Source of the DNA: Saprospiraceae bacterium
Lineage (GTDB): Bacteria; Bacteroidota; Bacteroidia; Chitinophagales; Saprospiraceae
Assembly: GCA_028280415.1 (NCBI GenBank)
Contig: JANQLV010000070.1
Coordinates: forward strand, 1-44,085
Direction: 5' to 3'
DNA length: 44,085 nucleotides
A program made the translations under genes and the position numbers. The notes below the pieces were generated by a model. It saw nothing but the letters and a program-made list of their open reading frames with translations. It did no database searches and was not told the origin of the DNA. Shown piece after piece: positions 1 through 44,085 of the stretch; within the stretch, counting starts at the first letter, position 1, and every line of letters begins with the position of its first letter.

Positions 1-96
1 CTTTTCGGATGTGTTCCCCTAAAGTTGCAGGATTCGCTATATAGCCTGATTTATAGGGTTTTATGGCAAAAAGGGCGATATTGCACTTTGGGTACG

Positions 97-288
97 CAAC
101 CCTGCCCCTGTGGCTTCTACAACCATCCCGAAAAAGACTGCGTTTGTGAGCCAGGAATTGTCAAACGCTATTTGAATAAAATCTCTGGTCCACTGATGGA
201 TCGTATTGATCTGCACGTGGAAGTGACACGGACAGCGGCGGACTTGAGCGGAAGTGCCGAGATCAAGATCGAATATTGGGCGGAGTGA
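97..288 (+). pseudogene. comM/yifB (Mg-chelatase-like AAA ATPase) remnant, internally deleted
   Basis: The reading frame encodes CPCGFYNHPEKDCVCEPG, then a segment matching NKISGPLMDRIDLHVEV, both hallmarks of the ComM/YifB family. It then jumps directly to RTAADLSGSAEIKIE and stops. In intact ComM about 130 residues lie between these blocks, and the protein ends with a conserved AIQYRSLDRE-type tail that is missing here. The sequence before CPCG (before about position 97) no longer resembles the family. This is therefore a remnant of non-contiguous pieces, not a gene. ComM is a helicase for branch migration during natural transformation. A second remnant with the missing tail lies at 16904-16998. 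Confidence 0.8.
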
Positions 289-373
289 AAAGATGTAAAT
301 TTATGACAAATCTTTGAATGTCTTTTTGATGATCAGTTATTTGTTATAGCCAGTATATTTAAAATTAAATGAA

Positions 374-2050
374 CTACTCTTCAATTTGATTCAGCTTATT
401 AAATTTCTCAATTAGATCTCCAGTTATTGCTACTACTGCAGGTTTAGGAATGTTATCCTGATCAAAAGGCCATTTGCTTGTGGGCTTGTTCAAATCTGTG
501 GTTTGTTCACCTGGATGTTGAACACTTAAGAATAAGGTTTTACCATCTGGTGAGAACCAAGGGCCTGTAAGTTCTGCATCTTTTGGAGCTGAAGCGATTC
601 GTATTACTTTTCCTGCCTCTTTTCCATATCTAGGAATTACAAATAAGCTATTGTTTTTAAATGGCATATATGGACCATCTTCTTGATTCATTTTACTTCC
701 CGACATATCTGAGGTAATCCAAAGATTTCCGGCTAGATCAAAGGCTAAATTATCCGGACAAGAGAATCCATTTTCTTCCCCACCTGCTTTATAAGTGGTT
801 GCTTTGAATTTTAGCGCATCAAACGCGCCATCATTTTCTTCGATTTTTAGAATTGAGCCATGGAAATCATTTTTCTCATAGTTATTTGTCAAAGAAACAA
901 AGATGTTACCCGTGATTGGGTCAATTTCTATGTCCTCAGGGCGATTCAACTCGGTTGCTCCTAATAATTTTGAAGCTTCCCGAGCCCTAATGAGCACCTC
1001 AGTTTGATCCTTAAATTTATTTTTTAATACAGGTTGATTTTCCCAGTCTAAAGCAAGCCACTTTCCATTATCAATATCAGCCACGTATAGGGTTCCTTCT
1101 TTCAAGGAGTGGGGCTTGGAAGAGATAAATTTGTATAAATGTTCATTATTTTTATCATCTCCAGTATAAGCTACCACTCGCTTATCCTTTAGTTCGTATA
1201 AGGTGCAACATTCATGAGCGAATCGTCCCAGAGCTATATGCTTTTGAGCTTTTCCGTCTTTTGGGTCAACCTCTACTACCCAACCATAATGTTCTGGTGG
1301 ATAATTGTAAAAGTTTTCCCAGCCATACCAACTAGGTATATGGGAGGGAATATTTTTTTCATTATATTCAGTTTCTCCATAGAAACTATCATAATTTTCT
1401 TCACATGTAAGAAAAGTTTTCCATGGAGTAATTCCGCCGGAACAATTGCTATGTGTACCAATAACCCTGGTTTTTCCTTTAATCGGAGTATCCCAATTGA
1501 GTAAAATTGGAGTTTTTGCTGTAATCCGCCTATTGTGAGGATCATTTTCAACAATTTGCCACTTTCCATTTTCTTCTTTAATTCTTATGATGGTCCCACC
1601 AACGTTGTACATTTCTTTATCAACTTGTTCTATGGTTCGGTGTTGCTGCGGATTTTTGTAATTACGATAATTGAAATTAGAAACAAAAAGCGGGTTGACG
1701 TATTCATGATTTACCCATAACAGTCCATCTTTCAAATTATTATCATCTAGAGGCATGAAACAAATAAAATCATTATTGAATCCAAAGTTATCGTCATCAC
1801 TAATTTTATCACCCCATTTTATCAAAGTATGATATTCTAAGCCTTTGGCAAGTAGTAAGTCATCTTTGTTAGATGCTGATAGCCTTTCAAAAGGAAGGTT
1901 TTTTAAATACCTAAGATGGTCTGAAGATATTTCTTCAATTGAAATCGACGTATTGGTGTTTCCACAAAATTTTAAGAAAGGTGGAATTATTGCGGTTCCT
2001 AAACTGGCTTTGCCTAAAAAAGAGATAAACTTCCTACGATTATATTCCAT
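374..2050 (-). CDS. PhoX-family (DUF839) phosphatase, Tat-exported
   Basis: 558 residues. The N-terminus carries a twin-arginine signal (NRRKFISFLGKASLGTAIIP), so folded export to the periplasm or outside is expected. The body has the PhoX/DUF839 series of motifs: GGITPWKTFLTCEEN, GRFAHECC, VAYTGDDKNNEHLYKF, LNRPEDIEIDP, NGFSCPDNLAFD, GNLWITSDMSG and LTGPWFSPDGKTLFLSVQHP. Family members are Ca/Fe-dependent alkaline phosphatases with a six-bladed propeller. Length is within the family range. A cysteine after the signal (FLKFCGN) could be a lipidation site, but the lipobox is poor. No phosphate transport or Pho regulatory gene is adjacent, so the role in phosphate supply is inferred from the family only. 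The gene is convergent with the comM remnant. Confidence 0.88.
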   Translation of the reverse strand: MEYNRRKFISFLGKASLGTAIIPPFLKFCGNTNTSISIEEISSDHLRYLKNLPFERLSASNKDDLLLAKGLEYHTLIKWGDKISDDDNFGFNNDFICFMPLDDNNLKDGLLWVNHEYVNPLFVSNFNYRNYKNPQQHRTIEQVDKEMYNVGGTIIRIKEENGKWQIVENDPHNRRITAKTPILLNWDTPIKGKTRVIGTHSNCSGGITPWKTFLTCEENYDSFYGETEYNEKNIPSHIPSWYGWENFYNYPPEHYGWVVEVDPKDGKAQKHIALGRFAHECCTLYELKDKRVVAYTGDDKNNEHLYKFISSKPHSLKEGTLYVADIDNGKWLALDWENQPVLKNKFKDQTEVLIRAREASKLLGATELNRPEDIEIDPITGNIFVSLTNNYEKNDFHGSILKIEENDGAFDALKFKATTYKAGGEENGFSCPDNLAFDLAGNLWITSDMSGSKMNQEDGPYMPFKNNSLFVIPRYGKEAGKVIRIASAPKDAELTGPWFSPDGKTLFLSVQHPGEQTTDLNKPTSKWPFDQDNIPKPAVVAITGDLIEKFNKLNQIEE

Positions 2051-2307
2051 TTCATTAATTGTTTAAGTATTTTCCTTTATAGTAATTTACAATTTAAGGG
2101 TACATTCTATCCTTTTAATATTATTTGATTATTAACAGTGTGTAAAAGTTCATCTCGATAAGCTTTATTTTCAAAACATCCTCCATATTTGATGCTGTTA
2201 GTAAAGCCATACCTATGTTTAAACGTCTATTGCCAATAGGCAAAATCCTAAATCTAAAATTTCTGCTATAAAATAAAACGATCAATTTCTTGTGGTTAAA
2301 ATCAATA
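2051..2307. other. Gap between PhoX and Fur genes; no supported gene
   Basis: AT-rich stretch of about 257 bases. A minus-strand frame of 71 codons (2121-2336) runs into the 3' end of the Fur gene, but it has no recognisable family or composition, so I do not call it. I see no clear terminator hairpin with a T-run. Confidence 0.4.
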
Positions 2308-2688
2308 CTAAGAAAGACAGTCTTCGCATTGTCCAATCAATAACAGCTCCGCAGAATCTATTCTGTAATTAGAAACGGATGGAATCAATATATCAATAGG
2401 TAAGCATGCTGTCTTGCCACAATCTCGACATTGAAAATGAGGATGTAAATCCATGTGATTTGAGGATGAACACCCATTATATTTAGCGTACCATTTCAGC
2501 CCGTCTTTTCCTGTAAAAGAATGCAATATGCCCTCATCTTCTAATCGTTCCAGAACGCGGTACACAGTGGTCTTGTTCATTTTTTGATGAAGTTGTTCCA
2601 CTAAGATTACCACAGAAATAGCATTATTGGTTTGCTCAAATATCTTGAGCAATGTCTTGACCGATTTTGTCTTTCTGATAATTCCCAT
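2308..2688 (-). CDS. Fur-family metalloregulator, probably Zur-like
   Basis: 126 residues, a short Fur-family protein. The winged-helix part contains NKTTVYRVLERLEDEGILH, the Fur recognition-helix signature. The dimerisation part has HPHFQCRDCGKTACL and a C-terminal CEDC, giving two CxxC pairs for the structural zinc site. It is transcribed divergently from a MerC-like gene across a 23-bp palindrome, so autoregulation is likely. The neighbourhood (MerC domain, COG0523 remnant, TonB receptor) favours zinc over iron as the sensed metal; this is inference from context. A TAnnTTTG element at 2700-2693 (minus strand) ends only four bases before the ATG, so the mRNA may be leaderless. No other plausible start exists before residue 38 or so. 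Confidence 0.88.
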   Translation of the reverse strand: MGIIRKTKSVKTLLKIFEQTNNAISVVILVEQLHQKMNKTTVYRVLERLEDEGILHSFTGKDGLKWYAKYNGCSSSNHMDLHPHFQCRDCGKTACLPIDILIPSVSNYRIDSAELLLIGQCEDCLS

Positions 2689-2692
2689 AATA

Positions 2693-2757
2693 CAAATTTA
2701 ATGCAACTCGGTTGCATTAACAAAAATATTGATTACTTTTGTAAATCAGTTGCATTA
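2693..2757. promoter_or_regulatory. Divergent promoter/operator with Fur/Zur-type palindrome
   Basis: A perfect palindrome spans 2698-2720: 10-base arms (TTAATGCAAC / GTTGCATTAA) around TCG. On the plus strand the right arm supplies a TTG (2712-2714), followed after 19 nt by TACTTTTG (2734-2741), a good Bacteroidota -33/-7 pair for the MerC gene. On the minus strand TTTTG (2725-2721) and TAAATTTG (2700-2693) are 20 nt apart and serve the Fur gene, with the palindrome in the spacer. A further half-site GTTGCATTAC lies at 2748-2757. A repressor bound here would block both promoters. The same core recurs at 15546-15584. Confidence 0.8.
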
Positions 2758-2774
2758 CGCAAAAAATACACAGT

Positions 2775-3182
2775 ATGAATCGAACTGAAAATATGGAATA
2801 TTCCGACTGGCTGGGAGTGGCGGCCAGCGGCCTTTGTGCTATTCATTGCACCTTAACTCCTTTATTCTTTGCCGCCAAGCCCGTGTTGGAAAGCACTATA
2901 GGCGAGCATACCCACGGCTTTTGGGCGGCACTGGATTATGTTTTTCTGGGCCTGAGTCTTTTGGCAGTGTGGTATTCTGCCCGGCATACTACCCATACCG
3001 TCCTCAGATGGGTATTATGGGTGGCATGGGGGGTATTCGCCGTCGGGCTATTATCTGAGCTACTTGAGTTGTCATTTGGAAAATGGTTCATGTATGCAGG
3101 TTCTATCTCTTTGGTCATCGCGCACCTGAAAAACTATCGCCATTGCCAACAATGCAAAATCGAGACTTCGAACCAGAGCTGA
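2775..3182 (+). CDS. MerC-domain inner-membrane protein
   Basis: 135 residues with four hydrophobic segments. The first carries the MerC signature DWLGVAASGLCAIHCTLTP, a metal-binding CxxHC motif at the membrane, and the C-terminus ends with HLKNYRHCQQC, another Cys pair typical of this family. MerC proteins were described in mercury uptake, but chromosomal homologues beside Fur/Zur genes are thought to move or buffer other soft metals. The Zur-like operator lies directly upstream and the -7 element is about 34 bases before the ATG, so this gene is very probably metal-repressed. It is the first gene of a likely operon running to the thioredoxin-like gene at 5955. The exact substrate is unknown. 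Confidence 0.82.
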   Translation: MNRTENMEYSDWLGVAASGLCAIHCTLTPLFFAAKPVLESTIGEHTHGFWAALDYVFLGLSLLAVWYSARHTTHTVLRWVLWVAWGVFAVGLLSELLELSFGKWFMYAGSISLVIAHLKNYRHCQQCKIETSNQS

Positions 3183-3224
3183 AAGCAAAATAAACCATAC
3201 GAATGAATTTCTAAATTTTTTATC

Positions 3225-3446
3225 ATGATACCAACGACCTTTGAACAATGGAAAAACTGTATCGTCAACGAGTGCAAAATCAAACTAACCAAAGATTTTG
3301 TCGCCAATCGCCTGAAAGTTTATGAAGATAAGCGTAATCCTGAGACAAGAAAATTCATAGGGTTATATGGTAAACAGCATCTAAATAATATTATTTACTG
3401 GTTAAAAAAGAGTTCCTCTGAAATGGCAGAACGAAACTTCCCATAA
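3225..3446 (+). CDS. Small conserved protein of unknown function (metal regulon companion)
   Basis: 73 residues, soluble and lysine/asparagine rich, beginning MIPTTFEQWKNCIVNECKI and containing LTKDFVANRLKVYEDKRNPET and a YGKQHLNNIIYWLK end. I recognise this as a common Bacteroidota small protein of about 60-70 residues, often found near metal-homeostasis genes, but no function is established. It has two cysteines (NCIVNEC). The last dozen residues (after WLKKSSSEM) overlap the start of a decayed COG0523 GTPase in another frame. They may therefore be an extension created when that gene decayed. It follows the MerC gene by 42 bases in the same direction. Confidence 0.7.
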   Translation: MIPTTFEQWKNCIVNECKIKLTKDFVANRLKVYEDKRNPETRKFIGLYGKQHLNNIIYWLKKSSSEMAERNFP

Positions 3447-3532
3447 CGGTCTTAAGTGGATTTCTGGGAGTAGGTGAGATTATTTTGCTTAACCATATTC
3501 GACATAAAAGAAGGACTGAAAGTAGCGCTTAG
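3431..3532 (+). pseudogene. Remnant of a COG0523 (CobW/ZigA-like) metallochaperone GTPase
   Basis: Reading the frame from 3431 gives [20 protein letters not shown] followed by NHIRHKRR and a stop at 3530-3532. Intact COG0523 proteins start with [22 protein letters not shown], so the match covers the whole N-terminus. The Walker A lysine-threonine (GKTT) has become GEII and the protein ends after about 30 of about 400 residues. It is clearly non-functional. Zur-regulated COG0523 GTPases deliver zinc under starvation, so this remnant supports a zinc reading of the operon. It sits between the small protein and the TonB receptor. Confidence 0.85.
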
Positions 3533-3579
3533 CTTAAAAAAAATGAATACAATATAACATGACTTTAAATACAGAATTA

Positions 3580-5955
3580 ATGAAAAAAAATAGCTACAAT
3601 AAAATTACGTTGACCATCTTACTGCTGGTACTCAACTTTACAGTTTACGGACAGAATGCTACCCTTTCTGGTAAGGTAAGTACCGATAATGGAGCACCTT
3701 TAGGCGCCGCCACTATTGCCCTTGAAGGTACCACTTTGGGGGTAATTGCAGATCAGGATGGTAGCTTTATCATAGAGCAGATCCCGGCTGGAACTTATCT
3801 GGTCAAGGTGAATTTTCTTGGCTACCTATCCGTATCTGAAAAGGTATCCCTTGAAGCCGGGCAATCCATAGAGAAAAACTTTTCCTTACAGAAGGATGCC
3901 TTAAATATGGAAGCCGTGGTAATCAGCGGCACGCGGTACGAGCAAGATCGGGTGAATAATCCTGTAGTGGTGAATGTGGTGGATAAGAAACTACTTAATG
4001 CTACCCAATCTATTGCCATTTCTGAGGGCTTAAACTTCCAGCCTGGCGTGCGGGTAGAGACCAATTGTCAAAATTGCGGGTTCACTCAAGTACGCTTAAA
4101 TGGTTTGGAAGGGGCTTATTCCCAAATCCTTATCAATAGTCGTCCTATTTTTAGTGCTTTGAACAGCGTGTATGGCTTGGATCAAATCCCTTCTAACATC
4201 GTGGAGCAGGTAGAAGTGGTTCGAAGTGGAGGCTCTGCCCTCTATGGGTCTAATGCCATTGGCGGTACGATCAACATCATCACCAAAGAACCCGTAGAAA
4301 ACACCTGGGAATTTCGCTCGAATACATCTTTGATTGATGGCGACGCTCTGGATCAGACTTTTAACATCAATGGATCAATTGTAAACGAGAGCTTAACCAG
4401 TGGTGTTACCTTTTACGGAATGAGCCGCAACCGAGACAGCTATGATGCCAATGGGGATGGGTTTACTGAACTAGTGGAGTTGGAAAACACAGTGCTGGGG
4501 GCAAGAGCATTCTTTAGACCGGGAGATCGCAGTAAAATTTCTGTTGATTTTAGCGCGCTCAACGAATACCGCAGGGGGGGAGACCGCCTGGACCTGGCCC
4601 CACATTTTACGGATATCACAGAGGAGTTGGACCACAACACTTTTTTTGGTGGTCTCAATTATGAACAATGGAGCAGAGATAACCAAAATAAATTATCCAT
4701 CTATGCTTCTGCACAAACTACAGAAAGGGGAAGTTATTACGGTGGCTTAGGCGGCGGAAGAACGGCTGCAGACAGCCTGCTAGCTATAAGTGCCTACGGA
4801 CTAACAGAAGACTTGGCTTTGGTCACGGGCCTTCAATACACTCGGTACTTGAACAACAATGATGTGATTACGGCAGGGCTTGAGAATCAGTATTATGATA
4901 CTCAGGATGAAATTCAGGGTTATAATCGATTAATTGATCAGCGGGTAAATACGACTGGATTCTTTGCACAGTACGAGTGGAAGCCAAATCAAAAGCTTAC
5001 TGCCTTGTTTGGGGCGAGATATGATGTTTCAAACGTAGATGGAAATTATCAAATCGGCGAAATTAACAACTCTGTAGATATAAACATCGGGGTATTGAGC
5101 CCACGGTTTACCTTATTGTACAAAATAAACGAGGCCCTGAGGTTTAGAGGTGGATATGCCAGAGGCTTTCGGGCACCACAAGCTTTCAATGAAGATCTGC
5201 ACATTTCATCTGTAGGTGGTGAACCTCTCTTCGTTATCCTGTCTGAGGATCTGGATAAAGAAACTTCTAATGCATTTACCGGCTCACTGAATTACACCAA
5301 AAATTTCGGATTGAAGCAAGTCAATTTCTTGATCGAAGGGTTTTACACACAATTGCAAAATCCATTTACTCAGGTAAGCACAGGTTCAGTACTTCTAAAT
5401 GGGTCTATCGTAGAAGAGGTGAGAAATGGTGAAGGGGCTACTGTTTCCGGTATCAACTTCGAAGCAGGTTATTCGCCTTCCGGCAAGTTTGCTTTCCAGT
5501 TTGGAGGGACCGCCCAGCAAACAAGCTACGAAGAAAATCAAGTACTATTTGAACCAGAGGGCGGTACAGGAGGGGAAATTGTAGCCGTGGATGAATTTGT
5601 GAGAAACCCTAACTTGTACGGATATTTCAACACTTTCTACAACTTTTCTGAAGCATTTAAAATGGATTTGACAGGAACCTATACCGGCTCTATGATCGTA
5701 CCGAGAGTTGTAAGCGAGACCGGCTTTCTGGAATTGATTGACTCCGACCCATTTTTTGATGTGAATATCAAAGTCAGCTATCAGTTTGATCTGGTCAATA
5801 ATATTCACCTAGAATTGAGCGGAGGGGCTAAAAATATCTTTGACAGCTATCAGCCAGAGTTTGACTCTGGCCCCGAGCGTGATTCTGACTTCATTTATGG
5901 ACCGATGGCTCCGCGGTCAGTATTTATTTCAATAAAGATAGGTAACTTGCGCTGA
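3580..5955 (+). CDS. TonB-dependent outer-membrane receptor, probable metal uptake
   Basis: About 791 residues from the ATG at 3580, which starts a normal signal peptide (MKKNSYNKITLTILLLVLNF); an in-frame ATG at 3559 would add seven residues before it. Order: carboxypeptidase-D regulatory-like domain (LSGKVSTDNGAPLGAATIAL, about residues 25-110), plug domain (AVVISGTRYEQDRVNNPVVV through ALYGSNAIGGTINIITKEP), then a 22-strand-type barrel ending in FISIKIGNLR. The plug has an unusual CxxC (RVETNCQNCGFTQVRLNG), a plausible soft-metal or disulfide site. No SusD partner is present, which argues against glycan import. Its place in a Zur-like operon suggests a ZnuD-like zinc (or chelate) receptor; this is inference. 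The stop codon overlaps the next gene's start. Confidence 0.87.
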   Translation: MKKNSYNKITLTILLLVLNFTVYGQNATLSGKVSTDNGAPLGAATIALEGTTLGVIADQDGSFIIEQIPAGTYLVKVNFLGYLSVSEKVSLEAGQSIEKNFSLQKDALNMEAVVISGTRYEQDRVNNPVVVNVVDKKLLNATQSIAISEGLNFQPGVRVETNCQNCGFTQVRLNGLEGAYSQILINSRPIFSALNSVYGLDQIPSNIVEQVEVVRSGGSALYGSNAIGGTINIITKEPVENTWEFRSNTSLIDGDALDQTFNINGSIVNESLTSGVTFYGMSRNRDSYDANGDGFTELVELENTVLGARAFFRPGDRSKISVDFSALNEYRRGGDRLDLAPHFTDITEELDHNTFFGGLNYEQWSRDNQNKLSIYASAQTTERGSYYGGLGGGRTAADSLLAISAYGLTEDLALVTGLQYTRYLNNNDVITAGLENQYYDTQDEIQGYNRLIDQRVNTTGFFAQYEWKPNQKLTALFGARYDVSNVDGNYQIGEINNSVDINIGVLSPRFTLLYKINEALRFRGGYARGFRAPQAFNEDLHISSVGGEPLFVILSEDLDKETSNAFTGSLNYTKNFGLKQVNFLIEGFYTQLQNPFTQVSTGSVLLNGSIVEEVRNGEGATVSGINFEAGYSPSGKFAFQFGGTAQQTSYEENQVLFEPEGGTGGEIVAVDEFVRNPNLYGYFNTFYNFSEAFKMDLTGTYTGSMIVPRVVSETGFLELIDSDPFFDVNIKVSYQFDLVNNIHLELSGGAKNIFDSYQPEFDSGPERDSDFIYGPMAPRSVFISIKIGNLR

Positions 5956-6449
5956 TGACTAAAATATCTTTTAAAATCATAGGCTTTATGATAAGCATTC
6001 CATTTTTCCTGTGTGCTCCTTTGGGGGCACAGGAAACGGAATCGGTTCGTTGGCTATCATTCGAAGAACTGGAAGACTCTCTGGCCGCAAATCCCAAAAA
6101 AGTATTCATTGATTTCTATACCGACTGGTGTACCTACTGCCGTAAAATGGACAAGGTAGTGTTTACAAAGCCGGAGCTAATTGACGTACTGAATGAACAA
6201 TACTATGCGGTTCGCTTCAATGCCGAAACCGACTCGTCCATCATCTTCAGTGGGCAGCAATTTATTAACGACCAAGTGGGAAAAACCAGAACCCCCGTTC
6301 ATCAAATCACCCAACTACTTGCTTTACGGGAGGGGAAATTTGTAGCCCCAACTTTAGTCCTTTTAGACGAAACGTTTAAAGTCACATCCAGATATTTTGA
6401 ATATATGGACAGCACGAAACTTTTAAAAGCATTAAATAACAAGCGGTAA
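5955..6449 (+). CDS. Secreted thioredoxin-fold protein (DUF255/Thioredoxin_7-like)
   Basis: 164 residues. A signal peptide (MTKISFKIIGFMISIPFFLC..LGAQ) is followed by a thioredoxin fold with active site DWCTYCRKMDK and a conserved RTPVHQ..LLAL..VAPTLVLLD region containing the cis-proline (APT). The start overlaps the TonB receptor stop (TGATG), so the two are translationally coupled. It likely keeps cysteines of the receptor or of other periplasmic metal-binding proteins reduced; the CxxC in the receptor plug is a candidate partner. That link is inference. The last 51 codons are duplicated as a remnant at 14611-14766. Confidence 0.83.
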   Translation: MTKISFKIIGFMISIPFFLCAPLGAQETESVRWLSFEELEDSLAANPKKVFIDFYTDWCTYCRKMDKVVFTKPELIDVLNEQYYAVRFNAETDSSIIFSGQQFINDQVGKTRTPVHQITQLLALREGKFVAPTLVLLDETFKVTSRYFEYMDSTKLLKALNNKR

Positions 6450-6524
6450 AATCTAAACCACTATTCACTTTCCTTTTTCCGAATAGCTGGTTTAGATCGA
6501 AATACTTTTATTACTTCTAAATAA
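6293..6524 (+). repeat. Left copy of a ~230-bp direct repeat (thioredoxin 3' end + mogA 3' end)
   Basis: Positions 6297-6517 match 14614-14834 with about 24 mismatches by hand count (about 89% identity). A 12-base deletion in this copy then interrupts the match, which resumes briefly to 6524. The left copy holds the end of the complete thioredoxin-like gene plus only the tail of mogA; the right copy holds only the tail of the thioredoxin gene plus complete mogA. Same orientation, 8.3 kb apart. Confidence 0.9.
6461..6517 (-). pseudogene. mogA 3'-end remnant
   Basis: Read on the minus strand this gives EVIKVFRSKPAIRKKESE and a stop, matching the C-terminus of MogA at 14778 (EVIKVFRPKSAIRKKENE). 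Nothing upstream of it on the minus strand is related to MogA, so only the last 18 codons remain. It is part of the direct repeat. Confidence 0.85.
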
Positions 6525-6532
6525 AATTCTTC

Positions 6533-6631
6533 ATGATTGACATTCAGCAAACCAGTAAATCCTTCAAAGGAATTCCTGTGATACAAAATTTATTATTGCA
6601 GGTTCATGCAGGAGAATTATTTGGATTTTAA
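6533..6631 (+). pseudogene. ABC-transporter ATPase N-terminal remnant
   Basis: The frame MIDIQQTSKSFKGIPVIQNL, then LLQVHAGELFGF and a stop, matches the first strand-loop of ABC ATPases (family pattern: I.I.NL.KSF....VI..LSL.V..GELFGFLGPNGAGKTT). It stops exactly where the Walker A loop should begin, so no nucleotide site remains. Only 32 codons survive of about 230-300. It begins just after the direct repeat, so it may belong to the inserted segment. Confidence 0.75.
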
Positions 6632-6921
6632 GACATCAATGTGGAATTCCTAAATGGAGTTCATTTATGGATGAAGTTCTGAGCGGTGAAGTAAGTGTAA
6701 AAAGATTGGATAAAATTGAGCTTATGTTAGAATTCAAGTATGCTTAAGGAGGTTACAAAGGGATTTTGAGACAGTTCGACCTCAGCGATTCCGAGAATAT
6801 GAGGCAAGGAATTAAAAGATTGTAAAGAATCAAACAAAAATCTATCATCCATTAAAATTTATTTGACCTATATTTATTCATACTTCGATGTAAAACATTA
6901 GAAAAACCAAACAACAGAAAG
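6632..6921. other. Gene-free stretch with decayed coding-like pieces
   Basis: Short open pieces remain, for example a plus-strand frame from 6629 to 6746 reading RHQCGIPKWSSFMDEVLSG..VKRLDKIELMLEF, and another ending in NMRQGIKRL near 6822-6824. Neither can be assigned to a family. I see no terminator and no sure promoter for the gene at 6922. Confidence 0.4.
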
Positions 6922-7791
6922 ATGGTAAAAAGAATATTACTATGGGTTTTAGCTGTTTTCTTGGCCTTAGCAGCAATGATCTATCAAAGGAGTACAGGTC
7001 CTACTTATGAGTATAAAGGATATTTAGAGCATGGCGGAGAAAAACACAAATATGAACTGCTTCGTTCTCATGAAACAACCGAAGGGGCAAAAATTGAATT
7101 GCCATATTTTGAAGGAGCTAATTACAATGCATCACTGCATTATAAGCGCTACCGGACAAAGGATCCTGTTACAAGTTTAGATTTTCAGTTAGATGCAAAC
7201 AAACAATTCGTTGCTCAATTACCTGTACAGCCAGCTGCCGGAAAGATGGAATATTTCATTATTGGGAGCATCGATGGTAAAGAATTTAATATTCCTGAAA
7301 AGGGGAAAGATAGAATTGTGTTAAGATACAAAGATCCTGTTTCCAACTTTATTTTAGTGCCTCATGTTTTAATGATGATTATCGTTATCATTTTTGGTAT
7401 CCGGGCGGGATTAAGTGCACTTTTTGATCATGGTTCTATGCGTCTATGGACAATGATCGCATTCTTGGCAATGACAATAGGCGGAATGATATTAGGGCCA
7501 TTGGTACAAAAAAGTGCTTTCGGCGAATACTGGACTGGTTTTCCTTTTGGAGGCGATTTTACAGATAATAAAATGCTTATCATGTGGGTTGCTTGGGCAT
7601 TGGCTTTGGCGATCATCGGTTTCAAACCTAAAAAGAAAGAGAAGATTAGTAGAGCAGCAGTATTAACAGCTGCAGTAGTAATGACTGTGGTTTATTTGAT
7701 TCCGCATAGTATGGGGGGGTCCACTCTTGACTATGATAAGGTAGATAAAGGAATAGATCCGAAAGAAGCGATTAAAACTGGCGCTGAATAA
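6922..7791 (+). CDS. Membrane protein of unknown function, extracytoplasmic domain plus about 4-5 TM helices
   Basis: 289 residues. A first TM (ILLWVLAVFLALAAMIY) anchors a roughly 110-residue beta-rich exported domain (residues 28-137, with YEYKGYLEHGGEKHKYELL and YNASLHYKRYRTKDPV). This is followed by hydrophobic segments near 145-165, 175-195, 215-233 and 245-260. The segment FGEYWTGFPFGGDFTDNKMLIMW is the most motif-like part. I know homologues as uncharacterised Bacteroidota membrane proteins only. The next gene, 41 bases downstream, is another small membrane protein, and the two are probably co-transcribed and may form a complex. Confidence 0.7.
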   Translation: MVKRILLWVLAVFLALAAMIYQRSTGPTYEYKGYLEHGGEKHKYELLRSHETTEGAKIELPYFEGANYNASLHYKRYRTKDPVTSLDFQLDANKQFVAQLPVQPAAGKMEYFIIGSIDGKEFNIPEKGKDRIVLRYKDPVSNFILVPHVLMMIIVIIFGIRAGLSALFDHGSMRLWTMIAFLAMTIGGMILGPLVQKSAFGEYWTGFPFGGDFTDNKMLIMWVAWALALAIIGFKPKKKEKISRAAVLTAAVVMTVVYLIPHSMGGSTLDYDKVDKGIDPKEAIKTGAE

Positions 7792-7832
7792 TATTTCAAT
7801 CAAAGAATATCAAAGCCCGATATGTAATAAAG

Positions 7833-8276
7833 ATGATAGCAAATTGGATACATATTATTATCGTTCATTTTGCCGTAATTGGAACGCCTTGGTTGGCATA
7901 TCGGGTCTTCGTGCATAGGCTAACTCCAATGGATGCCAAACCTTGGAAAGGTACTTTTAGTGGATTGATTATTTTAGCAATTATTACAACCGTAGCATAC
8001 CTAACCGGACCGGAAACTGCCGATTGGACCAAACAGGCCTTAGTTGCTTTTCCTCAAAATCAAGTAGAAGATCATGCGCTTTGGGGAAGAATAGCCTTTG
8101 TGATTCAGGGGATTACAGGACTCATAGGGCTTATGGGCTGGGCAAATATTTTACAAGAAGAAAAACCTGATCGCAGAATTTATAGCTTTTTAATGGTATT
8201 GTTGATACTAAACACCTTAGTAATCCTATACACGGCTCACTTGGGAGGACTGATTAGAAGGATGGACCTTATTTGA
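7833..8276 (+). CDS. Four-TM membrane protein, DUF2231-like
   Basis: 147 residues with four hydrophobic segments. It starts MIANWIHIIIVHFAVIGTPW, with an HxxxxH pair in TM1, and has further histidines in EDHALWGRIAF and YTAHLGGLI. Regularly placed membrane histidines and the overall plan resemble DUF2231 and other cytochrome-b-like small proteins, where they could bind haem; this is a weak assignment from pattern only. It follows the membrane gene at 6922 in the same direction. Confidence 0.6.
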   Translation: MIANWIHIIIVHFAVIGTPWLAYRVFVHRLTPMDAKPWKGTFSGLIILAIITTVAYLTGPETADWTKQALVAFPQNQVEDHALWGRIAFVIQGITGLIGLMGWANILQEEKPDRRIYSFLMVLLILNTLVILYTAHLGGLIRRMDLI

Positions 8277-8410
8277 TAAAATTAGGTTTGATCATTAAAT
8301 GAAGTTAGTAAAATGGAATTGGTTCTTTAGGTATAACACATTGTGATTTCTAAAAAGAAATGTTGTTTTTATTCATGACACCTTAAGCGATAAATACACA
8401 CTCTATCAAC

Positions 8411-11400
8411 ATGCTGTCAAAAATTTTAAAACTGTTTGGATACATCCTGTGCCTTGCATTAGGTCTAAATCAAGTCATCGCGCAAGGATTCAAGGGATAC
8501 TACCAGTATCCTGACCTTCATCAGAACACTATCGTTTTTACCGCAGAAGGTGACATCTGGAAAGTTTCCATTGAGGGAGGGCTTGCCCAGCGGCTGACCA
8601 CCCATGCCGAGGAAGAAAAATTTGCAGTCATTTCACCGGATGGAAAGACCATCGCCTATTCTGCGAGTTATGAAGGTCCCATGGAAGTGTATACACTTCC
8701 CATAGATGGGGGGCTGACCACTCGTTGGACCTACGAATCAGAAGCATCGGTAGTCACGGATTGGACGCCCGGTGGAAAAATCGTTTACCAAACCATTGCA
8801 TACAACAAACTACCCAATTCGCAATTGGTAACCATTGATTTAAACACGAAAAAAAAGTCTATCGTACCGCTCCATCAAGCCAATGATGCGGTGCAAAACG
8901 AAGACGGAACTTGGTTCTTTGTCCCTCTTTTCGGCAACGATCATGTGAAACGATATAAGGGTGGTGATACTCGTCAAATCTGGAAATTTGATGGTAAGAA
9001 TGAGGCGGTTAAACTAACCACAGATCATCCCGGTGAGAGTTCTAATCCAATGTGGTACAATGAAAGGGTTTATTTCATTACTGATAGAGATGGTATGAAG
9101 AACATTTGGTCCATGAACGCCGACGGTGGAGATTTTAAACAACATACTAGGCATAATAAATTTGATGTGCGCTACGCTAATTTAGATAAAGGTAGAATTG
9201 TATATCAACACGCTGCTGATCTATGGTTATTGGATATTGCCTCTGGCGAATACAAGAAAATTGATATTCGCTTAGCCTCAGACTTAGATCAGTTGAGAGA
9301 GAAGTGGGTAGAAAATCCTTCGGAGTACATAAGCTCTGTTCATTCCGATCCGAATGGTGAAAAAGTTATTGTTACTGCAAGAGGGCGTGCATTTGTAGTA
9401 CCTGTGAAATCTGGCAGAACGGTTGCCTTTATAGATCAAAAAGATGTTCGTTATAGAGATGCGGTTTTTTCTCATGATGGTAAAAATATCATCACCCTAT
9501 CTGATGAAAGCGGAGAGTTTGAGTTTGTGCAATTTGCCGCCGATGGCTACGGTGAAATTCAGTCTTTGACAAAGGACGGAAACTTGTTGCGATACCAGGG
9601 AACACCTTCTCCTGATGGTAAGTGGCTTGCCTATAATGACAAGGAGTCTAATATGTATGTACTCAATATTTCCACCGGTATAAGCGAAAAAATATCTACC
9701 AATCAACAAGGCATTGGGGACTTTTCATGGTCACCTGATGGTCAATGGCTTGCCTTTGTGCAAAAGGCATTTAATAACATGTCTCAGATTAAGGTGTATA
9801 ATGTTAATGACCAATCCATTTTCGACCTCACCACCGACCGAGCGAATAGCTTTGATCCCAAATGGAGTCCCGATGGGAAATTTCTTTATTTTCTTACTGA
9901 CCGAAGTTTCACACCATTGAGAGGAGGTGAAATAAGACAACCAGCATTTTACTGGGATGCCAGCGAAATGGTTTTTTATGTAGCTTTGAAAAAAGGTACC
10001 CGATCTCCTTTCCGGGTAAAGGACGAACTCATGGACGAGGATAAAGGTGAGGCAGCACCTTCCGATAAAAGTAAGAAAAAAGAGAAGCCCGAGGCAACAG
10101 AAGATGAATTAGTTGTGAGCATTGATAAAGAAGGAATCCAATCCAGAATCATGGTGACACCTATCAAAGCAGGTAATTATTCCAATCTGGCAGTCAATGA
10201 TAAAGCATTATACATAATGGCAACTGAGGCAGGTAAAAATGCCAAATCACATCTGAAAGTGGTTAAAATCACTAATGAAAAAGTAAAAATAAATGAGTTG
10301 GCTTCGGCAGTAAGTGGATTTGAAATGAGCCAGGATGGCAAAAAACTACTCGTTAGAAAAGGGCGCTCTTACTTCATGGTTGATGCAGGTATCGGGAGTG
10401 CCAATCTAGATGATGGTAAAGTGGATTTTAGTGGATGTAAATTTTCTATTTTTCCCAGAGAGGATTGGAAACAGATTTACAAGGATTCATGGCGTTTAGA
10501 GCGGGATTACTTTTACGATAAGAACATGCATGGGGTGGATTGGGATGCCATGTATGAAAAGTATCTTCCTTTGGTAGACCGGGTAAGCACCAGAAACGAA
10601 CTCAATGATGTGATCACTAGATTAACAGGGGAATTATCGGCATTACATACAGGCTCAGGTGGGGGGGACACGCGAAGCGATAACAAAAACATTCAGGTAG
10701 CCAGCTTGGGAGCGAAAACCAGCAGAGATGAAGCCAATGGAGGATTCCGCATTGACTACATATATAAGGTTGACCCGGATTACCCTTACTGGAAATCTCC
10801 TTTAGATGATCCTTACCTCGACATCAAAGCAGGTGATATCATTACCAAAGTGAATGGAAGAGAGGCCTTATCTGCAATAGACATAGGAGCCTTGCTCCGT
10901 AATCAGGCCGGAAAGCAAGTAAGGTTAAGTCTAAAAAGGGATACCTCGACTCGAGATGTCATCGTAAAACCTTCAGGAAACTCCTTTTGGCTCAGATACG
11001 GGGATTGGGAATATTCGAATCGACTGAAAGTGGAAAAAGAGAGTGACAACCAAATCGGCTATTTACATCTGAGTGCAATGTATGACTGGGATCTTGGTCA
11101 GTTCTATCGGGAGTTTTATCCTGTCTTTAATCGAAAAGGATTGATTATCGATATGCGGAATAATGCTGGCGGATACATCGACATGTTTATTCTTGAAAAA
11201 CTAATGCGAAAAGCCTGGATGTATTGGAAAGGCAGGTCAGGAGAACCTACCTGGAACATGCATTACGCCTTTAGAGGACACATGGTGGTACTGGTCAATG
11301 AAAGAGCAGGCTCCAATGGTGAAACCTTTGCCGAAGGGTTCAAAAGACTGGGCCTTGGCACAACCATCGGTATGCGAACCTGGGGAGGTCAGATTTGGAC

Positions 11401-11668
11401 AGGTCCACGCCCTACAACTGATAAGGGGGATCCTGGAGCTCCTGGGACCGGAGTATATGGCCCGGAAGGTGAATGGTTGATCGAAGGTCACGGATTTGTA
11501 CCTGATATCGAATTGGATAATCTGCCGCATGAGACTTTTAATGGAAAAGATGCTCAACTAGACGCGGCTATAAAACTATTACTGGAAAAGATTGCAGCGA
11601 ATCCTAGAGCTGTTCCTCCTCCTCCTAACTATCCAAATAAGTCCTTTAAAAATAATCGTAAGAACTAA
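8411..11668 (+). CDS. Tricorn-like S41 protease (beta-propellers, PDZ, tail-specific protease core)
   Basis: 1085 residues with a signal peptide (MLSKILKLFGYILCLALGLN..IAQ). Residues about 30-530 are WD40/TolB-like propeller blades (repeated SPDGKTIAYSA, SPDGKWLAYND, SPDGQWLAFVQ, SPDGKFLYFLTD). A charged Lys/Glu-rich linker lies near 535-570, then the C1 domain, a PDZ (PYLDIKAGDIITKVNGREA, about 810-860), and the S41 core. The catalytic residues line up with archaeal tricorn: H746 (LSALHTGSG), S968 (RAGSNGETFAEG) and E1025 (LIEGHGFVPDIEL). Length is close to tricorn (1071). Because it has a signal peptide, it acts in the periplasm or outside rather than on proteasome products. The downstream S9 peptidase begins ten bases after the stop, suggesting stepwise peptide degradation by an operon. 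Confidence 0.92.
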   Translation: MLSKILKLFGYILCLALGLNQVIAQGFKGYYQYPDLHQNTIVFTAEGDIWKVSIEGGLAQRLTTHAEEEKFAVISPDGKTIAYSASYEGPMEVYTLPIDGGLTTRWTYESEASVVTDWTPGGKIVYQTIAYNKLPNSQLVTIDLNTKKKSIVPLHQANDAVQNEDGTWFFVPLFGNDHVKRYKGGDTRQIWKFDGKNEAVKLTTDHPGESSNPMWYNERVYFITDRDGMKNIWSMNADGGDFKQHTRHNKFDVRYANLDKGRIVYQHAADLWLLDIASGEYKKIDIRLASDLDQLREKWVENPSEYISSVHSDPNGEKVIVTARGRAFVVPVKSGRTVAFIDQKDVRYRDAVFSHDGKNIITLSDESGEFEFVQFAADGYGEIQSLTKDGNLLRYQGTPSPDGKWLAYNDKESNMYVLNISTGISEKISTNQQGIGDFSWSPDGQWLAFVQKAFNNMSQIKVYNVNDQSIFDLTTDRANSFDPKWSPDGKFLYFLTDRSFTPLRGGEIRQPAFYWDASEMVFYVALKKGTRSPFRVKDELMDEDKGEAAPSDKSKKKEKPEATEDELVVSIDKEGIQSRIMVTPIKAGNYSNLAVNDKALYIMATEAGKNAKSHLKVVKITNEKVKINELASAVSGFEMSQDGKKLLVRKGRSYFMVDAGIGSANLDDGKVDFSGCKFSIFPREDWKQIYKDSWRLERDYFYDKNMHGVDWDAMYEKYLPLVDRVSTRNELNDVITRLTGELSALHTGSGGGDTRSDNKNIQVASLGAKTSRDEANGGFRIDYIYKVDPDYPYWKSPLDDPYLDIKAGDIITKVNGREALSAIDIGALLRNQAGKQVRLSLKRDTSTRDVIVKPSGNSFWLRYGDWEYSNRLKVEKESDNQIGYLHLSAMYDWDLGQFYREFYPVFNRKGLIIDMRNNAGGYIDMFILEKLMRKAWMYWKGRSGEPTWNMHYAFRGHMVVLVNERAGSNGETFAEGFKRLGLGTTIGMRTWGGQIWTGPRPTTDKGDPGAPGTGVYGPEGEWLIEGHGFVPDIELDNLPHETFNGKDAQLDAAIKLLLEKIAANPRAVPPPPNYPNKSFKNNRKN

Positions 11669-11677
11669 AATTTAATT

Positions 11678-14569
11678 ATGAACGATTTGAATAACAATAA
11701 GTGGGATTTTATGAGATCTTTTATTCCTTTTTGCATTATTATTTTATTGACAATAATGGGCAATAATCATCTTATTGCACAATCTAAAAAAGAATCACTT
11801 TCATTTGAAGACATTAGACAGTGGAGAACTCATTCAGTCACTTTATCAAATAATGGTGAATGGTATACCACGCTTTATAGCTTATTGGATGAGCCGGAAT
11901 CAAAAAAAGATACAATAATAGAAAACCAGTCTAAACAAAAGGTCGATAGTTATTATCAAGACGATAACCAGAGCGATAAATTATATATATCTAATGCAAA
12001 GGACGGCGTAAAATATCAGATAACAGACGGTAGTAAGCCTGTGTTTTCTTCTGCTTCGGATTGGATTGCTTATCAAATAAAGCCCGAATCTAAAGACGAG
12101 AATGATAAAAAAAAGGATTCAACCATTATTGAGCTAAAACACCTTGAGTCTGGTTTTACTATAAAATACGAGTCAAGTGCAGCATATCACTTTTTAGAGA
12201 ATAAAAATTACTTTATAACTACTGATAAAAATAGCCTTTTAATATATGACCTGGATAAGCGCAGAGAACATTACATCGGGAACATTGGAGAGTATCTGGT
12301 AGATGAGAAATCAGAATACATCACCTACACAATAGCTTCGAAAGATAAACGAGGAAATGGAATTTATCTTTACAACCCTAATGAAATGACCACCAGGGCG
12401 CTTAATACGGGTAATTTCATTTATTCAAACTTGTCATGGAATACTAATAAAAATGCCTTAGCAGCGTATAAAAACAATAAAGTTGAAAAGGAAATCGATT
12501 ACGCTAATATGAGCATTATTGTGATTAGCGGAATTGATGCTGAAGCTTCGGAGACTGTTGAGTATCCGGTAAAAAATATAAATGGTATCCCTGAAAATAT
12601 GGGACCAGCTGTAAAATCTGACCAACACCCGAATGAGATTACCTGGAGTAATGATGATGAACGCTTGTTTATCAAACTTAAAGAGTACGATAAGGAAGGT
12701 GATGATCAAGAAGATGCTAATAAAAGTAAAGAAGAATCAACGGTCCAGATATGGCATTGGAAAGATAAAAAACTACTTTCTGAACGAATAATGGAATATG
12801 AACGAAAAAAGAATGAAGTTTTTGAAGCGATATTCTTCCGTAATTCAAATTCGGTTATACAATTGACAAGTGAAGAAATCCAGAAGTTAATCCGTAGTAA
12901 AAAAACAGATAATTGGGCGATCGGGACAGATAATCGAGAGTACATATCAGATTGGGACATATATAAAAATGACCTTTATAGTATCAGTCTTAAAACTGGG
13001 GATAAAAAGCTAATTGAGAAAAAATACAGATCAAGATATAGTTCTGGTTTAGAAATGTCTCCTGTTGGTGAAAAAGTTATTCTTTGGGATGGGAAGGATT
13101 ATTGGTGTTATGATTTTAATAAAGATTCAAAGCGTAATATTTCAGCTGGATTAGAGGTCTCTTTTGTTGACAAAGAATATGACAAATTTGGCTACGTCCC
13201 AAACTATGGTTTTGTAGGCTGGGTAAAAAACCAAAATGCTGTAATTGTTAACCACAAATTAGATTTATGGCTCTTACCACTCGATGATAGTTCAAAGGCA
13301 CAAAACCTTACAGCTTCTGTTACTTCCAAAGATTCAATCCGTTTTCGTTTTGAAGATTTCAGTTTTGCTGATGAACCAGAAATTGAGGATCGCTATATTG
13401 ATCTTCTTAAACCTAATCTTTTATACGCTTTTCATACACAAACCAAATTTGCTGGATATTATAACTTACAAGGTGATCAATTAACAAAGCTCATTTACAA
13501 GCCAGTATCTTTCTCAAATCCTTATCGAAGATATAAAATCATCAAAAGTGAAAATTCAGATGCCATTATTTATAGAATGGGGGATTATCAGAGCGATTCC
13601 GAAGCATATTTAAGTACCCTTGATTTTTCAAGCTCAAAACAAATAACGCATACGAATCCTCAACAAGAATTATACAAATGGGGGAGGCGCATTTTAATTG
13701 ATTATACAAACGATGATGGAATACCTTTGCAAGCTGTATTAAGTATCCCTGATGATTACAAGAAAGGGCAAAAATTACCTATGATTGTGTATTCGTATGA
13801 AAAAAGATCCTATACTATGTATAGATATCCAAGACCTTATCTTTCGGGGACAAATGTGCCCGAAATGTTGTACGTCTCCGATGGATATTTATTCCTTCAA
13901 CCTGATATTCACTTCAATGTTGGAACGCCTCATTCAGACATGCATGAATGTATAGATGCGGCCATTGAAAAAGTAATTGAATTGGGTTATGTAGATGAAC
14001 AACGGATAGGTTATCAGGGATATAGTTTTGGTGGCCATTGTGGGATGTACATCTCTACACAAAAAAATAAATTTGCTGCTATTGCTGCCGGGGGTGGAGT
14101 AAGCAATCTGGTTCAGGGATTTAATCTTGATATTGTATGGGATGGTAGTAATGAACAGGATTATTACATGACTGGACAAGGAAGACTGGGTACAGACCCT
14201 ACTTCTAATATTGAAATGTATATTTCTGAATCTCCCGTATTTAATGCTCAGGCTATGGATACCCCTTTGTTATTATTTCATGGTACTGCTGACAAGATTG
14301 TGCAATGGGAACATTCCTTTGGCTTTTACAGTATCTTACGCTATTTAAAAAAACCTGTCATTTTTCTTTCATACCGAGGTGAAGGCCACGGTTTGAGAAA
14401 TAAAGAAAGTACCAGACTTGATATTCAGAGAAGATTAAAAGAATATTTTGATCACTTTTTAAAAGGGGAGGAAATAAAAAAATGGATGACTGAAGAAACT
14501 CCCTACATTCCAGAAAAAGAATCAGAAAAAAAGGATAAAAACAAAAGGACATTACCAAAGTGGAAATAA
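11678..14569 (+). CDS. Secreted prolyl-oligopeptidase-family (S9) serine peptidase
   Basis: 963 residues from 11678; the ATG at 11711 gives a cleaner signal peptide (MRSFIPFCIIILLTIMGNNH..IAQ) and may be the true start. An irregular propeller region (about 40-640) is followed by an alpha/beta-hydrolase domain. Catalytic triad, numbered from 11678: S783 in GYSFGGHCGMY, D872 in FHGTADKIVQ, H904 in GEGHGLR. S9 enzymes cut short peptides, which fits the tricorn-like protease immediately upstream. The gene is visibly more AT-rich than its partner, with many AAA/ATA/TTA codons, suggesting a different history. The C-terminus is Lys/Glu rich with no T9SS domain. Confidence 0.9.
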   Translation: MNDLNNNKWDFMRSFIPFCIIILLTIMGNNHLIAQSKKESLSFEDIRQWRTHSVTLSNNGEWYTTLYSLLDEPESKKDTIIENQSKQKVDSYYQDDNQSDKLYISNAKDGVKYQITDGSKPVFSSASDWIAYQIKPESKDENDKKKDSTIIELKHLESGFTIKYESSAAYHFLENKNYFITTDKNSLLIYDLDKRREHYIGNIGEYLVDEKSEYITYTIASKDKRGNGIYLYNPNEMTTRALNTGNFIYSNLSWNTNKNALAAYKNNKVEKEIDYANMSIIVISGIDAEASETVEYPVKNINGIPENMGPAVKSDQHPNEITWSNDDERLFIKLKEYDKEGDDQEDANKSKEESTVQIWHWKDKKLLSERIMEYERKKNEVFEAIFFRNSNSVIQLTSEEIQKLIRSKKTDNWAIGTDNREYISDWDIYKNDLYSISLKTGDKKLIEKKYRSRYSSGLEMSPVGEKVILWDGKDYWCYDFNKDSKRNISAGLEVSFVDKEYDKFGYVPNYGFVGWVKNQNAVIVNHKLDLWLLPLDDSSKAQNLTASVTSKDSIRFRFEDFSFADEPEIEDRYIDLLKPNLLYAFHTQTKFAGYYNLQGDQLTKLIYKPVSFSNPYRRYKIIKSENSDAIIYRMGDYQSDSEAYLSTLDFSSSKQITHTNPQQELYKWGRRILIDYTNDDGIPLQAVLSIPDDYKKGQKLPMIVYSYEKRSYTMYRYPRPYLSGTNVPEMLYVSDGYLFLQPDIHFNVGTPHSDMHECIDAAIEKVIELGYVDEQRIGYQGYSFGGHCGMYISTQKNKFAAIAAGGGVSNLVQGFNLDIVWDGSNEQDYYMTGQGRLGTDPTSNIEMYISESPVFNAQAMDTPLLLFHGTADKIVQWEHSFGFYSILRYLKKPVIFLSYRGEGHGLRNKESTRLDIQRRLKEYFDHFLKGEEIKKWMTEETPYIPEKESEKKDKNKRTLPKWK

Positions 14570-14609
14570 ATAATCGAAAATTTACTAAAATGTATTTTCA
14601 GGCATAGGG

Positions 14610-14853
14610 CCCCATTCATCAAATCGTCCAACTGCTTGCTTTACGAAAAGGGAAATCTGTGGCCCCAACTTTAGTTCTTTTAGACGAAACGTTTAAAGTT
14701 ATATCCAGGTATTTTGATTATATGGATAGCAAGAATCTTTTAAAAGCATTAAAAAGCAAGCGGTGAAATCTAAACCACTATTCATTTTCCTTTTTCCGAA
14801 TAGCTGATTTAGGCCGAAATACTTTTATTACTTCCTCATTAGCCTCTAAATAA
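14610..14853 (+). repeat. Right copy of the ~230-bp direct repeat
   Basis: It matches 6293-6524 in the same orientation (details given at the left copy). The first 157 bases hold the decapitated thioredoxin-like tail and the rest is the 3' end of the intact mogA gene. This copy keeps the 12 bases (within 14834-14846) missing from the left copy. Confidence 0.9.
14611..14766 (+). pseudogene. Thioredoxin-like gene 3'-end remnant
   Basis: The frame reads PIHQIVQLLALRKGKSVAPT, continues LVLLDETFKVISRYFDYMDS and ends ALKSKR-stop, the same as the last 51 codons of the gene at 5955-6449. It lacks the signal peptide and the CxxC active site. No start codon or promoter is evident. It is a by-product of the duplication. 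Confidence 0.88.
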
Positions 14854-15332
14854 GGCCCATCAATCAAATCAATGCAATATGGAATAGCCGGAAAAACAGC
14901 ATCCAGACATTCGCGAATAGCTTTTGGCTTACCCGGTAAATTCACAATTAGGGTATTGTTCCGAATGCCAGCTGTTTGCCTGGAAAGTATAGCTGTAGGA
15001 ACATATTGTAAACTAACGCGCCGCATCTGCTCACCAAAGCCCGGCATCATTTTTTGGCAAACCTGCTCAGTTGCTTCTGGTGTCACATCTCGCACAGCGG
15101 GTCCTGTGCCTCCTGTTGTAACAATCAAGCAGCAACCTTCTGCATCCGCCATTTCTATCATTTTTGCTGCAATTTGATCTTGCTCATCAGGAATTACAGC
15201 ATAAGCATATTCCCAATTGCTAATCAAATATTCTCCCAATGTGGCGATCACTGCTTTCCCTGGAATATCTTCATAAATCCCTTTAGAGGCCCGGTCAGAT
15301 ACATTTATAATTCCAATTTTTGCTTTTGTCAT
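14778..15332 (-). CDS. mog: Molybdopterin adenylyltransferase (MogA/MoaB family)
   Basis: 184 residues from the ATG at 15332, which has a purine-rich AAAGGAAAAAA just upstream; an in-frame ATG at 15428 would add an atypical 32-residue extension. The protein starts MTKAKIGIINVSDRASKGIY and contains the MPT-binding LIVTTGGTGPAVRDVTPEAT, IVNLPGKPKAIRECL and FPAIPYCIDLI blocks. It adenylates molybdopterin in molybdenum cofactor synthesis in the cytoplasm. No other moa/moe gene or Mo enzyme is in the window, so it stands alone here. The 3' end lies inside the direct repeat. Confidence 0.93.
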   Translation of the reverse strand: MTKAKIGIINVSDRASKGIYEDIPGKAVIATLGEYLISNWEYAYAVIPDEQDQIAAKMIEMADAEGCCLIVTTGGTGPAVRDVTPEATEQVCQKMMPGFGEQMRRVSLQYVPTAILSRQTAGIRNNTLIVNLPGKPKAIRECLDAVFPAIPYCIDLIDGPYLEANEEVIKVFRPKSAIRKKENE

Positions 15333-15545
15333 TTTTTTCCTTTTTCGAAAGATCAAAAATAAATAAAAACTCCGTTCCATTGTTAGCAGACCAGCATTAG
15401 ATTTTTCTAATAGACAAAATCTCTGCACTTGCCTACTGACAAAAGTGGGATGTATTCAATATTGTATTTCGTAATCTTTGGAATAGGAATATTAATGTTC
15501 AAACATTCTACCCTTTCTTTCGTTTGAGGATTTCCTTTTTTAATT

Positions 15546-15597
15546 TTAATTCCTTATTGCAACTATGTTGCAATAAGGAATTAATTATCTATCTTTA
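15546..15597 (+). promoter_or_regulatory. 39-bp perfect palindrome with Fur/Zur-type core, plus -7 element
   Basis: Positions 15546-15563 and 15567-15584 are perfect inverted arms (left arm TTAATTCCTTATTGCAAC) around TAT. The core TGCAACTnnGTTGCA equals that of the Fur/MerC operator at 2698-2720. The TTG in the right arm (15568-15570) lies 19 nt before TATCTTTA (15590-15597), a near-match to TAnnTTTG, the same spacing as at the MerC promoter. It is 118 bases before the TrxB-like gene. There is no T-run, so a terminator is unlikely. Confidence 0.78.
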
Positions 15598-15714
15598 CCA
15601 AAAATATAGACCAATAGGAATTCAATCCAGAAGAAAATTCATTAGGCACACAATTATACTGTGACAACTTTGGCATTGCCTTTTCCATTAGTTTCTTTTT
15701 AAAAAATTAAAATA

Positions 15715-16638
15715 ATGACAAATAAGAACAGATTTGAAATAATTATAGTTGGCGGAAGTTATTCAGGGCTTTCAGCTGGAATGGCTTTGGGTAGAGCATT
15801 AAGGAATGTTTTAATTATAGACAGTGGTCAACCATGCAATATTCAAACGCCTTATTCGCATAACTTCATCACTCAAGACGGAAAAACGCCAAAGAAAATA
15901 TCTAGCCTTGCCAAACAACAAGTAGAAGAATATCGAACCATTAAATTTTATAATGGACTTGCAACAAGTGCAATAAAAACACAAAATGGATTTGAAATAA
16001 CAACCCAAAAGAACGATAAATTCAAAACAAAGAAACTCATTTTTGCCACAGGGGTAAAAGATATAATGCCGAATATTCGAGGTTTTGCCGAATGTTGGGG
16101 AATATCCGTCATTCATTGTCCGTATTGTCACGGTTACGAAGTAAGGAAAGAAAAAACAGGCATTTTAGCCAATGGGGATTTTGCATTTCATTATGCCCAA
16201 CTCATTAGCAATTGGACAAAAGATTTAACCATATTTACCAATGGAAAATCTACATTGAGTCAAGAGCAGATTGATAAAATTACGAAAAATAATATTCCGA
16301 TTGTGGAGAAAAAGATTGCTTCTTTCGAACACAACAAAGGAAATATTCGGGCAATTGTTTTTGCTGATAATTCTACTTTTCAGCTTAAAGCGATCTATGC
16401 AAAAACTAACGTTGAACAACATTGTAAAATTCCAGAAGCACTTGGATGTGAGTTGACAGAACAAGGACTTTTAAAAGTAGATATGTTTCAAAAAACAACA
16501 GTGGAAGACATTTTCGCCTGTGGAGACAATGCAAGTCCATTTCGATCCATATCATATGCTGTTGCGACAGGAAATATCGCAGGTGCCGTATTAAACAACG
16601 GAATGACTGAAGAAGAATTTAAAAAAGATAAATGCTGA
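15715..16638 (+). CDS. Thioredoxin-reductase-like FAD/NAD(P) oxidoreductase
   Basis: 307 residues. The N-terminal FAD-binding Rossmann motif is IIIVGGSYSGLSAGMALGRA. The redox motif HCPYCHGYEV (CxxC, about residue 140) is as in TrxB relatives, and a C-terminal FAD motif reads TTVEDIFACGDNASPFRSIS. The second nucleotide motif is degraded: GILANGDFAFHYA replaces the usual GxGxxG/A, so NAD(P)H binding may differ or be weak. Proteins of this type reduce small thiol partners, bacillithiol or metal complexes in Bacteroidota; the exact substrate is unknown. The palindromic operator upstream places it in the same metal-responsive regulon as the MerC operon, where a reductase could supply thioredoxin-like partners. 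Confidence 0.85.
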   Translation: MTNKNRFEIIIVGGSYSGLSAGMALGRALRNVLIIDSGQPCNIQTPYSHNFITQDGKTPKKISSLAKQQVEEYRTIKFYNGLATSAIKTQNGFEITTQKNDKFKTKKLIFATGVKDIMPNIRGFAECWGISVIHCPYCHGYEVRKEKTGILANGDFAFHYAQLISNWTKDLTIFTNGKSTLSQEQIDKITKNNIPIVEKKIASFEHNKGNIRAIVFADNSTFQLKAIYAKTNVEQHCKIPEALGCELTEQGLLKVDMFQKTTVEDIFACGDNASPFRSISYAVATGNIAGAVLNNGMTEEEFKKDKC

Positions 16639-17134
16639 ATACACAAGCTCATTGAACTTTAAAAATCTCACCTTTCATCAAACTGTGCAAAGAGTAGAAA
16701 AACTCATTTGTATAGAAGTCCTATTATACAACCTAACTAGGATTATCTTCTATTGTAATTTTGGAAAGAAACAATCGAATTTTATCCCTCATCCGCTCAA
16801 AAACTACTCTTCCCCAAATTCTATTTTCGCTAATGTTCGCTCATCAATTCCTATCTTCTTTGCCAATACATTCCTCCGAGTTCCTCTTTATTCTTTGTAA
16901 GCAAGGATAATCGAGGCCCGAAAGATTCAGGAAGTGCGGAAATCAAGATTGAGCATTTGGCCGAGCCGATTCAGTACCGAAGCTTGGATCGGGAATAATA
17001 ATTAAAACAAGCTTTAAAAAAGCAAAGGATTTATACCTTTAAATTCCTTACTAATCCAAAAAATAGGTGCTAAATCAATGTTGATTTTTCAAAGTACTAT
17101 TTGAAAAAACAGAACAAAATCAAGTCTCATCAAT
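16639..17134. other. Intergenic stretch with a comM remnant; otherwise nothing supported
   Basis: About 500 AT-rich bases. An 82-codon frame at 16652-16900 has no family resemblance and low-complexity hydrophobic content, so I do not call it. The only interpretable sequence is the comM tail remnant at 16904-16998. Confidence 0.5.
16904..16998 (+). pseudogene. comM/yifB C-terminal remnant (frameshifted)
   Basis: One frame gives RIIEAR (family: DRILKVAR). After a small deletion another frame gives DSGSAEIKIEHLAEPIQYRS, then LDRE and a stop, which is the conserved ComM C-terminus. The homology shares GSAEIKIE with the remnant at 97-288 but keeps the tail that copy lost. About 30 codons survive. 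Confidence 0.82.
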
Positions 17135-17181
17135 ATCACCCCCCAGGGTGATTTGTCCTCCCTTTTCCAGGTTTACTTTTG
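17135..17181 (+). promoter_or_regulatory. ATCACCC palindrome operator and -7 element of the cyclase gene
   Basis: Inverted arms ATCACCC (17135-17141) and GGGTGAT (17146-17152) are followed after exactly 21 nt by TACTTTTG (17174-17181), a match to TAnnTTTG. The element puts the start of transcription near 17186, and so rules out the GTG/ATG-like starts before 17218. The palindrome centre falls near -42, where class II activators sit. The same arrangement occurs at 18607 and 20947. Confidence 0.8.
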
Positions 17182-17217
17182 TGGTATTATTTCACTAATC
17201 CTCAAAACCACATTAAA

Positions 17218-18570
17218 ATGTCTTGCCAAATTACTTACCTGGGAATCAACCAAAGCGTAGTTACTTCAGGTGCTGAAGATTCATTGCTTGAGATTTCCAT
17301 TGAAAATAAAATCCCTCATTTACACGAATGTGGCGGCAATGGAAATTGTACAACTTGTAGGGTCAGGATCATAGAGGGCGCCCAGAATGTAAATCCTAAA
17401 ACATCTATTGAGAAATCAACTTCGGACGCCAGGAAATGGGATCCCTCAATACGTTTAGCATGTCAATGTTATCCCAAAGGAGATGTAAAGCTACAACGTC
17501 TGATTTGGTCTAGCGGAGAGGTCAATAAATTGCAAACCGAATTAGTTCCTGAAGGAAAGGCGGAAGAACGCCCGATTGCGATACTCTTTTGTGATTTGAG
17601 AAATTTCACCAAGCTTTCTTCTCAAAATGCCAACTTTGATTTAGCTTATATGCTCAATCATTTTTACACAGCATTAAGCGAACCGATCTTGATGAACAAC
17701 GGCATCATTTATCAATATGTTGGTGATGAGATCATTGGTGTATTCGGTACCGCCGGAGGAATGAGGCAAAAGAATTGTACAGATGCCATCCGGGCTGCTA
17801 TTGGAATGCAATATGCTCTGGATCGACTGAATAAAATTGAGTTAAAAGAGTTCAAAGTAAAACTTGAAATGGGCATAGGTATTAATTATGGCCGGGCCTT
17901 TGTTGGGCATCTTGGGCATCCTACCCACCGCCAGTTTTCTGTCATTGGTGATCCGGTAAATATAGCTAGTAGAATACAAAGTAAGACCAGACAAACAGAA
18001 GCGAAAATATTGATTTCCAATACTGTGCTTAAATGTGTAGACAAAGGCAGTCTCGATATTGGTAAATCATTTCATACCACACTTACGGGTAAAGCAGAAC
18101 AGACTGAAATTCATGAAGTCCTGAACTTTAAGCAAATGGATTTGCAATTAGAATTACAAGCTTCCCTTTATATGCTATTGCAGGATGAAGATCTTTTTGC
18201 CAAAGTATTTTATAAAAAGGTATTTGAAAAAGCGCCTTTCGTAAAGGCTTTATTTAAAAGTAGTATGATTGATCAGGGTCGCTTGCTCACACATATGCTG
18301 GGCGGTATCGTCTATTCCCTTTCCCGGCCACAGCACCTTAAAATGGGGCTAAAAAAACTAGGACAAAGTCATCATCATTATGGGGTAAAGGCGGAATACT
18401 ATCCCGTGGTTAAAGAAGCCATGCTGGAAACCATTGAAGATATTCTTGGAGAAAGGCATAGCACCAATATTGCCGAAGCCTGGTCACAGGCGCTGGATTT
18501 TGTTACGGATACCATGAAGAGCTGGAACAATAATCAAGTGCAAGAAAGGCTAATCCGGGAAGTAAACTAA
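17218..18570 (+). CDS. Ferredoxin [2Fe-2S]-class III nucleotide cyclase-globin fusion
   Basis: 450 residues from the ATG at 17218 (the longer frame from 17179 starts inside the promoter). Residues 1-95 form a plant/adrenodoxin-type [2Fe-2S] domain with C38, C44, C47 and C82 (HECGGNGNCTTC..RLACQC). Residues about 115-300 are a class III cyclase: metal aspartates D126 (FCDLRNFT) and D170 (YVGDEIIGVFG), transition-state N248 and R252 (GDPVNIASR). The purine-selecting positions are Q166 (normally Lys for ATP) and S241, so ATP versus GTP cannot be decided. Residues about 308-440 are a flavohaemoglobin-type globin with likely proximal haem ligand H385 (LGQSHHHYGV). No membrane segment is present. 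It probably makes a cyclic nucleotide in response to redox state and O2 or NO. Confidence 0.9.
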   Translation: MSCQITYLGINQSVVTSGAEDSLLEISIENKIPHLHECGGNGNCTTCRVRIIEGAQNVNPKTSIEKSTSDARKWDPSIRLACQCYPKGDVKLQRLIWSSGEVNKLQTELVPEGKAEERPIAILFCDLRNFTKLSSQNANFDLAYMLNHFYTALSEPILMNNGIIYQYVGDEIIGVFGTAGGMRQKNCTDAIRAAIGMQYALDRLNKIELKEFKVKLEMGIGINYGRAFVGHLGHPTHRQFSVIGDPVNIASRIQSKTRQTEAKILISNTVLKCVDKGSLDIGKSFHTTLTGKAEQTEIHEVLNFKQMDLQLELQASLYMLLQDEDLFAKVFYKKVFEKAPFVKALFKSSMIDQGRLLTHMLGGIVYSLSRPQHLKMGLKKLGQSHHHYGVKAEYYPVVKEAMLETIEDILGERHSTNIAEAWSQALDFVTDTMKSWNNNQVQERLIREVN

Positions 18571-18606
18571 ACTCATTTCAGGCTATTGTACTTTTCCTTT
18601 TACAAT

Positions 18607-18653
18607 ATCACCCCCGGGGGTGATTTCACAACATCTTATCCACAATACTTTTG
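18607..18653 (+). promoter_or_regulatory. ATCACCCCCGGGGGTGAT operator and -7 element of the first S74 gene
   Basis: A perfect 18-bp palindrome (18607-18624) is followed after 21 nt by TACTTTTG (18646-18653). A weak hairpin (ATTGTA 18585-18590 / TACAAT 18601-18606) lies directly before it and may end the cyclase transcript. The sequence from here to the ATG at 18686 closely resembles the leader of the paralogue at 21028 (both share TATCCACAATAC). Confidence 0.85.
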
Positions 18654-18685
18654 AGGCATTACTTAATCTTCCAAAAAGAAAAACG

Positions 18686-20944
18686 ATGAACAATACTTTA
18701 AGTATAATTTTTTTCTGTTTGTTAAGTTTGACTTTATCTGCTCAGTCCATTGGTATCAATGAAGATGGCTCAGCTCCCGATGCCAGTGCAGCATTAGACA
18801 TTAAAAGCACTCAAAAAGGCATTTTGATTCCCAGACTGACAACACTTCAACGTACATCCATCCCGATACCAGCTAAGGGCTTAATCGTATTTGACCTGGA
18901 TACCGAAAGTTTCTGGTTCTATGATAATATCGACTGGATAGAGCTGATTGGCAGGAATAATTCGGCAAAGAATATTTTGGACGGAGATGTGGATACCGGA
19001 ATTGAGGTAGAGGAAAACCCGGATGAAGATTTGATTCGCTTTAAAACTGCGGGTACGGAACAGTGGCAGATGAATGGGCCGAGGTTGGAAAATAAAAATT
19101 CGGGGAGAAGTATATTTATTGGTCTTAATGCCGGAGCTGCCGATGACTTAGGATCCAATAGAAATGTATTCATCGGGGAAGAGGCTGGTTCAAATAATAT
19201 TGACGGCTTTAGGAATATTGCTATTGGCGAGCAAAGCTTATTTTCAAATATTGATGGGTTTAATAATATTGCTATCGGTGAGCAAAGTTTATTTTCTAAT
19301 GTAGATGGATTGAACAATATTGCTATTGGTTTTTTAACCATGGATGCTAATACCTCAGGGTCAGTGAATACTGCATTAGGACATCAATCAATGCGCCTTA
19401 ATGAAACAGGAACAGAAAACACCGCAGTAGGTTTTAGTTCATTATTCTCGAATAGGACTGGCAATTACAATACAGCTATCGGAACACTTAGCCTGGCCTT
19501 GAATGAAACAGGAGGATTCAACTCTGGTTTGGGGGGACAAGCATTATATAACAATACAAGTGGAGATGCTAATGTTGGTGTTGGTTATCAAACACTATAC
19601 AATAATGTTACTGGTAATAATAATATCGGTATCGGTTATCAAGCACTATATAATAATGAGGACAGCAATAATAATATCGGTATTGGTTATCAGGCATTAT
19701 ACAATAACGAAGATGGCTATGACAATATAGCAATTGGAGAATTAGCTTTGTACAGTAATACTATCGGAAACCAAAATATTGCTATCGGCTTAGAGGCATT
19801 AAACGATAATATAGATGGAGAGCGAAATATTGCTATTGGAAATGCTGTACTTTCAAGTAGCACAAACAGCTCAGAGAATACGGTGATTGGTCATGAAGCA
19901 CTATTGAACAATACTACCGGTTCTTATAATACTGTCCATGGAAATAAAGCAATGGAACTCAATTTAACCGGAAGCTGGAATACGGCAATTGGTTATGAAG
20001 CATTATATTATCCTCGTAGTAGCAACTATAATACGGCGGTTGGTTATAAGGCATTAAGAAATGTAGCTACTAATGGCACCGGCGGTAGAAATACGGCGGT
20101 TGGTAATCAGGCATTAAAGGAAAATACGGACGGGAGCCGTAATACAGCCATTGGTAATTTAGCGCTGGAAAGGAACTTACATGGTCTTGGAAATACGGCA
20201 ATCGGTGCAAGTGCATTGAATGCTAATACGCTGGGTGGACATAATGTAGCAGTTGGAACAGAGGCTCTAAGTCTGAGCACTATTGGAGATTGGAATGTAG
20301 CGATTGGTTATAAAGCCTTGGATGCCAATTTAGCCGGAGATAATAATACGGCTTTGGGGAGAGGTGCTAATAATATAATTACTGTTAGCTCTAATACTAC
20401 AGGGATAGGCTATAATGCTGATCCTACCAATCCCAATGCGGTTCATCTGGGAAACAACAGCGTCACCTGGATAGGTGGCCAGGTAAGCTGGTCGACTTAT
20501 AGTGATGAACGTTTTAAGTCAAATGTATCCGAAAATGTCAATGGCCTGGATTTTATCAATAAACTTCGCCCCGTCACCTACAATTACGATCTGGATAAAA
20601 TAAGCGACTGGAAAGCAAAGCATTATAATGAGCGGGATTCATCTGATTATGCCGAAAAGTACGAGATCGAATCTTATCGATTTTCCGGATTCCTCGCTCA
20701 GGAAGTAGAGGCTGCTGCACAGCAGGCCAATTACGATTTTAGCGGCCTTTGTGCGCCAAAGCATGAAAAGGACTTTTATTCATTGCGCTATGCCGAGTTT
20801 GTAGTGCCGCTGACTAAAGCCGTTCAGGAACTGGATGATAAAAACCAACAACTGGAAATGATTATATCGCAGCAACAACAAATGTTGGAAACACTTCAGC
20901 GGCAAGTAGCCCGGTTGGAAGGTGTTTCGAAAGTACAAAAATAA
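18686..20944 (+). CDS. Secreted NTAIG-repeat protein with C-terminal S74 intramolecular chaperone
   Basis: 752 residues from the ATG at 18686; an in-frame GTG at 18620 lies inside the operator and is rejected. A signal peptide (MNNTLSIIFFCLLSLTLSAQ) precedes SIGINEDGSAPDASAALDIK, a common N-terminal block of Bacteroidota tail-fibre-domain proteins. About 22 repeats of 17 residues follow (consensus NTAIGYxALxxNTxGxx), resembling YadA/phage-fibre beta-roll heads. The end is a Peptidase_S74 (endosialidase chaperone) domain with the self-cleavage Ser-Asp at S606-D607 (YSDERFKSN), then GFLAQEVEAAAQQ and a Gln-rich coiled coil. Such domains trimerise the fibre and cut themselves off. It is probably a surface or released trimeric adhesin. 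No T9SS domain is present. Confidence 0.88.
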   Translation: MNNTLSIIFFCLLSLTLSAQSIGINEDGSAPDASAALDIKSTQKGILIPRLTTLQRTSIPIPAKGLIVFDLDTESFWFYDNIDWIELIGRNNSAKNILDGDVDTGIEVEENPDEDLIRFKTAGTEQWQMNGPRLENKNSGRSIFIGLNAGAADDLGSNRNVFIGEEAGSNNIDGFRNIAIGEQSLFSNIDGFNNIAIGEQSLFSNVDGLNNIAIGFLTMDANTSGSVNTALGHQSMRLNETGTENTAVGFSSLFSNRTGNYNTAIGTLSLALNETGGFNSGLGGQALYNNTSGDANVGVGYQTLYNNVTGNNNIGIGYQALYNNEDSNNNIGIGYQALYNNEDGYDNIAIGELALYSNTIGNQNIAIGLEALNDNIDGERNIAIGNAVLSSSTNSSENTVIGHEALLNNTTGSYNTVHGNKAMELNLTGSWNTAIGYEALYYPRSSNYNTAVGYKALRNVATNGTGGRNTAVGNQALKENTDGSRNTAIGNLALERNLHGLGNTAIGASALNANTLGGHNVAVGTEALSLSTIGDWNVAIGYKALDANLAGDNNTALGRGANNIITVSSNTTGIGYNADPTNPNAVHLGNNSVTWIGGQVSWSTYSDERFKSNVSENVNGLDFINKLRPVTYNYDLDKISDWKAKHYNERDSSDYAEKYEIESYRFSGFLAQEVEAAAQQANYDFSGLCAPKHEKDFYSLRYAEFVVPLTKAVQELDDKNQQLEMIISQQQQMLETLQRQVARLEGVSKVQK
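19208..20362 (+). repeat. 51-bp coding repeats (17-residue NTAIG units), about 22 copies
   Basis: Degenerate tandem units at 51-base spacing inside the first S74 gene. Two neighbours near 19615-19715 (unit IGIGYQALYNNED) are almost identical, suggesting recent unit duplication or gene conversion. Copy number could vary between strains. Confidence 0.85.
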
Positions 20945-20946
20945 AT

Positions 20947-20993
20947 ATCACCCCCCGGGGTGATTCCCCAACACCATATCCACAATACCTTTG
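20947..20993 (+). promoter_or_regulatory. ATCACCCCCCGGGGTGAT operator and -7 element of the second S74 gene
   Basis: Arms ATCACCCC and GGGGTGAT (20947-20964) around CC, then 21 nt, then TACCTTTG (20986-20993). It begins three bases after the stop of the first S74 gene, so the second gene can be transcribed from its own promoter with the same control. Confidence 0.85.
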
Positions 20994-21027
20994 AAGAGTC
21001 ATTCTTTAACTCCCAAATTGAAAAACA

Positions 21028-23445
21028 ATGAACAAGTTTTTTTTAACCACTCTTATTTTTAGCCTGACGGGTTTGACCTTATTTGCTCAGTCTATAGGCA
21101 TCAATGATGACGGTTCCGCTCCGGATATCAGTGCAGCATTACATATCAAAAGTACCAACAAAGGGATTTTGATTCCTACCATGACAAGCCTTCAGAGAAA
21201 CGCCATCCTTACACCGGCAAACGGACTAATGGTTTTCGATGCTGATACAGAAAGCTTTTGGTTCAATACTTCCTCCGGTTGGATAGAAATCGTTGAAAAT
21301 AGCACGATTAGTACGATAATCGATGCTGACTCAGATACAGAAATTCAAGTCGAAGAAAACCCGGATGAAGATCTGATTCGCTTTAAAATCGCCGGTACCG
21401 AATACTGGCAAATGAACGGAACAAGGCTGGAAAATAAAAATTCCGGTAGCAGTGTATTCATCGGACATCAAGCCGGGGCTTCTGATAATCTGACCGATAA
21501 TTATAATGTATTTATTGGAGAGGAAGCCGGAACAGCAAATACCATTGGAGTGTATAATACCGCTATCGGTTATCAGACCTTAAAGAACAACCTGAATGGA
21601 AATTACAACCTGGCTTTGGGAGCCCAAGCCTTAACCAGTAACATTTCCGGAAGTGGTAATATCGCGAGTGGATCAGGGGCCTTGTTTGATAACACCACCG
21701 GAGAGAATAATGTTGCAAACGGATATTTTGCACTTTGGAAAAATATATCGGGAAATAGGAATATTGCTATAGGAGGTTCCGCATTAAATAAAAATACAAC
21801 GGGAAATGAAAACGTGGCTGTGGGATTTGAAGCATTGTTTTCAAATACAATTGGGGAAGAGAATGTAGGGATCGGAAAAGGATCACTATATGACAACCTG
21901 GACGGAAATTATAATACGGCAATCGGGCATACCTCAATGCCATCCAACACGAATGGGAATTATAATACGGCAATCGGACATACCTCAATGTCATCCAATA
22001 CCAGTGGAAATAATAATACGGCCTTGGGGGCCAATGCAATGTTCTTTAATGCCAGTGGAAATAACAATACGGCGACCGGATACCAGGCATTGTATACCAA
22101 TCATTCCGGAGAACGGAACACGGCTATAGGGGTAGAAAGTTTAAGGGCCAATAATGTAGGAAGTGACAATATTGCTGTTGGTTATAATGCCTTGTTTACA
22201 AATGCAAGTGGAAACGGCAATACAGCAGTTGGGAACAATGCTTTATTTCTCAACTCTACTGGCTATCAGAATACGGCAATCGGTTATAATGCCTTGAATC
22301 TAAATACAGATGGTTATAACAATGCTGCTGTCGGGACAGATGCTTTATTGAAAAATACTTCCGGTTTCAATAATACTGCCATGGGGTATAAATCTCTGGA
22401 AACGAATTCTACTGCAACGAATAATACTGGTTTTGGAGCCTTTGCGTTATTTGGTAATTCAGTCGGAGAGCAAAACACTGCTGTTGGTTCTTTAGCTTCC
22501 CATGGGAATACCTCTGGCAGTTGGAATACAGCAATTGGCTATGGAGCTTTGGAAAATAATAGCTCAGGAAATAACAATACCGCTGTCGGGCGCGAAGCAT
22601 TAAACGCTGCTTCCTCCGCAAACCGGAATACTGCCGTGGGCAATAAAGCATTAACAAGTAATACCGGTTCAGAGAATTCTGCATTTGGGCATCAAGCCTT
22701 ATCCACTAACTCTACCGGCACACATAATACTGCTGTAGGAAATTTTTCTTTAGATGGAAACTTAACAGGTGGCTGGAATACGGCAATCGGTTATAATGCC
22801 TTAGAATCCAATACCTCCGGAGATAATAATACCGCCATAGGAAGAAGTGCCAACAGTACCGGAACGACTTATTCCAACTCAACGGGAATTGGCTTTAATG
22901 CCGACTGTACTACATCCGACCAGGTACGCATTGGAAACATAACCATTACCGAGATAGGCGGGTTTGAAGACTGGACCAATGTCAGTGATGGACGCTTCAA
23001 GCAAAACATAACAGAAGATGTAAAAGGGCTGGATTTTATCAATGCCTTGCGCCCGGTGACTTATAATCTAAGTGTCGATAAGATCGAAAGTTTTTTCGAA
23101 AAACATTATGGCGAAAAGGGGCAATCTTCCGAAGTAAGCAAAGCTAAAAAAGAAGCCATTCGTCAAACTGGTTTCATCGCTCAGGAAGTAGAAACTGCAG
23201 CCAGAGCATTAGGTTATGATTTTAGCGGAGTAGATGCACCGGAACATCAGGGGGATTTCTATGGTCTTCGCTATGCTACCTTTACTGTACCTCTGGTCAA
23301 AGCTGTCCAGGAATTGCATAGTAAAAATGAAGAACTGGAAGCAGTCATCCAACAACAACAGCATTTGTTATTGAATCTGCAGGCGCAAAATGAATGGTTA
23401 AAAACTGAATTTACCAGTCTCAAGGCTTCACTCCAAAATCAATAA
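21028..23445 (+). CDS. Second secreted NTAIG-repeat/S74 chaperone protein (paralogue)
   Basis: 805 residues, with the same plan as the protein at 18686: signal peptide (MNKFFLTTLIFSLTGLTLFA), SIGINDDGSAPDISAALHIK block, about 25 repeats of 17 residues, and an S74 domain with cleavage pair S653-D654 (VSDGRFKQN), GFIAQEVETAARAL and a terminal coiled coil (ELEAVIQQQQHLLLNLQAQN). The first Glu of the usual SDER motif is Gly here. The paralogues arose by tandem duplication that included the promoter. They may form homo- or heterotrimeric fibres. The next gene starts two bases after this stop, so they form an operon. Confidence 0.88.
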   Translation: MNKFFLTTLIFSLTGLTLFAQSIGINDDGSAPDISAALHIKSTNKGILIPTMTSLQRNAILTPANGLMVFDADTESFWFNTSSGWIEIVENSTISTIIDADSDTEIQVEENPDEDLIRFKIAGTEYWQMNGTRLENKNSGSSVFIGHQAGASDNLTDNYNVFIGEEAGTANTIGVYNTAIGYQTLKNNLNGNYNLALGAQALTSNISGSGNIASGSGALFDNTTGENNVANGYFALWKNISGNRNIAIGGSALNKNTTGNENVAVGFEALFSNTIGEENVGIGKGSLYDNLDGNYNTAIGHTSMPSNTNGNYNTAIGHTSMSSNTSGNNNTALGANAMFFNASGNNNTATGYQALYTNHSGERNTAIGVESLRANNVGSDNIAVGYNALFTNASGNGNTAVGNNALFLNSTGYQNTAIGYNALNLNTDGYNNAAVGTDALLKNTSGFNNTAMGYKSLETNSTATNNTGFGAFALFGNSVGEQNTAVGSLASHGNTSGSWNTAIGYGALENNSSGNNNTAVGREALNAASSANRNTAVGNKALTSNTGSENSAFGHQALSTNSTGTHNTAVGNFSLDGNLTGGWNTAIGYNALESNTSGDNNTAIGRSANSTGTTYSNSTGIGFNADCTTSDQVRIGNITITEIGGFEDWTNVSDGRFKQNITEDVKGLDFINALRPVTYNLSVDKIESFFEKHYGEKGQSSEVSKAKKEAIRQTGFIAQEVETAARALGYDFSGVDAPEHQGDFYGLRYATFTVPLVKAVQELHSKNEELEAVIQQQQHLLLNLQAQNEWLKTEFTSLKASLQNQ
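21550..22845 (+). repeat. 51-bp coding repeats (17-residue NTAIG units), about 25 copies
   Basis: Same repeat family as at 19208-20362. The units near 21905-22010 (NTAIGHTSMPSNTNG and NTAIGHTSMSSNTSG) are near-identical neighbours. Confidence 0.85.
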
Positions 23446-23447
23446 TC

Positions 23448-25061
23448 ATGAATATCCAAACAGCATACAGGCTTTCCTTGAAAAACATTTTCATTTTACA
23501 CTTAACTATCCTATTAGGTACAACTTCCCTGGCATCAGCACAAGGTAATTTCCAAATCAGTAATGGAACACATCTGATGCTGGGGAGTAGCCATCTGGTC
23601 ATCGACAATTGTGATTTCAACAACCAGGGAAGCATGAATGCTCAATCTGCCCACTTAAAGTTTACCGGTGATAATGATGTATTACTGACTTGCGGAAACG
23701 ATTCTATCCCTTATCTGGAGATTCAAAAAAACGCTGGAACGAAAGTCATATTAGGCGATGATTTATTAATTACAGATACGCTTGAATTTACTGCTGATTT
23801 CAACTATCTGGACATCGACGGAAATGATTTGATTTTAGAAAGTGATGCGGCTATCCTCAGCACAGCCCCCAACAAATTCATCATTGCCGGGAATACTGGC
23901 GAAGTCATCAAAAAAGATTTGAGCTGGTTTAATTTTCCTGTGGGATTTGATGAAACATCTTTCAATCCCATTACGATTACTGAAAACGGCACTCCTGATA
24001 CCATCGGAGTACGCTGCCTTGAAACTGCCTATAGCAACGGAAGTAGTGGACCTGCTCTTTCGGATGCAGTAGCTACAGCCTGGCTAATTAGCGAAAAAAT
24101 TCCTGGAGGATCGGATTTACAAACTTCTGTTTCATGGAACATAGTCGATGAACCTTTAGGCTTTGATAATACAGACTGTGGTATCATGCGTTACCATGAT
24201 GGGGATTGGGACCTGCCGGTTACCAAAATGACGGCAGCCGGAGGAACCGGACCTTATGCCTTAAATCAAAGTATTGATAGCCTGGGACTTATCGCTATAG
24301 GTGGTGAATCTATGATCAACCGGGTACAACTCGCTTTTCGAACTTTCCTGCAAGGGCCTTTTTCTGCTACGGCAATGAGTGATCAATTGCGAAGCAAAAA
24401 CCTGATTCCTTTAACCGAACCTTACACTGATCTGGGATATACTCATGTTGGCCGGGGAGGAGGGGAAACGATTGATCCAACAGTTTTGACATTGAGCGGT
24501 GAAGATGCCATCACAGACTGGATTGTACTGGAATTACGGGATCAAAATAATCCGGGTTTAGTGCTTGAAACCAAATCTGCATTAATTCAAAAAGATGGAG
24601 ACATCGTCGACCTGGATGGTATTTCCGATGTAGGGATTCCGGTATTAGATGATGATTATTACATTGCCATTCGACACCGCAATCATCTTGGGATACGAAC
24701 GCCTGTCGATCATCACCTGACAGAAGAAAGCAGTACGGTTTATGATTTTACCACTGCTTCTTCCCAGGCCTCCGGTACAAATCCAATGGCCGATCTTGGC
24801 AGCGGGATATGGGGTATGTATGCAGGGAATGCTGATGGAAATACTATGGTAAGAGCTACCGGTCCTCCGACAATAAATGATTACTCGAACCTCCTTAATT
24901 TCCTTGGCGGACCAACTGGCATTATATCAAACATTTATTCCCGGCAAGACTTCAATATGGATGGAAATGTACGTGCTACAGGGCCGCCGGTAATCAATGA
25001 TTATTCTCGCTTACTGAATGTATTGGGAACACCTACCAATATCATTTTTGAGCAATTATAA
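23448..25061 (+). CDS. Secreted protein with C-terminal dockerin-like tandem repeats
   Basis: 537 residues. A signal peptide (ending in TTSLASAQ) is followed by a beta-rich region, about residues 28-280, typical of Bacteroidota surface proteins (NFQISNGTHLMLGSSHLVID and similar), then a second domain from about 285 (NRVQLAFRTFLQGPFSATAM). The C-terminus has two repeats, NADGNTMVRATGPPTINDYS and NMDGNVRATGPPVINDYSRL, each followed by LLNxLG. The Asp/Asn spacing (DxNxDGxV...ND) resembles the calcium loops of dockerins, so the tail may be a calcium-dependent attachment or sorting module in place of a T9SS domain. It starts two bases after the S74 gene and so is co-expressed with it; joint assembly is inference. 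Confidence 0.75.
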   Translation: MNIQTAYRLSLKNIFILHLTILLGTTSLASAQGNFQISNGTHLMLGSSHLVIDNCDFNNQGSMNAQSAHLKFTGDNDVLLTCGNDSIPYLEIQKNAGTKVILGDDLLITDTLEFTADFNYLDIDGNDLILESDAAILSTAPNKFIIAGNTGEVIKKDLSWFNFPVGFDETSFNPITITENGTPDTIGVRCLETAYSNGSSGPALSDAVATAWLISEKIPGGSDLQTSVSWNIVDEPLGFDNTDCGIMRYHDGDWDLPVTKMTAAGGTGPYALNQSIDSLGLIAIGGESMINRVQLAFRTFLQGPFSATAMSDQLRSKNLIPLTEPYTDLGYTHVGRGGGETIDPTVLTLSGEDAITDWIVLELRDQNNPGLVLETKSALIQKDGDIVDLDGISDVGIPVLDDDYYIAIRHRNHLGIRTPVDHHLTEESSTVYDFTTASSQASGTNPMADLGSGIWGMYAGNADGNTMVRATGPPTINDYSNLLNFLGGPTGIISNIYSRQDFNMDGNVRATGPPVINDYSRLLNVLGTPTNIIFEQL

Positions 25062-25149
25062 ACGTCGAACATCAATTAAAAATTTTTCCTCTTCTCTAAA
25101 TTCCACTCGTGGGATCACAGGGTTGTATTTCAAAAATTAAAAACCAATT

Positions 25150-26328
25150 ATGATGAAAAACATACTTCTTATACTACTGATATTTCTCTTGGCGGGACAA
25201 GTCTATGGGCAACGTTTTTTGGCTAGCATGGAAAGCAATGAAGATACACTGATTTTTAAAATCTCACCAACGGGTGGCAGCATTACTACCAATTGGTCAG
25301 ACATTGAATTCTTTCTTAGATGGCCGGACAGTTCACCCGCCTTTACTTTTGGTGACATCCTTGTAAATACTACAGATTTTCCAGGGGTGAGTATTCCAAA
25401 TAATGGCACTGATGTACAAGGAAGTGAAACGGGGTTTACTAACAACTGGTTTGGAACTTCTTTTTCGGCTACCGCTTCGCAAACCTATAATTTCGGAAGC
25501 GACTACTGGGTGTTCAAGGTAGTCGTCAACGGACCTGCCCAGGCAACTGATATAGCATTTGAGTTGTGTCACAATAATAATTTTGCACCCTTTTATCTGG
25601 CCTTGACAGACGGAGCAGGAAGTGACCTGACTGCTAATGATGACAATTTAAAATTTTATGGAAATGATGCTCAAATATGTGGTCCTGTCAACTGTCCTGC
25701 ATCTACACCAGGCACCAATCACATTGTTTCTTTACCTATACCTCTGCCCGTCGATCTGGTCTCTTTTGAATCCTACAAATTGAATGAAACAGATGCGTTG
25801 TTGAAATGGGCAACGGCTTCTGAAATTAATTCCAGTCATTTTGAAATCGAACGCAGTACGGATGCAGTGGATTGGAGGTTGATCGCTACCGAACAAGCCA
25901 GAGGTTATACTAATGCAAATCAAAATTATGACTTCATTGATAAAGATGTTTTCAATACATTGGGTATACATGATCTTTTTTACTATCGTCTGAAGATAAT
26001 TGACCTGGATGGCACTTTTGAGTATGCAGATATTCGATCCGTACAATTTGACCGCCCTCAAGCCACCTGGAACATCTTTCCGAATCCTGTGACTACAGAC
26101 GTTTATCTAAACGTTGAAAACGGAAGCCGCATGAATGAGACAAAGTTGTATCTCTACAATATTACCGGTCAACTCATTTTGCAAAAACAAGTGGCAAAAG
26201 GTGAATTTGAAATGCCTTATCATTTAGACCTTACTCAGGAAAACATTAGCCCTGGAACTTATCTGTTATTGCTTTTCGAAGAAGAACGTCAAATACTGAG
26301 TGAACGATTAATTGTTCAAGATTTATGA
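25150..26328 (+). CDS. T9SS-secreted protein of unknown function
   Basis: 392 residues. A signal peptide (MMKNILLILLIFLLAGQVYG) precedes a beta-rich N-terminal domain (about 22-190) without a recognised family. A fibronectin-like segment (ALLKWATASEINSSHFEIER, about 215-300) is common ahead of T9SS tails, and a type A T9SS sorting domain reads WNIFPNPVTTDVYLNVENGS..LYNITGQLI..ISPGTYLLLL. It is exported by the Por/Gld machinery to the cell surface or medium. It lies 88 bases after the dockerin-like gene, in the same direction; no copy of the ATCACCCC operator precedes it. Confidence 0.82.
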   Translation: MMKNILLILLIFLLAGQVYGQRFLASMESNEDTLIFKISPTGGSITTNWSDIEFFLRWPDSSPAFTFGDILVNTTDFPGVSIPNNGTDVQGSETGFTNNWFGTSFSATASQTYNFGSDYWVFKVVVNGPAQATDIAFELCHNNNFAPFYLALTDGAGSDLTANDDNLKFYGNDAQICGPVNCPASTPGTNHIVSLPIPLPVDLVSFESYKLNETDALLKWATASEINSSHFEIERSTDAVDWRLIATEQARGYTNANQNYDFIDKDVFNTLGIHDLFYYRLKIIDLDGTFEYADIRSVQFDRPQATWNIFPNPVTTDVYLNVENGSRMNETKLYLYNITGQLILQKQVAKGEFEMPYHLDLTQENISPGTYLLLLFEEERQILSERLIVQDL

Positions 26329-26411
26329 AAATGAAAATAAATCAGTATATTTTAGATAAAAGAGTATCATCACTCGAAGCAAATATTTACCAAGCTCCAT
26401 AACCTCAAAGA

Positions 26412-28319
26412 ATGAAGAACATACTGACCGCTATCTTTATTTTCCTGGGCTGTATTACCTTATTGTCTGCTCAATCTGAGAAAAGCAGTCTATTGCAGGC
26501 GCTGTCAAATGCCAAAGATGATACTTCCAAAGTCTGGTTACTACACGATATTGGCAAGTATTACCGTTCGCAAGGTATTGACAGTATGATTTATTATCTT
26601 CAAGAAGCGCTTGACCTGTCCCGAAAATTGGATTTTACAGAAGGAATGCTTGGATCCATGTATTATTTGAGTTTGAGGTACCAGTATAGAGGAGAGCATA
26701 AAAAAGAACTTGCGATCCTAAGGGAAGCAATGAGCTTAATGAAAGATCAAAAAGAGTCGGGATGGCATGCAGATATTTATAAGCAGTTGGGACAAGTTTA
26801 TTTTAGAGATCTGAAATATGATTCTGCTTATTATGCCTATAAAGAAACAGAACGAATCCTGAAGGACGTCAATTACGAATATGGCATATGGCACAATAAC
26901 TATCTTTTGTATTGCCTGTTTAATGCGCAGGGCGAGTATGAAAAAGCAGAGCAATATTTGCAGGAAGCTTATGAAATCACCAAGGCCGAGGGTATTCGCA
27001 AAGATTTTGGATGGATTCTGGTTATGCAGATTGAATATTATTTTCGAACAAAAAACTGGGACCGCTATTCTACTGCTTCAGAAGAATATTTAAAATTTCA
27101 AAGCGATCGCAAACAACCGCTAAGCAATAAACATCCTGACCTGCTCTTCAAATATAGCGATGAGAATCCGGATGATATTATCAAAGAATTAGAATCCCTG
27201 ATCAGATACCATCAGGAGAAAAATAATGAACTTAGCTTGTTGGAAACTTACACTTATCTTGGAAATGTGAAAACGCAGGCAGGCGACTACAAAGGAGCTA
27301 TTGCCGATTATTTAAAGAGCATAAGCATTGCAGAGAAATTATCCCATGAAACTTTTGTGGCAGATAATTACAAAACCATTTATCAAGCTTACGAATTGGA
27401 TGGTAATCTTGCAGCAGCTTTTCCTTATTTAAAAAAATACCATCAACTCGTTGATAGCTTAAACACGGTTGAAGTGCGAAAAAATATAAGTGAACTGGAA
27501 GTCAAATATGACCTCCTCAAAAAAGACGAAGCGCTTGCTCAAAACGAATTAGCATTGGCCAAAACAACTCAGGCGAAGAAAATCTATACCATCATAGCCA
27601 TTGCAGGATCAATACTGGCTCTTGTGGCCCTTTGGTTTCTTTATTTTAAAAACCGAACCAATCGCGTATTAAAATCACAAAAACTGGTCATCGAAAAAGC
27701 ACTCAATGAAAAAGAAATTTTATTAAAAGAAATCCATCACCGGGTAAAAAACAATCTTCAGGTCATTTCCAGTTTGCTCAACTGGCAGTCCAGGTACATA
27801 GAAGACAACAAAGCCTTACAAAGTATGAAGGAAGGTCGCAACCGCGTTCAATCCATGGCTTTGATTCATCAGAATTTATACCAATCAGAAAACCTGACTG
27901 GAGTTATGGTCTCTGATTATATTGACAAGCTGGGCAATAGTCTGTTTAACTCTTACAACATCAAGCAGGACCAAATACAATTTAAGAGTGATGTAGAACC
28001 ACTTAATCTCGATGTGGATACACTTATTCCATTGGGTTTGATTCTTAATGAATTGCTGAGTAATGCTTTGAAGCATGCCTTTCCTGAAGGTCGAGAAGGA
28101 CAAATACAAATCAGCTTGCAAAAACAAGAAGAGAGTCTGCTACTGGAAGTAAAAGATGATGGTATCGGCATTCCTGATAAATCGGTAGAAAAATCAAAAG
28201 ATTCGTTTGGCTACAAATTAATTGAAGCCTTTGCCGAAAAACTAAAAGCTCAATTACAAATCGAAAACGCCTATGGTACTACGGTACGCTTGTTGATCAG
28301 AAATTTCAAAACAGTTTAA
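26412..28319 (+). CDS. TPR-containing sensor histidine kinase (HisKA_2 type)
   Basis: 635 residues. A signal peptide (MKNILTAIFIFLGCITLLSA) sends a TPR domain (about residues 25-350, repeats such as GEYEKAEQYLQEAYEITKAE) to the periplasm. One TM helix follows (about 391-412, IIAIAGSILALVALWFLYF). The cytoplasmic part has a HisKA_2 box EIHHRVKNNLQVISSLLNWQ (phospho-His at 442/443) and an HATPase domain with N-box LGLILNELLSNALKHAFPEG and G1-box VKDDGIGIPD. The response regulator starts 12 bases downstream, so this is a two-component pair. The periplasmic TPRs suggest sensing of a protein or peptide ligand. Confidence 0.9.
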   Translation: MKNILTAIFIFLGCITLLSAQSEKSSLLQALSNAKDDTSKVWLLHDIGKYYRSQGIDSMIYYLQEALDLSRKLDFTEGMLGSMYYLSLRYQYRGEHKKELAILREAMSLMKDQKESGWHADIYKQLGQVYFRDLKYDSAYYAYKETERILKDVNYEYGIWHNNYLLYCLFNAQGEYEKAEQYLQEAYEITKAEGIRKDFGWILVMQIEYYFRTKNWDRYSTASEEYLKFQSDRKQPLSNKHPDLLFKYSDENPDDIIKELESLIRYHQEKNNELSLLETYTYLGNVKTQAGDYKGAIADYLKSISIAEKLSHETFVADNYKTIYQAYELDGNLAAAFPYLKKYHQLVDSLNTVEVRKNISELEVKYDLLKKDEALAQNELALAKTTQAKKIYTIIAIAGSILALVALWFLYFKNRTNRVLKSQKLVIEKALNEKEILLKEIHHRVKNNLQVISSLLNWQSRYIEDNKALQSMKEGRNRVQSMALIHQNLYQSENLTGVMVSDYIDKLGNSLFNSYNIKQDQIQFKSDVEPLNLDVDTLIPLGLILNELLSNALKHAFPEGREGQIQISLQKQEESLLLEVKDDGIGIPDKSVEKSKDSFGYKLIEAFAEKLKAQLQIENAYGTTVRLLIRNFKTV

Positions 28320-28331
28320 TTCATTTTAAAT

Positions 28332-28946
28332 ATGTCAGAGATAAGAGTTCTAATCGTAGAAGATGAAGTTCCCATTGCCAACGACATTGCCAACATTCTC
28401 GAAGGCATTGACTATCAAGTGTCCGGCATCGCTTACAACAGCGACAAAGCACTTTCCGAACTCAAATATAATTGTCCGGATATTGTACTTCTGGACATCA
28501 ACCTTGAAGGTGAAAAAGATGGCATTGACATCGCACACATCATCAAATCTCAATACGAACTTCCTTTCATCTACCTTACTTCTTATGGCGACAAAGGCAC
28601 TATCGAAAGGGCTAAGCTGACTCGTCCCATGGGTTATATCATTAAGCCTTTTAACGAAACAGATTTGTTTTCTACCTTGGAAATTGCGCTTTATAATTAT
28701 TCTCAATTGCATTATCCGATCAACTTTGACATGGATAAACTCAACAAGAAGTTATTGTCTAAATTGACCACCAAAGAGTTTGAAATCCTGTGTGATATTT
28801 ATGATGGGAAAACCAATCAGCAACTGGCCAATAAACATTTCATTAGTCGCAATACTGTGAAAACACATATCAAACACCTCTATGATAAACTCGATGTGGA
28901 ATCCAGAGTGGAAGCCATTACCACACTTCGCACACTACTGCATTAG
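28332..28946 (+). CDS. LuxR/NarL-type response regulator
   Basis: 204 residues. The receiver domain (1-120) has the acidic pair EDE near residue 11, phospho-acceptor D55 (IVLLDINLEGEKDG), a conserved YLTSYGDKGT switch region and K in YIIKPFNE. The C-terminal LuxR-type HTH is LTTKEFEILCDIYDGKTNQQ followed by SRNTVKTHIKHLYDKL. It is the partner of the kinase just upstream. Possible targets are the neighbouring surface-protein genes, but no shared operator was found in front of 25150 or 29416. Confidence 0.92.
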   Translation: MSEIRVLIVEDEVPIANDIANILEGIDYQVSGIAYNSDKALSELKYNCPDIVLLDINLEGEKDGIDIAHIIKSQYELPFIYLTSYGDKGTIERAKLTRPMGYIIKPFNETDLFSTLEIALYNYSQLHYPINFDMDKLNKKLLSKLTTKEFEILCDIYDGKTNQQLANKHFISRNTVKTHIKHLYDKLDVESRVEAITTLRTLLH

Positions 28947-29415
28947 CGTTTATTTGTTCCCTGAATGAATAAAATCTCCAGTATCTTCTATAATTACCCG
29001 GATAAAGACTGTGTCCGCGTACCGGATATTGGTAATTAAGACCTTTTGTGTATTTGGATGCGAATACAGCATCTCTTATTTCTTTTCCGGTAAAATCCTA
29101 CAAAGAACAATGAAAATCCAATAATGTGGACCGATAACTAAAACTTCTTCTATCTATTATTTTTTGATATAAAAATATTTACTATTTTTGATAATGAAAT
29201 GACTTCCTGATTGCTTCCATTTCAATTACTAGCTGAATTCTCACACATTTACCTGTTTTCATTTTTTAGAAAACAAAACTTCCCAAAACCGTAAAATTTC
29301 CATTATTCATTATTGTGCAAAGTGTATTCGTACGCCTGTATTGCATTTGAACTGATTTTAATCGGCTCGATATTCAATATAGGCTTGAAAACTTCCATTT
29401 CAAAAATCGACCACC
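28947..29415. other. Intergenic stretch with a probable comM fragment and a possible -7 element
   Basis: About 470 AT-rich bases. A likely comM fragment occupies 28965-29039. TATTTTTG at 29183-29190 fits TAnnTTTG but is 225 bases before the next gene and has no TTG at the right distance. No gene is supported. Confidence 0.5.
28965..29039 (+). pseudogene. Possible third comM/yifB fragment
   Basis: The frame MNKISSIFYNYPDKDCVRVP then DIGN-stop resembles ComM FYNHPEKDCVCEPGIV (about 11 of 15 positions). It is preceded by NKIS, which in ComM lies about ten residues after that block, and 13 bases (TGAATAAAATCTC) are identical to 173-185. The order of the two pieces is swapped, so this would be a rearranged scrap. 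Short length makes chance similarity possible. Confidence 0.5.
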
Positions 29416-32400
29416 ATGAAAAACGTTTTACTCCTACTGGTATTCATAGTTCTCTCAGGTACTGATCACCTGATGGCGCAATGTAATTTTCCTGCTCCTC
29501 CCTCCAGTTATAATTGCGAAGATGCTCCACTTATTTGCGAAGGAATCGATGGCTATTGCAGTACATTACCAGTGCCGGTATCTCCCAGAATTTTTCCCGG
29601 ATGCTCTAATTCTGTTGTCTCCAATGATCATTATATAAAATTTATCGCGAGTTCGGATTTTTTATCTATAACGATCAATCCCCTGAATTGTACAATCGGA
29701 AATAACGGGGGGCTCGGGATACAGGCCGGCTTGTATAGCGACTGCCAGTATTCCAATATATTGGCTACAGCCTGTGGAACAAATTCGGTAGATCCCCTGA
29801 ATTTGACAGCGGTAGTTGAAATAGGGCAGACTTATTATTTACTGATCGATGGTTATAATAGTTCTATATGTGATTATACGATTACGATAGACGAGGGCAA
29901 TACCGAAGCTCCGAATCTTGCGGGCCTTTTTCCCGGTATTTATGGCCCCGATTTTTTAATTAATAATACGGTTTATGATTTTAGTGCCGATTTGCTTCCT
30001 GGTGTAACGGACTATCATTGGACAGTGACGGGAGGGGCAATCATTGAAAATAATGGGGATAATATTCGAGTAGAAATAACCGATGATACTACTTTCGAAA
30101 TATGCCTTTCTTTTAGCAATGACTGCTCCCAGTCAGAAACGGTTTGCCAGGTATTCGATATTGTACCCGATTTGCAAGTCATTGAGGAAACCATCTGCGA
30201 AGGAGAATGCTTTGAAATAAATAATTCCCTGTTTTGTGATCCCGGTACCTACGATCTTGCCATTGATAATGGAACGGAAATAGAATATTATCGACTTATA
30301 CTTACAGTTACTTCAACTATTGAGACGGAATTTGATGAGTATATTTGTGTTGGAACTTGCTATGATCTTGCTGGTATTCCTTTTTGCCAAACCGGAACTT
30401 ATACGGTGACTTTGATCGCTCAGACGGGCTGTGATAGTATAGTAACTTTAAATTTGTTTGTCCTTAATGAAAATGAACCTGTTATAGCTATTGAAAATTC
30501 CGGGGATTTGGATTGCGAAAATACAACTTCTACACTGAATGCCAGTGTCAATATCCCCGGAGCTACTTACCAATGGTCAGGCCCGGGAATCGATGCTTCC
30601 AATGAAAACCTGCAGAGTCCTGTTGTAAACTTGCCTGGAACCTATACCGTAGTAGTTACAGTAGGCACTGCTTGTACCGGCTCTGCTTCTACTGTTGTTT
30701 CCGGAATTCCCGGTCCACCGGAAATTGAAATAGAAGGGAACAATCCTCTAAACTGTAATAATCACGAAAATACAATTATAATTACGGGTGCTATTGCCGG
30801 TCTTGAATACGAATGGTTTGGCCCTAATGCTTATCAGGAGAATGGCCCGGTGGTCAATATCAACGAAGCAGGCGAATATATCTTAGTTGTTACCACTCCT
30901 TTTGGTTGTATAGATACGACCATCGTTAATGTCGAAGAAAATAACGATCCATTATTTGTCGATCCGGGGCCCAACCGCCATATTCAGTGTGAGTTTATCT
31001 TAACGCTCAATGCGCCCGGAGCTGTGGGTACAAATGTTATCTACGAATGGACTACCCTGGATGGTAATATCCTGAATGGAGCAAATACGCTTAATCCTGT
31101 TATTAACCAGGGGGGGACCTATACACTGACTGCTACAGATTTATCTAATGGATGCACGGGCTCTGCCGATATGATCGTTTATAGCGATATGGCAATTATT
31201 GAAGAGCAATACCTTTCGCTAACTTGTGATATACCAGTTATACAAATTGACGGTACCGAATCTTATAATGGTCCGGATGCTTTTATCCAGTGGTCAACGA
31301 ATAATGGTAATATCGTAGAAGGTGGAAATACATTGACTCCAACCGTTGATGCCGGAGGCGTTTATCAACTTCTGATTACCCGCCCGGGTTGTCTGAGTTT
31401 TGCCACTGTTACCGTTTTGGATAATACTACATTACCCGCTCTGGAAATTGAAGCTACAGCAAACGCTATTTTCTGCGAGAACCCTGTCGTTCTCGAAGCT
31501 GTTACCAATGCTGTTCCGGCAGTTTTTGTATGGTATCAAGACGGAGTGCAAATAGCTTCTGGTTCAACGCTTACTACAAATGAGCCCGGTACGTATACCG
31601 TTGAAGTAACTAATGATTTTGGCTGTGTTTCCAGCTCAATCATTGTTCTGGAAAATATTCAGGATCCTGAATCGGTAAGTATCCAGGGAGATTTAACCTT
31701 GGTTTGTACATTGAACGGAGTAGGTATAATTGAAGCGATAGTTACCGGAAATGCTCTGCTTTATGAATACAACTGGTTCGCTTTAAATGGTGGAGAGTTT
31801 ATCGTTGGACAAACTTCCAGTAATCCTACTATCCTTGGTGGAGGGACCTATTGTGTTGAGGTGTCTAATTCCACAACTGGCTGTACCATTATTGAATGTG
31901 TAGATGTGATTGAAGTCAGTGATATAGAAGTTGATGCTACAATTGTCGGAGTGACTTGTCCTGATGCAAATGACGGACTTATTCAGCTTCAGGTTAGTGG
32001 AGGAACAGCTCCCTACATCTATAACTGGTCGAATGGTCAAACTGCTCAAACGATTACTGATCTATCTCCTGGAGCCTATACCGTGAGCATTATTGATATA
32101 AATAACTGTGTTTATTCAGAACAGTTTATTGTAGAGGTGGTCGGTACCAATGATGTCATAGCGGAAGCGGGAGAAGATACGTATCTGGACTGTGAAGCTA
32201 ATTTTATTGTATTGGATGGTGGTAGTTCGGTGTTTCCTCCGGGAACCTTTATCGAATGGACGACCAATGATGGTGAAATCCTTGATGGTGAAAATACTTT
32301 GTTTCCCTCTGTAAGCAGTACCGGAACCTATCTCCTGACAATCTATGACCCGAGTGGTTGTTCTGATTCGGATGAAGTAGAGGTAGTCGGGCTGGAGGCC

Positions 32401-34341
32401 TCTGCAAGTACAGGAGGAAGCTGGTTGACTTGTACCGTAGCGGAAATTGAGCTGGAAGCTTCGGCATCAGTTCAGGATAATATCTCTTTTTTCTGGTTTA
32501 CCGATGATGGTAATATTGTGAATGATGCCAATACGGCGAACCCGACAGTAAATGCTCCCGGTGTCTATACCTTGGTCGTCACGGATACGCTCAATGGCTG
32601 TAATGATAGCAGCTCGGTCATCGTTCAGGGCTTTTTTGATGAACCCGTATTAAGCATAGAGGATGAAGAGGTTTTCATTACCGCTTGTAATGGTACGGCT
32701 ACTTTGATGGTTACCAGCAATGTAGATGCTAGTTATCTGTGGACAAATAGTAATGGTGTAGACATTGGAGATGAAAGTACAATTACGGTAGACCAGGATG
32801 GAATTTATACCGTCGTGGTGACCAGCAATTTTAACGGTTGTAGCAGTAGCGGTGAAGTTACTGTAACAGATAATAGCGTCTTGCCGGAAATCAATATAGA
32901 GCGGCCCACTCAATATATCAATTGCTTTAATGGCAATCCTTTACTGGTAGAAATTTCTATCACTGCCAATTCAAATGATTATGCAGTGGATTGGTCTACA
33001 GGTAATGGAAACATCGTATCAGCGGTTGGCGATCTGATAAATGTAGATCAGGCAGGAAATTATGAAGTAATGGTTACGGATAATGAAAATGCCTGTACCG
33101 CTACCGCTTCGGTAGAGGTTGAAGCAGAGGAAGGAGTGATTGAGATCGAGACCACAATTGCAAGCTGTGGTATTGCGGATGCGACGGCTCAGGTCATGAC
33201 AACTTATATCTACGATCCCGAATACTTGTGGAGTACAGGAGCCACAACGGCTCAGGCAGAAAATCTGGCTCCTGGGATTTATACCGTCACAATTAGCGCT
33301 CAAAATGCAATTTGCGAAGAAGTTCGAACAGTGGAAATCATTCAGGACCCTTCCTGCTTTGTAATCATTTCGGGCTATCTCTACGATGATGCCGCCTTGA
33401 CTTGTGATTTGAATGGCAATATTTCGCCCAAAGAAGGGGTATTGATCAGGACCAGTCCGGAAGACTTGGAAACTTTGACAGATGAAAATGGCTATTACGA
33501 ATTTTTAGTGCCTCCGGGGGATCATACAATTATCCCTGAATTAGTGAGCCCTTTTGTCGTTGAATGCCCTGCGGAATCAATTACTGTTTCCGTTCCTCCG
33601 GGAAGTTCGGGATCAGAGAATAATAATTTCTTTATAAAAGCTTTAAGTGGTTTCGATTTATATGTAACGGCCAGTTCCGGTGCAGCGAATGCCGGATCGA
33701 ATCAGTTTTATCAGATTTCTTATTGTAATAACTGGTTTACGACCATTTTCGGGACAGTAGTGTTTACCCATGATCCCTTGCTGGAATTTGACCCGGTAGC
33801 AGCAGGAGCATCTTCTTACGATCCTGAAACCTACACCGCAGTGTGGGAATTCGAGGATTTATCCTTTTTCGAATGCGAGTTCTTGAGCTTCTCCTTATTT
33901 ATACCCGACGATGTTCCGGATGGCACAATGTTATTCAGTACAGTCACGATACTACCTACTCAGGGAGACATTGCTCCGACTAATAATACAACTAGCTGGA
34001 TAAGACGGGTTAATAATTCCACAAATACCTCAATGATTCATCCATCAGAAGGGATAGCTATACAACATCAACTGGAAAAGACTTTCGTAAAAGAAGTCAA
34101 ATTATATCCGAATCCTTTTGATGCGCAAACAACTATTTCTTTTATTTTGGAAAACGAGGATAAAGTTGAAGTACAAATCTTTGATGCAACAGGGCGCCTT
34201 ATAAAATCTTATAATAACTTCCAGGAAGGTTATAACCAGCTATTGGTACGGAGCGAAGAATTACCCTCTTCCGGAATGTATTTTTATAAAATAATCAATA
34301 CCAAAGAAATACTGTACAGCGGAAGAATGATCAAGCGCTAG
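29416..34341 (+). CDS. Giant T9SS-secreted protein with Ig/PKD-like and SprB repeats
   Basis: 1641 residues. A signal peptide (MKNVLLLLVFIVLSGTDHLM) precedes an N-terminal domain with many cysteines (about 25-165). There follow about ten PKD/Ig-like units with a recurring frame (EWTTxDGNILxGxNTLxPxV...GTYTLTVTD..NGC) across about 180-1290, including a SprB repeat near 845-910 (APYIYNWSNGQTAQTITDLS). Next are a carboxypeptidase/SdrD-like unit (ISGYLYDDAALTCDLNG, about 1315-1395), a DUF11-like region, and a type A T9SS tail (LYPNPFDAQTTISFILENED..SGMYFYKIINTKEILYSGRM). SprB-type repeats occur in gliding and surface adhesins, so an adhesive role is likely. No enzymatic domain was seen. Confidence 0.88.
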   Translation: MKNVLLLLVFIVLSGTDHLMAQCNFPAPPSSYNCEDAPLICEGIDGYCSTLPVPVSPRIFPGCSNSVVSNDHYIKFIASSDFLSITINPLNCTIGNNGGLGIQAGLYSDCQYSNILATACGTNSVDPLNLTAVVEIGQTYYLLIDGYNSSICDYTITIDEGNTEAPNLAGLFPGIYGPDFLINNTVYDFSADLLPGVTDYHWTVTGGAIIENNGDNIRVEITDDTTFEICLSFSNDCSQSETVCQVFDIVPDLQVIEETICEGECFEINNSLFCDPGTYDLAIDNGTEIEYYRLILTVTSTIETEFDEYICVGTCYDLAGIPFCQTGTYTVTLIAQTGCDSIVTLNLFVLNENEPVIAIENSGDLDCENTTSTLNASVNIPGATYQWSGPGIDASNENLQSPVVNLPGTYTVVVTVGTACTGSASTVVSGIPGPPEIEIEGNNPLNCNNHENTIIITGAIAGLEYEWFGPNAYQENGPVVNINEAGEYILVVTTPFGCIDTTIVNVEENNDPLFVDPGPNRHIQCEFILTLNAPGAVGTNVIYEWTTLDGNILNGANTLNPVINQGGTYTLTATDLSNGCTGSADMIVYSDMAIIEEQYLSLTCDIPVIQIDGTESYNGPDAFIQWSTNNGNIVEGGNTLTPTVDAGGVYQLLITRPGCLSFATVTVLDNTTLPALEIEATANAIFCENPVVLEAVTNAVPAVFVWYQDGVQIASGSTLTTNEPGTYTVEVTNDFGCVSSSIIVLENIQDPESVSIQGDLTLVCTLNGVGIIEAIVTGNALLYEYNWFALNGGEFIVGQTSSNPTILGGGTYCVEVSNSTTGCTIIECVDVIEVSDIEVDATIVGVTCPDANDGLIQLQVSGGTAPYIYNWSNGQTAQTITDLSPGAYTVSIIDINNCVYSEQFIVEVVGTNDVIAEAGEDTYLDCEANFIVLDGGSSVFPPGTFIEWTTNDGEILDGENTLFPSVSSTGTYLLTIYDPSGCSDSDEVEVVGLEASASTGGSWLTCTVAEIELEASASVQDNISFFWFTDDGNIVNDANTANPTVNAPGVYTLVVTDTLNGCNDSSSVIVQGFFDEPVLSIEDEEVFITACNGTATLMVTSNVDASYLWTNSNGVDIGDESTITVDQDGIYTVVVTSNFNGCSSSGEVTVTDNSVLPEINIERPTQYINCFNGNPLLVEISITANSNDYAVDWSTGNGNIVSAVGDLINVDQAGNYEVMVTDNENACTATASVEVEAEEGVIEIETTIASCGIADATAQVMTTYIYDPEYLWSTGATTAQAENLAPGIYTVTISAQNAICEEVRTVEIIQDPSCFVIISGYLYDDAALTCDLNGNISPKEGVLIRTSPEDLETLTDENGYYEFLVPPGDHTIIPELVSPFVVECPAESITVSVPPGSSGSENNNFFIKALSGFDLYVTASSGAANAGSNQFYQISYCNNWFTTIFGTVVFTHDPLLEFDPVAAGASSYDPETYTAVWEFEDLSFFECEFLSFSLFIPDDVPDGTMLFSTVTILPTQGDIAPTNNTTSWIRRVNNSTNTSMIHPSEGIAIQHQLEKTFVKEVKLYPNPFDAQTTISFILENEDKVEVQIFDATGRLIKSYNNFQEGYNQLLVRSEELPSSGMYFYKIINTKEILYSGRMIKR

Positions 34342-34367
34342 TATTGTTTAAGAAATTATAATCGGAT

Positions 34368-34406
34368 TGCCTGAGCGGAAAAAGCCTTTCGTTCAGGCAT
34401 TTTTTA
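34368..34406 (+). terminator. Rho-independent terminator of the giant T9SS gene
   Basis: TGCCTGA (34368-34374) pairs with TCAGGCA (34393-34399), followed by a run of T. It lies 27 bases after the stop codon. Confidence 0.8.
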
Positions 34407-34513
34407 ATTAACCCTTCTGATGCCTGGTATTAACCGTTTACTATCGGTCTGTTTTTACAGCTTTTGGAAGGATTTTTGAAAATAGTAACAAGGAATAATT
34501 TAAAATCAGCATT

Positions 34514-34762
34514 ATGGACCTTGTTTACGATTTAGAAGGTAATTTCTTGTACCGAAACCTTGAAATTCCCAGTGAAGACCTGCCAATTACCGTTTTGGCG
34601 GTAGTTAATCAAAATTATCCCGGTTACGTGATCAGTGATTTTGTCAATCAGCAGGATTGGGGCGAGAATATTCAATATGAGATAATACTCGGAGGGAAGG
34701 AAAGTTCACTGGAAATCCTCATCACCCAAGAAGGAACTGTAGTCTTCGAATGTGATCAATAA
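34514..34762 (+). CDS. Small PepSY-like (DUF2874-type) protein
   Basis: 82 residues: MDLVYDLEGNFLYRNLEIPS, LPITVLAVVNQNYPGYVISD and a YEIILGGKESSLEILITQEG end resemble one unit of the PepSY-like/DUF2874 family. Members usually carry a signal peptide and two such units (about 140 residues). This one has neither, so it may be a cytoplasmic single-unit version or a truncated gene. It is not obviously linked to its neighbours. Function unknown. Confidence 0.6.
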   Translation: MDLVYDLEGNFLYRNLEIPSEDLPITVLAVVNQNYPGYVISDFVNQQDWGENIQYEIILGGKESSLEILITQEGTVVFECDQ

Positions 34763-34786
34763 ACTGCTTTTTGATCAATTTAAGCC

Positions 34787-34804
34787 AGATAGGCTAGCCT
34801 ATCT
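34787..34804. terminator. Perfect 18-bp palindrome AGATAGGCTAGCCTATCT, likely terminator
   Basis: Self-complementary over 18 bases, followed by TTTAAT, and 25 bases after the stop of the PepSY-like gene. It fits a terminator hairpin with a CTAG tip, but a perfect palindrome could also be a protein-binding site. Confidence 0.55.
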
Positions 34805-34945
34805 TTTAATAACATATCTTCGTATTAATTCGTTATACTCAAAACGAATAGTTGTTGGTTTTTATATTTTCCAGATTACAAAATATCGCCTACATATTTT
34901 TGCAACCAAATACCTGCTCTTTTTGCCAAAAGAGCGACTTTCGGG

Positions 34946-35010
34946 ACAACACAACGAACAACAAATAGCGAATAGCGCACAACGAATAGCAAACAACAAA
35001 CAACGAAAAC
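34946..35010 (+). repeat. A/C-rich short repeats in the rhomboid leader
   Basis: ACAACGAACAACAAATAGCG, CGAATAGCGCACAACGAATA and AGCAAACAACAAACAACGAA run directly up to the ATG. They are imperfect copies of ACAACGAA/AACAAATAGC. The stretch is nearly free of T and so unstructured. It may be a translation-enhancing leader or replication slippage. Confidence 0.6.
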
Positions 35011-35874
35011 ATGGATTCCTCAGGAGCTGTTGGCACTTTAATTATGATTGTTACCGGCCTGACGACCTTCAAGGGCCTGAAAGATTATGCCTATTTCGAA
35101 GCCTATAAGTTCAATATTGATAAAATTCTAATCAATAAAGAGTACAAGAGACTGATTACTTCGGGTTTCTTACATGGCAGTTGGTTGCATTATGGATTTA
35201 ACATGATCGCGCTGCTTTCTTTTAGTTTCTCGCTGGAATTGACTTTTGGCTATGTAAAATTTTTACTCATTTATTTCGGATCAAAAATAGGAGGCAGTCT
35301 GTTAGCTTTATTTGTACACCGCAATCATGGCGACTATAGTGCAATCGGAGCATCAGGAGCGATTAGCGGGGTGATTATGTCCTCGATAATTTTGTTCCCC
35401 GATCACAACATCGGCTTTGTCATTTTACCATTTGAGATAAAAAGCTGGATATTCGCGCTGCTTTTCATTGTTATTTCAATTTTTGGGATAAAAGCCCAAA
35501 GGGATAATATCGGCCATGAGGCACATCTGGGAGGGGCTTTAACGGGTATACTGATATCCCTGATCCTGAGACCTTCCATTCTTGAGCAAAATCCTTGGAT
35601 CGTACTATTAACAGCCGGTCCTATAATTGCCTTTTTAATCCTGATCATCCGCAATCCCGCAGTACTGATGGCTGAAAAATACTGGGGAGAAACGCTGAGT
35701 CGCCGAAATTTCCGTTTTAGGGAAAAAGCAAATCCCCAAGACTTGAAATTTAAAAATAAATCAGAACGGGAAGCTTCGCTCAACCAGCTTCTCGACAAGA
35801 TCAAGAAGGAGGGGATTGATAGTCTTAGCAAGAAAGAAAGGGAGCTTCTGGATCAACTTAAAAATGATATTTGA
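35011..35874 (+). CDS. Rhomboid-family intramembrane serine protease
   Basis: 287 residues with six or seven TM helices. The catalytic dyad is S115 in IGASGAISGV and H172 in GHEAHLGGALTG, with the supporting HYGFNMIAL asparagine helix (oxyanion region) near residue 70. After the membrane core a charged cytoplasmic tail of about 65 residues (from about 225) is helical and Lys/Glu rich. Rhomboids cleave TM helices of client proteins. No client is evident from context. The ATG directly follows the A/C-rich repeat. Confidence 0.92.
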   Translation: MDSSGAVGTLIMIVTGLTTFKGLKDYAYFEAYKFNIDKILINKEYKRLITSGFLHGSWLHYGFNMIALLSFSFSLELTFGYVKFLLIYFGSKIGGSLLALFVHRNHGDYSAIGASGAISGVIMSSIILFPDHNIGFVILPFEIKSWIFALLFIVISIFGIKAQRDNIGHEAHLGGALTGILISLILRPSILEQNPWIVLLTAGPIIAFLILIIRNPAVLMAEKYWGETLSRRNFRFREKANPQDLKFKNKSEREASLNQLLDKIKKEGIDSLSKKERELLDQLKNDI

Positions 35875-36100
35875 TCTATTGGCTAAATGGTTACTTTTTT
35901 AATTAAAACAGTTCACCCTAAGACGTAGAAATTTTACCAGGCAGATTCAACCGGAGTTTTACTGCTTTTTATACAAAAATCAAATCTCAAAGCACTTTAT
36001 TTTGAGTATAAATTACTAGCTTAGCTTCCCAATATCTGAAATAAGGCAAGCATTTACTACCAACTGAGGATTACTAATTCATTTTCAAGTATCATTTCAT
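35875..36100. other. Intergenic region before the amylase gene
   Basis: 226 bases, AT-rich. No hairpin or clear TAnnTTTG element was recognised, so the amylase promoter cannot be placed. Confidence 0.4.
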
Positions 36101-37942
36101 ATGAAGTATTTGTTATCCTTTGTGCTTAGCTTTTTTTGTCTTTCTGCATTCTCTCAAAACAAAATTCAGCATCTTGAACCACCCAACTGGTGGCTTGGTA
36201 TGAAAAATCCGAATGTGCAATTACTGGTACACGGTGAACTAATTTCGGATTATCATCCTTCAATCGATTACACGGGAGTGCAAATACGACAGATAATTAA
36301 GGTCGAAAACCCCAATTATCTTTTCCTTGATCTGGAACTGGCTGCCGATGCCCGCCCGGGTATGGTTCGAATTGATTTTTCTAAAAATGGTGAAAAAAGT
36401 TTTAGTCAAAACTGGGAACTGAAAGCCAGGGAGAGCAAAGTTGAAGATCGTAGCACATTCGATCAGTCGGATGTACTTTATCTTATAACTCCGGACCGTT
36501 TTGTCAATGGTGAGCCTGCAAATGATAATGTACAGGGAATGCGAGAGCTGGCCGACCGGTCTAATAAAGGAGGGCGGCACGGTGGAGATATCAAGGGGAT
36601 TCTTCAAAGCCTGGATTATATTGCTGATCTCGGATTTACCGCAATTTGGCTCAATCCGGTACTGGAAAATGATATGGTCAAATATTCTTATCACGGTTAT
36701 TCAACTACTGATTTTTATAAAGTTGATCCAAGATTTGGAACTAATGAAGAATATCAGGCATTAGCACGGGAAGCGAGAAAAAAAGGGATTAAACTGATCA
36801 TGGATATGATCGTCAATCATTGCGGTTCTTATCACTGGTGGATGAATGATTTGCCTATGCAGGACTGGATCAATCAGTGGCCGGAATATACCAATACCAA
36901 TCATCGTAAATCGGTTATCCAGGACCCTTATGTTTCCAAAACCGATCATAAAAACTTTACGGATGGCTGGTTTGTACCAACTATGCCGGACCTTAATCAA
37001 CGCAATCCCTTAATGGCCAATTACCTGACCCAGAATGCAATCTGGTGGATTGAATTTCTTGGACTGGCGGGAATTCGTATGGATACGTACCCATATCCGG
37101 ATATGGACTATATGACGGAGTGGACCAGGAGGGTAGAAGAGGAATATCCCGATTTTAATGTAGTAGGTGAAGAATGGAATAATAATCCCGCTATTGTGGC
37201 TTACTGGCAACGCGGGAAACAAAATCCTAATGGTTATACTTCTGATTTGCGTAGCCTGATGGACTTTCCACTACAGGTAGCGCTAGTGAATGCCCTGAAT
37301 AGTGACGAATCATGGGAGGGCGGCTGGATGAACGTGTATAATATGCTCGCACTGGATTTCCTCTATGCTGAACCTGAAGAACTCGTCGTTTTTCCCGATA
37401 ATCACGATATGAGCCGTATTTTTACACAGCTCAATGAAGATTTTGATAAATATAAAAATGCGCTGGCTTTCTTTGCTACGGTGAGGGGAATCCCGCAAAT
37501 TTATTACGGCACAGAAATACTGATGAAAAACCCCGGCTCGACAGATCACGGAATTATCCGCTCCGACTTCCCGGGCGGTTGGAAAGGCGACACTATCAAT
37601 GTGTTTAGCCAAGAAGGCCTCACGGATCAGCAGAAAGAGGCACAGGCTTTCACTAAAAAACTTTTGAATTGGCGTAAAACAGCCTCAGTTATTCATTATG
37701 GAAAACTAATACACTTCTTACCTCAGAATGGAGTTTATGTTTTTTTCCGCCACGATGAAAAAGACAAAGTGATGGTCATTCTAAATAAAAATAAAGAAGA
37801 TTCCATATTGAAACTGGATCGGTTTGCAGAAATCATAAATGGGGAGACGAAAGCTAAAGATATCCTTTCGGATCAGTCTTTTAACCTGGGCACGGAAATC
37901 CATCTAAAAGCTCAAACGCCCATGATTCTCAAAATCCATTAA
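36101..37942 (+). CDS. GH13 alpha-amylase/neopullulanase-type enzyme (SusA-like)
   Basis: 613 residues with a signal peptide (MKYLLSFVLSFFCLSAFSQ). An N-terminal beta-sandwich (about 20-115, HLEPPNWWLGMKNPNVQLLV) is typical of cyclomaltodextrinase/neopullulanase enzymes. The GH13 barrel has region I DMIVNHCG, region II GIRMDTYPY (nucleophile D328), region III VVGEEWNN (acid/base E357) and region IV FPDNHDMSR (D436). It hydrolyses maltodextrins, probably in the periplasm. The transporter gene begins 49 bases downstream, giving a two-gene maltodextrin unit. No SusC/SusD or MalR regulator is present in the window. Confidence 0.93.
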   Translation: MKYLLSFVLSFFCLSAFSQNKIQHLEPPNWWLGMKNPNVQLLVHGELISDYHPSIDYTGVQIRQIIKVENPNYLFLDLELAADARPGMVRIDFSKNGEKSFSQNWELKARESKVEDRSTFDQSDVLYLITPDRFVNGEPANDNVQGMRELADRSNKGGRHGGDIKGILQSLDYIADLGFTAIWLNPVLENDMVKYSYHGYSTTDFYKVDPRFGTNEEYQALAREARKKGIKLIMDMIVNHCGSYHWWMNDLPMQDWINQWPEYTNTNHRKSVIQDPYVSKTDHKNFTDGWFVPTMPDLNQRNPLMANYLTQNAIWWIEFLGLAGIRMDTYPYPDMDYMTEWTRRVEEEYPDFNVVGEEWNNNPAIVAYWQRGKQNPNGYTSDLRSLMDFPLQVALVNALNSDESWEGGWMNVYNMLALDFLYAEPEELVVFPDNHDMSRIFTQLNEDFDKYKNALAFFATVRGIPQIYYGTEILMKNPGSTDHGIIRSDFPGGWKGDTINVFSQEGLTDQQKEAQAFTKKLLNWRKTASVIHYGKLIHFLPQNGVYVFFRHDEKDKVMVILNKNKEDSILKLDRFAEIINGETKAKDILSDQSFNLGTEIHLKAQTPMILKIH

Positions 37943-37991
37943 ACACGGTATTTACCTTTATCGCCTTTTTAACATCTGTAAGCCTTTAATC

Positions 37992-39302
37992 ATGCTGGAA
38001 ATTCAAAAAAAACTTAGCAATTCCTTTTATGCGATCATGAGTATGCCGGCTACGGCGATGGGATTTGCGCTCTGCGTACAAATTGCCGCACTCAGTTGGA
38101 TACTGAATACGAAGTACGGTTTCGATATACATGAAGTAGGACTGGTTTGGATTGCCGGCCCGGCGGCGGGGATCATTGGACAAATATTGGTAGGTGTAAT
38201 CAGTGACAATGTTTGGTTTTGGGGAGGGCGCCGGAGACCCTTTATCATTATCGGCAGTGTGATTGCCGGTTTAATGATCCTGGCCCTGCCCTACATCGAT
38301 GTCATTAATGATTCACTTGGAGTAGACAGTTTGATTGGGGTGGCAATTACCGTGGCCCTGACGCTTGATTTGGCAATTAATATCAGTTTTAATCCTACCC
38401 GTTCTTTAATTTCTGACCTTACAAATCCTGGAGAACAGAGAACAAAAGGATATACGATGATGCAAACGGTTTCGGGATTTTTTGGTGTTGTAGCCTATTT
38501 AATCGGTGCATTGATTAATAATTATTTTTTGATTTACTCCGGAGGTATTTTTGTATTATTAGCGGGCCTGGTTCCCTTGCTTTTTATTGAGGAACCAAAA
38601 GATCTAAAAAATAATAACGAGGAAGTAGAAGAAGGAAAAGTCACTGCTGAAGTAAAGTTTGATTTGGCAGAATTTCTAAAAATCTGCATTGCGCATTCGT
38701 TTACCTGGATTGGTGTTCAATCCATGTTTGTCTATATCTTTTTTTATATAAAGGAAGTTATCTACGGGTATGGTTCTGTGGAGTCCATTTCTACTGAAAC
38801 CAGCAATCAGATAGGTATGAATATCGGAATTGCTTTCGCAATACTGAATACCGTAGGTTTTTTAGGGCCCATGCTTATTATCGAGCCCATGACCAGAAAA
38901 ATAGGCCGGGTGAAAACCCATATGATTTGTATATTTTTGATGGCTCTGGGTTATGGATTAATGGCTTATTTAGGAAATTCTTATATTGCACTTTATACCT
39001 TTATGGCTATTATTGGGATTGGCTGGGGATCAGTGGTAAGTCTTCCTTTCGCTATTATGAGTGAAGTCATTGATATTTCTAAAATCGGATTATTTATGGG
39101 GCTTTTTAACCTTTCGGTGGTGATACCTCAGTTAATAGCTTCGGGTTTGGGCTCCTTTTTCCAGGGACAGGAAGACAAGCGAATGATATTTATTATCTGT
39201 GCAGCCATGCTTGCCATTTCCGGTGTACTCTGGCTACTGGTCAAAGAACAGAAGCCCGATCCAGTTACTGACAGCACGAATACGATGGCCGGGGGGCATT
39301 AA
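37992..39302 (+). CDS. MFS sugar transporter (SLC45/GPH-like), probable maltose/maltodextrin importer
   Basis: 436 residues with 12 predicted TM helices. The loop GVISDNVWFWGGRRRPFIII (TM2-3) is the MFS RXGRR motif in the SLC45/sucrose-transporter style, and TSDLTNPGEQ-like sequence (ISDLTNPGEQRTKGYTMMQT) is found in Bacteroidota maltose transporters. A charged central loop (about 200-215) separates the halves. Placement directly after the GH13 enzyme indicates uptake of its products across the inner membrane. Cotransported ion is unknown. Confidence 0.86.
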   Translation: MLEIQKKLSNSFYAIMSMPATAMGFALCVQIAALSWILNTKYGFDIHEVGLVWIAGPAAGIIGQILVGVISDNVWFWGGRRRPFIIIGSVIAGLMILALPYIDVINDSLGVDSLIGVAITVALTLDLAINISFNPTRSLISDLTNPGEQRTKGYTMMQTVSGFFGVVAYLIGALINNYFLIYSGGIFVLLAGLVPLLFIEEPKDLKNNNEEVEEGKVTAEVKFDLAEFLKICIAHSFTWIGVQSMFVYIFFYIKEVIYGYGSVESISTETSNQIGMNIGIAFAILNTVGFLGPMLIIEPMTRKIGRVKTHMICIFLMALGYGLMAYLGNSYIALYTFMAIIGIGWGSVVSLPFAIMSEVIDISKIGLFMGLFNLSVVIPQLIASGLGSFFQGQEDKRMIFIICAAMLAISGVLWLLVKEQKPDPVTDSTNTMAGGH

Positions 39303-39347
39303 AAACAAGAGCCTGATCGTTTGTCCATTGATTTCTTGCGTGTATAG

Positions 39348-39983
39348 ATGAATATTAAAAACACCTGCATGTCAAACATCAAAGATACCAACGAACAGGA
39401 GAGCTACTGGTCACTGCGATATGCCGAAAACCGCACTGGTTGGGACATTGGTTACCCCTCAACTCCTATCAAGGAATACATTGACCAGTTAAATGATAAA
39501 TCCTTACAAATTCTGATTCCTGGTGCAGGGAATGCTTACGAAGCAGAATACCTGTATCAGTCGGGCTTTCTCAATGTTCATATACTGGATATTGCCAAAG
39601 CGCCTTTAGAAGCTTTTAAAGAGCGGAATCCCGATTTTCCAGAGTCACAGCTTATTCAGGAAAACTTTTTCGAACACGAAGGCAATTACGATTTGATTTT
39701 TGAACAAACTTTTTTCTGCTCTTTTGTTCCAACGGCTGAAAACCGTCAACAATATGCTAAAAAAATGGCTTCCCTCCTTAAACCAAAAGGTAAATTAGTT
39801 GGTTTATGGTTTGATTTTCCTTTGACCGGGAATATGGAAAAACGCCCTTTTGGCGGTACAAAAAAAGAATATTTGTCCTATTTGCGACCTTACTTTGATG
39901 TCTATATTTTCAAAAAAGCTTATAATTCAATCAAACCAAGATTAGGAAATGAATTGTTTGGTGTTTTTATAAAAAATAAGTAA
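39348..39983 (+). CDS. TPMT-family SAM-dependent methyltransferase
   Basis: 211 residues; the ATG at 39369 is an alternative start giving 204. It starts ESYWSLRYAENRTGWDIGYP, with the SAM motif LQILIPGAGNAYEAEYLY and later FEQTFFCSFVPTAENRQQYA and RPFGGTKKEYLSYL-type sequence, all typical of the thiopurine S-methyltransferase family found in Bacteroidota. It methylates small thiol, selenium or halide-type substrates; the physiological substrate is unknown. An AraC regulator gene starts seven bases after it, so the two are co-transcribed. Confidence 0.88.
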   Translation: MNIKNTCMSNIKDTNEQESYWSLRYAENRTGWDIGYPSTPIKEYIDQLNDKSLQILIPGAGNAYEAEYLYQSGFLNVHILDIAKAPLEAFKERNPDFPESQLIQENFFEHEGNYDLIFEQTFFCSFVPTAENRQQYAKKMASLLKPKGKLVGLWFDFPLTGNMEKRPFGGTKKEYLSYLRPYFDVYIFKKAYNSIKPRLGNELFGVFIKNK

Positions 39984-39990
39984 AACCAAT

Positions 39991-40815
39991 ATGAAGTTTA
40001 TCGGCATAACAGAAGAGTATTTGATTTTAAAGGATATAGGTACAGACAATCACGATATCCTAAAAGAAAAAATCAAAAGCAGTCTTTCGATTCTTTGGAA
40101 CACAGAAGGAGAAACTGTGCTGTTGATCGATAAAGTTGAATATCGTTTGAAAAAGGATCAACTTATTTTTTTAACGGAGTTCCATAATGTTGAAATAAAA
40201 AAAATAGATATGCTTCGAATGGTGCGATTCAATCGCCCGTTCTATTGTATCAAGGATCACGACAATGAAATTGGCTGTAAAGGTGTTCTTTTTTATGGAG
40301 CTTCAAAAGTGCCGATAGTCAATATTCCGGATGATGAACTTGAAAAGTTTGAGCTGCTCTGGAAAATGTTTAAGATCGAAATGCAATCCAGAGATAAATT
40401 ACAGATCGAGATGCTCCAGATGATGCTTAAAAGATTTATCATTCTATGTACCAGATTGCGAAAAGAACAGGGAGAGGTACAATTGGATAAAGAAACTCAT
40501 GATGTTGTCAGAGAATTTAATTTTTTGGTCGAAATGCATTTCAAAACCAAGCATTCCGTGGCTGAATATGCTGATCTGCTTAATAAATCCCCCAAGACTT
40601 TATCCAATTCCTTTTCAAAACAAAATCAAAAGTCTCCGCTTCAGATTATTCAAGAGCGAATACTGCTGGAAGCCCGCAGGTTACTGGCCTATAGCGAAAT
40701 GGCCGTTAAAGAAATAGCCTATGAAATAGGCTTCGATTCCGTCCAGACTTTTAGCCGTTTTTTTAAAAATAAAGAAGGTATTTCTCCTTTGGAATATAGA
40801 AAACGCGTGGCCTAA
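39991..40815 (+). CDS. AraC-family transcriptional regulator
   Basis: 274 residues. The N-terminal part (1-165) resembles a cupin-like sensing domain with no clear ligand residues (VLLIDKVEYRLKKDQLIFLT). The C-terminal AraC double HTH has HSVAEYADLLNKSPKTLSNS for the first helix pair and VKEIAYEIGFDSVQTFSRFF then GISPLEYRKR for the second, the family signature. It follows the methyltransferase by seven bases and may control that gene or the glyoxalase-like gene downstream. Confidence 0.9.
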   Translation: MKFIGITEEYLILKDIGTDNHDILKEKIKSSLSILWNTEGETVLLIDKVEYRLKKDQLIFLTEFHNVEIKKIDMLRMVRFNRPFYCIKDHDNEIGCKGVLFYGASKVPIVNIPDDELEKFELLWKMFKIEMQSRDKLQIEMLQMMLKRFIILCTRLRKEQGEVQLDKETHDVVREFNFLVEMHFKTKHSVAEYADLLNKSPKTLSNSFSKQNQKSPLQIIQERILLEARRLLAYSEMAVKEIAYEIGFDSVQTFSRFFKNKEGISPLEYRKRVA

Positions 40816-40924
40816 ACACTGAAAGACACGGATTTATACGATTTTAGTAAGAAAAAATTATTATATTGAAATCTAGCTGTCTGTTATTCGCAAGTAATTT
40901 TATGTAGCCCTCAGCGTCTTAAAA

Positions 40925-41548
40925 ATGAAAAACCTTGATCACTTGGTCTATGCCGTTCCGAATCTCGAAATGGCTATGGATGATATCGAACAAAGATTCG
41001 GTATTCGACCGGTATATGGAGGTAAGCATGAAAACCAGGGGACGCATAATGCCTTAATAGGACTTGGTAATCGTCAGTATTTTGAGATTATAGCTGTTGA
41101 TCCCAATAATAAAAGAATTTCTTCTCCGCGCTGGATGGGAGTGGATTTGATCGAAAAACCAATGCTTACCCGGTGGGCTGCCAAAACCAATGATATTGAA
41201 AACCAGGCAAATTATCTAAAATCCTGCATTCCCTTATTAGGCAGTATTGACCGGGGCAGTCGCAGATTAAGCGATAACAGTCTCCTGGAATGGACCCTTA
41301 CCCTGCCTTTACCCGGGCCAGTAGTAGAAATCCTGCCATTTTTTATAGATTGGAAGAGCTCTGAACATCCTGGTGTCAGCCTTAAAGCTTCCTGTAAATT
41401 GATTAGCTTTGAAGCTACTCACCCAAGTCCTGAACGCCTCTTATCCATTTTACAGAAACTGGATATTGATCTCGTTATAAAAAAGTCAAATGAAATTAGC
41501 CTCATTGCTACGATTCAAACTCCTAATGGCCAACAGATTCTTAGTTAA
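40925..41548 (+). CDS. Glyoxalase-like (VOC superfamily) protein
   Basis: 207 residues. The N-terminus MKNLDHLVYAVPNLEMAMDD followed by FGIRPVYGGKHENQGTHNAL and RQYFEIIAVDP is the Glyoxalase_3/VOC pattern, with H6 and the His/Glu of the second half (E60 region) as possible metal ligands. A second, more diverged half follows. Substrate unknown. It is convergent with the lipoprotein gene at 41559; only ten bases separate the stops. Confidence 0.82.
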   Translation: MKNLDHLVYAVPNLEMAMDDIEQRFGIRPVYGGKHENQGTHNALIGLGNRQYFEIIAVDPNNKRISSPRWMGVDLIEKPMLTRWAAKTNDIENQANYLKSCIPLLGSIDRGSRRLSDNSLLEWTLTLPLPGPVVEILPFFIDWKSSEHPGVSLKASCKLISFEATHPSPERLLSILQKLDIDLVIKKSNEISLIATIQTPNGQQILS

Positions 41549-41558
41549 TTATTTTTTA

Positions 41559-42296
41559 CTACTTTATCCTTTTAATAGCTTCCAGTTCAATTTTCGACAA
41601 CAACTTCAATGCTCCTTGCTCAAACATATCCGGCAGCTTTTCTAAAGGGGTGTTAAAATCGGCGCTGTAATTTTCATAATCCTGAAAACGGATACCATCC
41701 ACTACTCTCGAATTAAAAGCTTTTCTGAATCTGACGCCACCTCCATTGACATGAAAATTATAGGCCAGATAATCCATCGTTTTAGTTTGCTCATTGACCC
41801 AGTAGAGATAAACATCCTCATGATCAGTTCCTCCTTTTTCTTCCGAAAATCGAACCTCAATAGCATGATAAGCCTGGCCCTTGATTTTTGTAAGGCCTTT
41901 GTAGGATTTTTTTACTGCTTGATCATTTAGCCGATAGGGGAGCAGTGCAAAATAAATAACAGAATTCAGGCTGTTGCCATAACGGGTCTGATCCTTTGTA
42001 CTTAAGTCTAGTGTATCTCCGTTTACGGTATAAATGAACTGCTCATTGTCCAGGTAATAATGCACAGCACGATCATTTTTGCTGTGGTCGAAAGTATAGG
42101 CATATCTACCTTCATCGTGTTTGAAAGAATAATTTTTATTCCTGAAAGTGAAAGAATAATGGGCCTTTTCGTATCGCTTCCCTCCGTGAGCTTCAATGGT
42201 TTCATCAATGATTCTTTGTTCCGTGCTTTTATCTTTGGTAGCCAATCTTGTACAAGCCAGTGATGAAATAACAAATAAAGTCAGCAATATTCTCAT
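41559..42296 (-). CDS. Lipoprotein of unknown function (DUF6503-like)
   Basis: 245 residues from the ATG at 42296, which starts a lipoprotein signal (MRILLTLFVISSLACTRLAT, lipobox SLAC). The in-frame ATG at 42350 would bury that signal and is rejected. The mature part begins with a helix containing IIDETIEAHGGKRYEKAHYS and then beta strands (YSFTFRNKNYSFKHDEGRYA, IKGQAYHAIEVRFSEEKGGT), a plan like LolA/LolB-fold or DUF6503 lipoproteins of Bacteroidota. The family name is recalled from pattern, and function is unknown. Confidence 0.75.
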   Translation of the reverse strand: MRILLTLFVISSLACTRLATKDKSTEQRIIDETIEAHGGKRYEKAHYSFTFRNKNYSFKHDEGRYAYTFDHSKNDRAVHYYLDNEQFIYTVNGDTLDLSTKDQTRYGNSLNSVIYFALLPYRLNDQAVKKSYKGLTKIKGQAYHAIEVRFSEEKGGTDHEDVYLYWVNEQTKTMDYLAYNFHVNGGGVRFRKAFNSRVVDGIRFQDYENYSADFNTPLEKLPDMFEQGALKLLSKIELEAIKRIK

Positions 42297-42603
42297 GGTT
42301 AAAGTTTTTAGTAGTACTGCCAAAAGTAAAATGAAATAGCAAATAAGCATAAAGAAAACACAAATTTATATTCCCTTTGTCTGCTCGATACCCTTCCCGT
42401 TTCTTCGGTTGACAACTGTATTAGCTACTTGTACGGATAAAATCGTATTTCGATTTTCGAGGTTCGACTTTCGAGGTTCTCACAGGAGGGGAAAAAAAGC
42501 TAACACCTGGGGAATTTCTGCCTACCCCAAGCCTGATTTTGTATTGCATATTTGTAATGTATTCGGGAATAAAAATATTTTTTAACAACTACAACCAGAT
42601 ATC
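42297..42603. other. Divergent intergenic region, lipoprotein/thioredoxin
   Basis: 307 bases. Contains a short doubled sequence (TTTCGAGGTTC at about 42456 and 42469) and, at 42547-42554, CATATTTG, one base from TAnnTTTG and about 50 bases before the thioredoxin start. No gene is supported. Confidence 0.45.
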
Positions 42604-42924
42604 ATGTTACAACAAATCAATAAAGAAAATTTCAAAAGCACAGTTCAGGGAAACGATGTTGTATTGATTGATTTTTACGCTGAATGGTGCGGTCCATGCA
42701 AAGTACTTACACCACAATTAGAGGTTTTGTCAGAGGAGTTTGAAGGCAAAGCAAAAATCGTGAAAATAAACATTGACCAGGACCCGGAACTATCTGCACA
42801 GTTTGGTGTAAGAAGTATCCCTTCTCTTTTATATTTTAAAAATGGAGAATTAGCCGGGCGACAGGTTGGACTTCAACCAAAGTCGAGTATCACAAATAAT
42901 TTGAATCAATTAATAACAGCATAA
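42604..42924 (+). CDS. trxA: Thioredoxin
   Basis: 106 residues, full length for the family. Active site is DFYAEWCGPCKVLTPQLE, with the conserved KINIDQDPELSAQFGVRSIP containing the cis-proline (SIPS) and the G at YFKNGELAG. No signal peptide, so it is the cytoplasmic disulfide reductase. It is followed by its own terminator and then by an OsmC-like gene, a pairing that fits thiol/peroxide defence. Confidence 0.95.
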   Translation: MLQQINKENFKSTVQGNDVVLIDFYAEWCGPCKVLTPQLEVLSEEFEGKAKIVKINIDQDPELSAQFGVRSIPSLLYFKNGELAGRQVGLQPKSSITNNLNQLITA

Positions 42925-42936
42925 CTTAATAAATCA

Positions 42937-42983
42937 GGAAGAAAGTAGTCCCCTTAGTTATTTTACTGCTTTCTTTCCTTTTT
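42937..42983 (+). terminator. Terminator after thioredoxin
   Basis: GGAAGAAAGTAGT (42937-42949) pairs with ACTGCTTTCTTTCC (42965-42978) with one mismatch and a one-base bulge, followed by TTTTT. It lies 13 bases after the stop. Confidence 0.8.
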
Positions 42984-43008
42984 AAGTTATTTCAATCAAC
43001 TAACTATC

Positions 43009-43431
43009 ATGGCAACCAATATAAAAATCAAAAATATACCTACAGGGTATCAATCGATCATTTCGAATGGAAAACATAGTATTATAGGAGACGAGCCCGT
43101 TCCTTCCAAGGGCACAGATTTAGGCTTAGCTCCTACCGAACTCGTACTTGCAGGAATTGCAATGTGTAAAGTGGCGACGGTGCGCAATGTGGCTCGACGC
43201 AAGGGCTGGGAGATCGGGGATGTAGATGCGGAGCTCTCTCAGGTCGTAAGCCGAGAAGCTGGTGGAAAAATGAGTACCCGGGTAGAGACGATTATTAAGA
43301 TCGAAGGAGATATCACCGAAGAACAAAAAGCGAAGTTAATCAAGGAAGCGGATAATTGTTATGTCACCAGAGTAATTCGCGGAGAATGGGATTTTGCACA
43401 TTCAACCGAATTGGTAGAAGAAAAAATATAA
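43009..43431 (+). CDS. OsmC-family protein
   Basis: 140 residues. The pattern LGLAPTELVLAGIAMCKVAT with VRNVARRKGW, and a second cysteine in ADNCYVTRVIRG, fits the OsmC/Ohr family, which reduces organic hydroperoxides with a two-cysteine dyad. The Ohr/OsmC type cannot be decided from sequence alone. It follows thioredoxin but has its own upstream gap after the terminator. Confidence 0.88.
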   Translation: MATNIKIKNIPTGYQSIISNGKHSIIGDEPVPSKGTDLGLAPTELVLAGIAMCKVATVRNVARRKGWEIGDVDAELSQVVSREAGGKMSTRVETIIKIEGDITEEQKAKLIKEADNCYVTRVIRGEWDFAHSTELVEEKI

Positions 43432-43459
43432 TATTAATAAGGGTTAGTAAAATTAAATG

Positions 43460-43494
43460 GGAGGTTTTAGACTGATGTCTTGCCTCCTTTTTTC
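43460..43494 (+). terminator. Terminator after the OsmC-family gene
   Basis: Stem GGAGG (43460-43464) / CCTCC (43483-43487) with inner pair AGAC/GTCT, followed by TTTTTT. Confidence 0.72.
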
Positions 43495-43811
43495 TACCAT
43501 GATATAAATCACGGCCCTGGATATATCAAGCTTCCAAGGTCCCTCTCTTCTTCAACTATTTGTCACTCAATAAAACACTGGATTACTCAAGGATTATCTG
43601 CTTTGTCATTTTATAAATAAAAGAATTATTGCTTGCCCTCCATCCGGTAAATTCATTTCAAATCTAAGAAGTAACTCCTTTTGTAAATAAAAAAAGTATA
43701 AAGAAAGGAAAAAGTATGGATATTAATGATCAAATCAGGTGTTCCCCGCCTGCTTCTAAATTGTTCTGTCCGAAAATAGAAACAATGCGGGGTTCACAGA
43801 GATAATTAAAA
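43495..43811. other. Convergent intergenic region
   Basis: About 317 bases. A possible interrupted hairpin, CCCCGC (43744-43749) / GCGGGG (43787-43792) with inner ATTGTT/AACAAT, may end the minus-strand gene. No gene is supported. Confidence 0.45.
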
Positions 43812-44085
43812 TTATTGTATTATAAGTCTACCACTATGGATTTGAAAATCCTTAGTTAATAATTTATAAAAATATATACCGGGACTCAGATTGGTTCTTT
43901 GAATCGTCAATGAATTGCCAGTGGGCTGATCATATGCCCGAACTTTTTTCCCATCCATTGTATAAACTTCTACATAGCTAATATTTTCTTCTAATTCATT
44001 AAAATACATTATCGCTTCATCAATCATAGGATTAGGAGATATTTCAATGTTAGCGGGCCTGGATGCTAGTTCCTCATTAGATAGA
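43812..44085 (-). CDS. C-terminal end of a T9SS-secreted protein (partial)
   Basis: The frame is open to the window edge, so the 5' end is outside. The visible residues, LASRPANIEISPNPMIDEAI, ISYVEVYTMDGKKVRAYDQP, LSPGIYFYKLLTKDFQIHSG and RLIIQ, form a complete type A T9SS sorting domain (PNP, hxxG, YxxK blocks). Only the tail is seen, so the function of the protein cannot be told. Confidence 0.85.
   Translation of the reverse strand, partial: LSNEELASRPANIEISPNPMIDEAIMYFNELEENISYVEVYTMDGKKVRAYDQPTGNSLTIQRTNLSPGIYFYKLLTKDFQIHSGRLIIQ

Follow-up and report, generated by a model that had tools for sequence, protein, structure and literature searches.

A repeated palindrome at a fixed distance from TAnnTTTG promoter elements is a probable operator of a LuxR/NarL-type response regulator in Saprospiraceae

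The window analysed here, a stretch of 44,085 nucleotides from a Saprospiraceae bacterium (contig JANQLV010000070.1 of assembly GCA_028280415.1), carries three exact copies of the palindrome ATCACCCN4GGGTGAT, each preceding a gene of one and the same cluster. It appears quite probable from sequence comparisons that a NarL/LuxR-type response regulator (28332-28946), which would work together with a histidine kinase (26412-28319), uses this palindrome as its operator. The motif, its fixed distance of 21/22 nt from a TAnnTTTG element, its mostly intergenic place and its tie to a particular regulator subfamily are all apparent across the family when the sequences are compared, and from the co-localisation of the repeat with the regulator gene we infer that the regulator, here designated P0001, binds the inverted repeat as a phosphorylated dimer.

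Three promoters with a common palindrome

The three copies are located at 17135-17152 (ATCACCCCCCAGGGTGAT), 18607-18624 (ATCACCCCCGGGGGTGAT) and 20947-20964 (ATCACCCCCCGGGGTGAT), with no strand assigned, and represent the proposed operators of the cyclase promoter and of the genes S74a and S74b, respectively. All lie outside ATG-initiated open reading frames (ORFs) of at least 100 aa. Dinucleotide shuffling of the window, repeated 100 times, never produced the exact palindrome (mean 0.00, largest 0), and the whole genome (7,096,994 bases) contains the three copies of the window and no others, with zero occurrences of the reversed control pattern. Copies 2 and 3 have similar flanks, both including TATCCACAATACYTTTGA, and precede paralogous S74 genes, so they are probably not independent of each other; the flanks of copy 1 differ. 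Five additional palindromes with one mismatch occur in the genome, of which four (L004-L007) are accompanied on one strand by TAnnTTTG (at most one mismatch) at 21 nt, the fifth (L008) being without such an element.

The -7 elements of the three predicted promoters are found on the plus strand at 17174-17181 (cyclase promoter, TACTTTTG), 18646-18653 (S74a, TACTTTTG) and 20986-20993 (S74b, TACCTTTG), each 21 nt past its copy of the palindrome. The repetition of one palindrome at identical spacing in three promoters, first proposed in a first-pass annotation of this DNA, is thus borne out by exact matches. The consensus of Bacteroidota sigma-A promoters places TAnnTTTG at -12 to -5 (PMC9723704). 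All three predicted promoters match it in sequence, and with the start positions taken from this consensus the palindrome would therefore extend from -51 to -34, with its centre at -42.5. The first-pass annotation had put the palindrome in the place of the -33 element, centred near -42; the centre agrees with our reading, but the palindrome would end next to the -33 position, not on top of it. No conserved -33 element is seen in an alignment of 42 sites from relatives and the window, which is informative for the flanks and for the -33 absence only, as the sites were picked on both motif halves. Lacking a conserved -33 element, the three promoters are probably weak without help. Support is thus found for a common regulon in which three promoters devoid of a -33 element are each preceded by a class II-like site, and across Bacteroidota the spacing is conserved.

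The gene cluster and the proposed circuit

All genes of the cluster considered here are encoded on the plus strand. The first (17218-18570, ATG at 17218) specifies a protein of 450 aa that combines Fer2, class III nucleotide cyclase and globin domains, as judged from Pfam and the translation. It is followed by S74a (18686-20944, ATG at 18686), coding for a secreted fibre-like protein with a C-terminal S74 chaperone domain, and by its paralogue S74b (21028-23445), both recognised with Pfam; these three genes are the proposed targets. Further downstream come p5 (23448-25061), an ORF without a Pfam match, a gene for a protein with a type IX secretion sorting tail (Por_Secre_tail; 25150-26328), the TPR-HisKA_2 histidine kinase gene (26412-28319) and the P0001 gene (28332-28946), the latter two located 5-11 kb downstream of the palindromes within the same cluster. 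The gaps from S74b through to the regulator gene measure 2, 88, 83 and 12 nt.

P0001 consists of a receiver domain followed by a GerE helix-turn-helix (Pfam: 6.7e-18 for Response_reg and 8e-16 for GerE), and its nearest solved relatives, identified by sequence matches to the PDB, include ChrA, VraR, DesR and NarL; its assignment to the LuxR/NarL family rests on these Pfam and PDB matches, and the proposed role as an activator also on co-localisation with the sites. Asp55, Thr83 and Lys105 can be read off the translation, and by analogy Asp55 would be the phosphoacceptor and the other two conserved receiver residues. No other GerE protein was found in the window, and all three exact sites share the cluster with it, so that the activator, which the first-pass annotation had expected outside the window, is probably encoded within it. 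The kinase (HisKA_2 plus HATPase_c), whose gene ends 12 nt upstream of the P0001 gene and which has a homologue in 67 of the 80 regulator loci described below, is the proposed sensor and phosphodonor.

According to the mechanism we propose, the kinase would phosphorylate P0001 at Asp55, and the phosphorylated dimer would occupy the 18-bp inverted repeat centred at -42.5 and contact the primary sigma factor/RNA polymerase in lieu of the missing -33 element, i.e. by class II activation, at the cyclase gene, S74a and S74b-p5. Within the window itself, no palindrome precedes the kinase or the regulator gene; since only short gaps separate the genes from S74b through P0001, copy 3 may drive these two as well, which would create positive feedback via the two-component system. 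The cyclase would be an output of such a circuit, not the source of a ligand for the regulator.

Parallels to this arrangement exist. LuxR of Aliivibrio fischeri, a receptor for acyl-homoserine lactone that lacks a receiver domain, acts as a GerE-type dimer at the palindromic lux box, centred near -42.5, replacing the -35 contact. The palindrome studied here would share this centre and has a GerE-type dimer as its proposed ligand, but P0001 does possess a receiver domain and the sequence of the box differs. NarL of Escherichia coli, a representative of the NarL/FixJ regulators, has the REC plus GerE architecture of P0001 and likewise uses an inverted-repeat dimer site just upstream of the core promoter; the NarL sites are of the 7-2-7 type, lying just upstream of -35 at yeaR and centred at -44.5 at ogt (PMC7419079). 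In contrast, the site here is of the 7-4-7 type and of another sequence, DNA binding is deduced from sequence, the promoter follows the TAnnTTTG pattern of Bacteroidota with no -33 element, and the kinase is a TPR-HisKA_2 protein. Loci of extracellular contractile injection systems likewise combine S74 genes with a GerE regulator, in some cases accompanied by a histidine kinase (PMC8213781), a neighbourhood comparable to ours; unlike in those loci, no core family of such systems was recognised by Pfam among the window proteins scanned, 28 of the 45 ORFs listed for the 44-kb contig.

The palindrome accompanies the regulator in relatives

The assignment of the palindrome to P0001 draws on 80 loci (1.265 Mb) chosen by regulator similarity alone. 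They represent 80 of the first 82 similarity rows, with the window's own gene and its paralogue on C12 excluded and with near-identical loci (e.g. L133, L139 and L140) and several short contigs retained. These loci contain 19 exact, 28 one-mismatch and 27 two-mismatch sites, compared to zero exact and two one-mismatch sites in total for 12 palindromes with shuffled half-sites (two draws being identical) searched in the same loci. A site is present in 32 of the 80 loci at up to one mismatch and in 44 at up to two; the remaining 36, some of them short contigs, have none at up to two mismatches, a few having weaker ones correctly placed. No other 7-4-7 inverted repeat with TAnnTTTG at 21/22 nt was found in the 36 site-less loci, versus 15 in the 44 site-bearing ones. 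When mapped on the regulator tree, the site is only mildly clustered (21 changes against a shuffled mean of 26.6, with 11 of 500 shuffles as low).

Twenty of the 47 sites with up to one mismatch are situated within about 400 nt past the regulator stop, 11 at 1.85-2.5 kb before the regulator, which in many loci corresponds to the start of the kinase gene, six within 250 nt before the regulator and ten elsewhere; in some of the relatives S74 genes adjoin the site. Forty of the 47 fall outside ATG-initiated ORFs of at least 100 aa, even though such ORFs cover 82% of the bases. TAnnTTTG (at most one mismatch) is found at an offset of 21 in 28 of the 94 strand readings and at 22 in six, whereas each of the other offsets from 0 to 49 accounts for 0-4.

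The same association is seen at the level of whole genomes, the exact site being present in 20 of 57 genomes with the regulator (E <= 1e-45) but in just 1 of 93 without it (Fisher 5e-9, uncorrected for relatedness and genome size). The sole regulator-negative genome with an exact site, G083, has a regulator match with an E value of 1.1e-44, just past the cut-off. In the Saprospiraceae genome itself, one of the one-mismatch sites is located 31 nt past the stop codon of the closest regulator paralogue (C12) and another 340 nt before the TPR-HisKA_2 kinase gene that precedes the next-closest one (C16); the chance of both placements is about 2e-5, assuming uniform placement of the five one-mismatch sites.

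A pattern scan of a collection of species genomes, with taxa assigned by record name, extends the spacing rule beyond the regulator loci. Among matches named as Bacteroidota, 47 of 53 have a spacing of 21 or 22 nt, as opposed to a spread over 16-26 nt in the other 24 matches. Neighbouring genes were counted in 79 loci, each taken once, so that the second matches in L216 and L251 do not figure in the counts. A gene with a GerE domain is found no more than 1 kb from the site in 15 of the 46 correctly spaced Bacteroidota loci, in two of the five Bacteroidota loci with another spacing and in none of the five unplaced ones; the other 31 correctly spaced loci, some of them short, have no GerE gene within 1 kb. 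Homologues of p5 lie downstream of an exact palindrome in both L227 and L277, and 29 fetched p5 homologue loci yielded three two-mismatch sites, two of them with an exact TAnnTTTG at 21 nt (L317 and L331). The string AAAATCACCCN4GGGTGA-N21/22-TAnnTTTG may thus serve as an operator/promoter rule for a group of Bacteroidota LuxR-type regulators, whose targets would therefore be predictable from sequence.

Alternative explanations

The palindrome abuts the -33 position, and a protein bound to it might block RNA polymerase there, making it a repressor operator. We regard this as unlikely, given that promoters without a conserved -33 element are probably weak unaided and that the tight 21/22-nt phase is typical of activator contact.

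Slightly less likely still, in our opinion, is that the palindrome is read by another LuxR-type protein, be it either paralogous response regulator, a GerE protein acting alone, or P0001 in a heterodimer with one of these. Such a reader is hinted at by the sites near both closest paralogues, by a second GerE ORF trailing the regulator in seven of the 80 loci and by the fact that GerE proteins other than response regulators, including TPR_MalT-GerE regulators in other Bacteroidota, adjoin the motif and could therefore bind it. Nevertheless, the window yielded no GerE protein besides P0001, whose gene shares its cluster with the three exact sites.

The presence of a nucleotide cyclase gene downstream of one of the three palindromes makes it tempting to think of a CRP/FNR-family activator, possibly binding the cyclase product, and the first-pass annotation had indeed postulated such a regulon with cyclic-nucleotide feedback. 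The class II position near -42 would suit CRP/FNR, but the arms are reversed: the palindrome reads TCAC and then GTGA, whereas CRP/FNR half-sites are ordered GTGA..TCAC. No CRP gene was found in the window. The genome has ten HTH_Crp_2 genes, all recovered by a CRP profile built from three of its own CRP proteins, and none has a site (at most two mismatches) within 1.5 kb, so the anticipated orphan CRP/FNR gene with its own site did not turn up. The same profile detects a CRP gene in none of the correctly spaced Bacteroidota loci (0 of 46) and in two of the 80 regulator loci. The expected conservation of the motif before cyclase orthologues was not observed either: no site at up to two mismatches occurs within 1.5 kb on each side in 21 cyclase homologue loci, some cut by contig ends and several with weak or partial homologues of about 30% identity. 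The motif thus tracks the LuxR-type regulator in relatives and not the cyclase, which speaks against the feedback model too. Conservation before S74b orthologues, also predicted, was not observed: a two-mismatch site was found in one of the 29 best-match S74b homologue loci (the total number of matches exceeds 29), and it lacks TAnnTTTG (up to one mismatch) at 21/22 nt, although S74 genes do adjoin the site in some relatives.

At the genome level the exact site is associated with the cyclase (8 of 17 genomes with it versus 13 of 133 without, p = 4e-4), also within regulator-positive genomes (8 of 12 versus 12 of 45, p = 0.016), for which genome size is a candidate explanation. Altogether we consider a CRP/FNR regulon very improbable and reject it on account of the CRP and cyclase loci without sites and the sites without CRP neighbours; the tempting inference from a cyclase to CRP is hereby corrected. 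The least credible reading makes the palindrome a terminator or RNA hairpin belonging to the upstream gene: the inverted repeats are GC-rich and copies 2 and 3 start 36 and 2 nt past a stop codon, but no long T run follows the palindromes, copy 1 lies about 500 nt past the nearest same-strand upstream gene (15715-16638), and the fixed TAnnTTTG distance and the sites before kinase and regulator genes would be left unexplained, so it was dismissed on spacing and position.

Fusions of GerE and S74 fibres

An operator bound by P0001 would tie both the S74 fibre genes and an unusual Fer2-cyclase-globin protein to a TPR kinase. Among the literature matches listed, titles and abstracts describe neither the operator nor the fusions reported below, which is a weak negative. 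In three relatives (L151, L281 and L283), an S74 fibre carries a LuxR-type DNA-binding domain (GerE) fused to its front, ahead of the signal-peptide-like segment. The gene for the GerE-S74 fibre directly follows a kinase-regulator pair of the same kind and, in three of four loci, also the palindrome. It is conceivable, though rather unlikely, that through this circuit transcription is tied to the export of surface fibres. In such a scheme, once the fibre is inserted or exported and cleaved past the hydrophobic segment, the GerE domain would be either anchored or released and would then recognise the palindrome, in concert with the response regulator or in opposition to it. The fused GerE-fibre-S74 proteins make such coupling of fibre export to gene control a testable idea. 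In the window, the parts of the fusion exist as separate genes, two for S74 fibres and one for the regulator, with the putative operator placed before the fibres.

The palindrome and its promoter position

Sequence searches confirmed the three palindromes of the form ATCACCCN4GGGTGAT reported by the first-pass annotation (17135-17152, 18607-18624 and 20947-20964, preceding the cyclase gene and the S74 genes S74a and S74b, respectively), each with a TAnnTTTG element 21 nt downstream. They are the only exact copies in the genome (7,096,994 bases, 81 contigs), all lying inside 3.8 kb, and a reversed control pattern has no match in the same sequence. The flanks of copies 2 and 3, which stand before paralogous S74 genes, are alike, and those of copy 1 differ; copies 2 and 3 probably arose by duplication.

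Placing TAnnTTTG at -12 to -5, as described in PMC9723704, puts the palindrome at -51 to -34, with its centre at -42.5. A consensus built from 42 sites with this spacing (39 of relatives and the three of the window) shows A-rich bases directly 5' of ATCACCC (A in 71%, 93% and 57% at -3, -2 and -1). The last base is relaxed, and the aligned spacers show no conservation of a -33 element. The shared regulon and the class II position of the activator suggested earlier are upheld.

A kinase-regulator pair encoded in the window

The first-pass annotation sought the activator among CRP/FNR-type proteins encoded outside the window. According to Pfam, the genes following the first palindrome encode a Fer2-nucleotide cyclase-globin protein (17218-18570), two S74 proteins (S74b at 21028-23445), p5 (23448-25061, no Pfam match), a protein carrying a type IX sorting tail, a TPR-HisKA_2 histidine kinase (26412-28319) and a REC-GerE response regulator (P0001, 28332-28946). 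From S74b through p5 and the sorting-tail, kinase and regulator genes, the successive gaps are 2, 88, 83 and 12 nt. The kinase and the regulator were not mentioned in the earlier annotation. A profile HMM scan of the window found a single GerE protein and no CRP protein; other DNA-binding families are represented by a Fur-like gene (2308-2688) and an AraC-type gene (39991-40815). The genome does encode ten HTH_Crp_2 proteins, and a CRP-type gene with its own copy of the site had been envisaged; none of the ten loci has a site with up to two mismatches within 1.5 kb. The activator is most likely the LuxR-type response regulator encoded inside the window (P0001). The earlier interpretation stands for the shared regulon and the class II position and probably falls for the identity and location of the activator.

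The Fer2-cyclase-globin protein possibly senses redox or gas; its 69% identical paralogue at another place in the genome (G000:C49:277901-279205) has no palindrome within 1.5 kb. The next large gene downstream of the regulator (29416-34341) encodes an adhesin-like protein of 1641 aa that combines SprB, PKD and Ig-like repeats with a type IX sorting tail; this gene has no exact palindrome of its own.

Beyond the three exact copies, the genome contains five sites with one mismatch. One begins 31 nt past the stop codon of the closest P0001 paralogue (C12:821-1438, 52% identity), and another lies 340 nt upstream of a TPR-HisKA_2 kinase gene directly preceding the next closest paralogue (C16:20438-21022, 42%). 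Assuming uniform placement, the chance of two paralogues each lying within 3.2 kb of a site is about 2e-5. When 30 regulator loci of this genome (L009-L038) were scanned with 1.5 kb on each side, the C12 paralogue (L010) was the only one with a site of up to two mismatches; the sites paired with the window's and the C16 regulators stand farther off than the distance scanned.

Association of the site with the regulator in relatives

With P0001 as query, 398 family genomes were searched, and 80 regulator loci (1,265,123 bases) were taken from the matches without regard to the motif. These contain 19 exact, 28 one-mismatch and 27 two-mismatch sites; twelve shuffled half-site palindromes (two draws being identical) yielded in total no exact and two one-mismatch sites, and exact sites occur in only 21 of 150 whole family genomes. 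The 47 exact or one-mismatch sites fall into four groups: 20 follow the regulator at up to about 400 nt, 11 lie 1.85-2.5 kb upstream of it, where the kinase gene starts in many loci, six lie at most 250 nt upstream and ten are elsewhere. Forty fall outside ATG ORFs of at least 100 aa, which make up 82% of the bases, and some of the ORFs enclosing the other seven may arise by chance. Considering both strands of the 47 sites, TAnnTTTG (up to one mismatch) occurs at offset 21 in 28 of 94 cases and at 22 in six; no other offset has more than four. A kinase homologue was found in 67 of the 80 loci. The site is only mildly clustered on a tree of 81 regulators. It is missing, at up to two mismatches, from 36 loci, a few of which hold weaker, rightly placed ones; no alternative palindrome was found in these 36. 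The sequences show an operator-like motif, its position and phase, and that it is associated with a kinase-regulator pair.

A second GerE ORF occurs within about 320 nt 3' of the regulator in seven of the 80 loci: five are small (L077:3838-4038, L091:2678-2872 and those in L083, L131 and L144), one is cut at a contig end (L108) and one is the L151 fusion discussed below. Many more small GerE ORFs are among the matches listed in the GerE ORF search.

We propose that P0001, once phosphorylated, would bind the palindrome as a dimer, make a class II contact and activate the three operons, possibly with feedback via the S74b operon; the proposed sensor kinase carries TPR repeats. NarL is a fair model: its inverted-repeat sites lie just upstream of -35 at yeaR and are centred at -44.5 at ogt (PMC7419079).

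The motif in a wider genome collection

In a collection described as holding one genome per species for 84,980 species, the palindrome followed by TAnnTTTG at any spacing of 16-26 has 81 matches in 79 loci. The 53 matches in Bacteroidota-named records include 29 at spacing 21 and 18 at 22; the 24 matches in other phyla are scattered across the range, and four are unplaced. Of the 46 Bacteroidota loci at spacing 21 or 22, 15 have a GerE gene no more than 1 kb from the site and none has a CRP gene; at other spacings, two of five have a GerE gene this close. The non-Bacteroidota counts for GerE are 3/6 and 2/17, respectively, and the unplaced loci give 0/5. Since several of these neighbours are TPR_MalT-GerE proteins rather than response regulators, the motif may be a site for LuxR-type proteins more generally. 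In other Bacteroidota, the palindrome stands 53-168 nt 3' of genes for large TPR-GerE regulators (L211, L252, L260, L272) or 170 nt 5' of one (L264), and GerE proteins also adjoin it in some non-Bacteroidota records (L234, L241, L269, L218, L254).

Links to cyclase and fibre genes

Conservation of the motif upstream of homologous cyclase and S74 genes, raised as a check by the first-pass annotation, was not seen in the loci covered: no site with up to two mismatches occurs in 21 cyclase homologue loci (up to 1.5 kb on each side; the window's own not counted), and no promoter-like site in the best 29 loci of S74b homologues. Cyclase homologues are present in 17 of the 150 genomes and are associated with the exact site by genome (8/17 with cyclase versus 13/133 without; 8/12 versus 12/45 among regulator-positive genomes, p = 0.016); none of the five cyclase genomes lacking the regulator has the site. 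We suspect genome size or a common life style behind this association.

Promoter-like sites precede p5 homologues in two of 29 loci, and also in L227 and L277. S74 genes recur as neighbours of the site or the regulator: by an exact site in L142 (one-mismatch TAnnTTTG at 21), by a two-mismatch site without a clear TAnnTTTG in L104, in Emticicia aquatilis (L247) and Spirosoma profusum (L266) close to the site as well as the regulator, and near the regulator with no site in L112. An S74 fibre gene closely followed by a p5 homologue, as in the window (21028-25061), recurs in G077:C173, G046:C190 and G055:C72.

GerE-S74 fusions

In three loci (L151:6804-9371, minus strand; L281:220-1866, minus strand, on a 4.4-kb contig; L283:1462-3012, plus strand), a single open frame encodes GerE followed by a hydrophobic segment (19-aa hydropathy 1.98-2.19) and then a fibre whose terminal S74 domain bears the SDxRxK motif; a fourth frame (L108:7170-7549, plus strand) begins alike but is cut off at the contig end before S74. 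Judging from its sequence, the hydrophobic segment looks like a signal peptide, and A/G-Q or S-Q directly follows it. In L286 (1-1770, minus strand), GerE heads a very long protein (open frame of 1980 aa) with a hydrophobic segment after GerE and no S74 in the part covered. The fusions adjoin a kinase-regulator pair in L151, L283 and L108. In three of the four loci (L151, L281 and L108), the fusion is preceded by a palindrome and, at 22, a TAnnTTTG element, each with one mismatch; L283 has no site with up to two mismatches, and none with up to three in the surrounding 14 kb. The fusions resemble the eukaryotic factor MYRF, which makes use of an S74-like domain.
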